Source: Tridacna crocea (Eukaryota > Mollusca > Bivalvia > Cardiida > Cardiidae). From it: 64,000 bases of DNA. Of the stretch, positions 1 to 64,000 are shown piece after piece (the stretch's first letter is position 1; every line of letters starts with the position of its first letter). The DNA lies in NCBI GenBank assembly GCA_943736015.1, contig OX031066.1, positions 22,895,127 through 22,959,126 of the forward strand, in the 5' to 3' direction. The translations under genes and the position numbers were made by a program. A model generated the notes under the pieces. The model had not been told where the DNA came from and ran no database searches. It saw only the letters and a program-made list of their open reading frames with translations.

Positions 1-43
1 GGAATATGAATTAACTGACTTCACTTTGTTTTAATGATAATTC

Positions 44-258
44 TTAATCCTTTACTGTACATCCCTAGTTTTTATGACCCTGAGGGATAAGCCTTTTGAA
101 AACATTGTGGGAAAAGGAGAAAATGCTGATAACCAGCATTTTCTCCTTTTCCCACAATGTTTTCTACCCTGCTGGAAACAAATTTCAAATTTCCAGTTAC
201 AGTTATATTGTCTTTCAATTTGGACCAGTCTAAAATTCTGTTGTTGGTAAAGAGTAAT
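44..258 (+). repeat. Family A TTAA-hairpin MITE
   Basis: Ends TTAATCCTTTAC and GGTAAAGAGTAA. Central palindrome at about 103-167 with apex 'gctgataaccagc'. Duplicate of 7102-7326. Confidence 0.85.
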
Positions 259-372
259 TACACCCAGAGAACTGAATATTTTTGTAAAATACATGTTTAT
301 ATACATGATATGCACAGAACTGCATTGTTAAATAAATAAGGTTTGTTTTATGAATTTCTATCTTTTTATCTT

Positions 373-525
373 GTCATTCCTTTTACCCCATTCCACACAG
401 TCCCGAGTTTTAACAACCCCAAGTAGAGAAGGCTTTTGAAAAACACTGTAGGCTTTCTAAAACATTGTAGGAAAAGAAAAAAATGTTGGTAACCAGACAG
501 GATGTCTTTGAAGAAAAAGAAGGCT
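373..525 (+). repeat. Family A MITE, partial and decayed
   Basis: 'ccacacagtcccgagttttaac', two partial 'aaacatgtagg'-type arms and 'gttggtaaccag', then lost before the next element. Duplicated at 7446-7592. Confidence 0.6.
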
Positions 526-527
526 TT

Positions 528-755
528 TTAACCCTTTACCACTCAGTAACGACTTATAACACCCCTTGAGGAAGAAGCCTTTTGAAAGCACTGTTGGAAA
601 AGGAGAAAATGCTGGTAACCAGCGTTTTCTCTTTTTCCCACAGTGTTTTCTACCCTATCAGGATCAAATTTCATTATTTGAGTCGCATTTAAATTGTTGT
701 CTGCAAATACTTTCAAGTTGGGCAAGGTCAAAACTTTGCCGTCTGGTAAATAGTT
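528..755 (+). repeat. Family A TTAA-hairpin MITE
   Basis: TTAACCCTTTACCACTCAG at the left, 'gtctggtaaatagttgaa' at the right. The hairpin apex is 'gctggtaaccagc', followed by one uncompensated change ('agcgtttt'). Confidence 0.85.
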
Positions 756-761
756 GAAATA

Positions 762-960
762 TTGGAGGTTTTTGAAAACACTGTGGGGAAAAAAAGAAAA
801 TGCTGGTGACCAGAAGAGAAGTCTTTCAGAGAAAGAGATGGCTTTTGAAAACATTGTTGGGAAAGAAGAAAACGCTTGTGACCAGAAAAGGAGAATTCTT
901 CTGAGAAATCGACAGCCTTTGAAAACATTGTGGGAAAAGATGAAAATGCTCTGTAGCTCA
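762..960 (+). repeat. Tandem array of family A left hairpin arms
   Basis: Three successive copies of 'ttttgaaaacattgt', 'gaaaagaagaaaatgctt' and 'gtgaccagaa', about 70-75 bp apart, without the partner arm. Duplicated at 7831-8020. Confidence 0.75.
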
Positions 961-1230
961 GCTGGTAACAACGTTTGAGGGAGCATGTTGCTGGTACAAA
1001 TTCCAGCTTGCCAATTTCTCTCAGAGAATTTATGATAGTCATTGCAACAGGATAAATTCCTATCTTGCTTCTGAATAACCTGTGTATGATGCCCTAGATG
1101 GTTATGTGGGAAAGCAGGCAATGACTTGGGAACACCATAGTGAGAGGTGCTGAAAAAAAAAGCTGGGATAGCATGTATAGGTGAAGTGGTTGCAGTTGTG
1201 GTATCATTGAAATTATTTGAATAGTATCAA
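950..1230 (+). mobile_element. tRNA-derived SINE
   Basis: The head 'ctgtagctcagctggtaac' and 'ggtacaaattccagc' resemble tRNA A and B boxes. The body includes 'tgaataacctgtgtatgatg' and 'gaaagcaggcaatgactt', shared with the SINEs at 44400 and 54960. Duplicated at 8013-8300. Confidence 0.65.
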
Positions 1231-1232
1231 CT

Positions 1233-1441
1233 CTTGGGCTGTTAAGTGCAACTCAAGGACCTTTTGCAGACAGTGTAGATCAAGATCAGACTGCACAGAA
1301 CAAATAGTCTGATCTTTGATCTACACTGTCCTATAAGGGGATGTCTGATCCTGAAAAAAAATACTTTTGAAATAGCCAAATTTTGGTTTTTACTATCATT
1401 TTGAAGGTTTCATCTGTTACTTAGTAGGATAAGGGTTGAAT
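1233..1441 (+). repeat. Family B MITE (GATC palindrome)
   Basis: Starts 'gggctgttaagtgc', has the palindrome 'tagatcaagatcagact' with 'agtctgatctttgatcta', and ends 'ggataagggttgaa'. Duplicated at 8307-8507. Confidence 0.8.
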
Positions 1442-2506
1442 TTTAAACAAACAAATCTGCCAAACTACAAAAGTTCTGTACTATTTAGTATTAATAACCT
1501 TTACAGATAGTGTTTGATCAAAAGTTTCTCAAAAGAAGGACTTTGTGAAGGATATGAAATTATTGTGGCAAAAGCAAAATAGCATGCAACCAGAAGTTTT
1601 CTTCAAGATTCTCATTATGTTTTCCAAAAGCCTAAACAGTGTCCCTAAGTATCGGGAATGTCTTGTAAAGGGTTAAATTGCATGAGAATTATTTGATTAA
1701 AATGTATAAGAAAGAGTCATATACAAGCATACTGTTTGACAAAAATTTTCATTGATTTAGATAAGCCACTGTGTAGTCTGCATAATTATGTGCAGATATG
1801 ATTTTCCTTGATTCATATATGGCAAAAAAAATAGATAAATAGCCATTTTTCTCAATTAGATACAGTTTAATTACAATATCGAATTGTATCTTTTATCAAT
1901 CAACCCAATAAATGATGCCCATAGACTCATACTGCAAAACCATCGCAGCCGGGATTTTTTTGAAAAAATCATGGTCTAGGGGAGAAAACTCGTACTGTCT
2001 AAGAGTAAGAGTAAAGCAAGAGTAGTCTCCCTTATAATGATCCACCCTTCATCATTTCTCCTAGACGCTTGACGGATCAAAGTACTAAACACAACACTAG
2101 GAAAAGGGTGATGTAATGTTTTTAATCTGTTTTTGATGAAGATTTCAATTAATTTTAACAAAAGAGTGTCTTTGATATTGATTTTAATACAAAACACTAG
2201 AATCTAAGTTTTAAATAAGATTATTTCCTGCTTTTTCTACCTGAAATCCGAATGGAATCACCGAGAAAGGTTTTAATCTTTGAAAATCGCCATTTGCAAA
2301 GGTATGAGGTTTGCGGACGGCATAGTTTAAAATGACCCTTCACATTACGTACGATCTGATTACGAGTCTACACAATTAACTTGTTTCGTAAACCTTTCAG
2401 TGCAAAATAAATAGATTCAAATTCCAGCGGACGGCTCTAAACACATTCTATTGAAACTTACAAAGATTTTGTTTGTAGGTATAGGTTTGACTACACCAGC
2501 GGATGA
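1442..2506 (+). other. No gene seen; unique-looking duplicated DNA
   Basis: AT-rich sequence present also at 8508-9572. A minus-strand frame at 1976-2197 is partly conserved in the partner (9047-9274), but with an indel that alters the peptide and no recognisable domain, so I do not call it. Confidence 0.5.
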
Positions 2507-2612
2507 CATAGATCAAAGATCAGACTGAACGTTCTGTGCGGTCTGATCTTGATTTATGCCGCCCGCAAAAGTCTCTGCTTTCGCCTTTAGATGGCGCCGA
2601 AAGGGTTAAGCC
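2507..2612. repeat. Family B MITE, partial
   Basis: 'atagatcaaagatcagactg' pairs with 'cagtctgatcttgattta' type sequence, ending 'gccgaaagggttaag'. Duplicated at 9573-9671. Confidence 0.75.
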
Positions 2613-2690
2613 TATTTGGATAGAGTTAAAATCTTTATCAAATAGATATAGTTCCGGTACACTGTTCAAATCGTCTACAGAGGTTCGATG

Positions 2691-2881
2691 TGAGAAAGAA
2701 GCCTTTTGAAAACACTGTAGGAAAAGGAGAAATTGCTGGTAACCAGCATTTTCTCCTTTTCCCACAGTGTTTTCTACCCTTCCCAAAACAAATTTCAATT
2801 TTTCAGCCACCTTTATTTTTTCGTCTGCAAATGCTTTCAATTTGAACAAGTCTAAAATTTTGTCGTGTGGTAAAGAGTTAA
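2691..2881 (+). repeat. Family A MITE, left end lost, absent from the paralogous site
   Basis: From 'agaaagaagcc' through a full hairpin to GGTAAAGAGTTAA. The paralog at 19000-19018 is uninterrupted, so this copy arrived or was retained only here. The first 40 bp of the element are missing. Confidence 0.85.
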
Positions 2882-2934
2882 GGCGTGTAAAAACGAAAAC
2901 TTCAAAGTGCCATATACAGTAAAAGTTGCCTTTA

Positions 2935-3005
2935 CAGTCTATGTAGATCATGATCAGACTGCACAGAACGTGCAGTCTGATCTTTGATCTGCACCGTCCA
3001 CTTTC
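2935..3005. repeat. Family B palindrome core
   Basis: 'tagatcatgatcagactgc' and 'gcagtctgatctttgatc' flank an 'acagaacgt' loop. Matched at 19073-19132. Confidence 0.75.
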
Positions 3006-3629
3006 CTCAGACTTTCCGTACAATTTTATGCAACTTTAAAACCCTAATTGTTCGGAAAGTTTTTTTTAGACTGAAGTTATCTCTTGTTTATTTGGCGCTC
3101 TATGGGTTTGTAACGGGAATGGTTTGATATCCATTGGGATTAATTTTACTGACTAAACTTTATCTTCCTACCGTGATAAGCCAACTTATGTTTTGAACTT
3201 GAGCTATAAAATGACCTTCCATATTTAGCGATATATGTCGATATCGTCATTGAATGAAAACATAGTTTTGTTTGTAAGTTTGCCTTAAGTTATCGTACTG
3301 GTTATCATTAACTCATTAATTTCATTTACTGAACATCTATTACCTCAATAATATCTGTTACAAAATACTGCATTTTTATTGTAGCGCGATCTTACAATGA
3401 ATTCCAAATTCAAATATTGGCGGTTATAATTAACATGAAATAAACGGGAGACTACCTGCCGTCTGTTAAGAAAAATATTAAATTTGACCGATTTTTTTTT
3501 TGTCTGGTGGCATGTCGTTTTTAGAACGGTTAAAATTAACAAGTTGACCACATGAACTGGTTGATATCCGTTACACCTAGATGAAAATTTATCGTTTGTC
3601 CAACGGATCGTCTCTACAGACGTTACCGT

Positions 3630-4140
3630 GTTTATTCGTCCTCGGTTTTATTCTTGCTCTTGGCTGGCATTTTTTGTAAGGTGCACAGGCATATAAGGAC
3701 CAGAGACAGGAAAAGGAGGTTCCATGTCCCGCCTACTGCACGTACTATGCACATACTACAGCCGCAGTAATTTAGCACCTCCGGCAGTAGCCAAAGCGAG
3801 GTTTTGGGCGGAGTCTTTGTTTTGTAGGCGTACCATTCAATGGTATGCACGTACTCACAACGCGAAGCAGTCAGAAATAAGCCTTTCCTCTCCAATAAGG
3901 GAGGCAACTGTAGCAGTACTAATTCCAAAATTTTGTACGAGTTGTTTCCCTTTGACAATCAGTCGTTCATCATTCTCTTGCGCGACCCATATATTTTGAA
4001 TGAATATCAGCCCGGAATAAAAAGCAAAGCAAAAGTGCAGATAAAATGGACGGAAATAAGCGATAGTAGCAATAAATTAAACAAACTGAGGAGAAAAAGC
4101 AATGTAAATTGGTGTTACAAACAAAAATTGATGTGAAAGG
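3630..4140. other. Duplicated GC-box-like stretch, no supported gene
   Basis: Contains 'cccgcctactgcac', 'ggggcggagtc'-like and 'cccaaaacctc' phrases, also present at 24470-24930. On the minus strand a short frame ending MPAKSKNKTEDE precedes a TAA and is conserved as MPVKSKHKTEDE in the partner, but the frame upstream is not conserved. It may be an old promoter or first exon that was duplicated. Confidence 0.25.
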
Positions 4141-4730
4141 AACAAACCGGAAATAGCAAAAAAGCTTGGTAGAGAAGATATGACACTAGTTCCACGATTT
4201 CTTTACGATTCTACGGGTGCCGAAGGTTGTTAGTCACATGTTTCTTTTTTTCTTTTTAAAGTAAACACGTGTATATCTTTGCATATGAACCATATCAAAC
4301 TCAAAGGTAATAAAAGAGTAAACTTGAACGAGATTCATCTGTTCAGTATCCGGATTGTAGATATATTCCGATAAAAGTTTGAATTCTGAGAAAAAATTGA
4401 AATTTATTCAATACAACACTTTATGCTGGTTGAAAACAAAATAAAGAAAATAACATAATTGAGAGAGGTTAGTATAAATAGAGTTGTAAAAACTTGTTTC
4501 TATCGAATGGCAGTCATCTGAACATCCGGTAATTTCGACACCCAGTCATTTTGATACATTTTGGTCATTTCAATCCCCGGTGGAAAAATGTTTGCAAACT
4601 TTGGTCATATTGACTTCTTATTTTTAGAGCACTTTTTAAACCTCGACTTTTTATTATCAAGTTACTTTTATTTCTGTTAAAGATGTCATATCAGTGTAAT
4701 TTTGTATTGGTGTGTGACCAAAACATGTTT

Positions 4731-4734
4731 TTAA
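4731..4734. other. Unoccupied TTAA target (empty site for 25554-25917)
   Basis: Here 'gtttttaaataactttattc' has one TTAA. The paralogous locus has the same flanks with a family A element bounded by TTAA on both sides. Confidence 0.9.
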
Positions 4735-5231
4735 ATAACTTTATTCAAGGGGAATTACTCCGAGTATGGGTATATTTGTACAATTTTATGTATTCTACTC
4801 AGCTTTTTTAATAAAGAGATTAATATGCAGTATAATATTTATCAAACACTCACCTGTCTTTAACTGTGTACGTTTGACTTCACATTTTTATCGATCGAAG
4901 TAAATCATAATTAATGAAAATCCTACAAAATATAACAAATGCCCAGACTAGACCACCTAAAAAAAGATTAAGAAAACATATATCCTTCACACATTCAAGA
5001 TAGAAATATATCTACATACAGTACCTCCATTTTACCGAATCTGTAATTTATAGAAACCCTTTTACATCCAGCACAGCGGAGTTTTTTTGTCATGCAGTGA
5101 GGTAATCTTTGAAAGCATTGTGTCAGTGAGATTTTTTAATGAGAGCAAACCGCAATGCAGACTTTCTGAGCCATTTGGACCACATGGCAAACGATAAGTT
5201 AAAGAATGTGTGATTAATAATTGAGTTCTTC

Positions 5232-5325
5232 TTAAACCCTTTACCACACAGTCCCAACTTTTAACAACCCTGAAAAAGAAGCATTTTGAAAACATTTTGG
5301 GAAAAGGAGAAAATGCTGGTAACTA
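5232..5325 (+). repeat. Family A MITE, left half only
   Basis: 'taaaccctttaccacac' to 'gaaaatgctggtaacta'; the right arm is missing. Confidence 0.7.
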
Positions 5326-5589
5326 AAACTACTTCTATATAAAGTACCAAAAAAATGAGAAATTCTTGTACCCCCCACAAAATGAATGTTTTCGGGGTTG
5401 TACTTGAATCATCTGCTTTGACTGTGTATCTGTCTGTGTGTCTGTCTATCTGTGTACAAAATACCAGTAATTTTGTGTCCCAAACTCCTCCTACAGTTTT
5501 CCTTCAACTGTATTGAAACTTTGCACATATATTAATCATAATTATATCGAAGATTTGCAAGATTCACTTTTCAAGTGTCAACTCTTCCT

Positions 5590-5945
5590 AGTTGGAGAAT
5601 ATATTTTTCGGGAAGAAGTTGCGAAGTATTTAACGAAAAAGTGGGGCAAGAGTCTTCCAGCATCGACACTCAGTGTTTTTTTTTTTAAAACAAAGAGAAA
5701 TGGACCAGTGCTTTGGAAGATTACAGGGTTCAGACTAGCACACCAAAACACATGAACCTGGATGAGAGCCTTTATCGTTGGTACTCAGACTTAAGCTCAA
5801 GAAATATTGTTGTAAGTGGTAATATGCTTGTCAAAAAGGCGAAGAAACTTGGCTGTGAGCTGGGGATTCAGGATTTATCTTATTCCAATGGATAGCCAGC
5901 CAGATTTAAGAAATGCCATAGTATTAGAGCATGCAAACCTAAATG
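5590..5945 (+). pseudogene. pogo/Tigger-type transposase N-terminus (CENP-B-like HTH) remnant
   Basis: Across two frames the sequence reads EVAKYLTKKWGKSLPASTLSV, a helix-turn-helix with an ASTLS recognition helix, then LDESLYRWYSDLSSRNIVVSG, MLVKKAKKLGCELG, and YSNG-stop-PARFKKCHSI. The second part matches the layout of the CENP-B-type HTH_Tnp_Tc5 domain, in which SNGWLxRFKxRH is conserved; here the Trp codon is a TAG stop. A frame shift near 5690, by the T-run, separates the two halves. The DDE catalytic domain does not follow. This is a decayed transposase, not a host gene. Confidence 0.78.
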
Positions 5946-6030
5946 TAAGAATGTTTTTCAAGTCCAACCCAAGTTTTTACTGGTTTTAACCATTCTTTAT
6001 CTCGACCAAATTCCTGTTGCCTTTTTTTTT

Positions 6031-6172
6031 CACCAGCAATTTCTCCTTTTCTCACACTGTTTTGTACTCTTTACAAAACAAATTTCAAAGTTTTAGTCAC
6101 CTTTATTTTGTCATCTGCAAATGCTTTTGATTTTGACAAACCTAAAATATTGTCATTTGGTAATGAGTTAAC
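6031..6172 (+). repeat. Family A MITE, right half
   Basis: From 'caccagcaatttctcc' through 'tttgtcatctgcaaatgc' to 'ggtaatgagttaac'. Confidence 0.75.
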
Positions 6173-6344
6173 TCTTTATTTCAACCAAAATCCTGTTGAT
6201 TTTTTACAAGATGAAAACCTTTTAGACTCAAACCAAAAGCATTTACAAAGGTGAAAAACATTGCAGGAGAAGGAGAAATGTTGTATAATTGCATTTTCTC
6301 ATTTTTTCAATCTTTTTTTGTAGTTCTGTTTTTCTAGGGGATAA

Positions 6345-6600
6345 GCTCACCTGGGCAGCTCAGTGGTCAGCAAACTTGTGACCTGGCTGTGGTGAGTTTG
6401 ATACCCACTGAGGCAAACTCTCTTTCCTGCCTCTTACGGATGATGCATGTGAGAATGTATCGAGTGATCTGGAAAGAAAGTTATGTCAGTACAGGTGTGA
6501 GAAAGCCAGGAAATACATGCATAGGAGCACTAACTGCTATGATACGACTGCTATGTTAAAATGGCAATTAAATCCAAGTCAATCAATCAATCCATCAGTC
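6345..6600 (+). mobile_element. tRNA-derived SINE with (aatc)n tail
   Basis: 'tgggcagctcagtggtcagc' (A-box-like), 'gagtttgatacccactg' (B-box-like), 'ggaaagaaagttatgtcag', 'gagaaagccaggaaatac' and the tail 'aatcaatcaatcc'. Same family as 21882-22155. Confidence 0.8.
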
Positions 6601-6837
6601 ATGAGAATTGGAGGTATAAAGCTTTTGAAAAGATTATGGGAAAAGAGGAAAATGTAGATAACCTACATGTTGTTTTTCCCCAAGTTTTTTTTTTAACAAC
6701 TCAAAACAGTAACCATCCCTTGACCTATATTTGTCAGTTGCAAATGCTTTCAGTATTGTTTGTTAAAGTATTAGCTTCAGGTACAGGAAATAGTGAGAAG
6801 TGAGAATGTAAACACTGATTTAAATTTTAAATCTTCA

Positions 6838-7055
6838 CCAAACTACATAATTTCATACTTGTCCAAGTTGAAACCTTTTGCAGACAAGAAAATAAATGTA
6901 ACTCAAAAATTGAAATTTGTTTTAAGCAAGGTAGCAAACATTGTGGGAAAAAGAGAAAATGCTGGTTATCAGCATTTTCTTCTTTTCCCATAATGTTTTC
7001 AAACTGCTCCTTTCATAGGGTTGTTAAAAGTTGGGATTTTGTGGAAAAGGTTTAA
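6838..7055 (-). repeat. Family A MITE, reverse orientation
   Basis: 'cttgtccaagttgaaa', 'aaaaattgaaatttg', hairpin with apex 'gctggttatcagc', and a right end 'gtggaaaaggtttaa'. Confidence 0.75.
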
Positions 7056-7101
7056 ACAGGAATATGAGTTTACTGACTTCACTTTGTTTTAATGATAATT
7101 C

Positions 7102-7326
7102 TTAACCCTTTACCGTACAATCCCTGGTTTTTATGACCCTGAGGGAGAAGCCTTTTGAAAACATTGTGGGAAAAGGAGAAAATGCTGATAACCAGCATTT
7201 TCTCCTTTTCCCATGATGTTTTCTACTCTGCTGGAAACAAATTTTAAATTTCTAGTAACAGTTATTGTTGTCTGCAAGTGCTTTCAATTTGGACCAGTCT
7301 AAAAATATTGTCATTGGTACAGAGTT
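7102..7326 (+). repeat. Family A MITE
   Basis: TTAACCCTTTACC to 'ttggtacagagtt'. Paralog of 44-258. Confidence 0.85.
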
Positions 7327-7594
7327 CAGCAATTACACTCAGAGTATTTTTGTAAAATACATGCATATATATATTTATGCACAGAACTGCATTGTGAAAT
7401 AAATAAGGTTTATTTGATGAATTTCTATCTTTTTATCTTGTCATCCCTTTTTCCCCATTCCACACAATCCTGAGTTTTAACAACCCCAAATAGAGAAGAC
7501 TTTTGAAAACACCGTAGGCTTTCTAAAACATTGTAGGAAAAGAAAAAAAATGTTGGTAACTAGACGGGATGTCTTTGAAGAAAAAGAAGGCTTT

Positions 7595-7823
7595 TTAACC
7601 CTTTACAACCCAATAATGACTTTTAACAAGCTTGAGGAAGAAGCCTTTTGAAAGCACTGTGGGAAAAGGAGAAAATATTGGTAACCAGTATTTTCTCTTT
7701 TTCCCACAGTGTTTTCTACCCTATCAGGATCAAATTTCATTATTTGAGTCACATTTAAATTGTTGTCTGCAAATTCTTTCAAGTTGGGCAAGGTCAAAAC
7801 TTTGCCGTCTGGTAAAGATTTGA
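7595..7823 (+). repeat. Family A MITE with altered but still paired apex
   Basis: TTAACCCTTTACAACC to 'ctggtaaagatttgaa'. The apex reads 'atattggtaaccagtat' instead of 'atgctggtaaccagcat', so at least one stem pair changed on both sides. Confidence 0.85.
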
Positions 7824-7830
7824 AATATTG

Positions 7831-8020
7831 GAGGTTTTTGGAAACATTGTTGGAAAAGAAGAAAATGCTGGTGACCAGAAGAGAAGTCTTTCAGAGAAAG
7901 AGATGGCTTTTGAAAACATTGTTGGAAAAGAAGAAAATGCTTGTAACCAGAAAAGGAGAAGTCTTCTGAGAAAAAGACAGCGTTTGAAAACATTGTGGGA
8001 AAAGATGAAAATGCTCTGTA
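7831..8020 (+). repeat. Tandem array of family A left hairpin arms
   Basis: Paralog of 762-960, with three arm copies 'gaaaacattgttggaaaag', 'aagaaaatgct'. Confidence 0.75.
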
Positions 8021-8300
8021 GCTCAGCTGGTAACAACAATTAAGTGAGCATGTGGCTGGTACAAAATTCCAGCTTGCCATTTTCTGTCAGAGAATTTATA
8101 ATAGTAATTGCAACAGGATACATTCCTATCTTGCTTCTGAATAACCTGTGTATGATGCCCTAGATGGTTATGTTGGAAAGCAGCCAATGACTTAGGAACA
8201 CCATAGTGAAAAGTGCTGGGAAAAAAAAAGCTGGGAGAAAATGTATAGGTGAAGTGGTTGCAGCTTTGATATCATTGAAAATATTTGAATAGTATCAACT
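8013..8300 (+). mobile_element. tRNA-derived SINE
   Basis: Paralog of 950-1230: 'ctgtagctcagctggtaac' and 'ggtacaaaattccagc'. Confidence 0.65.
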
Positions 8301-8306
8301 CTTAGG

Positions 8307-8507
8307 CTGTCAAGTGCAACTCAAGGACCTTTTGCAGATAGTGTTGATCAAGATCAGATGGCACAGAACATGTAGTCTGATCTTTGATCTACACTGTCCA
8401 ATAAGAGCATGTCTAATCCTGAAAAAAATACCTTTGAAATAGCCAAATTTTGGTTTTTACTATCAGTTTGAATTTTTCATCTCAGTTAGTAGGATAAGGG
8501 TTGAATT
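8307..8507 (+). repeat. Family B MITE
   Basis: Paralog of 1233-1441 with palindrome 'gatcaagatcag' and 'ctgatctttgatc'. Confidence 0.8.
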
Positions 8508-9572
8508 TTAAACGAACAAATCGACTAGAACTATAAAAGTTCTGTACTATTTAGTATTAATAACATTTACAGATAGTGTTTGATCACAAGTTTCTCAAAA
8601 GAAGGACTTTGCAAAGGATATGAAATTATTGTGGCAAAAGGAAAATAGCGTGCAACCAGAAGTTTTCCTCAAGATTCTCATTATGTTTTCCAAAAGCCTA
8701 AACAGTGTCCCTAAGTATCGGGAATGTCTTGTAAAGGGTTAAATTGCATGAGAATTATTTGATTAAAATGTATAAGAAAGAGTCATATACAAGCATACTG
8801 TTTGACAAAAATTTTCATTGATTTAGATAAGCCACTGTGTAGTCTACATAATTATGTGCAGGTATGATTTTCCTTGATTCATATATGGCAAAAAAAAAAT
8901 AGATAAATAGCCATTTTTCTCAATTAGATACAGTTTAATTACAATATCGAATTGTATCTTTTATCAATCAACCCAATAAATGATGCCCATAAACTCGTAC
9001 TGCAAAACTATCGCAGCGGGGATTTTTTTTTTTTTTTACAAATGGTCTAGGGGAGAAAACTCGTACTGCCTAAGAGTAAGAGTAAAGCAAGAGTAGTCTC
9101 CCTTATAATGATCCGCCCTTCATCATTTCTCCTAGACGCTTGACGGATCAAAGTACTAAACACAACACTAGGAAAAAGGTGACATGCATGTAACGTTTTT
9201 AATCTGTTTTTGATGAAGATTTCAAATAATTTTAACAAAAGAGTGTCATTGATATTGATTTTAATACAAAACACTAGAATCTGAGTTTTAAATAAGATTA
9301 TTTCCTGCTTTTTCTACTTGAAAGTCGATTGGGATCACCGAGAAGGGTTTTAATCTTTGAAAATCACCATTTGCAAAGGTATGAGGTTTAGTTTAAAATG
9401 ACGCTTCACAGAATGTACGATCTGATTCCGAGTCTACACAATTAACTTGTTTCGTAAACCTTTCAGTGCAAAATAAATAAATTCAAATTCCAGCGGACGG
9501 CTCTAAACACATTCTATTGAAACTTACAAAGATTTTGTTTGTAGGTATAGGTTTGACTACACCAGCGGATGA

Positions 9573-9671
9573 CATAGATCAAAGATCAGACTGAACGTTC
9601 TGTGCAGTCTGATCTTGACTTATGCCGTCCGCAAAAGTCTCTGCTTTCGCCTATGGCGCCGAAAGGGTTAA
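9573..9671. repeat. Family B MITE, partial
   Basis: Paralog of 2507-2612. Confidence 0.72.
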
Positions 9672-9695
9672 GCCTATTTGGATAGAGTTAAAATC

Positions 9696-10532
9696 GGTTG
9701 AACTAATATTCTATAGAGTGAGGGTACGCTGTTTTGATATAGACTCGGTATAGACTCTAAAGAGCGAGGGTACGGTATGACAAAATGGAAACGCTGGCAT
9801 ATGTAGAAATATGTATCATATAGAAGATCTGCAGATCAAAATTAAAATTTAAATATCGTCCTAGATATCTGCAAATTAAGAAGAAAATGCCAATATTCAA
9901 GTTATTAAAATTGAACTACTTTATGCCAACTTTAATATCATTGCGCTAAAGCCCGGGACCTTTCGGAAATAGATTAATTTATCAATTTCATTGCCAGGCG
10001 TCTTCTTCTGAAAAGGACTGTTAATACACTTGAAATTACGTTTTTCAGCCCGTCTGGCGTTTTTTGCGATAAAAGAGCATATAAAGATTGCTTTGTCTGT
10101 TTGTATGTAGTTAGGACAGAGAACGTAGTGATGATGTAGTCTACTCCAACGTGTTAAGGTATCTAGAAAGCAGTATAAACTGTAAAGCGTTTAGGTACAT
10201 AAACAATATAAGCATGTTTAAAATTTAAAAAAAAATGCATGTTTCCCTTTTGACAGCGACAAAATGAATCGGCTAAAGCTTAATTGATAGTGTCCATGGT
10301 TGAAAGATAGAGCGTCTGCCACATAACCAAAGGGACTGGAGTTCAAGACACAGGAGCGGGGTTTTTTAAGTTTGGGATCTTTCATTGATCAACATATCCG
10401 GGTTAAGTACTGGTGTAGTTCCCAGGAAAGAGAATCAAGAGAGATTTGGATAATTTGTACAAACTTGTTTTTCAATCGCTGATAAATATATATGTTTAGT
10501 TCTTTTATGACCGAAATATGTTTAACATGCGA
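9696..10532 (+). other. No gene seen; a tRNA-like SINE head at about 10290-10370
   Basis: 'tggttgaaagatagagcgtc' and 'ctggagttcaagacac' look like tRNA A and B boxes, but no SINE body or tail is clear. The rest is AT-rich and unrecognised. Confidence 0.4.
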
Positions 10533-10645
10533 TTTAGCCTATTACCACACACTACCTACTTCTGATGACCCTGATAAAGAAGACTTTAGAAAACATTGTG
10601 GGAAAAGGAGAAAATGATGGTAACAAGCAATTTTTCTCGTTCCCA
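10533..10645 (+). repeat. Family A MITE, left half, fused to the 39-bp array
   Basis: 'cctattaccacacactac', 'gaccctgataaagaag', 'gaaaacattgtgggaaaagg' and the hairpin apex are present, then 'cccaca' passes directly into the first 39-bp monomer. A matching right half appears at 17551-17640 beyond the array. Confidence 0.75.
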
Positions 10646-12481
10646 CATGAAGACTCTAAAGAGTTTAGGTACATACACAACAGAAATGAAGACTCTAAAG
10701 AGTAAAGGTACATGTATACACAGCAGATATGACGATCCTAAAGAGTAAAGGTACATAGAGAACAGAAATGAAGACTATAAAGAGTAAAGGTACATACAGA
10801 ACAGAAATAAAGACTCTAAAGAGTAAAGGTACACAGACAGCAGATATGACGATCCTAAAGAGTAAAGGTACATACAGAACAGAAATGAAGACTCTAAAGA
10901 GTAAAGGTACATACACAGCAGATATGACGATCCTAAAGAGTGAAGGTACATACAGAACAGAAATGAAGACTCTAAAGAGTTAAGATACATACACAGCAGA
11001 TATGACGATCGTAAAGAGTGAAGGTACATACAAAACAGAAATGAAGATTCCAAAGAGTAAAGGTACATACGCAGCGGATATGACGATCCTAAAGAGTAAA
11101 GGTACATACAAAACAGAAATGAAGACTCCAAAGAGTAAAGGTACATACGCAACGGATATGACGATCCTAAAGAGTGAAGGTACATACAGAACAGAAATGA
11201 AGACTCCAAAGACTTAAGGTACATACACAGCAGATATGACGATCCTAAAGAGTGAAGGTACATACAGAACAGAAATGAAGACTCCAAAGAGTAAAGGTAC
11301 ATACAGAACAGAAAAGAAGACTCCAAAGAGTAAAGGTACATACAGAACAGAAAAGAAGACTCCAAAGAGTGAAGGTACATACAGAACAGAAATGAAGACT
11401 CCAAAGAGTGAAGGTACATACAGAACAGAAATGAAGACTCCAAAGAGTAAAGGTACATACAGAACAGAAAAGAAGACTCCAAAGAGCAAAGGTACATACA
11501 GAACAGAAATGAAGACTCCAAAGAGTTAAGGTACATACACATCAGATATGACGATCCTAAAGAGCGAAGGTACATACAGAACAGAAATGAAGACTCCAAA
11601 GAGTAAAGGTACATACACAGCAGATATGACGATCCTAAAGAGTGAAAGTACATACAGAACAGAAATGAAGACTCCAAAGAGTAAAGGTACATACAGAACA
11701 GAAAAGAAGACTCTAAAGAGTGAAGGTACATACAGAACAGAAATGAAGACTCCAAAGAGTAAAGGTACATACAGAACAGAAAAGAAGACTCTAAAGAGCG
11801 AAGGTACATACAGAACAGACATGAAGACTCTAAAGAGTTAAGGTACATACACAGCAGATATGACTATCCTAAAGAGCGAAGGTACATACAGAACAGAAAT
11901 GAAGACTCCAAAGAGTAAAGGTACATACACAGCAGATATGACGATCCTAAAGAGCGAAGGTACATACAGAACAGAAATGAAGACTCCAAAGAGTAAAGGT
12001 ACATACAGAACAGAAAAGAAGACTCTAAAGAGCGAAGGTACATACAGAACAGAAATGAAGACTCCAAAGAGTAAAGGTACATACAGAACAGAAAAGAAGA
12101 CTCTAAAGAGCGAAGGTACATACAGAACAGAAATGAAGACTCAAAAGAGTTAAGGTACATACACAGCAGATATGACTATCCTAAAGAGCGAAGGTACATA
12201 CAGAACAGAAATGAAGACTCCAAAGAGTAAAGGTACATACACAGCAGATATGACGATCCTAAAGAGTGAAGGTACATACAGAACAGAAATGAAGACTCTA
12301 AAGAGTAAAGGTACATACAGAACAGAAAAGATGACTCTAAAGAGTGAAGGTACATACAGAACAGAAATGAAGACTCCAAAGAGTAAAGGTACATACAGAA
12401 CAGAAAAGAAGACTCTAAAGAGCGAAGGTACATACAGAACAGAAATGAAGACTCTAAAGAGTTAAGGTACATACACAGCAC
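10646..12481 (+). repeat. 39-bp minisatellite array, block 1
   Basis: About 47 monomers of the type 'gaagactctaaagag', 'taaaggtacatac', 'agaacagaaat'. Two monomer types alternate irregularly: the 'gaagact' type and the 'gacgatcct' type. From about 11217 the pattern repeats every 312 bp (8 monomers); the diagnostic 'gagttaagg' variants fall near 11217, 11529, 11841, 12153 and 12465. Because 39 is divisible by 3, long frames stay open on both strands with 13-residue periodicity; these are not genes. Confidence 0.95.
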
Positions 12482-13199
12482 ATATCGACCCCTTAGTGCA
12501 TAAAGGGGCTATCTGCACTTTTTGTCAAATTTCACTTTTTTTCATTTTTAGGTGTATTTTTACACATATTTTCAGTGGTAAAAGAATCAGCTTCGAATTC
12601 CTATTACTTTTGTCAAAAATTAATAATGCATCAAAGTGACATCTACAGAATGGTGATTGCTTTTAGTGCATAAAGGGGCTATCTGCATTTTTTCTGTGCA
12701 TCAAGGAGCTATATGGCACATAGCCCCTTCATGCATAAAATGGTTCTGGCATATGACATTTCATTTGAATGCATCAAGGTGCTATATGGCAGATAACACT
12801 TTGATGCATAAAGATTTTCAGTCTTTATAATGAATTTTATTCTCTTGCTGTTGAAAATGGAAGGTGCTATGTTTGGCAGAGGGTCTTGTGAAGTTGGAAC
12901 GTGCTTGATTAAACATGTAATTTCAATTGCAGTTAGTATGGCAGGAGTTAAAGAACTCAGACACTTGTGGAGGTCAGAATAGGAACAAGCATGTTGTTGC
13001 TGCCTTTCTGTATGCCATAAACAAGGAAAATAACATTCAAACCAAAAACCACATTTTTTTTTAACCAGGCCATTTTCAGACGGAGTCCGATAGCATACAT
13101 GCACAAGTTGAAAATGCTTAAGAAAACTGTTGTCTATGTGCCATCACAATGGAATACAGTCATTTCTCTTTCAAGAAATAAAAAAACCGATGTTGTAAT

Positions 13200-14490
13200 A
13201 GCTATGAATAAGAGGTTCGTGATGGCCCTGTATCGCTCCACTGGCTAACAAGTAAAACACTAAACGCCAAACAATATTTGGCCAATTGGATTCAAACTTG
13301 AGGACATACAAAATTTTTTCTATAAAATCCTACGAGAAAGTTGTGACCCACAGGCAAATCCATTTTGACCGCAAAGCTATAATTACTTGAATCCTGGTGG
13401 AAGTTCACAAGATAAAGCCCGTCCACAAGATAAAGCCCATACCACATGATAGAGGTCTAGAATGTGTGGCTATAAACAAAAGATTTTCAAAGTTTTCTCA
13501 ATAAAAGGCCTGGTAAAACATGAAACCCATGAGACATGGTTAAATTTAGTAGCCCTAGTGTTTATTATGGTTAGTAACAAGATGACTTAGAAAGTTTTTA
13601 CCACAAAAAGCCATGTAAAGCTTGTGTCACTGGTGTGGAGACAAACCTGACCCCAAGGCTATAATTTGGGCCCTCCTTGTAGAGGCCCACTAGATAAAGC
13701 TACATGCAAAATTTGGTAGCCCTACGCCTTATGGCTAGGCACAAGTAGATTTTTAAAAAAATCCCAATTTGACCCCATGTAAAACTTGTGACCCACAGGA
13801 CAGGGCCAAATTTAATCCTGGGGCTATAATTTGGGCACCTATGATAGACAACCACTTGATAAAGCTAGATGCAAAATTGAGTAGCCCTAGGTTCTATCGC
13901 TTGGTATGAGAAGAGTTTTAAAGTTTTCCCAATATATGCCCATATAAAACTTGTGACCCCTGGGGCCGAGCCAAATTTGACCCCTGGGCTATCATTTGGG
14001 CACTCTTGGTAGACAACCACTTGATAAAGATACTTGCCAAATTAAGTAGCCCTAGGCCCTACGACTAGGTACTAAAAGGATTTTAAAGTTTTCCCTATAT
14101 AAGCCATATATAAAACTTGTGACCCCCAGGGCGAGGCCAATTTTGACTCTAGGGCTATTATTTAAAGGAACTTGGTAAAGGTCTACTAGATAAAGCTACA
14201 AGCTAAATTTGGTAGCCCTAGGCCTCATTGTTTCAGAGAAGAAGATTGTTTAAAAAAATCAATATTTTTCTGTTTTGTTGCTATGGCAACTAGAGTTTTT
14301 AAAGGAATAAAATTCTTTCAAAGAATTCTGAAGAAGACTATGGTAGGATCATTTCTGTGAAGTTTCATCAAAATTGGATGGGTAGCTTCAGAGAAGATTT
14401 TCGAAATAAAAGTTAACGCACGGATGGACGCATGCACACACGCACGCACGACGGACATAAGCCCGGTGGCCTTAGGCCAGTGGAGTTAAA
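13200..14490 (+). mobile_element. Tandem-core repeat element nested in the 3.1-kb transposon
   Basis: It begins 'gatggccctgtatcgctcca' and ends 'ggccagtggagttaaat', matching 21200-22590. The core holds several degenerate units around 'aaacttgtgaccc', 'gggctataatttggg' and 'gtagccctagg'. Near the end is 'cgcatgcacacacgcacgc'. No coding frame. Confidence 0.68.
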
Positions 14491-14664
14491 TATACTGATT
14501 TCTTAAATTTGAAGGAGATTTCAAAACAGAATTGTCCAAACATGAAAATGAGTACAAAGGGTACAAGAGTGAACTGGCTCAATGTAGTTTGGATTCAAAT
14601 TAGAAAAACCTATCCCTTAAGTGTATTTCTTAATGAGACATTTGATCCAAGTAAGTTTTTAGAA

Positions 14665-14843
14665 TATGAGGTTATTTAACATGGTTGGGTGCAATACTGA
14701 ATTCTATTGGATGAGTACACTGCAGAACCAGTCTATATTTTGGACGAGGTGACAACAGAGTCCAAAATATAGAGTGGTTCTGCAGTTTAAGAATCCAATT
14801 GAATTTTCAGTATTGTACCCAAGCATGTTAAATGACCTCTTTA
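14665..14843. repeat. Long imperfect hairpin (about 80-nt arms)
   Basis: 14668-14738 pairs with 14771-14843: 'gaggttatttaacatg' with 'catgttaaatgacctc', 'gcaatactga' with 'cagtattg', 'ctgcagaacca' with 'tggttctgcag', and 'tatattttggac' with 'gtccaaaatata'. The loop is roughly 18 nt. The open frame reaching 15043 crosses one arm and is not treated as a gene. Confidence 0.75.
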
Positions 14844-15633
14844 TTTCACACTTCCGTATTGACTTTAAAGTGAACGACAAGTATAGGGTCATTTCAATTG
14901 GAAAAAAAATCAAATCGAAAGAGGGGTTTGAATTTGCTTTTTTTACAACAGACTTCGGTACACTACTCTTCTGGTCCAACATTGATAATCAGGACTATTG
15001 CGTCCTTTTGAAAAATCCGTATGTTTGCATTATGTATTTATAAAGGAATCTGATGATTTAAGAAATTTAGAATGTAGAGAAAATCATTGTAAATAGCCTT
15101 CTATATTAAAATTGATTCTTTCTTCTTCATTCATTATATTAAAAAAAAATAGCACATTGTATAACTAGTTTTACCTGAAGGGTGGCCAGGAAACAATGAA
15201 ATGAGTAGTTTATACTGAGTTTTCTGTATTTATTTACTCTGCCGTGCAAAAGAGACAATTTAGTGACAAAGACTTAAATGTCTTAATGTAAATATAGTTT
15301 TAAATGATATTTTATCCAGAAAAAATAGACATTTTTGTACATGCATAAGGGGGCTATGTTACATATAGCACATTGATGCATAAAATGAGTGACAGTTTCT
15401 TCTTATGCATAAAGATGCTATCTGTTAAAAGGGGCCATAACTCTTGAAAACAAGATAGACCAAGGGTAAAATTACAATAGGAATAACATTTCACCTTAGG
15501 CAACATAATACCTGTGCATGAAATGTATATGACATATGTGTTCAGAAAAAATCAGCATTGAAATCTTTAAATGGCTTTTTCTCGAAAAGTTGAAAAATGC
15601 AGATAGCCCCTTGATGCACTAAGGGGTCGATAT

Positions 15634-16546
15634 GACTTTCCTAAAGAGCGAAGGTACATACAGAACAGAAATGAAGACTCCAAAGAGTAAAGGTACATAC
15701 AGAACAGAAAAGAAGACTCTAAAGAGCGAAGGTACATACAGAACAGAAATGAAGACTCTAAAGAGTTAAGGTACATACACAGCAGATATGACTTTCCTAA
15801 AGAGCGAAGGTACATACAGAACAGAAATGAAGACTCCAAAGAGTAAAGGTACATACACAGCAGATATGACGATCCTAAAGAGTGAAAGTACATACAGAAC
15901 AGAAATGAAGACTCCAAAGAGTAAAGGTACATACAGAACAGAAAAGATGACTCTAAAGAGTGAAGGTACATACAGAACAGAAATGAAGACTCCAACGAGT
16001 AAAGGTACATACAGAACAGAAAAGAAGACTCTAAAGAGCAAAGGTACATACAGAACAGAAATGAAGACTCTAAAGAGTTAAGGTACAAACGCAGCAGATA
16101 TGACGATCCTAAAGAGTGAAGGTACATACAGAACAGAAATGAAGTCTCCAAAGAGTAAAGGTACATACAGAACAGAAATGAAGACTCCAAAAAGCGAAGG
16201 TACATACAGAACAGAAATGAAGACTCTAAAGAGTAAAGGTACATACGCAGCAGATATGACGATCCTTAAGAGTTAAGGTACATACAGAACAGAAATGAAA
16301 ACTCTAAAGAGTTAAGGTACATACACAACAGATATGACGATCCTAAAGAGTAAAGGTACATACACAATAGAAATGAAGACTCTAAAGAGTCAATGTACAT
16401 ACGCAACAGATATGACCATCCTAAAGAGTTAAGGTACATACGAAACAGAAATGAAAACTCTAAAGAGGTAAGGTACATATGCAACAGATATGACGATCCT
16501 AAAGAGTAAAGGTACATACAAAACAGAAATAAAGACTCTAAAGATA
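15634..16546 (+). repeat. 39-bp minisatellite array, block 2
   Basis: Continues block 1 in the same orientation after the 3.1-kb transposon. The 312-bp spacing of the 'gagttaagg' marker is kept (15769, 16081). Monomers after 16260 become more diverged. Confidence 0.93.
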
Positions 16547-16557
16547 TGGGACATACA

Positions 16558-17447
16558 CAACTTTTTAGAGTCTTCATTTCTGATTTGTTTGTACCTTTAC
16601 TCTTTAGGATCGTCACATCTGTTGTGTATGTACCTTTACTCTTTAGAGTCTTCATTTCTGTTTTGTATGTACCTTTACTCTTTAGGATCGTTATATCTGT
16701 TGCGTATGTACCTTAACTCTTTAGAGTCTTCATTTCTGTTCTGTATGTACCTTTACTCTTTAGGATCGTCATATCCATTGCGTATGTACCTTAACTCTTT
16801 AGAGTCTTCATTTCTGTTCTGTATGTACCTTTACTCTTTAGGATCGTCATATCTGCTGCGTATGTACCTTTACTCTTTAGAGTCTTTATTTCTGTTCTGT
16901 ATGTACTTTTACTCTTTAGGATCGTCATATCTGTTGCGTATGTACCTTTACTCATTAGAGTCTTCATATCTGATCTGTATGTACCTTTACTCTTAAGGAT
17001 CGTCATATCTGCTGCGTATGTACCTTTACTCTTTAGAGTATTCATTTCTGTTCTTTATGTACCTTTACTCTTTAGGATCGTCATATCCGTTGCGTTTGTA
17101 CCTTTACTCTTTAGAGTCTTCAGTTCTGTTTTGTATGTTCCTTTACTCTTTAGGATCGTCATATCTGTTGTGTTTGTACCTTAACTTTTTAGAGTATGTA
17201 CCTTTACTCTTTAGAGTCCTCAAAGCTGTTGTGTATGTACCTTAACTCTTTTGAGTCTTCATTTCTGTTTTTTATGTACCTTAACTCTTTAGAGTCCTCA
17301 AAGCTTTTGTGTTTGTACCTTATCTCTTTAGAGTTTTCATTTCTGTTTTGTATGTACCTTAATTCTTTACGATCGTCATATCTGTTGTGTTTGTACCTTA
17401 ACTCTCTAGAGTCTTCATTTCTGTTTTGTATGTACCTTACTCTTTAG
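16558..17447 (-). repeat. 39-bp minisatellite array, inverted block 3
   Basis: The same monomer appears as its reverse complement ('cctttactctttagagtc', 'ttcatttctgtt'). Two-type alternation ('gagtcttcat' and 'ggatcgtcat') is nearly regular at 78 bp. The orientation switch occurs between 16544 and 16566. Fragments of the forward monomer resume at 17455-17550. Confidence 0.93.
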
Positions 17448-17550
17448 TTTGTGAAGAAGACTCTAAAGAGTTTAGGTACATACAAAACAGAAATTATTCT
17501 AAAGAGATTAGGTACATAGATAACCATAATGCCGACTCTGAAGAGATTAG

Positions 17551-17645
17551 GCACATAGGCAACAGTGTTTTCTAGTCTTTCTGATTCAAATTTGAATCAA
17601 TTTTTACACCTTTAATTTTGCGAAATTTTAAATTTGTATAATGCT
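17551..17645 (+). repeat. Family A MITE, degenerate right half after the 39-bp array
   Basis: 'acagtgttttcta', 'gattcaaatttgaatc' and 'acacctttaattttg' match the right arm and right flank of family A. The copy decays after about 17645. With 10533-10645 it brackets the satellite. Confidence 0.5.
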
Positions 17646-17699
17646 TGCCATTATTAATGTTTTTGTAATGTTTTCATGTCGTATTAATATGTCCCAATA

Positions 17700-18137
17700 T
17701 AACTCTTTACCAAACAAGTCTGAGTTTTTTAGTTCTGATAACCAAGAGAAAGAAGCGTGAAAATCGCAAAATCATTGCGCGAAAAGAAGACAGTGCTGGT
17801 AACCAACAGTTTCTCCTTTTCCATAACGTTTACTACACTTCAAAGACAATCCTGTCATTTGATATACATCTATCATAATTTGTCATCTGCAGATGCTTTC
17901 AGTATAGATAAATATAAAATATGACCATCACAGGGACGTAGGAAGCAATTCAAGATGGGGGGGGGGGGTGCTATCTCGTATTTTATGGAAAATTTTGCGT
18001 CGATTGAAACTATCCGCGACAAAGGGTAATTTGAATTAACCATGATTGTCAAAATCATTCGGGGGGGGGGGGCGGCTTACCCCCTCCCCCCATTCCCCCC
18101 CCCCCTGTTCCTACGGGCCTGCATCAGGTAACGAGTT
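17700..18137 (+). repeat. Family A MITE interrupted by a 191-bp element
   Basis: The left end 'aactctttaccaaacaa' and right end 'ggtaacgagttaa' are recognisable, with a degraded hairpin around 17765-17830. The right terminus is split by the G/C-run element at 17931-18121. Confidence 0.75.
17931..18121. mobile_element. 191-bp MITE with CAGGGACGTAGG-type ends nested in family A
   Basis: The ends CAGGGACGTAGGAA and TTCCTACGGGCCTG are inverted. The pentamer 'catca' flanks both sides (17926-17930, 18122-18126), and removing one copy restores the host element's 'gaccatcaggtaacgag'. Long G and C runs (10-13) lie inside near both ends. Confidence 0.75.
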
Positions 18138-18239
18138 AATTCTCTTCAAAACGAGAAAATTTAAGACATGTCGACATCGAAAGCATAAATTTGCAAATTA
18201 CATTTGAAATGTTATTCATTTTTTTTAAATTTGTCTTTC

Positions 18240-18360
18240 AAAAGGTAGAAAACATTGCGGGAAAAGAAAAAAAATGCTGGTTACCAGCATTTTATTCTTT
18301 TCTCACATTGTTTTTAAAAACCTTCTTTTTCGGGATCGTTAAGAGTCGACCCACGGTATG
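18240..18360 (-). repeat. Family A MITE, partial
   Basis: 'ggtagaaaacattgcggg', apex 'gctggttaccagc', and 'ttcgggatcgttaagagtcg'. Confidence 0.7.
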
Positions 18361-18582
18361 GTTTGTATAGAATTAGAAAACTTGTTGGCAATGACTTTAT
18401 ATATGTACATGTATACTACATGTCCTTTTTCTGCCCATATAGACTCTAGTCATCAGTACGAACACATTTAATTAAAAGCATACATGTAGATCTATAATGA
18501 GTTTGAAATCCAAAGACTTAAAAAACTTAGAAAATGACACTTGCTACATTTCGGATTTTTACTATTTTTGAAGACTAGTCTA

Positions 18583-18795
18583 TTAACTCTTTAGCAGACA
18601 ATTTCGAGTTATCGCATTTAGCAAACCGATGAAAAAGTCTGTTTGAAAACATTGCGGAAAAAAGAGAAAATACAAGAAACAGCATTGTCTCGTTTTCTCA
18701 CTATGTTTTCTAGCCTATCATACAAATTCTGTCATTTTAACCTGAATTAAATTGTTGTCTGCGAATCCTTTTGATTTGGACAAGTCGTTCTCGTG
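18583..18795 (+). repeat. Family A MITE, diverged
   Basis: 'ttaactctttagcagacaat' at the left, the pair 'gaaaacattgcgg' and 'actatgttttctagcc', and 'ttgtctgcgaatcc' with 'tttggacaagtcg' at the right. Confidence 0.7.
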
Positions 18796-18941
18796 TGAGT
18801 CGAACTAAAATTCCAGAGCGTTTGAATCAGTTTCAAGCTACAAACATACGGGATATTCCGGCAAAATTTAAGCCGGAACTACTTTAATCCTCGCTCCTTC
18901 TACCGCTGTGTACCTTCACGCGATGGATTATTAGATCCACG

Positions 18942-19468
18942 GTTAAAATCTTTATCAGATAGATATAGTTCCGGTACACTGTTCAAATCGTCGACAGAGG
19001 TTCGATGTCTAAAGCGCGTAAAAACGAAAACTTCAAAGTGCCATATATAATAAAAGTTGCCTTTACAGTCTTTGTAGATCATGATCAGACTGCACAGAAG
19101 GTGCAGTCTGATCTTTGATCTACACCGTCAACTTTCCTTAGACTTTCTGTACAATTTTATGCGACTTTAAAACCTTAATGTATAGTTATTTGTTTGGATA
19201 GCCTTTTTTAGACTGAAGTTATCTCTTGTTTATTTGGCGCTCTATGGGTTTGTAACGGGAGCGATTTGATATCCATTGGGATTCATTTTACTGACTAAAC
19301 TTTATCTTCCTACCGTATAAGCCAACTTATGTTTTGAAGTTGAGCTATAAAATTACCTTCCATATTTAGCGATATATGTCGATATCGTCATTGAATGAAA
19401 ACACAGTTTTGTTTGTAAGTTTGCGTTAAGTTGTCGTAGTGGTTATCATAAGTCATTAATTTCATTTA
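18942..19468 (+). repeat. Duplicated segment, second copy, left part (partner 2624-3328)
   Basis: Matches 2624-3328 except that the family A element of 2691-2881 is absent: here 'gttcgatgtctaaagcgcg' is uninterrupted (19000-19018). It ends at the TTA where the 4.7-kb long-TIR element inserted. Confidence 0.88.
19073..19132. repeat. Family B palindrome core
   Basis: Paralog of 2935-3005. Confidence 0.75.
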
Positions 19469-21290
19469 TAGGCTAAGGCCCAGATCAAAAAAGGGCTCTA
19501 TTTTTAATTTTTTTTCAATCCATCTGGTAGAAAAATTCAAATGGTACAGTGAGTTAGGATAACCTATTAGGGTCACTTTAAGCATGGATGCCAGATCTGA
19601 AAGTGGTGCAGATTTTTTTTATATGCTAATAAACGCGCCTACCCCAAATTTGCCTATAACAAAAATTAAACTTTTCCCCTTTTCACAATAATGGAAAAAA
19701 ACAATGAAACAATGCAATCTTTTTGACAAATCTTTTGAATTTAAGATGCTCATAAAAATCCACATTTACCTGTATGTAAGACTTTTATTAAATCAAGTCT
19801 GACCAATTTCACATATCGTAAAACACCTAATAAATGTTCCTAGCAGAAATGAATTGAAAACAATCTCTGAATTTCAGTCTTCACATTGAATGTGTTAATA
19901 TTTCTGGCTAGATTTTTTCACAGTTTTGGCTAGAGCTACTAGGACAGACGTAGAGGACCAGAATTAAGAACAGTTATGGAGTTTTAGCATTTAGCACCTC
20001 AAAAATGATCTATTTATGAGTGCAACAGTATAATTTGTTGTTGCACACTAACCTTTGATTTCGTTATTTCATTATATATTCACAACTGTAACCATAAGTA
20101 TGCCCAACACTAAGATTTGGCTATTTTCATTAATTAAGCTGCTTTATTTCCTTTGTTATTCTTAGTCTCCTACTCTGTTAATCTATTTCACTGATACAAA
20201 AGGGGATATGACTTGAAGCAATAGGGTCATGATGGCCCTGTATCGCTCCACTGGCTAATAAGTGAAAAAACTACAAGCCAAACATTATAGGCTAAGGCCC
20301 AGATAAAAAAAAAGCCCTATTTCTAATTTTTTTCAGTCCATCTGGTGAATTAGGATAGCCTATTAGAGTCACTTTAAGCATGGATGCCAGATCTGAAAGT
20401 GGTGCAGATTTTTTTTATATGCTAATAAACGCGCCTACCCAAAATTTGCCTATAACGTAAATTAGACTTTTCCTATGTTCACAAAAATGAAGCAGACAAT
20501 GATACAATGCAATCTTTTTTACAAATCTTTTTAATCTAAGGTGCTCATAAAAATCCACATTTATGTAAGACTTACAATGTATATTAAATCAAGTCTGACT
20601 AATTTCACATACCATAATTCACCTAATAAATGTTCCTTGCAGAATTAATTGGAACCAATCTTTGAATTTTCAGTCTTCACATTGAATCTGTTTATATTTC
20701 TGGCTAGATTTATTCACAATTTTGACTAGACCTACTAGGACAGACAAACAGGACAAAAATCAAGAAAAGTTACTGAGTTATAGCATTTAGTACCTCAAAA
20801 ATGATCCATTTATGAGTGCCACAGTATAATTTATTGTTGCACACTAACCTTTCATTTCGTTATTTCATTATATATTCATGTCCAACCATAAGTATGCCAA
20901 TACTAAGATTTGGATATTTTCATTACTTAAGTTTCTTTATTTCCTTTGTTATTTTTACTCTTCTATTCTGTTACTCTATTTCACTGATGCAATAGGGGAT
21001 ATGACTTGAAACAAGAGGGACATGATGGCCCTGTATCGCTCCAGTGGCTAATGAGTGAAAACACAACAAGCCAAACATTACAAATGCGGCCAACAAGTTT
21101 CAAACTTGAAGACATACAATAGGGTAAGGCCCAGGTCAAAAAAGGCCCTATTTTTTCATCCATCTGTTACTTTAGTTCACTGATGCAATAGGGGATCTAA
21201 CTTAAAACAAGAAGGCCATGATGGCCCTGTATCGCTCCACTAGCTAATAAGTGAAAACACTACAAGTCAAACATTACAACTCTGGCCAAT
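19469..21290 (+). repeat. Tandemly repeated left module of the 4.7-kb element
   Basis: A unit of roughly 815-830 bp starting 'aggctaaggcccag' is present at 19469, again at about 20290, and as a shortened copy at about 21120. Each ends with 'atggccctgtatcgctcca' and 'gccaaacatta'. The repeats carry copies of the element's own terminus, so the left end has been duplicated internally. Confidence 0.75.
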
Positions 21291-22590
21291 TGGTTTTAAA
21301 CTTGAAGGCATACATTTTTTTGTATGAAGTTCTACGAGAATGTTATGACCCCTTGACCCCTGGGCAAAGCCATTTTTTACCGCAAAGCTATAATTACTTG
21401 AAACTTGGTGGAGGTCCGTAAGATAAACTTCCATGTTACATAATATAGGATGTGTGGTATACCAGAAGGTTTTCAAAGTTTCCTAAAATAAATGCCATGT
21501 TAAACATGAGACCCATGAAACAGGGCTAAATTTGGTAGCCCTAGGCCTTACTATGCTTCGTAAAAAGATCATTAAAAAAGTTTTCACCACAAAAGCCCAG
21601 GTAAAACTTGTGACCCCTGGTGTAGGGACAAACTTAACCCCAAGGCTATAATTTGGGCCCTCCTGGTAGAGGCCAACTATATAAAGCTACATGCAACATT
21701 TGGTAGTCCAAGGCTTTGTGGTTATGTACAAGTAGAGGTTTTCCCAATATAAGCCAATATAAAAATTGTGACCCCCGGGGCTGTGCCAAATTTGACCCCA
21801 GGGCTATAAGTTGGGTACCCTTGGTACATGCCCACTTGATAAGATACATGCCAAATTTGATGGCCCAAGGCCCTATGGCCCGCCCTGGCGGCTCAGTGGT
21901 GATCGTGTCGGACTCATGACCTGATGGTTGTGAGTTCGATACCCGGTTGAGGTGAACTTTCTTTCCGTCGTATTTTCCCCTCTCACGTCTGCTGAAGCAT
22001 GTGAGAAAAGTAGTCGGTGGCTATGGAAAGAAAGCTTAGTACTGGTGTGAGAAAACCAGGAAACACATGTGCGTCACTGACCCCCATGATATGACCTTAG
22101 CTGTTGAAATAGTGTTAAACCCCAATGCAACCAACCAATCAACCAACCAACCAAGGCCCTATGGCTAGGGATCAGAAGGATTTTAAAATTTTACCTATAT
22201 AACCCCATATAAAACTTGTGACCCCCCCGGACAGGGGTCAATTTTGACTCCATAGCTATTATTTGAAGGAACACTGTAGAGGTTCGCTACATAAAACTAC
22301 ATGCCAAGTTTGGTAGCCCTGGGCCTTATGGTTTCGGATAAGAAGATTTTCGAAGGTTTCAATATTTTTCAGTTTTGTTGCCATGGCAACCAGAGTTTTT
22401 AAAGGAATCAGATTCTTTCAAGAAATTCTGAAGAAGGCCACGGCAGGATCATTTCTGTAAAGTTTCATCAAAATTGGATGGGTAGTGTCAGAGAAGATGT
22501 TTGAAATATAAGTTAATGCACGCATGGACAGACGCACAACGGACACCGGGCTATGACATAAGCGCCCTTGCCTTCAACTAGTGGAGCTAA
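21200..22590 (+). mobile_element. Tandem-core repeat element (relative of 13200-14490)
   Basis: It starts 'gatggccctgtatcgctcca' and ends 'aactagtggagctaaat'. The core has degenerate units of about 150-190 bp built around 'aaacttgtgacccc', 'gggctataatttggg' and 'tttggtagccctagg'. The tail has 'atggacagacg..ggacataagc'. The same layout recurs at 13200-14490 and, with a different core, at 49230-50640. Such central tandem cores resemble bivalve Helitron-derived elements; that assignment is inference. It is interrupted by a SINE at 21882-22155. Confidence 0.65.
21882..22155 (+). mobile_element. tRNA-derived SINE with 14-bp target duplication
   Basis: The head has an A-box-like 'tggcggctcagtggtgatc' and a B-box-like 'gttcgatacccgg'. 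The body includes 'ggaaagaaagctta' and 'gagaaaaccaggaaacacat'. The tail is (aacc/aatc)n. The 14-bp flank 'ccaaggccctatgg' occurs on both sides, directly showing target-primed insertion into the tandem-core element. No folded tRNA gene is implied. Confidence 0.85.
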
Positions 22591-22850
22591 ATACCTCTTG
22601 ATGACTTAAAGTAAACAAATGCGCAGTTCATTGAGCATAATTGTGACGTGTGATCAATCATCAGCTTCTTTGTTTGCTGCATTGACAGTACAGCTGCTTT
22701 GTGTGTGTATATATATTTGTGTGTGTGGGGTGTGGATGTGGGTGTTTTTCTGTTTTATTTTGAAATGTCATGATGTAACGGATTTATTTCCTACATAACA
22801 AATCTTAACTAGTCAACAAGACAGTATTTTGGTGCAAATGACTTTCCTTC

Positions 22851-23120
22851 ATTTCATGTTTAACTATTCAATAATTGTTTAGTTTATTTTTTCTCAAATA
22901 AAGGCACTAAGTACAAAACTTCTTTTTTAACACTTTTATGTGTCTGCACTGTAACATTTTGTGTCATTGCTGTAACACATGTGTCATTTCATGTTTAACT
23001 ATTCAATAATTGTTTAGTTTATTTTTTCTCAAATAAAGGCACTAAGTACAAAACTTCTTTTTTAACACTTTTATGTGTCTGCACTGTAACATTTTGTGTC
23101 ATTGCTGTAACACATGTGTC
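22851..23120 (+). repeat. Perfect tandem duplication of 135 bp
   Basis: 22851-22985 and 22986-23120 appear identical by eye, starting 'atttcatgtttaac' and ending 'taacacatgtgtc'. The surrounding repeats have diverged, so this duplication looks recent, or it is an assembly artefact. Confidence 0.9.
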
Positions 23121-24165
23121 GTTTATTATATAACAATGATAAAAACTGCTCATAAAATGAAGCCACGCCATTTAATTTAATAAAGAACATTCTGGAAACA
23201 AAACGGAAAAAACAGTTACATTTTCATTACAAACAGCTATTTACTAAATCTATATAATTTTTTCAAGGAATTAAAATAGTTGCAAAAAACTGATTTTCTC
23301 CGACATATAATGTGCCAAAATTTTGTTCCAAAATACTCAATTCAAATAAAACATATATGCGTTATACAGATGGTTCGAAATGCAATCTGACCTAAAAAAT
23401 ATCTAATTTTCTTAATTAGAATGGGATTTCTTTTACTTTACAATTTCGTTACATGAAGGACATGTCAATGTGTAATGACTGGCATTGCATCACCATAAAC
23501 AATATTCATGTGTGGAATATGCATTTTCCGTGTGCAGTACATTCTATTTGTACATAATTTTATAATTATAAGAAACCTTATCAAACAAAAAAAAAAAATC
23601 CAACTTCATTTTCAAAAATCATGTCTCCTACAATCTGCCATAACTATATATTAGCTCATAGTGGGTGGGGTAAAGGATAAGCAAGACCAAAACATAAATA
23701 CAATGCAGCAATTTAGTACAATAGTAAGCATTTAGTTCTCATCAAACCCTTCTACAAGAAGCTGAAACCCAAAGGTCTTAAATGATATTAAGTTGCTCAT
23801 GATTTTCAGTAAATGTATGCAAATTTGGTGGGTGGAGTAACACCAAGGCGCCCAATCTATATCTTCTCCTCCTGTAACTTAATTTTACCATTACTTATGC
23901 GCTTCACTGCCAATTAGAACTATTTGCAATCAATATACTCTGGCAGATATTGAAATTTTCTGGTTTGTACACATAAGCTTAATTGAATGCATTTTCAGTG
24001 GGTGGGGTAACAAAATGTCGTCTGAAAAAAATCTGCACCACTTTTGTTTCTGGCATCCACCCTAATTTGACTTCTATATAGCTGTACTATCACCTGGTAC
24101 CAATGAAATTTTTCTACCAGATGGATTGAAAAAAAATTGAATCCAGCTGGCCAGGCCTTAGACTA

Positions 24166-25993
24166 TTACTGAACATCTATTACCTCAATGATATCTGTTA
24201 CCAAATGTTGCATTTTTATTGTAGCGCGATCTTACATTGAATTCCAGATTCAAATATTGGCGGTTATAATTAATATGAAATAAACGGAAGACTACCTGCC
24301 GCCTGTTAAGAAAAATAAAAAGTTTGACTTTTTTTTTTTGGCATGCCGTTTTTAGAACGGTTAAAATTAACAATTTGACCTTATGAACTGATTGAAATTC
24401 GTTACACCTAGATGAAAAATTATCGTTCGTCAAACGGATAGACTGTACAGACGTAACCGTGTTTATTCGTCCTCGGTTTTATGCTTGCTCTTGACTGGCA
24501 TTTTTTGTAAGGTGCACAGGCATATAAGGACCAGACACAGGAAGAGGCGGTTCCATGTCCCGCCTTCTGTACATTCTATGCGCATACTTTAGCCGCAGTA
24601 ATTAAGCACCTCCGAAAGTAGCCAAAGCGAGGTTTTGGGCGGAGTCTTTGTTTTGTAGGCGTACCATACAATGGTATGCACGTACTCACGACGTCAAGCA
24701 GTTTGAAATAAGCCCTTTCCTCTTCAATAAGGGAGACAACTGTAGCATTACTTATTACAAAATTTTGTACGAGTTGTTTCCCTTTAACCATTGGTCGTTC
24801 ATCAATCTCTCGCAAGACCCTTGTATTTCGAATGAATATCAGCCCGGAACAAAAAGCCAAGCAAAATTGCAGATAAAATTGACGAAAATAAGCGATAGTA
24901 GCAACAATTAAACAAATTCAGGAGAAAAAGCAATGTAAATTGGTGTTACAAACAAAAATTAATGCGAAAGGAACAAACCGGAAATAGCAAACTATTAAGC
25001 TTGGTAGAGAAGACATGACACTATTTCCTTGATTTCTTTACGATTCTACGTATGCCAAGGGTTGTAAATAGCATTTTTCTTTTTTTCAAGTAAACACGTG
25101 TATATCTTTGCTTATGAACTATATCAAAGACAATAAAACAGTAAACATGAACGGGAATAATCAGTACAGTATCCGGATTGTAGATATATTCGGATAAAAG
25201 TTTGAATTGTGAGAAAAATTTGAAATTTGTTCAATACAACACTTTACGTTAGTTGGAAAGAAAATAAAGAAAATAGCATAACTGAGAGAGGTTGGTATAA
25301 ATACAGTTGTAAAAACTTGTTTCTATAGAATAGCAGTCATTTGAACACCCGGTAATTTCGACACCCTGTCATTTCGACACATTTTGGTCATTTCGATCCT
25401 CGGTGGAAAAATGTTTACAAACGTTGGTCATATCGACACCTTATTTTTTAGAGCACTTTTTAAACTCGACCTTTTATTATCAAGTTACTTTAATTTCTTT
25501 TAAAGATGACATATCATTATAATTTTTTGTGGGTGTGTGATCAAAACAGGTTTTTAACCCTTTCCTAAGCGACAAACTATTGGACTAGAACAAATTGAAA
25601 GCGTTGCAGACGACAATTTAACTCTTGCTGAAAAGATGATTTCTGTCTACGATAGGGTAGAAAACATTGTTGGAAAAGGAGAAAATGCTGGTTACCAGCA
25701 TTTTCTCCTTTTCCCACAATGTTTTCAAAAGCCTACCATTCCAGACTGGAAGATAGAACTTTGCTGGTTACCAGCATTTTCTCCTTTTCCCACAATGTTT
25801 TCAAAAGGCTACCATTCCAGACTGGAAGAACCAGCATTTTCTCCTTTTCCCACATTGTTTTCAAAAGGCTACTATGTCAGACCCGTAAAAACCAGGGATT
25901 GTTTGGGAAAGGGTTAAATAATTTTATTCAAGGGGAATTACTCTGAGTATAGGTATATCTGTACAATTTTCTGTATTCTACTCAGCCTTCTTA
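24166..25993 (+). repeat. Duplicated segment, second copy, right part (partner 3326-4812)
   Basis: Collinear with 3326-4812, including the CCGCCC/GGCGGG-containing stretch at about 24540-24650 (3720-3830 in the partner). It contains one extra block, the family A element at 25554-25917. No confident coding frame is conserved between the two copies. Confidence 0.88.
25554..25917 (-). repeat. Family A MITE with internal triplication; TTAA on both sides
   Basis: TTAACCCTTTCC at the left and GGAAAGGGTTAA at the right, inserted at the TTAA seen empty at 4731. The right hairpin arm 'cagcattttctccttttccc', 'acaatgttttcaaaag', 'ctaccattccagactgg' occurs three times, making the copy about 360 bp rather than 230. 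Confidence 0.92.
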
Positions 25994-26249
25994 AGGTGGC
26001 CCTTCAGATTTTGGGACAAAAATTTTACAAAAAATGCAAAAAAATTATCCTTATTAGCCAAACCCGAATCTTCCAAGCCATTAAACGATGATGAAAGATT
26101 TTCCCCGGAAATTATTGATCATGATTCCATGTTAGACCCGCCTTTTTTTTAATGGAAGGAGGTTATAAAAGGGGAGGCTACTCTCTATTAACTTGAACAT
26201 TTAATACCTTAGTAAATAAATTAATTTTTAATAATGAATCCTGACTTTG

Positions 26250-26462
26250 ACTGGAATATACCAGCGGACAAACTATAGCTATAAGAATCAGCACAGACTA
26301 AACTCGGGTGTGGATCTACTTATGATTTACTGATCTTGAATCTTCTACACGGTCCAATCAGAACATTTATCCAAAAAAAACCTCTTTTAATAGCAAAGAT
26401 GTTTTTTTTAATGGGCTTAAAAGTTGAATTTTACTTATGTAGCAGGACAAGGGTTAACATAG
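26250..26462 (+). repeat. Family B MITE, diverged
   Basis: 'gatttactgatcttgaatc', 'caatcagaacatttatcc', and the right end 'gcaggacaagggttaac' keeping GGGTTAA. Confidence 0.6.
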
Positions 26463-26780
26463 GGTTTAGGGTTTTTCGATAGACTGTATCGATAGGTTTA
26501 AATTTTAACTTACACCGGTTCTTAAAGTTTCGGTGTGACTGTTTGTACTGGTTGAAAAAAAGACTATTCCAAGGAAGGTGGGTGAAATTAATAATAAGGG
26601 AGAGTACTCTTCATAACTAATGGATAAACAGGCTGTACAAGTTTTCTCCCTTTGACCATAAAATCACAATGGAATCTGATGACCATTTCCCCCGAGACCG
26701 ACGCTAAATCAAACGTTCATATTTTTAAAAAGAGCTTTAATTTCTCTCATTTTCTTTTATTCTTATCCAATTTTGATCTA

Positions 26781-27008
26781 TTAACTCATTACCAAACGAC
26801 AATATTTTAGGCTTGTCCAAATTGAAAGCATTTGCAGACGACAAAGTAAAAGCGACTGAAAATTCAAATTTGCTTTGTGAAGGGTAGAAAGCATTGTGGG
26901 AAAAGGAGAAAATGCTGGTAACCAGCATTTTCTCCTTTTCCCACAATGTTTTCTAAAGGTTTCTTTCTCAGGGGCGTCAAAAGTAGGGATTGTGTGGTAA
27001 TGGGTTAA
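26781..27008 (-). repeat. Family A MITE, full length
   Basis: TTAACTCATTACCAAACGAC to GTGTGGTAATGGGTTAA. The hairpin 26893-26957 is perfect around 'gctggtaaccagc'. Confidence 0.92.
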
Positions 27009-27139
27009 ACGTCTATTTCCTCCCCAAGATATGTTGATTATTATCTTAATTTGCGATTTTACTGTAGATCTAGATCGATTGAAATTTGATTTTATGTGTA
27101 GTTGGCCAGTTAGGACAGGAAACCTACCTTCAATTGTAT

Positions 27140-27385
27140 GGTCAAGAGTTAACACCATTTTCAACAGTATTTCAGTTATATTGGGGCAGCCAGTGCACCT
27201 ATCTATGCTTTTCTAGTGTTTTATAATTCTTTTACCAGTACTTAACACAATACTTTTTTCCAAGCAACTTGCTGCTTTCACACATAACCCAATGTTGAAA
27301 CAATGGTCGGCAGAGTGAGAGAAATGAGTTCTGTTGCAATGACTATCATTTATTCTCCAACTAACGTTTGTTGAAAACAGTGTGA
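27140..27385 (-). mobile_element. SINE, reverse orientation
   Basis: The reverse complement carries 'atgatagtcattgcaac', 'tgtgtgaaagcagc' and 'aggtgcactggctgcc', matching the SINE bodies at 44400 and 54960. Confidence 0.65.
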
Positions 27386-27490
27386 AACACCAGACGATAA
27401 ATCAACATTCTTCATAGTGAATTCTATTTCCGCATGTCAGAAAGAGACTATTTATGTGGAGGCGAAAACATTTAAACTACATCATAGCTT

Positions 27491-27707
27491 TTAACCTATT
27501 ATGACACAAGTCCTGCTTTTGACGCTCCTGAGAAAGAAGCCTTTAGAAAACATTGTGGGAAAAGAAGAAAATGCTGGTAACCAGCATTTTCTCCTTTTCC
27601 CACAATATTTTCTACCCTTCACTAAACATATTTCAAATTTTCAGTCACTTTTATTTTGTCGTCTGGAAATGCTTTCAATTTGGACCAGTCATTTGGTAAT
27701 GGGTTAA
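27491..27707 (+). repeat. Family A MITE, full length
   Basis: 'ttaacctattatgacac' to 'ggtaatgggttaa'; perfect apex; a small deletion next to the right terminus. Confidence 0.9.
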
Positions 27708-27811
27708 GGTAAGACTTCCTCCTCATCAATATTTCGTCTGCCAGACATATTTATAAAAGATACCAAAATGAATACATAAAGCAGAAGATAAAGTAAAGCG
27801 AAAGGTTCATT

Positions 27812-27912
27812 ATTATCCCTTTTCCATACAATAATAAGTTTTTACGACCCTGACAAAAAATGTTTTTGAAAACACTAAAGGAAAAGAAAGAAATCATGTT
27901 TTTATTTTCTCC
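27812..27912 (+). repeat. Family A MITE, decayed left half
   Basis: 'cccttttccatacaataata', 'tacgaccctgac' and 'ttttgaaaacactaaagg'. Confidence 0.55.
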
Positions 27913-27954
27913 CATGAAAATATTACAACAGTTCTTAATCTCATAAAGGATCCC

Positions 27955-28003
27955 CACTCCCTCTCTCTCTCTCCCACTCCCTCTCTCTCTCTCTCTCTAT
28001 TTT
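27955..28003 (+). repeat. CT microsatellite
   Basis: Runs of 'ctctctctctct' broken by 'cccactccct'. Confidence 0.9.
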
Positions 28004-28048
28004 GTCCAGCCTCAGGCCTAGTCAGTAGTGCTGCTATGCACTAGACAG

Positions 28049-28930
28049 AGTTACTGTCCCTGTTTTCTCTTTTTCTGTTTTTTTTTTTTTAACTTCTCTA
28101 TTTATCTTAACTCAGTCTTGGGTAATGATTAAATTATGCTGGTCTCCAGGCATATGTTTGAAATATTCTGGTCTAAGAGTTACTGCCCTGTTTTCTCTTT
28201 TTCTGTTTTTTTTTTTTCGCTTCTCTATTTATCTTAACTCAGTCTTGGGTAATGATTAAATTATGTTGGTCTCCAGGCATATGTTTGAAATATTCTGGTC
28301 TAAGAGTTACTGCCCTGTTTTCTCTTTTTCTGTTTTTTTTTTTTCGCTTCTCTATTTATCTTAACTCAGTCTTGGGTAATGATTAAATTATGCTGGTCTC
28401 CAGGCATATATTTGAAATATTCTTGTCTAAGAGTTACTGCCCTGTTTTCTCTTTTTCTGTTTTTTTTTTCACTTCTCTATTTATCTTAACTCAGTCTTGG
28501 GTAATGATTAAATTATGCTGGTCTCCAGGCATATGTTTGAAATATTCTGGTCTAAGAGTTACTGCCCTGTTTTCTCTTTTTCTCTTTTTTTTTTCACTTC
28601 TCTATTTATCTTAACTCAATCTTGGGTAATGATTAAATTATGCTGGTCTCCAGGCATATGTTTGAAATATTCTGGTCTAAGAGTTACTGCCCTGTTTTCT
28701 CTTTTTCTGTTTTTTTTTTCACTTCTCTATTTATCTTAACTCAGTCTTGGGTAATGATTAAATTATGTTGGTCTCCAGGCATATGTTTGAAATATTCTGG
28801 TCTAAGAGTTACTGCCCTGTTTTCTCTTTTTCTGTTTTTTTTTTTCACTTCTCTATTTATCTTAACTCAGTCTTGGGTAATGATTAAATTATGCTGGTCT
28901 CCAGGCATATATTTGAAATATTCTGGTCTA
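28049..28930 (+). repeat. 125-bp satellite, about seven units
   Basis: Each unit runs 'gttactgccctgttttctc', a T-tract of variable length, 'cttctctatttatcttaac', 'cagtcttgggtaatga' and 'ctggtctccaggcatat'. Spacing is about 125 bp (28390, 28515, 28640). The unit length is not a multiple of 3, and the short frames in it are periodic artefacts. The array ends exactly where a family A element begins. Confidence 0.93.
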
Positions 28931-29160
28931 AGACCCCTTTGCCAAACAACAGAATTTTAGACTTGTTTGAATTGAAAGCATTTTCGGACGACAAAATAAA
29001 CATAACTCAAAATTTGAAACTTGGCTTTAGAAGAGTAGAAGAAATTGTGGGAAAAGGAGAAAATGCTGGTTACCAGCATTTTCTCCTTTTCCTACAATGT
29101 TTTCTGAAGGTTTCTTCCTCAGGGTTGTAAAAACCAGGGATTGTTTGGTAAAGGGTGTAA
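28931..29160 (-). repeat. Family A MITE abutting the satellite
   Basis: 'cctttgccaaacaac' to 'ttgtttggtaaagggtgtaa'; perfect apex 'gctggttaccagc'. Confidence 0.85.
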
Positions 29161-29198
29161 TGGATAGCCCATTGCCTGTTTCATGGAGTGCTCATATT

Positions 29199-29482
29199 TA
29201 ACTCTTTACCTAACGACAAATTTTTGGACTGAACCAAACTCAAAGCATCTGCAGACAACAAATTGAATCTTGTTAATATGATGATTTCTGACTTTGATAA
29301 GGTAGAAAATATTGTGGGAAAAGGAGAAAATGCTGGCTACATTTTCCCTCAATTTAATCTTGTTAGTATGAGGATTTCTGATTTTGATAGGGTAGAAAAT
29401 ATTGTGGGAAATGAGGAAAATGCTGGTTACCTTTACCCACAATTTTTCTATGGGCTTCTTTTTAGAGTCGTTAAAGTTCTGG
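29199..29482 (-). repeat. Family A MITE with internal duplication
   Basis: TTAACTCTTTACC at the left. The block 'aatcttgttaatatgatgat'/'ggtagaaaatattgtggg'/'aaaatgctgg' occurs twice, replacing the right arm. Confidence 0.75.
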
Positions 29483-29510
29483 CGTCTTGCCTAGACGGCT
29501 TGTCTCTTTT

Positions 29511-29736
29511 TATCCCATTACCACACAATCCCTACTTTTGACGATCCTGAGAAAGAAGCCCCTAGGAAACATTGTTGGAAAAGGAGAAAATGCTGGTGAC
29601 CAGGATTTTCTCCTTTTCCCACAGTGTTTTCTACCCGGCTGGAGCAAATTTAAATTTTTGAGTCATGTTTATTTTGTCGTGTGCAAATGCTTTGGATTTG
29701 TACGAACCTAAACGTCATTTGGTAATTATGAGTTAA
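29511..29736 (+). repeat. Family A MITE
   Basis: 'tatcccattaccacac' to 'ggtaattatgagttaa'; apex 'gctggtgaccagg'. Confidence 0.85.
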
Positions 29737-30212
29737 GCACTTTACGTTACTTTTTAATGTCGTCTAGAGACATGTTACAACTGTTTTTGTGCCAAGATAC
29801 GGACACAGGTTACTATTCACAGATTCTTGCACTATTTTGGGTATTTCAGCATACTTTTTCACTATCTTGGATTCATATCTACATATCCTGTAGTGAAATT
29901 GGGACTTCATATCAGGGCTATTGTTATTTTCAGTCTTGAAGAGTAAATCAACCATCTAACAGTTTGTACAGGAATACTCAATAACAAAAGTGTTTATGGT
30001 TTCCATCAGCAGCCCCCCGTTCCCGATTGATAATGCAATTTCCTGTAAATCATTCTTGTCTTTTTCAGACTCTGTGACCAAAAATGGAAAGGCTCCATGG
30101 TGGCTGCGCAAGCATCATAGTTTGGCAAGCTGTCTGTGACTGGAGATGTTACACTGCTTTCAGCAGAAGTTGTTACACTGTTTTCATGTTGAGAATATTC
30201 AGGTACTATTTG
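29737..30212 (+). other. No gene seen
   Basis: Apparently unique sequence. 'gtctttttcag' at 30058-30068 looks like a splice acceptor, but no supported exon follows. It lies in the region where the missing HSPA12 5' exon could be. Confidence 0.3.
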
Positions 30213-30441
30213 TTAACTCATTACCAAACGACAAAATTTTAGGTTAGTCCAAATCGAAAGCATTTGCAGATGTCAAAATAAAACTTACTAAAAATTCAAA
30301 ATTTGTTCGGTGAAGGGAAGAAAACATTGTGGGAAAAGGAGAAAATGCTGGTTACCAGCATTTTCTCCTTTTCTCACGATGTTTTCTAAAGGCTTTTTAT
30401 TCAGGGTCGTCAAAAGTAGGGATCGTGTGGTAATGGGTTAA
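30213..30441 (-). repeat. Family A MITE, full length
   Basis: TTAACTCATTACC to GGTAATGGGTTAA; perfect apex. Confidence 0.92.
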
Positions 30442-30471
30442 GTAAAGTCCCTTTCTGGAACAGGCTAAAGA

Positions 30472-30701
30472 TTAACCCTCTACCAAACAACAAAATTTTA
30501 GACTTGTCCAAATTAAATGCATTTGCAGGCGATAAAATAAACATGACTCAAAAATTGAAACTGGACTTTAGAAGAGTATAAAACGTTGTGGGAAAAGGAG
30601 AAAATGCTGGTTACCAGCATTTTCTCCATTTTCCCACAATGTTTTCAGGAGACTTCTTCCTCTGGGTTGTAAAAGCTAGGGATTATTTGGTAAAGGGTTA
30701 A
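30472..30701 (-). repeat. Family A MITE, full length
   Basis: TTAACCCTCTACC to GGTAAAGGGTTAA; one extra base in the right arm ('tctccattttccc'). Confidence 0.92.
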
Positions 30702-31172
30702 GGGGTCCTTCTTCTTTGTCCTGTCTTCTCTGTTCATTAGCCTCCTATATTCTGTCTGTATCTGCCCACTTCTATTGCTCTGTTTTCTAATTTCATAACA
30801 AGTGGATCTGGATAAGTATGGTCTTTTATACCGGTACTTTACTCTCTCTCTCTCGTTTTCTTTCTTTCACTTATTCAAATTTCTCCTCCGGATGGTCAAC
30901 TCACCCAGTACACTAACCTAATGGGACAAGTACAGATGAGCCCAGAAATAACTTTCTTTATCAGAAATTTGAGCTGGTTACATCATAGATAGTCAGGTCT
31001 TTAGAAATTATTCATCATTTCTCATAGATGAAACCAGTGTGACAAAAGGAGCCATGTGTAGGCTACATATAGTTTGCAGTACTGGGATATCGGTGAAGTG
31101 GTTGGTCTGTTATTGTGTGGCCGGTCCAAGTGTACGGTAAGTTGCTGGCAGAAAAATAAATTCTAAGTCAGA
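30702..31172 (+). other. No gene seen
   Basis: Pyrimidine-rich stretch with a short TC repeat at about 30842-30855, then unrecognised DNA. Confidence 0.4.
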
Positions 31173-31401
31173 TTAACTCTTTACCACACAATCCGGATTT
31201 TTAATGACCCCGAGAAAAAAAGCCTTTGAAAACATTATGGGAAAAGGAGAAAATGCTGGTAACCAGCATTTTCTCCTTTTCCCACAATGTTTTCTACTCT
31301 TTCCAAGTTAAATTTAAATTTTTGATTCACATTTATTTAGTCATCTGCAAATGCTTTCAGTTTGGACAAGCCCAAAATTTTTTTCTTTGGTAAAGAGTTA
31401 A
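31173..31401 (+). repeat. Family A MITE, full length
   Basis: TTAACTCTTTACC to GGTAAAGAGTTAA; perfect apex. Confidence 0.92.
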
Positions 31402-31617
31402 AAGTAAATAAATAGAACAAGCAACCTGTTAACTATTAACCTGGGTTTGAAATTACTTTCGTAAGAGATACTTGAATAAGATTATTGAATCTCAATAGTG
31501 GCTTGATATGAAAAGAAAAAAAGAAGAAAAAAAACTCATGAGCAATATCCTCATTTTTCTCAGTGTTTTTCATTTTGATGAAAAGCAGTTCTGGGTTATT
31601 GGATAGGCTAACAAATA

Positions 31618-32066
31618 TGAAGATATAGAGGATATTTGTTTTTTTCGGTGTAAGATCGAAATTTATTTCATCGAGTGGACACCATCAGTAATATTTTCAT
31701 GAGTGGTGCAGCCATGAGTGAAAATATTACCGATGGTGTCCAACGAGATGAAATAAATTTCGATCTTTCACCAAAAAAACAAATATTCTATTTATTTTAT
31801 GCTTTTAACCCCTTCTGGGAGGAGCTTTATCAAAATTCAGTACAATTCTTTTCCCGTGGTGTACCCCTCCCGCATAGCAAGGTTATGTCAAGCACGAGAA
31901 ATGTAAGGTATTTGATGTCATATTTCCCATCTGGTTGTTAGGTACGCGCAATTTACCTAGGCAACAAGAACGTGAAAATCGGTATTTTCACTGGTGGTAC
32001 CAGTGTAAGATCGAAAAATATTTTCACTGCTATTTCTCGATATCCCACCAGAAAGCATGAAATAAA
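31618..32066 (+). mobile_element. Family D MITE with internal palindrome
   Basis: Starts 'atagaggatattt'. The palindrome 'gatcgaaatttatttcatcg' pairs with 'gatgaaataaatttcgatc' around 'tcatgagtgg'. The body has 'ctgggaggagctt', 'ctaggcaacaagaacg' and 'actggtggtaccagtg', and it ends 'cccaccagaaagcatgaaa'. A reverse copy lies in HSPA12 intron 3 (39905-40437). Confidence 0.8.
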
Positions 32067-32089
32067 TTATGCACATTTTTCACCAATTG

Positions 32090-32257
32090 CACAATACAAT
32101 CTGTTCATTCTTCATCAGTCCCAAGAGGTTCATCAACAGCCAGTGTATATACACAGTTTTGCCCAGGAAATTCATGAATATGTGAGCTGTTGCCGCAATG
32201 TCACTGAAATAATGTTGAAAGGGGCATAAAACACCATTCAATCAAATAATCAAACAA
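32090..32257 (+). mobile_element. SINE, 5'-truncated
   Basis: 'gaataatgttgaaag'-type sequence, 'ggggcataaaacaccattc' and the tail 'aatcaaataatcaaac' match the 3' end of the SINEs at 44400 and 54960. Confidence 0.6.
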
Positions 32258-32521
32258 TTTATCTTTGGTTCCGTTAAGTGAGAAGATTGTCCATTGATTG
32301 GTTCAATGATAGTCAATTAAGAAACCAAACACTCTATAGATCCAGTGTACAAATAACTGCCATTCAGACACATTTTAACTTCCTTGTCGATATATTGGTT
32401 TAATCTCATTGTACAAAACTTTAAAACTCCTTTAGCCCCAAATATATATAATATCTATTTCGATGTCCAAAAATGGTATTCACTGAAATTCCGAAATGTT
32501 TTATAGCATGTATACCCTTGA

Positions 32522-32750
32522 TTAACCCATTACCACACAATCCCTACTTTTGACAACCCTTGAGAAAGAAACCTTGAGAAAACATTGTGGGAAAAGGAGA
32601 AAATGCTGGTATTAACCAGCATTTTCTCCTTTTCCCACAATGTGTTCCAGCCTTCACAAAACAAATTTCAAATTTTCAGTTACTTTTTTGTCGTCTGCAA
32701 ATGCTTTCAATTTGGGCAAGTCTAAAATTTTGTCGTGTGGTAATGTGTGA
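32522..32750 (+). repeat. Family A MITE
   Basis: TTAACCCATTACC at the left. The apex has an insertion, 'gctggtattaaccagc'. The right end 'gtgtggtaatgtgtg' has lost the TTAA. Confidence 0.88.
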
Positions 32751-32755
32751 ATCAA

Positions 32756-32855
32756 GCAGAAGATATAGATCCAAGATCAGACTGCTTGCTCTGTGCAGTC
32801 GGAACATGATCTATGCTGCCGGCATAATCCATTGTTTTTGCTTATGGCAATAACA
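32756..32855. repeat. Family B MITE, partial
   Basis: 'tagatccaagatcagactgc' and 'gcagtcggaacatgatcta'. Confidence 0.7.
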
Positions 32856-32859
32856 GAGT

Positions 32860-33350
32860 TTGAATATTTCATAGGAGGAAGTTGTTGTAAAGATTTAGTG
32901 TAACTAAAAATTGCTAGAGTTCGGGACTATAAAGAAAAAGTAAGTAAACTGATTTTTATAAAAGATGTATTCAATGTTTAATTGACTTCTGTTGATGCCA
33001 GTAGAAAGTTAAGTTGTTTTGTGGTACAAGGCAGATCAGAATTAAACTTGTTTATAATGAATCTACTCTATACAGAACAGAACAGAGCAGAATTTTATGG
33101 CTGTAAGTAATTAACAACACTCTTAGCAAATATAAATGAAGAATCGGGTTGTTAACGATTAATAGTGAGAAACTATTTTGTACATAAATTGATGTGTTGC
33201 AAACATTTTTGTTCTATTAGAGCAACCCCAACACCCACCAAAAAGAGGTATCAAAATCTTTAGTTCAGAATAAAACAAACTGTTAGAGAACTGTTTTAGT
33301 TGCGGGCAGAGTTGGATTCAAAGTTTCAATTGCATGTTCCGTACAGTCCA
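32860..33350 (+). other. No gene seen
   Basis: AT-rich, apparently unique sequence, with only a short 'acagaacagaacagagcag' repeat at about 33074. Confidence 0.4.
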
Positions 33351-33353
33351 GTT

Positions 33354-33566
33354 TTAACTCTTTACCACACAATCCTGACTTTTAACGAACCTGAAAAGGA
33401 AGCCTTTTGAAAACATTGTGTGAAAAGGAGAAAATGCTGGTGACCAGCATTTTCTCCGTTTCCCGCAATTTTTTTCTACCCTTTCCAAAACAAATTTCAG
33501 TTTCTGAGCCACGTTTATCTTGTCGTCTGCAAATGCTTTCCATTTGGACAAGTCTACAATTTTCAC
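33354..33566 (+). repeat. Family A MITE, right terminus lost
   Basis: TTAACTCTTTACC, hairpin apex 'gctggtgaccagc', and 'tttggacaagtctacaat', then unrelated sequence. Confidence 0.85.
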
Positions 33567-34059
33567 TGGCCGAAAAACTAGAAATTTAATGATACTTTCA
33601 GGATGTTTAGCCAGTGTTTATAAAATCAAGGAAAGAAAAACAGTAATAGGTAAATTAGAATTTGGTTCCAGGTGAGAAATTTCAAATCAGCTGGTAGTGC
33701 AGAATCAAGACAGAGAGTAACATATTAGTGCAGTTCGGGTTTGCTTTCCACTGGATACACATTGTAGCAGTACAAGCAATGATAAGGTACTCAGTAATCA
33801 TGTACAAAGACTGATAAGTTTTTTTTTTCCGGCAAGTAATGTTTGACATACCAAAACAGTGCAGGATCAAGATTGGACTGCAATTTAATGCAGTCTGAAA
33901 TTGCTCCACACTCCTTATAATATGTATTTGGGCAAAAAAGTTGAGAGATTAAGAGACTTTCCGACAAACCAAGCAGTCATTGGGCTTTTTAATAAAGATA
34001 ATAGAGAGTCAAGATCTGCAAACTGCATCCTTTCTGCAGTCCTTTACACTATTCTAATT

Positions 34060-34157
34060 AAACCTTTTACCAAACAATCCCTGGTTTTCACAACCTTGAG
34101 ACAGAAGGCTGTTGAAAACATGGCGGGAAAAGCCATGCTCTGTGAAAAGGGGGCTTA
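34060..34157 (+). repeat. Family A MITE, left fragment
   Basis: 'ccttttaccaaacaatccc' to 'aacatggcgggaaaagcc', cut off by the next element. Confidence 0.65.
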
Positions 34158-34388
34158 ACTCTTTAACAAACGACAAAATTATTTTAGACTTGTCCAAATC
34201 TGAAGCATTTGCAGATAAAAAAAAATTAATGTGAATCAAAAATTGACATTTGTTTTGGGAAGAGTAGAAAACATTGTGGGAAAAGGAGAAAATGCTGGTT
34301 ACCAGCATTTTCTCCTTTTCCCACAATGTTTTCAGAAAGCTTCTTGATCTGTGTCATAAAAATTAGGGATTGTTTGGTAAAGGGTTAA
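34155..34388 (-). repeat. Family A MITE, full length
   Basis: TTAACTCTTTAACAAACG to GGTAAAGGGTTAA; perfect 64-nt palindrome at about 34277-34337. Confidence 0.92.
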
Positions 34389-34526
34389 TGCAAAAAGTAC
34401 CTGCATAAAGTATTGAATCTGTGCAGGCAGAAATTTTTTGCTATTTTCAAATTCCCCTTGTGTCAAACAACCATCCTACCAAGTGAATTGGTCAATTGTT
34501 TAACAAAAAGGATTTACCTGGGCCCA

Positions 34527-34755
34527 TTAACCCTTTACCCCATAAGGCATTTCTATAGTATCTCTCATTGACCCTAACTAACAGCAAGGATGGAGCCGTT
34601 TTTTATGTATATATGACACCTTTTGATAGCATAAAAAACATTGTGAGAAAAGGTGAAATTGCTCGTCACGAGCAATTTCACCTTTTCTCACAATCTTTTC
34701 AAAAGGCTCCTACAAGCAGTGTGTAGAAATGAGTATCTATGGAGTAAAGGGTTAA
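34527..34755 (+). repeat. Family C TTAA-hairpin MITE
   Basis: TTAACCCTTTACCCCATAAG to GGAGTAAAGGGTTAA. The central stem has 'gaaattgctcgtcacgagc' at the apex. The subterminal sequences 'catttctatagtatctc' and 'gagtatctatgg' are also partly inverted. Confidence 0.92.
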
Positions 34756-35391
34756 ATTATGTGATGAAGATATTGGTATAAAACATCACACAGATTCATC
34801 AGGCCCCTTTTTGCCAGAGCATGGCACAAATGTATTGATTTTACCAAAAATACCTTAACAAGTTCATTTTTTGGTATTTCTTTAAGGTCACCTTATCACT
34901 AAATGACAGGATAGTGGAGACAATGATATGGTAAGTGGCAAGCAACAGTAGTACCTTTCTCTAAACTGTGTACCCATGAAATTTGTGTATTCAGTTTTCA
35001 TGGGGAAGCATTAAGCCTGAGAACAAATTTCACCAAGCTGCTTAACTCTACGGTTTGAGTAAATATTAACCGTCCTTCCCAGAGCAACTGGAGCTAAGCA
35101 AAACATAGATAGGGATCCTCTATGATGTGCATCATGTCATTCCTGAGTTGGTGAAATCCCAGAGATGAAACATAAATATATAATCCTCGTTAACCTATTG
35201 TGTTGTCAGATTTTCCGCTCATAAAGTGTTTGTTAGACAATCAAAATCATTAGCAGTGCTGGTACTCAAATGAGCCCACATTTGGATGTGGACTTCACTG
35301 ACCAACTTTGGGCTATTCATGCATGTATGGTGCAGTATACGGCAGACACACGACATGGATGCTGTGGATGCTGGTTCAGTGGTAACTCTGC
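34756..35391 (+). other. No gene seen upstream of HSPA12
   Basis: Unrecognised sequence. The family's N-terminal exon is short and could be here, but no ATG-plus-donor combination is convincing. Confidence 0.3.
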
Positions 35392-35622
35392 TTAACCCAT
35401 TACAACACAACCCCTACTTTTGATGACCCTTAAAAAGAAGCCTTTAGAAAACATTGTGGAAAAAGGAGAAAATGCTGGTAACAAGCGTTTTCTTCTTTTC
35501 CAACACTGTTTTCTACCCTTCACAAAATAAATCTTAAATTTTTAGTCACTTTGATTTTGTCATCTGCAAATGCTTTCAGTTTGGACAAGCCTAAAACATT
35601 GTTGTTTGGTAATGAGTTTTAA
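35392..35622 (+). repeat. Family A MITE just upstream of HSPA12 exon a
   Basis: TTAACCCATTACAACAC to 'ggtaatgagttttaa'. The arms have mismatches ('gctggtaacaagcg'). Confidence 0.88.
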
Positions 35623-35837
35623 AAAAGCATACTGTTCAATTGTGAATGCTAAATGAAATTCCATAAATTTCCACCAATCTACCTTTCTAGTGAAGTTATA
35701 TGTTTATTAAGCAATGCACTTAACTTTTTTCCGTCAATATAGGCTATAATCATCTAAGTGAAAATGAAAACAAAATTATTTCTATCTGCCAAAAAAAACT
35801 GTGGCATAATTACCAGTATTATGTTTTCAATAAACAG

Positions 35838-36140
35838 GAGAAGAAGCTTGTTGTAGGGGCTATAGATTTTGGTACCACATATTCTGGATGGGCGTTCTCC
35901 TTCCTCCACGACTACAACTGCGACCCGACGAGAGTGACCACGAATCACTGGTACTCGGGAGGAAACCTAGTGTCTGAAAAAACGCCTACCTGTGTACTGA
36001 TTCAGCCTGATGGGCGAACTCTGGAAGCCTTTGGGTATGAAGCAGAAAATAGATATTTAGAGTTAGCAGAGGATGGGAGACACAAGGAGTTCTATTTCTT
36101 CAAAAAGTTTAAAATGGCTCTTCATAAAAAACTGGATGAG
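35838..36140 (+). CDS. HSPA12: HSPA12-like exon a: phosphate-1 loop (internal exon, phase 0 at both ends)
   Basis: The exon follows an acceptor ending 'aaacag' and runs into donor 'gtaagaag'. It encodes 101 codons beginning EKKLVVGAIDFGTTYSG, the N-terminal nucleotide-binding strand of the HSP70 fold, and ending HKKLDE. There is no Met before the conserved block, and family proteins usually carry 10-30 residues ahead of it, so a separate upstream first exon is expected. A Met-initiated reading from inside the exon would lose the phosphate loop and is unlikely. Confidence 0.9.
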
Positions 36141-39100
36141 GTAAGAAGTTTGACAGTATTTTGAAAGAGAGAGAGACATAGAAAGAGAGACAGAGAGAGA
36201 GACTTGGCGAGACATTGCGTTGCTGATAAAGATGTTGGTCGTGCGTTTCAAGATACATCTAAACATTTAACTGTTTCCACTTTCAGTTGAAAAGTTAGAA
36301 AATATGAAATCAGTATTTCACTGGTTGGAACCATTAAATATCAAAAGATATTCAACTAATTATTTCTCGATAAAGTAATCCAAAACGTGAAAAAAAAGGT
36401 ACATACATGTATTTGATTCACACCTACAATATATGCACGAGGTTGTTTTTGTTCACAGGTCGTTGACAGGTATATCACTATCGAGGATGCAATGGGTCGC
36501 CTGCTTCTAGCAATGGACGTTTTCGCCTTGGCCATTGAGTATCTGGTGAACAGCTTAATGAGAGTGGGCCAGGATAGAATGCTAGGACTTTCCAAGGATG
36601 ATTTTCAGTGGGTGATTACTGTACCTGCCATCTGGTCAGATTCTGCGAAACAGTTCATGAGAGAGGCAGCCGTCCAGGTATGTCACAGAACCTCCGTCGC
36701 ATTTTTAACCCCATGGCTGCTAAGCGCAACTCACTGGCTTTTTGCGGACACTGTAGATCAAGATCAGTCTGCACAAAATGTGCAGTCTGATCTTGAATCT
36801 ATATTGTCCAATAAGGAGATATCTCTTTCCCGTAAGAAAGCATTTGAAATGGCAAAATATTGGTCTTCACTATTGCTTTGAAAGTTTCATTTCATTTATT
36901 TAGCTGGATAAGGTCAAAATGGCTCTATGTACTATATATCAATTGTGAGGGAATGTCTAAAACTGACGCCAATCAGTGATTACTTCCTTGAAATATGACC
37001 AGTACTGGTGCCAACTGTATATGGTTCTAGACTGCTCCAATTATTTGGGTTCTATGTGAACTGAAAGCTTCCAATCTGAAATGCCTGATATTAAGCCTCT
37101 GTTTCTCACAACAACCTTTGTCTTTGTGATCAATGTTAAATGGACCAGATGAACAGGAGATACATATTTACAATATTCCATAAATAATGCTTAGAACAAA
37201 TAAACAATAAATCTTTAGACTGAATACTTGTTAGAATAGGATACCCATGTCAAAAAATCCAGCCTTCAATGTATCTTTCATAAGCGTCCATGAGACTTCA
37301 TAATCGTTACTTCAGGTAAAGAATACCACAGTGGTTTAGCCCCAGGCATTTGTCATAAAAAAAAAGATAATGATAATGCCGAGATATACAAAGCCAAGCT
37401 CTGCCAAAAGGGGTTGTGATGCATTAGACCAAGAAAACCACCCTATGATTATGTATCAATAAAACCCATTTATGCCTAGGTCACAAGTAAAACGAGCACT
37501 GGAAGATTTCTTGCAACTTCGCTGATTCAAAGGTTTCAGACATCATCCGGGCACCGTACGATTTTAAGGTATTTTGCTCAAGCAGTCACAAATCAAACGG
37601 GCATCGGACAGCAGTTTCTTTTGAAATGCCATGCATGCACTTTTCAGTTCAGAAAGGCACTGGGCAGCAACCGGAGGGTCATCAGGCTGCGATCCGACAG
37701 CAACCGGATGGACATCATTCCAACTTTGTGCTGCTGTAAAGCTAGCTACAGAGGCATGTCATAATGTCTGAGGGTGACACGCCTCTGTAGCCACGTTTTG
37801 AGCCACACAGTCCTCACTCTGCGGCCTGGCCCAGCAAGTTCCTGATCGTAAACAGCAGCTACTGCTATTACATATATCTGCCTTCGGCGAGCAGCTTGAA
37901 ATCTCTCTTAACCCTTTACCCCATAAGGCATTTCTATGATATCTCTAATTGACCCTAAATAACACCAAGGATGAAGCTGTTTCTTATGCATATATGACAC
38001 CTTTTGATAGCATAGAAAACATTGTGGCAAAAGGTGAAATTGCTCGTCACAAGCAATTTCTTCTTTTGCCACAATGTTTTCCAAAGGTTCCTACAAGCAA
38101 TGCGTAGAAATGAGTATCTATGGAGTAAAGGGTTAATGAAGGAAAATATTCAACAGATTTTGTGGCGGTACATGTGTAGGTGCCATTTTCACTTCAGAAC
38201 TGATAAATGAGATAAGATATCAATATACACTTTTATGATATAATCATCATGTCGCTAAAGTATATGTGGTTTGCAATCTGGTCACCGTCCGGAAAGATTT
38301 AACAAAATCAGTGCCGCACCGCGATCTGGTGGTCACTGGACGGTGGGCGTACAAATATTCATAATCAGGCGATACTCGCCTGGTCGGGCGCTGTCCAGTA
38401 TCTGAAGGCATTGTCCAGTCACCAGACAGCACCAGGACAGAGCCCAGACGATGAGTTAATGGGCTTTCCCATGGCCAAAGAATCATCCAATTATAACTTT
38501 GTTATAAACCTTGAACAGGTGCCGGATGGTGTCTCAAAACGATTGCACCAAAATCTCCTGAAAAACTTGCCGTCTGCCGGCAGGTGGTTATTTGTGACTG
38601 GGGCATTAGTGTTAACAATCGACTTGAGCTGGAAGATGCCGGGTCCTTTGATATGCAGAAAATTTACAAATAGCAAATAGGTTCGACCTAAGTCAGCGGA
38701 CATGTGATTGCGCAGGCTGACATTGGTCGATACTTTTTGTAGATGCATTAACCCTTTAGCACACAATCCCGACTTTTAACAACCCTGTTGAAGAAGCCTT
38801 TTGAAAACATTGTTGGAAAAGAAGAAAATGCTGGTAACCAGCATTTTCTCCTTTTACCGAAATGTTTTCTACCCTCCCCAATTCAAACTTTAGATTTTTT
38901 GTCACTTCTATTTTGTTGTCTGCAAATGCTTTCAGTTTGTACCAGTCTAAAATTTTGTCATATATAATGAGCCCAATTTTCACTGAGCATATCTCGTATA
39001 TAAAATATTAATTAACTCTTCACTGGTTGCCAGCATTTTCTCCTTTTCCCCCAATGCTTTATATACACTATACACTTCTTTCTTAGGGTCATTAAAAGTT

Positions 39101-42100
39101 GAGATTGTATGGTAAAGAGTTAACTCCTAACCAAACAAGTCCTGGTTTTCAGAACTTCAAAAAGGAAAGCTTTTGAAAACCTCGTGGGAAAAGGAGAAAC
39201 TGCTGATAAAGAGTTAAGCAAATGGAAATGATTGGAATTAAATAAATGAATTTTAACCCTTTCCCAAATATACGACAACAGAATTAGCTTTTCCAGGTAA
39301 AGGGTGAAACATGCCATATCAAGTGTTCTTGTAGGGAGGACAGAAGGTTTCAAATGATGACGAAACACAGAGATAATTGTTCAAACTAATTCTTTGGTTT
39401 CCCAAATATTTGGATATATTTTAACACTTTACCACACAATCCCTACTATTGACAACACTGAGAAAGAAGTCTTTGGAAAACATTTTGGGAAAAAGAGAAA
39501 ATGCTGGTAACCAGCATTTTCTCCTTTTCCCACAATGTTTTCTACCCTTCACAAAACAAATTTCAAATTCTCAGACACTTTTATTTTGTTGTCTGCAAAT
39601 GGTTTCGATTTGGACAAACCTAGAATTTTGTCATTTGGTACTGAGTTAAATTTGTGTAAATTATACATGTACTTTTCACCAACAGGCAGGTATAGACAAT
39701 GACAATCTTCTCATAGCTTTGGAACCTGAAGCCGCTTCAATATACTGTCGTCACATACCATTTGAGAGATCACAAGTTGATACAGAGGCAGCATTTTTGT
39801 CATTGCAACCGGAAACTAAGTATATGATCATAGATGCAGGAGGTAAGACATTCTTCTTTTGAGTACTGTCAACATCTCTCTCAAAATTGTTACACGAGTT
39901 GTGATACAATATTTTATTTTATTTCATGCTTTCTGGTAGGATATCGAGAAATAGCAATGAAAATATTTTTCAATCGTACACTGGTACCACCAGTGAAAAT
40001 ATCGATTTTCACGTTCTTGTTGCCTAGGTAAATTGCGAGTGCCTCACAACCGGATGGTAAATATGACGTCATATACCTTAGACTTCTAACGCTTGAAATA
40101 ATATTGTAATGCATTGCTATGCGGGAGGGATACACCACAGGGAATAACGGAAAATAACTGTACTGGATTTTAATAAAACTCCTCCCAGAAACGGTTAAAA
40201 GCATGAAATAAGTAGAATATTTTTTTTTTCTTTGAAGATCGAAATTTATTTCATCGAGTGGACACCGTCGGTAATATTTTCACAAGTGGCTTCGAAATTT
40301 ATTTCATCAAGTGGACACCATCGGTAATATTTTCACAAGTGGCTGTGCCACTCATGAAAATATTACCGATGGTGTCCACTCGATGAAATAAATTTCGATT
40401 TTTCACCGAAAAGAACAAAATATCCTCTATATATGGAGGACTGGTGATGATTAATATGGTATCATCACAAGTGACGATATAGTTTTAGAATGTTTGCCGG
40501 AACTACTTTTTTCCTGATACTGCCCATATTAATTGTACCATTCTTGATAGTTATTAGAAATAGGAATTCAACAAATAGGATAATGAACTGGTTGTGTGTG
40601 ATATTAAAAATCTGTCATTTAAGTGGGGTTTGATACAGTTAAAAAACTTGTCCTTTGGACTCAGTTTTTCAACAGCATGTCATCCCATCCTTCGGACTCT
40701 TTTTTTTTTCAACTGTTTCGCACCCTATTCCAGTGACAGATATTTCATATCGTACACAACCAGTTGATTATTCTATTTATTAAATTCCTAATTCCAGTTG
40801 ATTATCCTCTATTCAATAGTTAAACATCAAATCTCTTTACCCATTTATATACCAATTCTTTTTCAGCAATATTTCGTCATTGTACTTCCAAAATCTTGTA
40901 ACTACAGCTTGTTACAAGCTGTAGTTATGAGGTTTTGGGAGTACACCGACAATATGCAAATCATAGCAGGCTCCTAGCTGTAATGAATTTCCACAGCTAG
41001 ATACCAGCCCTTACATGTGTTTGTTTGTATGGTATTTAACTCTTTACCAAATGACAAAATATCAGGCCAGTCCTAATTGAAAATATTTGCCAAAAAACAA
41101 AATTAGTGCAACTCAAAAATTGAAATTTGTTCTTGAATGGGTGAAAAACAATGAGAAAAAAGAAGACAATGCTCAGGTAACCAGCATTTTCTCTATTTCC
41201 CACAAAGTTTCCAAAAGATTTCTTTTTCAGAGCCGTCAAAAACACCAGGATTGTTTCGTAAAGAGTTAACAGTGTTCCTGTGTTAGATATCGCAACAGCC
41301 AGTGCACTTATGGTGCTTTCCTAGAGTTTCTCTTCAATACCTTATTATTATATCATTTCCAAGCCACTGGCTGCTTTCCCACCTAACAATATTTGAAAGT
41401 GCTCAGGTCTTTGGATAAATGTCCCTCTGAAATGCATTAACTCTTTCCCATACAATCCTTGATAGAAGCCTTTTGAAAACACTGTGGGAAAAGGTAACCA
41501 GCATTTTCTCCTTTTTCCACAATGTTTTCTACCCTTCCCAAAACAAATTTCAAATTTTCAGTCATTTTTATTTTGTTGTCTGCCGGCACTTTCAATTTGG
41601 ACCAGTCTAAAAGTTTGTTGTTTGGTAGAGAGTTAAGCATTACTTCAAATACTTTTATGAACAGTCTGATCTTAGGTCTACAAAGGTCTAAATTTATCAC
41701 ATACTCTGGCTAAAACAGTGTTTAAATTGCATTTCTAAATATTCACTCCCACATTGTAACACCTTTTTTTTTTCTATTTATAAATCATTCTTAACCCTTC
41801 ACTCCAGATACTCATTTCTACGCACTGCTTGTAGGAGCCTTTGGAAAACATTGTGGCAAAAGGTGAAATTGCTCGTGATGAGCAATTTCACCTTTTGCCA
41901 CAATGTTTTCTATGCTATCAGAAGGTGTCATATACACATAAGAAACAGCTTCATCCTTGCTGTTATTTAGGGTCAATTAGAGATACCACAGAAATGCCTT
42001 ACGGGGTAAAGGGTTAAAGTTAAAAAAATGTGTACATGTTTCTACATTTTCAATGGAAAGCCTTTTCAGTTGGTTAGACGTTCATGTCCAAGATAAACAG

Positions 42101-43198
42101 ATTCATAGATCTTCTCTTTTAAACTTATGTTTTCCTGCAGGTGGAACAGTCGACATCACAGTTCACAAGCTGAATCAGACTGGGGGACTTGAGGAAGTGT
42201 TTTCCGCCAGTGGTGGGGGTTGGGGAGGCTCTGTTGTGGACATAGAATTCGAGATGTTGCTGATCGAAATCACCAATAAATCAGTATATGAAGAGTTCAA
42301 AACGCAACACACGGACGACTGGGTTGATCTGTGGCGAGACTTTGAAATGAAAAAGAAAAGTGCTTCACCCCAAATGGAAAAGAGAATTGTTGTCAAAATA
42401 CCGACATCTTTATTTCAACTTTTTCGTGAAACAACCAAAAAATGTGTTGAAGATCAAATAGCAGCCTCTAGATATGCAGGGTCTATAACAGTAACACTAG
42501 ATAAACTGATCATGGAGTCAAAAGTGTTCAAAGAATTATTTACCAAGTCTGTTGATAAAACTATCCAACATTTAAAAAGCACATTCTCGAGAAAAGAAAT
42601 GAAAGAAATTTCTGCCATTTTGATGGTGGGTGGATTTTCTGATTCGAAAATACTACAAAACGCAGTGAAAATGGAATTTAAACCAATTAGGGTCATTTGC
42701 CCAGGTGATGCTGTAACAGCGGTGATGAAAGGTGCCGTACTTTTTGGCCATGAGCCTGATGCTATCGCTGCCCGGGTACTTAAGTTTACATATGGATACG
42801 AGGCAGCTGTTCCTTTTGTCGAGGGGATTCATCCGCAACGTCTGAAGATTGAAAACGAACATGGGACGCAATGTGCCAATGGCTTTCTCGTCTATGCGAA
42901 ATGTCATGATACAATTAAGTGTGGAGAAAGTCAAGTTTCTGTCTGCATATCGCCTCAGTTTTCTCATCAGACTTGGATAAATATTCCTATCTATGCTACA
43001 GACCGTAAACCACCACAATACATTGACGCAAGTCTTACCAGAGTAGGTGAAATAACTGTTGAACTCGAAGACCATGATTGCGACATAGACAGAGAGGTGG
43101 AATTATCATTAAAGTTTGACAGTACTGAAATTGTGATTCAGGGGAAAGATACCAAAACCGGACACACAGTGAAGTCAAAAATAGATTTTCTAGGTTGA
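35838..43198 (+). CDS. HSPA12: HSPA12-type heat shock 70 kDa protein 12-like, four visible exons, 5' exon not found
   Basis: Joined exons 35838-36140, 36459-36677, 39686-39842 and 42141-43198 give 1737 nt: 578 residues and a TGA. All junctions are GT-AG and keep frame. HSP70/actin-fold ATPase landmarks appear in order: phosphate-1 loop AIDFGTTYSG (residues 8-17), WVITVPAIWSD (152-162), LEPEAAS (186-192), phosphate-2 loop DAGGGTVD (224-231), GGGWGGS (251-257), adenosine-type loop ILMVGGFSDSKIL (386-398), and GAVLFGHEPDAI (424-435) followed by TYGY. This spacing is typical of HSPA12A/B rather than canonical HSP70: there is no full substrate-binding domain and no C-terminal EEVD. Family members are cytosolic atypical HSP70 proteins and form large families in bivalves, where they are linked to stress and immunity; the exact client here is unknown. 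Visible length is slightly short of the usual 600-680, as expected if the first exon holds the Met. All ATPase signatures look intact, so I see no sign of a pseudogene. Confidence 0.9.
36164..36205 (+). repeat. GA microsatellite in HSPA12 intron 1
   Basis: Interrupted 'gagagagagac' runs immediately downstream of exon a. Confidence 0.85.
36459..36677 (+). CDS. HSPA12: HSPA12-like exon b: WVITVPAIWSD motif
   Basis: The acceptor is 'gttcacag' and the donor 'gtatgtca'. Its 73 codons start VVDRYITIEDAMGRLL and end QFMREAAVQ. WVITVPAIWSD followed by AKQFMREAA is a hallmark of the HSPA12 subfamily, corresponding to the VPAYF region of HSP70. Intron 1 is 318 bp and contains a GA-rich microsatellite at about 36164-36205. 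A family B MITE begins only 27 bp after the donor. Confidence 0.9.
36705..36917 (+). repeat. Family B MITE at the start of HSPA12 intron 2
   Basis: Left TTAACCCCATGGCTGC, palindrome 'tagatcaagatcagtctgc' with 'gcagtctgatcttgaatcta', and the right end 'ctggataagg'. It starts 27 bp after the exon b donor. Confidence 0.85.
37480..38720. repeat. Unclassified GC-richer repeat in intron 2, split by a family C MITE
   Basis: 37480-37900 and 38240-38720 stand out in base composition. They repeat phrases such as 'gcagcaacc', 'ggacagca' and 'accggatgg', and hold a local inverted pair 'gctacagaggcatgtc' with 'gacacgcctctgtagc' (37741-37795). Probably transposon-derived; no coding frame is recognised. 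Confidence 0.4.
37908..38136 (+). repeat. Family C MITE in HSPA12 intron 2
   Basis: TTAACCCTTTACCCCATAAG to GGAGTAAAGGGTTAA. The apex 'gctcgtcacaagc' has a mismatch. Confidence 0.92.
38748..38975 (+). repeat. Family A MITE in intron 2
   Basis: TTAACCCTTTAGCACAC at the left. The right end has decayed to 'gtcatatataatgagccc'. Confidence 0.85.
39012..39123 (-). repeat. Family A deletion derivative (112 bp)
   Basis: TTAACTCTTCAC joins directly to 'ggttgccagcattttctcc' and ends GGTAAAGAGTTAA, so one hairpin arm is gone and both termini remain. Confidence 0.8.
39120..39217 (+). repeat. Family A deletion derivative (98 bp) sharing a TTAA
   Basis: Starts with the same TTAA that ends the previous copy. 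It runs to 'gagaaactgctgataaagag', ending in TTAA, and lacks the right arm and flank. Confidence 0.75.
39252..39309. repeat. Minimal family A-like derivative (about 58 bp)
   Basis: 'ttttaaccctttcccaaa' at the left and 'ccaggtaaagggtgaa' at the right with almost nothing between: little more than paired termini. Confidence 0.6.
39421..39649 (+). repeat. Family A MITE next to HSPA12 exon c acceptor
   Basis: TTAACACTTTACC to 'ggtactgagttaa' with a perfect apex. Only 36 bp separate it from exon c. Confidence 0.92.
39686..39842 (+). CDS. HSPA12: HSPA12-like exon c: LEPEAAS to phosphate-2 loop
   Basis: The acceptor is 'caccaacag' and the donor 'gtaagaca'. It contributes 52 codons plus one base: AGIDNDNLLIALEPEAAS, a stretch of less conserved sequence, then KYMIIDAG and the first base of the next Gly codon. 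The split Gly lies inside the DAGGGTVD loop. The acceptor is only 37 bp downstream of the TTAA that closes a full-length family A MITE (39421-39649). Confidence 0.88.
39905..40437 (-). mobile_element. Family D MITE in HSPA12 intron 3, expanded
   Basis: Reverse of 31618-32066. The left end 'tttcatgctttctggtagg', 'actggtaccaccagtg', 'ttgttgcctagg' and the palindrome at 40232-40405 are present. One arm block ('cgaaatttatttcatc', 'agtggacacc') is duplicated in tandem, lengthening the stem region. Confidence 0.8.
40558..40800. repeat. Long foldback repeat in HSPA12 intron 3
   Basis: 'taggaattcaacaaatagg' and 'aactggttgtgtgtgatat' pair imperfectly with 'atatcgtacacaaccagttg' and 'ctatttattaaattcct'. 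Arms are about 90-100 nt around a 'tccttcggactc' centre. Confidence 0.7.
40875..40947. repeat. Hairpin in HSPA12 intron 3
   Basis: 'gtacttccaaaatcttgtaa' and 'ctacagcttg' pair with 'caagctgtag' and 'ttatgaggttttgggagtac'. Confidence 0.75.
41036..41269 (-). repeat. Family A MITE, diverged, intron 3
   Basis: TTAACTCTTTACCAAATGAC to 'ttcgtaaagagttaa'. The apex is disrupted ('gctcaggtaaccagc'). Confidence 0.85.
41270..41430 (-). mobile_element. SINE fragment, reverse orientation
   Basis: 'gccagtgcacttatgg', 'ccaagccactggctgctttc' and 'cccacctaac' match the reverse complement of the 54960 SINE body. Confidence 0.55.
41437..41636 (+). repeat. Family A MITE, intron 3
   Basis: TTAACTCTTTCCC to 'ggtagagagttaa'. 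The left arm is shortened ('ggaaaaggtaaccagc'). Confidence 0.87.
41791..42017 (-). repeat. Family C MITE near the terminal exon acceptor
   Basis: TTAACCCTTCACTCC to GGGGTAAAGGGTTAA; apex 'gctcgtgatgagc'. It ends 123 bp before the terminal exon of HSPA12. Confidence 0.92.
42141..43198 (+). CDS. HSPA12: HSPA12-like terminal exon
   Basis: The acceptor is 'ttttcctgcag'. Two bases complete the split Gly, then GTVDITVHKL follows, and the frame stays open to TGA at 43196-43198 (about 352 residues). It carries the GGGWGGS segment, a charged helical insert (WVDLWRDFEMKKKS), MVGGFSDSKIL, VICPGDAVTAVMKGAVLFGHEPDAI, a TYGYEAAVPF segment, and a beta-rich C-terminus ending SKIDFLG. The open frame continues upstream to an ATG at 42053, but that part reads through the intron. 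I see no AATAAA within about 400 bp of the stop; the 3' flank is taken over by MITEs from 43210. Confidence 0.92.
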
Positions 43199-43212
43199 CC
43201 ATTTCTTTTCAT

Positions 43213-43290
43213 TAACACTTTACCACACAACAAAAATTTAGCCTTGTCCAAATTGAAAGCATTTGCAGACGGCAATTTTAGTGTGGCTTA
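43213..43290 (-). repeat. Family A fragment after the HSPA12 stop
   Basis: 'ttaacactttaccacac', 'tgtccaaattgaaagcattt', then cut short. Confidence 0.65.
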
Positions 43291-43515
43291 AACCTTTCCC
43301 AAACGACAAATTTTAGACCCTTCCAAACTGAAAGAGTTTGCAGAAGACAATTTTAGATTTTGAGAAAATGGCAGAAAGTTCTCAAAAAGGGAAGAAAACA
43401 CTGTGGGAAAGGGAGAAATTGCTCATTACAAGCAATTTCTCCTTTTCCCACAGTGTTTTCAAAAGACTTTTACTGCAGACATGTAAAAACCAGGGCTTGT
43501 CTGGGAAAGGGTTAA
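43288..43515 (-). repeat. Family A variant with 'gctcattacaagc' apex
   Basis: 'ttaaacctttcccaaacgac' to 'gggaaagggttaa'. The apex resembles family C while the flanks are family A, so it is intermediate between them. Confidence 0.85.
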
Positions 43516-43539
43516 ATGGTGTAATTTTTCTTTGATCCA

Positions 43540-43665
43540 GTAGAAAACATTGTGGGAAAAGGTTAAAATGCTGCTTATCAGCATTTTTGTCTTTTCCCAC
43601 AATGTTTTCAGAGGGCTTCTTTTCCAGGAGCATCAGAAGTAGGCATTGTGTGGTAAAGGGTTAAT
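43540..43665 (-). repeat. Family A MITE, right part
   Basis: 'agtagaaaacattgtggg', apex 'gctgcttatcagc', right end GGTAAAGGGTTAA. Confidence 0.8.
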
Positions 43666-43732
43666 CCATTGACTATTCATAAGTCAATATTTGCATGTAA
43701 CAGTAACTGAAAAGAGACAGTTATGGTGTTGA

Positions 43733-43956
43733 ACCTTTCACTACACAATCCCTTCTTTTAACAACGCAATGGGAGAAGAACTATGAAAATATTGTGGAAA
43801 AAGGAGAAAGTGCAGGTAACCAGCATTTTCTCCATTTTCTGCAATGTTGTCTCTTATTTTTATGACCAAGAAACTCAGTATACCAGTGACATTTATTTTT
43901 TTTTATCTGCAAATGCTTTCACTCTGGACAAGTTTTGTTAGTTGGTAAAGAGATAA
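43733..43956 (+). repeat. Family A MITE, diverged
   Basis: 'ttgaacctttcactacac' to 'ggtaaagagataa'; arms with several mismatches. Confidence 0.78.
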
Positions 43957-44189
43957 TGCAAAAGTCAATCCGAGCCGCACAAAGTAATGATAAATACAAA
44001 AAAAAAGCAGTGTGAAAACTTGAAAGAAAATCTTTCAGTTTAGCTAAATTTTTTCATTTATCTGTGTTTGTTTGTTCTTTGCCATCTAATTCTGCTTAAT
44101 CTGTGAACTTATGGGTAGTCTGTTCTTGTATTAGTCTGTATCCTGTGCAAAATTTCTCTAAAAAGTCTTTGTGTCTTTGTTGTCATTCA

Positions 44190-44402
44190 ACCCCTAGGCT
44201 GCTTCGCACGACTCATAGACCTTTCAGGGACAGTGTAGATCATGATCAGACTCCTCAGAATGTGCAGTCTGATCTTGGATCTATGCTGTCTGATTATGGA
44301 GATATTCCCCCCCCCCTCCCCAAAAGAAAAAAAAAAATGTTGGAAATAGCGATCTTGTGGGGTTTATTTTTGGCTTGAAAGTCCCATTTCACTTATTTAG
44401 CA
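44190..44402 (+). repeat. Family B MITE
   Basis: 'caacccctaggctgc', then 'tagatcatgatcagactcc' with 'gcagtctgatcttggatcta'. A C-run and an A-run interrupt it near 44310. Confidence 0.78.
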
Positions 44403-44710
44403 CCCGAGTCTTGGAAGCTCAGTGTTGGTAGCGCTCAGGACTTGAGAAAAGGGGGTCATGGATGTAATCCCTGACTTTGAGTATCATATACCAGAAATGA
44501 TGAAAGTCCTTGCCACAAAATTCATTCCTCTCCCTGCGCTGATAGTTGTCTTGACGATTGTTATGTAGGAAAGCAGCCAGTGGCTTTGAAAGAAAATTGT
44601 GTGGATTGCTGGTGAAAGAGACTCCAGGAAATTATGGATAGGTTCACTAGCCAACATGATGTAACTTAAATAATGTTGAAAACAGCATTAAACACCATAC
44701 AATCAACCAA
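44402..44710 (+). mobile_element. tRNA-derived SINE
   Basis: 'ttggaagctcagtgttggta' and 'tggatgtaatccctgac' at the head, 'gaaagcagccagtggctttg', 'aataatgttgaaaacagc', and the tail 'caatcaaccaaatcag'. Confidence 0.72.
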
Positions 44711-44809
44711 ATCAGTTATTCAGTGGTTAAGGATTTATATTGATAGTCTGATTATATCTTTCTACAATCTCTTAATCTTTCACCACCCAATCCCAAACTT
44801 CAATGATCA

Positions 44810-45037
44810 TTAACCCATTACCACTCAATCCCTCCTTATGATGACCCTGAGAAAGAAGCCTTAAGAAACATTGTGGAAAAAGGAGTAAATGCTGGTATCC
44901 AGCATTTTCTCCTTTTCCCACAATGTTTTCTACTCTTCACAAAACAAATTTTTAATTTTCAGTCACTTTTATTTTGCTGTCTGCAAATGCTTTTGAATTG
45001 GACAAGCCTAAAATATTGTTGTTTGGTGGCGAGTTAA
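44810..45037 (+). repeat. Family A MITE, full length
   Basis: TTAACCCATTACC to 'ggtggcgagttaa'; apex 'gctggtatccagc'. A stray left-end fragment precedes it at 44773-44805. Confidence 0.9.
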
Positions 45038-45046
45038 AGGAGACCA

Positions 45047-45313
45047 TTAACTCTTTATAGTACAAGAAAATTTAAGACCGGTCCAAATTCAAGGCATTTG
45101 CAGACAACAAAATAAATGTGATGAAAAATTGAAATTTGGTTTGGGAAGGGTAGAAAACATTGTGGGAAAAGGAGAAAATGCTTTCCCACAACTTTTTCTA
45201 CCCTTCCCAAACCAAATTTCAATTTTTCAGTAACATTATCTCGCTTTCCCACAATGTTTTTATTTGCTTTCTCTTTCAGGGTCGTCAAAAGTGACTGTGT
45301 GGTAAAGGGTTAA
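45047..45313 (-). repeat. Family A MITE with rearranged core
   Basis: TTAACTCTTTATAG to GGTAAAGGGTTAA. The usual apex is replaced by a second inverted pair, 'ttgaaatttggtttggg' with 'cccaaaccaaatttcaa'. Confidence 0.85.
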
Positions 45314-45530
45314 AACATTGTGGGAAAACACAAAAACTCTGCTAACCAGTACTTTCTCTATTTCTGCCCATAATTCATAAACAAATTTCAATTATATGTA
45401 TTTATTTAGAAAAAATTTTAAAAAACTTGAAAAAAAAAGTTTTTAGAAAACTTTTAAAAACATAATTGGAAAAGGAGGAAATTCTGGTAACCCCATTGCC
45501 CAAAATGTTTTCTGTCCATCCAAAATTAAT
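45313..45530 (+). repeat. Decayed family A fragments
   Basis: Two poor arm pairs: 'aaaacattgtgggaaaac' and 'aaacataattggaaaagg'. Confidence 0.5.
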
Positions 45531-45819
45531 GAAAAAAATAATAAGTTTGCATGCAACTGAGTAGATAGGTAAAATTGTCTGTTGCAGTTCGGGTACTTGT
45601 GACTGGGATCAAACTTCAATTCAATTCAATAAACTTTATTTCTTCCATGTATGTACAACATACAGTATGGAAATACAAAAAATAAATGTATGTCATAGAG
45701 ATAATAACGTGATTGGACCTTGAGAGTATAAGAAGAGAAAGGGTAGAAAGTTTAGAGGAAGGGTAACAATTACCTAAAATGGGAAAATCAGTAAAAGCTT
45801 GTAACAGGTATGTATCTTA

Positions 45820-45912
45820 ACTATTTACCAAACGTCATAATTTTGAACTAGTCTAAACTGAAGGCATTTGCAGATGACGAAATAAATGTGAATCACAACT
45901 TGAAATCAGGCT
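45820..45912 (-). repeat. Family A MITE, left-end fragment
   Basis: 'ttaactatttaccaaacg' to 'aacttgaaatcagg'. Confidence 0.65.
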
Positions 45913-46114
45913 GCACTGCATATGATGTATAGATAAAGTGCATTCTGATCTGAAATAGAGTTAAAAATAGCAGAGATAATCACAGGAAGAAGTATAGTTA
46001 ATTACAACAATGTTGACAACTGTAATACATTTAAGTCTAAACTGACTGCATAAAATTGAAAAAATATAATCAAAGAATTATGATTGGTTGATTACCCTTG
46101 ATTGACTACATTGA

Positions 46115-46340
46115 CTATCCCATTACCACACAATCCCTATTTTAATGACCATGAGAAAGAAGCCTTTAGAAAACATTGTGGGAAAAGGAGAAAATGCTGG
46201 TATCCAGCATTTTCTCCTTTTCCCACAATGTTTTCTACCCTTCACAAAACAAATTTCAAATTTTCAGTCACTTTTATTTTGTCGTCTGCAATTGCTTTCG
46301 ATTTGGACGAGCCTAAAATACTGTCATTTTTTAAAGGACT
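46115..46340 (+). repeat. Family A MITE
   Basis: 'tatcccattaccacac' to 'actgtcattttttaaagg'; apex 'gctggtatccagc'. Confidence 0.87.
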
Positions 46341-48013
46341 ATATAGACATTTTGAATATAGATGGGCCTGATTTAAAGCTGAGACAAAAAAAGGTCATAC
46401 AAAAAGGTTGATGTGTTAATTTCATTTCTTGTAGAAACATAAGTTTTCAAAATATTCATTTGGTAAAATTACACACTTAAAAAAGCAATTCAGTTTAAAT
46501 GACTGTCTGAGAAACGAATTTTAAACATAACGGAAAAAGCAGATAATCAAAACGGGTTATTGCAAAGATCTATATTGATTTATCTGGAATAAATAGCATT
46601 TTTTAATTTATTTTTCTTTTGATACTATCATAATGAAGGTTTTCTCGAGTCAAGACTTTGTCATAGGTTCCAAAAGAAAATTAAAAGTAGTAGATAAAAA
46701 ATAATACGAACCAACTGGTACTAAATGGTTTTGGTACGAAACGTCCGTAATTCGAGCCAAGCCAGGCACCAGCTGAATCGGAAGTGACTATGGCGGAAAT
46801 AAGCTGCACGTGCAGAATCCTGCTGTTAAAAAGTTTCTAGATTCCAAAATAAGATCTCCCAGGACCAAACAGAGACAGTCAAAAGGTACAGATGCAAATC
46901 CCATTGATGGGTCCATGGTGAATTGAGAATAAAAAACACTTTTAAATAAAAAGCCTTCATCTTCGTCCCGCTCTCTTTTCTTACCGGTCTTGTTCGGCCC
47001 CGAGCTTATTCGTCCCGGGGGAGGGGGGGGGGGTCAGTGTACCTGGGCTGTATTCATCTTGAAATCAACTCTGGCTCTATGAAAATTTACATATACTCGT
47101 AATTTCCATTAGATCTATTAAAGACTTGTTGATGACAAAAATGTATCTTGGAATATTCACAGGAATTCGACATTCTGTAGTCTAATAAAAAAACGCCCTC
47201 ATATAGATCTATCAATAAAGAATCACAACACCTCGATTACCAGCAACATCATGTAAGTGTCTTATTTAGTCTCAATGATGAGATGCCCTTGTGACCTTTT
47301 TTATATTTGGATATTTACTGTACACCATACTGTCTCAAGTCCATTGTAAATTTTCAGGTAGCAAATATAGAGCGCTGTACTGACTTTCTGTTTCGTTGGT
47401 TTTATCTGTATTGCAGCGAAATGCAATTACGGTAACTTTTAGTACTAAACATGACCAAAAACAAATTGTTAAATCATTCATTACATAAAAAGCTTGTAGG
47501 AGCTGTGTGCAACATGTTTATCTGGGGGAAAAATCACAGACAAAATTTATCGGGCGTGCATGGCAGCCATTTTGTAGGTTTTCGGGAATGTAAACAGCTC
47601 AAGTAAATGATGAATTTCAACTTTTTTTTACTCACAATTAGCGTTTCAATGGAAAATACATGTATTTGTATTTCAAACGAAGGATTATTGAATACACAAG
47701 CCACAGGTATGTTTAAATCCTAGGTTTGTGCTCTATTTGGGAAATTATAAGAGTTCAAACTTGCGCACAAAATCTGTGTGGAGCTTTCAACTGATTTTGT
47801 CTTGATTGTCTCTGTAACCATAGGTGACCATTCAAAAATTAACATTGCATTTGGGGTCGGTTATCTATGCTAATGTCCTACCCACCCAAATTCACCAACA
47901 AAACAAAGAGTGATCACAATATCCTTTACCCTAGCTACTTTCAGTTTGAAGGTGTCTGCTCAGATTCCATTTTTGTTACTGGTCTTCGCATACACCTTCA
48001 GACCAACCTTCAT
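46341..48013. other. Longest MITE-poor stretch; no supported gene
   Basis: It includes 'gaatcggaagtgactatggc' at 46778-46797 (ETS-like motif next to ATGGCG) and, on the other strand, 'caaaatggctgccatg' at about 47559-47574, both resembling promoter or start-site motifs. Neither opens into a frame with a donor I trust. A G-run lies at 47018-47031. Confidence 0.3.
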
Positions 48014-48242
48014 TTAACCCTTTACCACACAATGACGACTTTTGACAACCCTGAGGTTGAAGCCTTTTGAAAACATTGTGGGAAAAGGAGAAAATGCTGG
48101 TAACGAGCATTTTCTCCTTTTCCCACAATGTTTTTTACCCTTCCCAAATCAAATTTTGATTCTTCAGTCACATTCATTTTGTTGCCAGCAAATCTTTTCA
48201 AATTAGACTTGTCAAAAATTTTTCTGTGTGGTAAAGGGTTAA
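48014..48242 (+). repeat. Family A MITE, full length
   Basis: TTAACCCTTTACC to GGTAAAGGGTTAA; apex 'gctggtaacgagc'. Confidence 0.92.
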
Positions 48243-48259
48243 AGTATCTGTAACAAATA

Positions 48260-49042
48260 CAGTCAAACCCCGTTATAATGACATACTTTGTCCCCACACA
48301 ATTCCTGTCGGTAACTGAGTCAGTCGTTGTAATGGAGCAGGAGATTTTTCGGGATGTCGGCGAGAAATGACGGAGTAGACAGGAAGTGAAAGTTGTAAAC
48401 AGGAACAGGCTAAAAGCTGGGAAGTTAACGTATTACGTTACGGATTGGGACAAGTCGGCAATTTTTGCGATAAAAACACAATTGAAAATAAATATTTATT
48501 AACATGTGCAATTTTGGTAATGATAATAAAAATGACGAAGAAAATTGTTTCTCGCATTTATAAAGGACACTTCTCAAACTTCTCAGATTTCTCAAACTTC
48601 TCAAATTGCTCAAACATCTCAAATAAAGACAACCGAATTCAATAAAACATACAACACCGGTACATAGTTAAATTTAAGTGTGAAAAACTTGCCATAGGCA
48701 TTTTATTTACATTAAACAATATTTATCAGAAGGTGTAAAAATTCGATAATCGAGTCTATTGTGTAACCTATATTGTTTACGACAACTGCGGATAAAGGAT
48801 TTTACGACACCCTTTACGGCATGTCAACAACCGTAAAACACGGGCTGAGAAAATTCCGATAAACTGAAGCAAAATTCGTTAAATTTCGAAGATTTGCTCC
48901 GACAAATGTCCGTCGGTGTCGGTACTTGAATATGCCGTTCAAACGGGTCAAAATTACGTTAGGTGAGGTTTGTTCCCAGTGTTTTTTTGTCGTTAACTGA
49001 GTTTGCCGGTATAATGATGGTCGGTGTATCGCGGCCTGACTG
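48260..49042. mobile_element. Tigger/pogo-type non-autonomous element, TA duplication
   Basis: Left end CAGTCAAACCCCGTTATAAT and right end ...ATAATGATGG..GGCCTGACTG are inverted and flanked by TA on both sides (48258-48259, 49043-49044). CAGTC(A/G)AACC-type ends with TA duplication are typical of Tc1/mariner Tigger elements. The 783-bp interior holds a 'ctcaaacttctcagattt' minisatellite (48573-48622) and no transposase. Confidence 0.82.
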
Positions 49043-49229
49043 TATGATTTAACTCCCATCTTTTAGAATGGCTCTATACGACAAAATTTTCAATGACCGC
49101 TAATAAAATGGGCATTGGTCAAAGCGCTGGCGGGTGTATAAAGTCACATTCAGTGACAGCTCTAGTTTCATCTGCTCTTTCTTCAGTGCATTTTTTTGAC
49201 GTCAACGTCTTTAGTCTGTAAACTTAAAA

Positions 49230-50640
49230 CTAGAAGGCCCTGAAGGGCCTGAATATGCTCTACTGGCAGAGATTTTGCTTTTAAATCAAGCATACATTAG
49301 GAATTCATTATGCAAAGAGACAAAAAATTGACATTTTCAACTCAAAATGGCTACTTTTCCATTACTGTTTGTTGATTTTTTTCAAACTCAACAGGGTTAA
49401 AAAGCTATTGATGGGATAAATAAGCTGAAAAATTCACAAAAATCTGATCACAAATAAATACTTTACCATGTAAACAAGCAATGAAATTGTTCAACTTGAA
49501 ATGACTACTTTTCCCATACTGTGTGTTGGATGTTTTTCAAAATCAATAGGGTTTAACCTATTGATATAAACAAGCTATGCAAATTTCATGAAAATCTGAC
49601 CTTAATGCAGACATTATCGCATAAACAAGAAATGAAAGTTTTCAACTTCAAATGGCTACTTTTCCCATACTGTTTATTGGGTTTTTTTCAAAATCAATAG
49701 GGTTGGAGCTATTGATAAGATAAACAGACTCTGCAAGTTTCATGGAAATCTGACCACAAATACAGACTTTATCCCATAAGTAAGAAATCAAAATTTTACA
49801 CTTGAAATGGCTACTTTTCCCATACTGTTTGTCGGATGTTTTTCAAAATCAATAGGGTTAAAGCTATTGATTAGAAAAACAAACTGTGTAAGTTTCATGA
49901 AAATCTGACCAAAAATGAAGACTTTATCGCGTAAACAAGAAATGAAGGTTTTAAACTTGAAATGGCTGCTTTTCCCATACTGTTCGTCAGATTTTTTTCA
50001 AAATCAATAGGGTTGAAGCTATTGATAAGACAAACAAACTCTGCAAGTTTCATGGAAATCTGACCACAAATACAGACTTTATCCTGTAAACAAGAAATGG
50101 AAATTTTAAAACTGAAATGGCTACTTTTCCCATACTGTTTGTCAGATTTTTTTCAAAATCAATAGGGTTAAACCTATTGATGAGATAAACAAACTGTGTA
50201 AGTTTCACGAAAATCTGACCAAAAATGAAGACTTTATCGCGTAAACAAAAAATGAAGGTTTTAAACTTGAAATGGCTACTTTTCCCATACTGTTTATTGG
50301 ATTTTTTTCAAAATCAATAGGGTTGAAGCTATTGATAAGATAAACAAACTCTGCAAGTTTCATGGAAATCTGACCACAAATACAGACTTTATCGCGTAAA
50401 CAAGAAATGGAAATTTTAAATCTGAAATGGCTACTTTTCCAAAATTGTTGGTTGGATTTTTTTCAAAATCAATAGGGTTAAAGCTATTGATGAGATAAAC
50501 AAACTGTGTAAGTTTCATGAAAATCTGACCAAAAATGAAGACTTTATCGCGTAAACAAGAAAAAGACTGACGGACGGACGACGGAAACCACGCCATGACA
50601 TAAGCTCTGCTGGCTGAAAGCCAGTAGAGCTAAAAAAAAT
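49230..50640 (+). mobile_element. Tandem-core element with about eight 155-bp units
   Basis: Units spaced about 152-156 bp contain 'atggctacttttcccatact', 'tttttttcaaaatcaatagg', 'agtttcatgaaaatctgacc' and 'gactttatcgcgtaaac'. The left end has 'ctagaaggccctgaagggcc' and 'gctctactggcag'; the right end has 'gacggacggacgacgg', 'catgacataagctctgctgg' and 'gccagtagagcta'. Frames inside are repeat artefacts. Confidence 0.85.
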
Positions 50641-50689
50641 GGCTTATAAAGGCTTTAGATTAAAAGCCCAGTGTTCCATCTCCCGCATA

Positions 50690-51500
50690 TTGTTGCATAA
50701 ATCACGTAATAGACTTGATGGATCCACGTGAGACCTCGCATAAGGTAAAAACCTCACGTAAGGAAAAAAGTAAAAGAATTCATTATCTGCTTAAGTTGTG
50801 CAAAATGATGGGATTTGAAGTTACTTGCTGCCCTCATTGATAAATTTTTGTCATATCATGAGGAAAAACCTATCCATAACTTAACACATGTAAAAATGCT
50901 CAATGCAAAGAACACGCAAACCCATGACACAACACAATGTTTCTTTTGACATTGTCTGATCAGAGCCAATTCAGACGGTCTTTTCAGCTTTATAATGACT
51001 TTAAACAGTTAACTTCCACAGATGTCTTATTTAAGAAATAATCTTCTTTCTATCGTGGTATATCGTTCAATAAACCACAGTTGTGAGTTATGCGGCGCAA
51101 TAAATAATCCACGAGGGCGATAGCCCGAGTGGGTTATTCATTGCGCCGCATAACTCACAACGTGGTTTATTGAACGATATACCACGATAGAAAGAAGATT
51201 ATTTCGATTCTAACATGGCCAATTCTTAATGAAAGGAAAACATGTTCAAACTAAGAGTAAAAACGCGGATGAAGATATTGTTCCATTGAATAACTCACTC
51301 ATTGAATGACGTCAGTCTACATGGATTGTTGCAGATTTTACCACGTTTTCCTTGCAGTGTGTTTATAGAACCAAGGTCACGTGTCATGTAAGAATATAAC
51401 ATACTTTTGTGGTAAAAAAACATCATTATTGATTACTTTACTCCTAGTTTGGAACCATTATTAACATACTCTGTAATATGAAATCTTATCCCCCAGATTT
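50690..51500 (+). repeat. Local duplication, copy 1 (partner about 53700-54145)
   Basis: Shared phrases include 'tttgaagttacttg', 'aaacccatgacacaac', 'tcagagtc/ccaatt' and 'tatgaaa(t/c)cttacccc'. The foldback at 51033-51206 and flanking DNA to about 51420 are extra in this copy. Confidence 0.75.
51033..51206. repeat. Near-perfect foldback, about 75-bp arms
   Basis: 'aataatcttctttctatcgt', 'ggtatatcgttcaataaacc' and 'tgtgagttatgcggcgcaat' are mirrored as reverse complement, with the centre 'cgagggcgatagcccgag' itself palindromic. Stand-alone foldback MITE. Confidence 0.92.
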
Positions 51501-51503
51501 ACT

Positions 51504-52067
51504 AGGTGTGATCAGAATGTTCTCGGCCTGATACGCTTCGAGGCATTTCATTGGACAAAAGTCTTGTTCAGTCTGTCATTCTATCTAATTGAAAGTCATT
51601 TGGAGAGTAAAAAGCATTTGATCACGCTTGATTGCTTGTGTATGACAGTATTGAGAGAGGACAGTATGTCAAACTTGCAAAATTGACTGGAGGTGTTCTG
51701 CTCTTGCAGGACAATGCGCCTGCTCACATGTCATAAGTTGCCATGACTGCTGCGACTGAATGGGGATTCGAAGTGTTTCTTTACCCCCATATTCTCCTGA
51801 TATGGCCCCTTCTAACTTCTGTTCCCAAAATTGAAATCCAACCTTTGTGGAACACAGTTATGAAGCAATGACGGCGTCATAGAGGCAGTGAACGAGTACT
51901 TGGGGGACCAGGAAAAAGACTTCTATTTGGAAGAGATAAGCAAGCTCGAACAGAGATGGGCTAAGTGCATTGCCTTGAAGGGGGATTATATTGAAAAGTA
52001 ATGACCAGATTTTCATTCCCTGGTAATCGGAAGCATTTGGGGCAGAGAACTTTATGATCACACCTCG
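51504..52067 (+). pseudogene. Internally deleted mariner transposon with transposase remnant
   Basis: Inverted termini are visible: AGGTGTGATCAGAATGTTCTC on the left pairs with the complement of gagaactttatgatcacacct on the right. Between them the mariner DDE transposase C-terminal half is readable in pieces: LLLQDNAPAH (catalytic D block, about 51700-51729), then SPDMAPSN after a frameshift near 51795, then EAVNEYLGDQEKDF..LEQRWAKCIALKGDYIEK and TAA at 51999-52001. Stops and frame changes separate the blocks. At about 560 bp against roughly 1.3 kb for an intact mariner, the N-terminal DNA-binding half is missing, so the copy is dead. It lies in one copy of a local duplication whose partner (near 54140) lacks it. 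Confidence 0.85.
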
Positions 52068-52085
52068 AACAGCACAAGAAGTAAG

Positions 52086-52370
52086 TGTACCCTTCAAATA
52101 AAAAGCCAGTGGGAACACTGGAAGCCTTTTGATTTCAGAAATCGGGCTCTTGTAAGAAAGTTAGGCCAAACCAAACTGGAGAATGAGGATGATAACAGTG
52201 TTTCAGAAGAAGACAAGGTTTATTCAGAAACAGACCAAAAAGTGACACCAAAACGCTATCCAAGTTTTTATGGCTGGGAGCTTGACGTTGACTCTGTTGT
52301 ACAAAAGGCATGTGAAAAGAAGAGCATATATAAACTATTACATGTATATGGAATCCTGCATCCCTGGTGA
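52086..52370 (+). CDS. Possible orphan terminal exon or coding fragment, unknown protein
   Basis: An open frame without ATG runs from the mariner edge to TGA at 52368-52370. The part after a good acceptor-like 'ttttgatttcag' (ends 52138) reads RNRALVRKLGQTKLENEDD, an acidic Ser/Glu linker, then YPSFYGWELDVDSVVQKACEKKSIYKLLHVYGILHPW. Codon use and the mix of charged and aromatic residues look protein-like, unlike the low-complexity frames around it. I do not recognise the family. It could be the last exon of an unseen gene, a transposon coding relic, or chance. A family A MITE begins 10 bp after the stop codon. Confidence 0.3.
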   Translation, partial: CTLQIKSQWEHWKPFDFRNRALVRKLGQTKLENEDDNSVSEEDKVYSETDQKVTPKRYPSFYGWELDVDSVVQKACEKKSIYKLLHVYGILHPW

Positions 52371-52379
52371 AAGGCACAT

Positions 52380-52610
52380 TTAACCCATTAGCAAACAATA
52401 CCGGGTTTTTACAACCCTGAGATAGAAAAGCCTTTTGAAAACATTGTGGGAAAAGGAGAAAATGCTGGTATCCAGCATTTTCTCCTTTTCCAACATTGTT
52501 TTCTACCCTTCACAAAACAAATTTCAAGTTTTCAGTTACTTTTATTTTGATGTCTGCAAATGCTTTCGATTTGGATAAGCCAAAAATTTTGTTGTTTGGT
52601 AATGAGTTAC
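52380..52610 (+). repeat. Family A MITE
   Basis: TTAACCCATTAGCAAAC to 'ggtaatgagttacc'; apex 'gctggtatccagc'. Confidence 0.88.
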
Positions 52611-52834
52611 CAAATAATCCCGGGTTTTTATGTCCCTGAGGTAGAAGCCCATTGAAAACAAAAATAATGGGAAAAGGAGAAAATGCTGGTATCCAGTATT
52701 TTCTCCTTTTCTCACAATGTTTTTCTAATCTGCTGAAAACAAATTTCAATTTTTGAAATTTATACATTTGTCATCTGTAAGTCCTTTTAATTTGAACCAG
52801 TCTAAAACTTTGTTGTTTGGTAAAAAGTTTAAGG
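52606..52834 (+). repeat. Family A MITE abutting the previous copy
   Basis: 'gttaccaaataatcccggg' to 'ggtaaaaagtttaagg'. Its left TTAACCC is merged into the previous element's right end. Confidence 0.85.
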
Positions 52835-52855
52835 TTAATTGTTGTCTGTTAGAGA

Positions 52856-53160
52856 GTTTATTCACTCTTATGTTATTTCTTTACTTACAGATGACATGGT
52901 GAACCTATTTTCCAGATTTGTTATTTAGAGGCCCTCGGTTTGTTTTTCGCTTGAAGTGATGGTTTTGACGGGTGTATCTTTGAAAATGACAATGAAGAGC
53001 CTTAGCCTAAGCTCAACGAAATTCTGATAACAGACGAACAAGTTTGCTGTTACTATGATGTAACTGGAATACTGCTGAAAGTAGTGTAATACACCAGATG
53101 GGGACAAATCTGTGACTGGTTGGAGATGAGCATTAGATAAAGGTACATTTACATCTACAA
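52856..53160 (+). repeat. Local duplication unit (partner 54605-54935)
   Basis: Both copies share 'gacatggtgaa', 'gatggttttgacggg', 'tacaccagatggggacaaat' and 'ctgtgactggttgg'. Confidence 0.78.
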
Positions 53161-53204
53161 ACTGTGTTCTAAATAATCATAGCGCTAGAGATGCTCTTGC
53201 CATT

Positions 53205-53350
53205 TTAAATCATTTCCAAATGACAAATTCTAGTCTCTTTCAAATGGAAAGCTTCTGCTGGCAACAGTTTCAATAGTGATATAGATAACTTTAAGTTCTT
53301 TGACAGGGTAGAAAACATTTTGAGAAAAGGAGCAAGCAATTTCTCTGGTA
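53205..53350 (-). repeat. Family A MITE, decayed
   Basis: 'atttccaaatgacaaattc', 'gggtagaaaacattttgag', then interrupted. Confidence 0.55.
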
Positions 53351-53357
53351 CCTACAA

Positions 53358-53600
53358 TTATTTAGCTCCATGGGTCAAAGGCCAATAGGCTTATGTCATG
53401 GCCTGGTTTCCATCTTGTGTTCATCTGTCTGTCTGCCTGTGGGTGTGTTAACTTTTATTCTAAACATCTTTTTCTCTGAAACTACTCATCCAAGTTTAAA
53501 TTTGACTGAACCACAGACTTTTGACGTGGGCTCATATAGTGAAATCTTTAGAAATCGTCTTGTTACTAACAGTGAGAACTAGGGCTTCCAGTGTTAGTCA
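53358..53600 (+). mobile_element. Fragment of a tandem-core element end
   Basis: 'tagctccatgggtcaaagg', 'gcttatgtcatggcctgg' and 'ctgtctgtctgcctgtggg' match the terminal phrases of such elements; no core repeats follow. Confidence 0.5.
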
Positions 53601-54382
53601 CATCTCAGGGGTCTTATGTTCAAAAGCAAGTTGGCCAGGTATCGTAATGTTTAATTGGCATGTAGGGCTGTGTTCACACTCAACACAAGTTATTGCATGA
53701 ATCATGTTACAGAAATAAAATCCATGTAACAAATATTGGTTACATGCAAGACCTCAAGTAAGGGAATACATGGACAAAAAAGACCATTGTCAGCATATCT
53801 TGCATAGAATGACAGATTTTGAAGTTACTTGTAATCCTTATTGATAAATTCAAGTCAAATCATGTGGAAATACCTATCCAGAAATTAACAGACATGAAAA
53901 AGTGGTCATTGCAAAAAAAACACAGAAACCCATGACACAACAAAATGAGTTACATTTTCCAGTCAGAGTCACTTAAGACTGCATTTTCAGCTTTTTTTAT
54001 TGACTTTAAGCTGTATATTTACATAGATACCCGAATAAAGCAGAATTCTTTTCTACAAGTCACCAATATGGATTGCTTTACCTCTAGTTGGGAACCACCA
54101 ATGTCATACCCTCTAATATGAAACCTTACCCCCTGATTTTGAGCCCAGTGGGTATAAGTGTACCCTTGAAAAAAAAAAGCTAGTTAGAACACTGTAGGGG
54201 TTTCATATATTAGCCAGAAGAGGGATATAGGGCAATCATAGCCCTCTTGTTTCAAAAGTCTTCTCCTGCAGGGTTGTTTTCCCAAATATTTGCAAGTTCA
54301 TGCTATTTTTGTCTGCAATATTTAAGCAAAGCAGACAGTGTAGATCAAGATCAGCATGGAACAACAGTCATGAAAAGCACTT

Positions 54383-54597
54383 TTAACCCTTTAACAAACA
54401 ACAAAATTTTAGACTGGCCAAAATTGAAAGCGTCAAAATGAACGTGACTGAAGAATATAAATTTGTTTCAGGAAGGGAAGACAACATTGGGAAAAGGAGA
54501 AAATGCTGGTTACCAGCATTTTCTCCATTTCCTACAATGTTTTCAGAAGGTTTGTTTCACAGGGGTGTTAAAAGTTGTGATTGTGTGGTAAAGGGTT
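54383..54597 (-). repeat. Family A MITE
   Basis: TTAACCCTTTAACAAAC to 'gtgtggtaaaggg', then an 18-T run where the terminal TTAA is expected. Confidence 0.85.
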
Positions 54598-54604
54598 TTT
54601 TTTT

Positions 54605-54935
54605 TTTTTTTTAGAGAGTTTATTTATTTTAATATATTTAACTTACAGGTGACATGGTGAAACAGGTGACATGGTGAAACTATTGTCAGATTTGTTACTT
54701 AGAGGTGCTGGGTTTGTTCCTCACCTGCAGTGATGGTTTTGACGGGACTGATGGATGCTTGGGAATGACACTGAAGAGCCCTAATGTAAGCTTGATGATG
54801 CACAGAAAACAGATGAACAAATTCGCTGTTGCCATGGTGTAACTGGTATACTGATGGAAGTAGTGTTATACACCAGATGGGGACAAATCAGTGACTGGTT
54901 GGGGGTGATCAGTAGATACAGGTACATTTTACTAA
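54605..54935 (+). repeat. Local duplication unit (partner 52856-53160)
   Basis: Carries its own small duplication of 'acaggtgacatggtgaaac' at the start. Confidence 0.78.
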
Positions 54936-54959
54936 AACAAACTTTATTGTGAATGATCA

Positions 54960-55275
54960 AGCCCCAGTCGGGCAATCATGAGCATACAAGACTCAAGAGC
55001 CGGGGGTTTTGGTTCGATCCCCTGCTCCGCTTATGTCTTTCCAAGGTCTGATGATAGTCGTTGCAGCAGCATTCATTCATTTCTCACCGCTGATCATTGT
55101 TTCGATGATTGGTATGTGCGAAAGCAGCCAATGGCTTGGGAAGAATATTGTGTAGAGTACTTACTAAAGAAACTACAGGAAAGCATGAATAGGTGTACTG
55201 GCTGCCACGATATAACTGATATAATGTTAAAAAGGGCATTTAAAAACCATACAATCAGTCAATCAAATCAGTCCT
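54960..55275 (+). mobile_element. tRNA-derived SINE
   Basis: 'gccccagtcgggcaatcatg' and 'tggttcgatcccctgc' (B-box-like) at the head, 'gcgaaagcagccaatggctt', 'ataatgttaaaaagggcatt', and the tail 'caatcagtcaatcaaatcag'. Confidence 0.8.
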
Positions 55276-55284
55276 TTCTTAAGT

Positions 55285-55428
55285 GATATGAGTAACCTGA
55301 AGTTCTTTGACATAGTAGAAAACATTGTGAGGAAAAGGGACAGCATTTTCTCTGGCACCCACAATGTTTTCAAAAGTCTTCTCCAACAGGGTTGTTAAAA
55401 GTTGTGTGGTTATCCGACTGGGTTAAAA
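55285..55428 (-). repeat. Family A MITE, partial
   Basis: 'catagtagaaaacattgtg' to 'gtggttatccgactgggtta'. Confidence 0.7.
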
Positions 55429-55505
55429 TGCAGGTGGTGTATAGTATCCCTGCTGTATGTAGTAACTGTATAACTGAAAACTTTTGTTATGTGGAAATTC
55501 TTGCG
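55422..55505 (+). repeat. Short dispersed duplicate (partner 57530-57612)
   Basis: 'ggttaaaatgcaggtgg', 'tatccctgctgt' and 'ttttgttatgtggaaattc' occur at both places. Confidence 0.8.
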
Positions 55506-55759
55506 ATTTCACAGATTTGAAAAATTAGCAAACTTTTCTATTCGCTTATTTTTACCATAAGTGACGGTGTACAAAAAAAAAGGGAGTGTCTTGATTTTGC
55601 AAACATTTCTGTACACCAATGTCTGTATTAATCAGTAATTCCAAGAAGATTTTTTGACACACATATATAATTCATGTACACAGTATGTCATGTACATTCT
55701 TTAAACAGTAAGGAAAATAGCCTCTTTCCTTTGAATACATTTTGACCAGAATTGATATT

Positions 55760-55925
55760 TTGATCCTTTTCCACACAATGATGACTTTTCACGACCCTGA
55801 GAGAGAAGCCTTTTGAAAACATTATGGAAAAAGGAGAAAATGCTAGTAAGCAGCATTTTCTCCTTTTCCCACGTGTGCGACCCTTACAAAGAGAAATTAC
55901 ATCATTTGTCAACTAAGACGATTAC
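55760..55925 (+). repeat. Family A MITE, right part lost
   Basis: 'ccttttccacacaatgatg', 'cgaccctgagagagaagcc', hairpin, then 'cacgtgtgcgaccctt'. Confidence 0.75.
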
Positions 55926-56072
55926 TTTTAAAACTTTTGCTATAAATCAAAGTTCCTTAGAAATTTTAGCTTTTGATTTATCTGGATAAAATTTCCAGGA
56001 AAACTTTTGATTTATTTTTTGCAATAGTTTTAAAAAATATTCAATGATAGTTAGTATGTACCTCGCAGCAGA

Positions 56073-56302
56073 TTGACTCTTTACCAAACGACAAAATTTT
56101 AGACTGGTCCAATTTGAAAGCACTTGCAGACGACAAAATATATATGCTACTCAAAAATTGAAACTTGTTTCCAGAAGGGTAGAAAACTGTGGGAAAAGGA
56201 GAAAATGCTGGTTACCAGCATTTTCTCCTTTTCCCACAATGTTTTCAAAAGGCTTCTATCTCAGGGTTGTAAAAACCAGGGATTGTTTGGGAAAAGGTTA
56301 AT
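56073..56302 (-). repeat. Family A MITE
   Basis: 'ttgactctttaccaaacgac' to 'gtttgggaaaaggttaa'; perfect apex. Confidence 0.88.
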
Positions 56303-56674
56303 GCCACTCTACTATAGTTATGTTAAACTTACGTAAATTTTGTTCATAACTACCTGAATAAAACGGGGCCCAGGTCAGTCGATAGTAAACATAGAATAGG
56401 ATCTTGGATCTTCATTGACTGCAAATGGCAACTGTTGTTGTGAAAGGCGCTTGAAGGGTTTTAAAGAAGAATTGAAATCACTGTGAATATTGCTTTCTAT
56501 TTTCAGGAAGACAATGTGATGTAGAGATGGGTATTAGACTGAATCCTTTCAGCTCAGAGTGTTGGACCATGGAGTGTAGATTTAATCTGTTACTGCCAGG
56601 AAAAATAGGACATGTAATTGAAATGCTGTTTTGACCCGTGGGAAATTTAGATCTTAAAGAATTTTCTTTTCTTC

Positions 56675-56900
56675 ACCCTTGACCAAATATACCCGACTTT
56701 AAATGACCCTGATGAAGAGCTTAAGAAAACTTCGTGGGAAAAAGAGAAAATGTTGGTGACCAGCATTTTCTCTTTTTCCCCACAATGTTTTCTACCCTTT
56801 CAAAGACAAATTTCATCATTTCAGCTGTGTTTGGATTGTTGTCCTCAAATGCTATGAATTGCAGCAAGTTTAGAATTTGCTTGTCTTTAGTGTTTGGTTT
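56675..56900 (+). repeat. Family A MITE, diverged
   Basis: 'cacccttgaccaaatatac' to 'cttgtctttagtgtttgg'; the hairpin is intact around 'ggtgaccagc'. Confidence 0.72.
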
Positions 56901-57049
56901 TGCCAATCAGAAATTGTGTTACTTACACATTTAGAAAACCTTGGAGAATAAGACTAAGAATATTCTCAAGAATGGTTGGTGAATATGGGGCCAGGGCTTA
57001 GGCTTACAAAATTTTGGTAATGATATATGATAGTGTTTTGTTTTTTGTT

Positions 57050-57412
57050 GGAAGATCAAATTTCATCAAGTGAACATCATCATTAACATTTTGAGGAGTG
57101 GTGTTGCCATGTGTGAAAATGTTACCAATGACATATCACTCAATGAAATGAATCTTAGTCATTCACTGAAACAAAAATATTTCCTGCTTCTAACCACTTT
57201 TTTGTTAGTCCTTAAAAAGGCCCTGTACAGTTATTTTTGTCATTCCCCATGGCATGAATAGAATATCTGTCGCTTTTTCAAAGAAAGGTCAAAATTTATT
57301 TCCTCAAATGAATATCATTGGTAATATTTTCATGTGTGGGAGCCACGGGTGAAAATATTACCAATAACGTTTACTCAATGAATTAGATTTCAACCTTTCA
57401 CAGGAAAAAATA
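57050..57412. mobile_element. Family D element, old and degraded
   Basis: Two palindromes of the 'tttcatcaagtg' / 'gtgaaaatgttacc' type flank 'cttctaaccacttttttg', the layout of 31618-32066 extended at the far side. Confidence 0.6.
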
Positions 57413-57529
57413 TATCTTTTAAGTTTGCAAAAGAATTCCCAGAAGAGAGATAAATCTATTTGAATGGTGATGACATGTATTGCAAGTGACATAACAAATA
57501 ACAAATACATAACAAATACATAATCTGAC

Positions 57530-57612
57530 TGGGTTAAAATGCAGGTGGCTTATGGTATCCCTGCTGTCTGTAGTTACTGTGTAACTTAAAATTTTTGTTA
57601 TGTGGAAATTCA
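57530..57612 (+). repeat. Short dispersed duplicate (partner 55422-55505)
   Basis: See shared phrases 'ggttaaaatgcaggtgg' and 'ttatgtggaaattca'. Confidence 0.8.
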
Positions 57613-57674
57613 TGGGTTAAGAGGGGTTAAGAATCATTACATAATCCGAATCAAGAGTGTTACATGTATTTCAT

Positions 57675-57835
57675 CTTTTGGCTGCTAAGTATCACACACA
57701 TTTGCGATAGTGTACATCACAAACCATGCTGCTTAGGACAGACAGTCTGATCTTGATCTATGTTTACTGTGGGATATTCTATTGAAAGGAAAAGGATGCA
57801 GTTGCAATATTTGGCTGTAAACCATTAAATGTACA
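57675..57835 (+). repeat. Family B MITE, decayed
   Basis: 'ttttggctgctaagtatcac', 'gacagtctgatcttgatcta' and 'caatatttggctgtaaac'. Confidence 0.6.
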
Positions 57836-58000
57836 GTAGTTAGAAATTTGATGTTTTTTTTTTTCGGGCTGAAGTTGAAAGATCATGTTGTTATGAAAGT
57901 GATAGAAGCATGCTTGTTCTGTTCCCAATTTAAATACAATACCGAACGACTGGTTTAGGGGAGATATTTATCTTTCGCTTTGTAGTTATGATATTGGTCT

Positions 58001-58222
58001 TTAACCCTTTACTCCATACTCATTTCTACGCACTGCTTGAAGGAGCCTTTGGAAAACGTGGCAAATGGTGAAATTGCTCATGACAAGCAATTTCACCTTT
58101 TGCCCCAATGTTTTCTATGCTATCAAAAGGTGTCATATACACGTTAGAAACGGCTTCATCCTTGCTGTTATTTATGGTCAATTAGAGATACCATAGAAAT
58201 GCCTTATTGCTTAAAGGGTTAA
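58001..58222 (-). repeat. Family C MITE
   Basis: TTAACCCTTTACTCC to 'ttgcttaaagggttaa'; apex 'gctcatgacaagc'. Confidence 0.9.
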
Positions 58223-58429
58223 ACTTCGAAAAACAAGGATGTTTACCCATCATGGGTTCGAATCCCGCCAGATGTGGTTTGTATTTCTGTCATTCATTTG
58301 TTCATTTGTTTCTTTGTTGGGGACTATGTTTGTAAGATTTACCACTTGTGACTCACCACATGAAAAAGGACAATCATTCAATTTATCAATTAGATGGAAA
58401 CAGATCAAACATAGATAGTGCAGGTCAAT

Positions 58430-58660
58430 TTAACTCTTTACCACATGACAAAATTTTAGACTGGTTCAAATTGAAAGCATTTGCAGACAACAAAATAAAG
58501 GTGACTGAAAAATTGAAATTTGTTCTGGGGAGGGTAGAAAACACTGTGGGAAAAAGAGAAAATGCTGGTTACCAGCATTTTCACCCTTTACCACATTGTT
58601 TTCAAAAGGCTTCTTTCTCTGGGGCATCAAAAGTAGGGATTGTGTGGTAATGGGTTGGTT
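58430..58660 (-). repeat. Family A MITE
   Basis: TTAACTCTTTACC to 'gtgtggtaatgggttgg'. The right arm is altered ('ttttcaccctttaccac'). Confidence 0.88.
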
Positions 58661-58727
58661 AAGCTGGTAGTTCAGAAATGATTGTATGGTAAGGTAGGAT
58701 GAGTATTTTTTATACAGAAAATATCAT

Positions 58728-58835
58728 AAAGCGAAAAGTGTCAACCCTGTTCAGCCTGCGCAACCAGTGCAGTCTGACCAAGGTCGACAATTTCAGTAGT
58801 TCCTAGATGGTCGCTTTTCGCGTTATGGGTCACAT
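58728..58835. repeat. Small TIR element
   Basis: 'ataaagcgaaaag' and 'cgcttttcgcgttat' are inverted ends about 107 bp apart; the interior has 'gcgcaaccagtgcagtctg'. Confidence 0.5.
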
Positions 58836-59158
58836 ATTCTTGGGACACTTTTTATGCCCCCAGAGTTTTTTTTCTGGCATATAGAATGTTTGTCCTGATA
58901 ATGTCTGGGACAGGTTCGACATTGGGTGATGTAGGGTAAAGAAGTAGGTCACTGGGCCAGATATGATTAGAAAGTTTGTTTTGATACCTCGGACAATTTT
59001 CAAGTTTGTCTTGAAAAAGGATAGAAAATATTTGGGAAAAAGGAACTAGAACTGGCAAAATGTAAGGAAAACATTGTATGCACTCAGTCCATATCTTCAG
59101 CCAAATAATCCTGCAGTTCGATTAGAATGTTTGTTCACATGATATCTGGAACAATTTT

Positions 59159-60170
59159 TATCCCCCGCCGAAAGGCAGCGGGGGATATGGTAATAGTCTC
59201 CGTCCGTCCTTCCGTCCCACTTTTTTGTCTGGAGCATATCTCCAAAAGTATCATCTTCAAACTTCACAAGTGGATAGATCTCATTAAGGAGGTGTGCAGT
59301 GCACAAGAACCATAACTCTATCTTCAGTATTTTTGGAGTTATTGCCCTTTGTACACTTTTTTTCTGGAATTTTTGTCCGGAGCATATCTCCAAAAGTACA
59401 AAAGCTAGGAACTTGAAACTTCACACACATATAGAACTCATTGAGGAGAAGTGCAGTGCACAAGAACCATAACTCTATCTTCAGTATTTTTGGAGTTATT
59501 GCCCTTTGTACATTTTTACTTTGGATTTTTGTCCGGAGCATATCTCCAAAAGTATAAAAGCTAGGAACTTGAAACTTCACACATATATAAAACTCATTGA
59601 GGAGAAGTGCAGTGCACAACAACCATAACTCTGTCTTCAGTATTTTTGGAGTTATTGCCCTTTGTAAATTTTTACTTTGGATTTTTGTCCGGAGCATATC
59701 TCCAAAAGTATTAAAGCTAGGAACTTGAAACTTCACACACATTTATAGAACTCATTGAGGAGAAGTGCAGTGCACAAGAACCATAACTCTATCTGAAGTA
59801 TTTTTGGAATTATTGCCCTTTGTAAATTTTTACTTTGGATTTTTGTCCGGAGCATATTTCAAAAGTATAAAAGCTAGGAACTTGAAACTTAATATACATA
59901 TAGAACTCATTGAGGAGAAGTGCAGTGCACAAGAACCATAACTCTATCTTCAGTATTTTTGGAGTTATTGCCCTTTGTAAATTTTTACTTTGGATTTTTG
60001 TCCGGAGCATATCTCCAAAAGTATAAAAGCTAGGAACTTGAAACTTCACACACATATAGAAGTAATTTAGGAGAAGTGCAGTGCACAAGAACCATAACTC
60101 TATTTTGGAGTTATTGCCTTTTGTAAATTTTTACTTTGGATTTTTGTTCGCACATTTCTATTTAGATTCA
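59159..60170 (+). mobile_element. Tandem-core element with about six 155-bp units
   Basis: The left end is a hairpin, 'cccccgccgaaaggcagcgg', followed by 'ggatatggtaatagtctccg'. Units hold 'gtccggagcatatctccaaa', 'agctaggaacttgaaacttc', 'gtgcagtgcacaagaacc' and 'tttttggagttattgccctt'. The minus-strand frames with NEFYMCVKFQVPSFYTFGDM-type periodicity follow from the repeat. Confidence 0.85.
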
Positions 60171-60245
60171 CAGGCTTTTTTTGACTGATTACCCTTTGAT
60201 GAATTTATCCTGTTCTGGAACAAGTGCTAGTTTATTTTTCATACT

Positions 60246-60870
60246 TATTATCCCCCTGGTGGTGGGGGGGGATATGGTAATAGTCTCTGTTAGTCCCTCC
60301 TTCCGTCCCCAATTTTTATCCGGAAGATAACTTAACCAGTATTTCACCTACCAACTTCAAACTTCGTAAGTGGATAGATCTCGTTAAGGAGGATTGCAGT
60401 GTACATGAATTACAACTCTGTCCTTCAAATTTTTGAAGTTATTGCCCTTCGTTATTTTTCAGGCTTAATTTTTTTTTCTCTAGCACATAACTTGAAAATT
60501 GTTTCACATATCAACTTGAAAATTTGTATGTGTCTAGATTTCAATAAGGAGAAGTGCAGTGCAGAAGAATAATAACTCTAATTAACTTTTATAATTTTTG
60601 AAAAACAATTTCAGATATGAACATGTAACTTAACTGGATCTTACTGTGAGGAGTGAAGTGTACAAGAACGATAACTCTGGCAATATGATTTTTGAATTAT
60701 TGCCCTTTGTTATTTTTCAGGCTCAATTTTTGTCCAGGACATAACTCAAAATTTATTTCAGTTAATGACATGTTTCTTCACACGTGGATAGATTTTATTG
60801 TGGGGGACTGCATTGTACAAGAATGATAACTCTGCTTTTTATGATTTTTGAGTTATTATGTAATGAAATC
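60246..60870 (+). mobile_element. Second tandem-core element, same family, more diverged
   Basis: Starts 'tatccccctggtgg..gggg' and 'gatatggtaatagtctctg'. Three to four units contain 'acaagaa(c/t)gataactctg' and 'tttttgaagttattgccctt'. Confidence 0.75.
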
Positions 60871-61121
60871 CTGTGCCATGGAACAAGGGAGCTTAATGTA
60901 TAATTTTATCATGGACCAATTACAAAAAGGCCACATGTACATGCAAAACACAATACCTCTTATACGTTTGTATCAAAAAAGGTCTTTTTCGGCAGGGGAT
61001 ATCATTTCAACGAAATTGCTTGTTAAGTTTGTCTTGAAAAAGGATAGAAAATACTTGGGGGGAAAAAAGGAGCTTGAACTGGGGATCAGCATTTCCTTTT
61101 TTTCCAACTATATTTTCTAAA

Positions 61122-61350
61122 CTCTTAACTGCACAATAATATTTAACGACTCTGAGAAAGAAGCCTTTTGAAAACACTGTGAGAAAAAAAGAAAATGCTT
61201 GTATCCAGCATTTTCTCTTTTCGCACGATGTTTTCTTCCCTTTCGAAAACAAATTTCAATTTTTCAGTCACTTTTATCTTGTGGTCTACAAAATTTAATG
61301 CTTTGAATTTGGACCAGTTTATACATAATTATGTTGTTTGGTAAAGGGTA
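61122..61350 (+). repeat. Family A MITE
   Basis: 'aactcttaactgcacaat' to 'ttgtttggtaaagggtat'; apex 'cttgtatccagc'. Preceded by a decayed arm pair at 61035-61120. Confidence 0.85.
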
Positions 61351-61465
61351 TATTCCTCAAGATCGTTGAATCATAATTATGATTGTTTGGTGAGAGGTTC
61401 AGTATAAAGTAGCCAGTGCTTCCTACAGGTAAATACCCCTTTGTACACATTCTTTTCTATGTCAT

Positions 61466-61694
61466 TTAACCCTTTCCCAAACAATCCCTGCTTTTTACGA
61501 CCCTGAGGTAAAGGCCTTTTGAAAACATTATGGGAAAAGGAGAAAATGCTGGTAACCAGCATTTTCTCCTAATCCCACAATGTTTTCTACCCTACTGGAA
61601 ACAAATTTCAATTTTTTATTTATTTTTAGTTTGTCGTCTGCAAGTGCTTTCAATCTGGACCTGTCTAAAATTTTGTCGTTTGGAAAAGGGTTAA
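61466..61694 (+). repeat. Family A MITE, full length
   Basis: TTAACCCTTTCCC to 'tggaaaagggttaa'; perfect apex. Its right TTAA is also the left TTAA of the next copy. Confidence 0.92.
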
Positions 61695-61918
61695 CTCTTT
61701 ACCACACAATCCCGAATTTTAATGAACATGAGAAAGAACCCTGTAGAAAACAATTATTTGAAAAGGAGAAATTGCTGGTAACCAGCATTTTCTCCTTTTC
61801 CCCCAGTTTTCTACCTTACCAAAGACACATTTTGTTAGTTGAGCTACTATGAAATCGTTCTTCACAGAATGCTTTTACTTTCGATAGGTCTAAAATTTTG
61901 CAGTGTGGTAAAGGGTAA
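61691..61918 (+). repeat. Family A MITE sharing a TTAA with the previous copy
   Basis: TTAACTCTTTACC to 'gtgtggtaaagggta'; arms partly decayed. Confidence 0.88.
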
Positions 61919-62189
61919 ATGTAGTTTGTATTGTGATGAGGTAATTGTGTTGATTTTAACGGTTTATCAAACGATTTTGTTTTTTAAATCTATAAATAGT
62001 AGATCTAGGTGTGTAAGAACATTGTGGTAAATGGTGGAAGTGGTTATAGTAAGTGTCAATTTTCTCCTTCTATAGCGTTTTGTATCTCTTGCAAGACGAA
62101 TACTCGCTTGAGCAATACTTCCATATATCCTATGAGGATGCTGTCAAATTCGTCAATAGTAAAATTTGGTTGTTTTGTTAAAAATATCT

Positions 62190-62421
62190 TTAACTCATTC
62201 TGACACAATCCACACTTTTGACGACCCTGAGAAAGAAGCCTTTTGAAAACATTGTGAGAAAAGTAGAAAATGCTGGTAACTAGCATTTTCTTTTTTTCCA
62301 CCAATGTTTTCTACCCTTTCCAAAATCAAATTTCAACTTTTGACTCGGATTTATTTAGTCATCTGCAAATGCTTTCAGTTTGGAATAGTCCAAAAACTTT
62401 GTCATTTGTTAAAAGAGTTAA
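62190..62421 (+). repeat. Family A MITE, full length
   Basis: TTAACTCATTCTGACAC to 'ttaaaagagttaa'; apex 'gctggtaactagc'. Confidence 0.9.
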
Positions 62422-62449
62422 ATAACCTTTCATTACCATAGTTACCTTT

Positions 62450-62560
62450 GTGGCCAGTTTAGATCTAGATCAGACATGTGCCATCTGAACTAGTCTGTCC
62501 ACTTTGCAGACATTGAAAGTGTTTTTAAACAAAAATTATGAGCTTATTAAATGGATTTTT
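62450..62560. repeat. Family B palindrome, decayed
   Basis: 'tagatctagatcagacatg' with 'gaactagtctgtcc'. Confidence 0.45.
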
Positions 62561-62574
62561 CTTGCTTTCATAGG

Positions 62575-62925
62575 TGAGAAAAAACATTTGAGAAAAGGAG
62601 AAAGTGCTGGTTGCCAGCCAGTTCTTCTTTCTCCACACTGTTTCAAATACCTTCTTTCTTAGGCTTGTTAACACTTAACAGTAAGAACTATGTGAATATG
62701 TTGTAAACGGTTAATCCAGTATAACCAGCCATTGTTTAAAAACTTACTGGATAGGCTCTTGAAAACATTGTGGAAAATGGTGAAACTGCTCCTAAATAGT
62801 ATTCACTCCTTTTCCTCCATGTTTTCTACACAAGACAAATCACAGCGTTTATGCAACATATATTTAGTTGTCCGCACACACGGGTACTTGCAAGTCTAAA
62901 ATTTTGGTGTTTTGTAAAGAGATGA
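62575..62925. repeat. Two decayed family A copies in opposite orientation
   Basis: 62575-62715 is reverse ('gaaaaaacatttgagaaaagg', 'aaacggttaa'). 62750-62925 is forward ('cttgaaaacattgtgg', 'ttgtaaagagatgaa'). Confidence 0.6.
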
Positions 62926-63000
62926 AATGTGCTTTTTTTGTAATAAGGTTTACATGTATTTTCTGTATTTTTAACTTTTCTCATCTGCCAATCATTATTT

Positions 63001-63227
63001 TTAACCCTTTACCACACAATCCTGAGTTTTAACATCCCTATCACAGAAGGCAGCTTTTGAAAACATGATGAAAAAAGAAGAAAATCCTGGTTACCAACTA
63101 TCATTTTCTCCTTTTCCCACCACGTTTTCTGCACTTTCATAGACAGTTACAATCATTTCAGCCAAGTTAAATGTCGTCAGCAATTACTTTCAATTTGGAC
63201 CTGTCTAAAAGTTTGTCAAAGAGTTAA
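63001..63227 (+). repeat. Family A MITE
   Basis: TTAACCCTTTACC to 'gtttgtcaaagagttaa'; apex with an insertion ('ctggttaccaactatcat'). Confidence 0.87.
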
Positions 63228-63229
63228 AT

Positions 63230-63482
63230 TTTCACCGAATGTCTGGTCCAAAGTGATAGCATTTACGGACAACAAAATAAATGTTGCAGACAACAAAATA
63301 AATGTTTGCAGACAACAAAATAAATGTGACTGAAAAATTGAAATCTGCTTTCAGAAAAGTGGAAAAACATTGTGGGAAAATGAGAAAATGCTGGTAACCA
63401 GCATTTTCTCCTTTTCCCACATTGTTTTCAAAAGCCTTCGTCTTCAGGGTCGTTAAGTTGGGATTGTATGGTAAAGGGTTGA
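63230..63482 (-). repeat. Family A MITE with a triplicated 21-bp motif
   Basis: 'gcagacaacaaaataaatg' occurs three times at 63265-63330, then a normal hairpin and GGTAAAGGGTTGA. Confidence 0.87.
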
Positions 63483-63583
63483 ACAAAAAGATGTTAAAGT
63501 TTTTAAAAAAAAAAAAACATCAGGGAAAATGGTGATTGTGCTTGAAACCTGCATTTTCTCTTTTCTGCAATGTTTTCTACCCC

Positions 63584-63811
63584 TTAACCCTTTCCCAAAC
63601 AAGCCCTGTTTTTTACGTGTTTGCAATACAAGTGTTTTGAAAACACTGTGGGAAAAGGAGAAATTCTTTGTAACGAGCAATTTCTCCTTTTCCCACAGTG
63701 TTTTCTACCCTTCAGGAGAACTTTCTACCATTTTCATCAAATTTAAAATTGTTTTCTGCAAACTTTTTGAGTTTGGAACAGTCTAAAATTTTTTGTTTGG
63801 GAAAGGGTTAA
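63584..63811 (+). repeat. Family A variant with 'cgagcaatttctcc' arm
   Basis: TTAACCCTTTCCC to GGGAAAGGGTTAA, arms 'acactgtgggaaaaggag' and 'ctccttttcccacagtgt'. It lies between direct repeats 63470-63587 and 63833-63957. Confidence 0.9.
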
Positions 63812-63832
63812 GGTTAAAAAAGTCTGAATTTT

Positions 63833-63957
63833 GTGGTAAAGGGTTGAACAAAAAGATGTGAAAGTTTTTTTAAAAAAAAAACATTAGGGAAAATGGTGAT
63901 TGTGCTTGTAACCTGCATTTTCTCTTTTCCACAATGTTTTCTACCCCTTAACCCTTT
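63833..63957 (+). repeat. Direct duplicate of 63470-63587
   Basis: 'gggttgaacaaaaagatg', 'gggaaaatggtgattgtgct', 'cctgcattttctctttt' and 'gttttctaccccttaaccc' recur in order. A further reverse family A copy starts at about 63950 and leaves the window. Confidence 0.85.
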
Positions 63958-64000
63958 TCCATACAGCAAAACTGTAGACTTGTCTTAATTCGAAGACCCT

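Follow-up and report, generated by a model that had tools for sequence, protein, structure and literature searches.

The locus at 25554–25917 of the window (the whole stretch of 64,000 nucleotides analysed here, whose content we take, judging from its letters, to be eukaryotic) raises the question of whether a short element was inserted there with duplication of a TTAA target, and what kind of transposase would have moved it. The preliminary description had read the site as an element bounded by TTAA on both sides, and had paired it with a paralogous locus that carries one TTAA and matching flanks.

Occupied and empty sites in a segmental duplication

Both parts of that reading were confirmed by the alignment of the occupied site with the empty one. 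Two TTAA tetranucleotides, at 25554–25557 and 25914–25917, enclose an insert proper of 356 bp (25558–25913, plus strand) with the ends CCCTTTCC ... GGAAAGGG. At the empty paralogous site, a lone TTAA is present at 4731–4734 and both flanks meet there. The background frequency of TTAA is 537 of the 64,000 window positions (0.84%). When 4600–4812 was aligned with 25430–25993, the comparison proposed in the preliminary description, the flanks met at TTAA and the left homology reached far beyond this range. For a local alignment against the subject region 4500–5000, the insert and one TTAA were removed from 25323–25994; the remaining sequence matched 4500–4811 with an ungapped joint and two 1-bp gaps elsewhere. 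Meanwhile, the alignment containing one long gap placed 360 bp exactly at the TTAA joint. The boundaries of the element and the duplication of TTAA are established, and the pair provides a good, clean example of TTAA insertion by an ordinary kind of element.

The left flank (24166–25557, plus strand) aligned with 3326–4734 at 88.3% identity over 1,415 columns, and the right flank (25914–25994, plus strand) aligned with 4731–4811 at 91.4% over 81 columns. In addition, 2900–3328 matched 19031–19468 at 91.4% over 440 columns. Because the left homology comprises 1,415 columns and a further 440, the two loci are a segmental duplication and not a chance match. On the right, the homology spans no more than 81 bp and ends at another TTAA (4808–4811 and 25991–25994), past which the two copies showed no match. 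This shortness is what could be said for unrelated sequences that look alike around TTAA by chance or through an assembly artefact. Such an origin is very unlikely in view of the long left homology, the joint that is exact to the base, and a second independent case at 43288 described below.

The region contains other differences and repeats. A stretch of ~4.7 kb at 19469–24165 is absent at 3326–3328, which makes it a second occupied/empty difference in this segmental duplication; it apparently has a TTA duplication and the inverted ends TAGGCTAAGGCC / TAGTCTAAGGCC. Another local duplication, 92% identical, relates 1700–2666 to 8766–9733, and paired matches make 430–1675 and 7458–8741 look duplicated as well. 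Among the matches listed, 4812–6000 resembles other parts of the window solely through sequence of the element family to which the insert belongs (family A).

Family A and its inserted copies

The family A profile gave 87 matches in 64 kb, covering 14,189 bases (22.2% of the window); in this count, matches that a better one covered over more than half their length were dropped, parts of an element were counted apart, and family B cores (see below) were included. The 35 near-full copies measure 200–235 bp, 25 of them 227–231 bp, and family A copies are 65–93% identical to the consensus. The family is small in unit length, homogeneous in size, present in many copies and devoid of a transposase gene.

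Exact TTAA was found at 29/47 5' ends and, on the 3' side, at 40/57 (four of these 57 being family B ends), against the background of 0.84%. With up to one mismatch allowed, the counts were 38/47 and 53/57, the background for this looser test being 9.1%. Close relatives without TTAA at most of their ends, which the preliminary description had named as evidence against its reading, were not seen. It should be noted that the profile reaches TTAA partly through the choice of seeds, nine copies having been selected with TTAA. Both ends carried TTAA in 17 of the 35 near-full copies, and the flanks outside it had no sequence in common except for one column (position seven of the 3' flank, T in 23/35). 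With the ends located to the base, copies of this family, which occupies about one fifth of the window, could also be delimited in other places, dated and assigned to their transposase. At 39120–39123 and 61691–61694 and, less surely, at 52607–52610 (GTAA), a single TTAA appears to be common to adjacent family A copies, as if the TTAAs at element ends were reused as targets.

The copy at 25554 is atypically long, 364 bp including both TTAAs, because its core and part of its 3' arm are tandemly duplicated at 25686–25882 on the plus strand (a 76-bp unit matching at 98% and a 60-bp unit at 92%). Its palindromic core (25660–25726) has a 32-bp stem with one mismatch and a 3-nt loop. CCCT is present at both tips, and the terminal inverted repeat is imperfect, 12 of the first 15 bases matching between the ends when counted by eye. 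Tandem repeats of 60–90 bp containing the MITE core were observed at 771–950, 7837–8020 and 29261–29445 as well as at 25686–25882. One frame stays open across the MITE for 119 codons (25558–25914). Similar peptides presumably occur in annotated animal proteins, where they may be annotation errors derived from MITEs.

A search for further empty sites was performed with 42 joined-flank queries, namely those of the 35 near-full copies, the 25554 copy, the family A copies at 33354 and 38748, and four family B elements. Matches across the joint were obtained in 11 of 42, and the true empty counterparts were those of 25554 and 43288. The other nine (528, 7595, 30472, 52380, 52599, 61118, 61466, 61691 and 63584) were judged, without individual alignment, to reflect family or core sequence in the flanks.

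In the second case, a copy with TTAA at both ends (43288–43515, plus strand) is nested in another family A copy (43212–43664, plus strand), as indicated by the joined-flank match and by alignment. After removal of the nested copy, the joined parts of the host aligned end to end with the uninterrupted copies at 26775–27012 and 58425–58662, and with a third copy over most of its length. The site of insertion reads TGAA in these three relatives and TTAA in the host. The polarity is clear here: the uninterrupted state is the state of the family. The 25554 copy clustered with 43290–43514 and 63585–63809 (FastTree support 0.913), which suggests that both demonstrated insertions are of a single subfamily.

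Class, transposase and order of events

The preliminary description had held that TTAA together with CCC/GGG ends fixes the boundaries and the class without a transposase. The part on boundaries and TTAA duplication stood; the part on class was put too strongly, as Kolobok elements too duplicate TTAA (PMC9587614) and 15 of 29 5' tips read CTC. Because of the Kolobok duplications, the argument for the class rests on the terminal bases. According to the available parts of the sources, the hallmarks of piggyBac elements are TTAA and CC[C/T]T with terminal inverted repeats of about 12–19 bp (PMC2872659), and their most conserved start is CCCTT (PMC10813416), while Kolobok termini are 5'-RR...YY-3' (PMC9587614).

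The imperfect terminal repeat of the family consensus, in which 12 of the first 15 bases match between the ends (by eye), fits the range of 12–19 bp. Among ends with an intact TTAA, two pyrimidines were found at the start of 25 of 29 5' ends and 38 of 40 3' ends (63/69), and two purines at none of the 69. The 5' tips read CCC in 8/29 and CTC in 15/29, and the 3' tips, read inwards, CCC in 25/40 and CTC in 9/40. Thus, the CCC/GGG ends claimed earlier are true of the 25554 copy and fail as a rule for the family. The motif CC[C/T]T was present at 7/29 5' ends and 20/40 3' ends, the others being mostly CTC or CCCA.

A Kolobok transposase mobilising the MITE would account for the TTAA duplication seen in both cases here, and the lineage KolobokP is described as especially rich in bivalves, to which mollusc Kolobok is almost confined (PMC9587614, PMC10294476, in the parts available), a point that has weight for a bivalve host alone. 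We nevertheless consider it very improbable, given that the RR start expected of Kolobok occurs in 0/69 ends with an intact TTAA and a YY start in 63/69. The element is of a known kind, and the family is a new member of that kind. The classification that we favour is a non-autonomous piggyBac/TTAA-type MITE, the piggyBac type being probably the best class and strict membership pending a match to a transposase.

The element is far too short to encode a transposase. When the window was searched in six frames with four signature patterns of piggyBac transposases, the loosest pattern alone gave matches, two in number, both in frames that have stops close by and lack the other patterns. A Pfam search on 10 stretches, taken from 266 stop-to-stop frames of ≥60 aa, yielded no transposase, though a decayed one could be missed by the 10 stretches and four patterns. 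Scans of IMG/VR and GTDB genomes for exact matches to the core gave 0, and 25300–26200 had no match in phage records; both results are uninformative on animal genomes. A literature search with the literal end, core and peptide strings returned matches that look unrelated by their titles and opening lines.

A possible host gene was noted near the MITEs. The frame 41981–43195 matched HSP70 below the Pfam cut-off (E 0.0094, 14.6 bits vs 20.6), and may be HSPA12-like. The start of an upstream frame, 35724–36161, resembles an HSP70-type phosphate loop and is without a Pfam match. Together the two frames may belong to an HSPA12-like gene whose introns contain MITEs. Judging from the first frame and from the abundance of MITEs, the host may be a mollusc.

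We propose that a piggyBac-type transposase, encoded elsewhere in the genome and acting in trans, would have cut out a source copy at its CCCTTT/AAAGGG ends, and that the excised copy would then have been joined into a TTAA within one copy of the segmental duplication, with TTAA remaining on either side. Such a mechanism would account for the insert at 25554 as well as for the nested copy at 43288. The duplication would have come first at the 25554 locus and the insertion second, and the number of copies would have grown by the same cut-and-paste route. We estimate the probability of trans cut-and-paste into a TTAA of one duplication copy, including the putative transposase, its class, the order of events and the growth in copy number, at about 0.88.

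The reverse order supposes loss: the element would predate the duplication, and the 4731 site would have been emptied later, through a deletion between the TTAAs or a precise excision of the piggyBac type. Excision of piggyBac is described as usually precise (PMC2872659, in the parts available), and its product would look identical to an empty site. The divergences point the same way, as the 25554 copy is 83.3% identical to the family consensus over 174 positions and 85.2% over 88 (15–17% off) and the left flanks are only ~12% apart. Because of these values, insertion after duplication needs a source that had already diverged; the source copy may, however, simply have differed from the consensus. 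An occupied/empty pair alone cannot separate insertion from precise excision, and polarity therefore comes from the nested copy at 43288. The nesting of a sister copy in a family A copy indicates that members of the subfamily still moved when other copies were already in place, and loss at 4731 leaves this case, with its uninterrupted family state, unexplained. We consider loss unlikely and retain gain by insertion as the preferred order.

The palindromic core and related systems

The consensus of family A contains a core with a 32-bp stem and a 3-nt loop. Across the 35 near-full copies, the mean share of the commonest base was 0.93 in the core versus 0.78–0.85 in the arms and 0.86–0.88 in the terminal inverted repeats. 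A related palindromic core is present in family B, represented by the element at 34527–34755 (plus strand) and by those at 37908–38136, 41791–42017 and 58001–58222, all with TTAA at both ends. The consensus sequences of the two families, that of B being built from four elements, are both 229 bp long, with the core at the same position. Their arms show little resemblance, being identical at 34/87 and 18/36 positions, values reached in 0.7% and 0.1% of 5000 shuffles.

The two consensus stems of 32 bp differ in eight bases, all of them in four pairs of which both partners have changed and the pairing is kept. The chance that eight random changes would all pair is ~1e-7 by a simple formula, and this was seen in 0 of 200,000 simulations. 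Covariation was analysed in 14 cores of our own choice, three from the four family B elements (58001 was left out for its damaged core) and 11 from the 35 near-full family A copies and the 25554 copy. In these, 10 cells were changed on both sides versus 2.2 in shuffles (0/500 were as high, which is not a probability as the sequences are related), and slid registers of the same cores gave 0–1 such cells. Pairs with a change on both sides numbered 5 versus 2.0 in shuffles (5/500). The single copies of family B depart from their consensus: at the four pairs that distinguish A from B, the B form is found in 2, 2, 3 and 2 of three copies, respectively. The copy at 34527 has G-C at the first of these pairs and A-T at the adjacent pair, both still paired, and at least one pair is broken in each of the copies at 37908 and 41791.

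Among family A copies, 133 one-sided changes were counted versus 16 double ones, nine of which were complementary (4.0 on average in shuffles, with 9 reached in 13 of 1000). There is no clear conservation of the palindrome among these copies; the dominance of one-sided changes is what would be expected for dead copies. Tentatively, the core may be a working part and not debris, its hairpin or cruciform either being selected in lineages that transpose (with a role in binding of the transposase, in strand folding or as RNA) or being repeatedly perfected by template switching. Both selection of the hairpin and template-switch correction fit the core data. A limited literature search on conserved palindromic MITE cores, which supports no claim of absence from print, returned, by titles and opening lines of the papers listed, work on mobile palindromes and conserved RNA structures of bacteria and no such MITE study; a second search ranked the coral CMITE paper first. 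If the compensating changes hold genome-wide, they could be used to test for what reason some TTAA MITEs have an internal region conserved above their other parts, which is left open for the coral CMITEs in the available part of PMC2872659.

These CMITE families of Acropora (PMC2872659, by the description available) share with the present elements the TTAA duplications, CC[C/T]T ends (here at both tips of the 25554 copy and at a part of the family ends), an occupied/empty allele pair, tandem arrays, and several families with a common internal region conserved above the terminal inverted repeats. They differ in being ~100 bp long versus ~229 bp here and in having arrays of whole elements, whereas the tandem units here are internal. 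In addition, the shared core here is a near-perfect 32-bp palindrome, and the main text on CMITEs, as available, contains no palindrom-, hairpin or secondary structure.

The piggyBac superfamily transposons (PMC10813416, PMC11707139) are described in the parts available as sharing TTAA duplication, with CCCTT as the top conserved terminal motif; unlike them, the element here is without a transposase, and CTC occurs at 15 of 29 family A 5' ends. The T2-MITEs and Xmix of Xenopus, which are of the Kolobok type, likewise target TTAA, and an internal segment is amplified in Xmix, but their terminal AGGRR consists of purines and the tips here are pyrimidines (PMC6004289, in the part available). Finally, the bivalve pearl-family MITEs DTC84 and CvA, compared by their description in PMC5139131, whose main text as available is without TTAA, are modular mollusc MITEs with internal tandem repeats, as found here, and DTC84 also has a conserved palindrome, located near the repeat junction.
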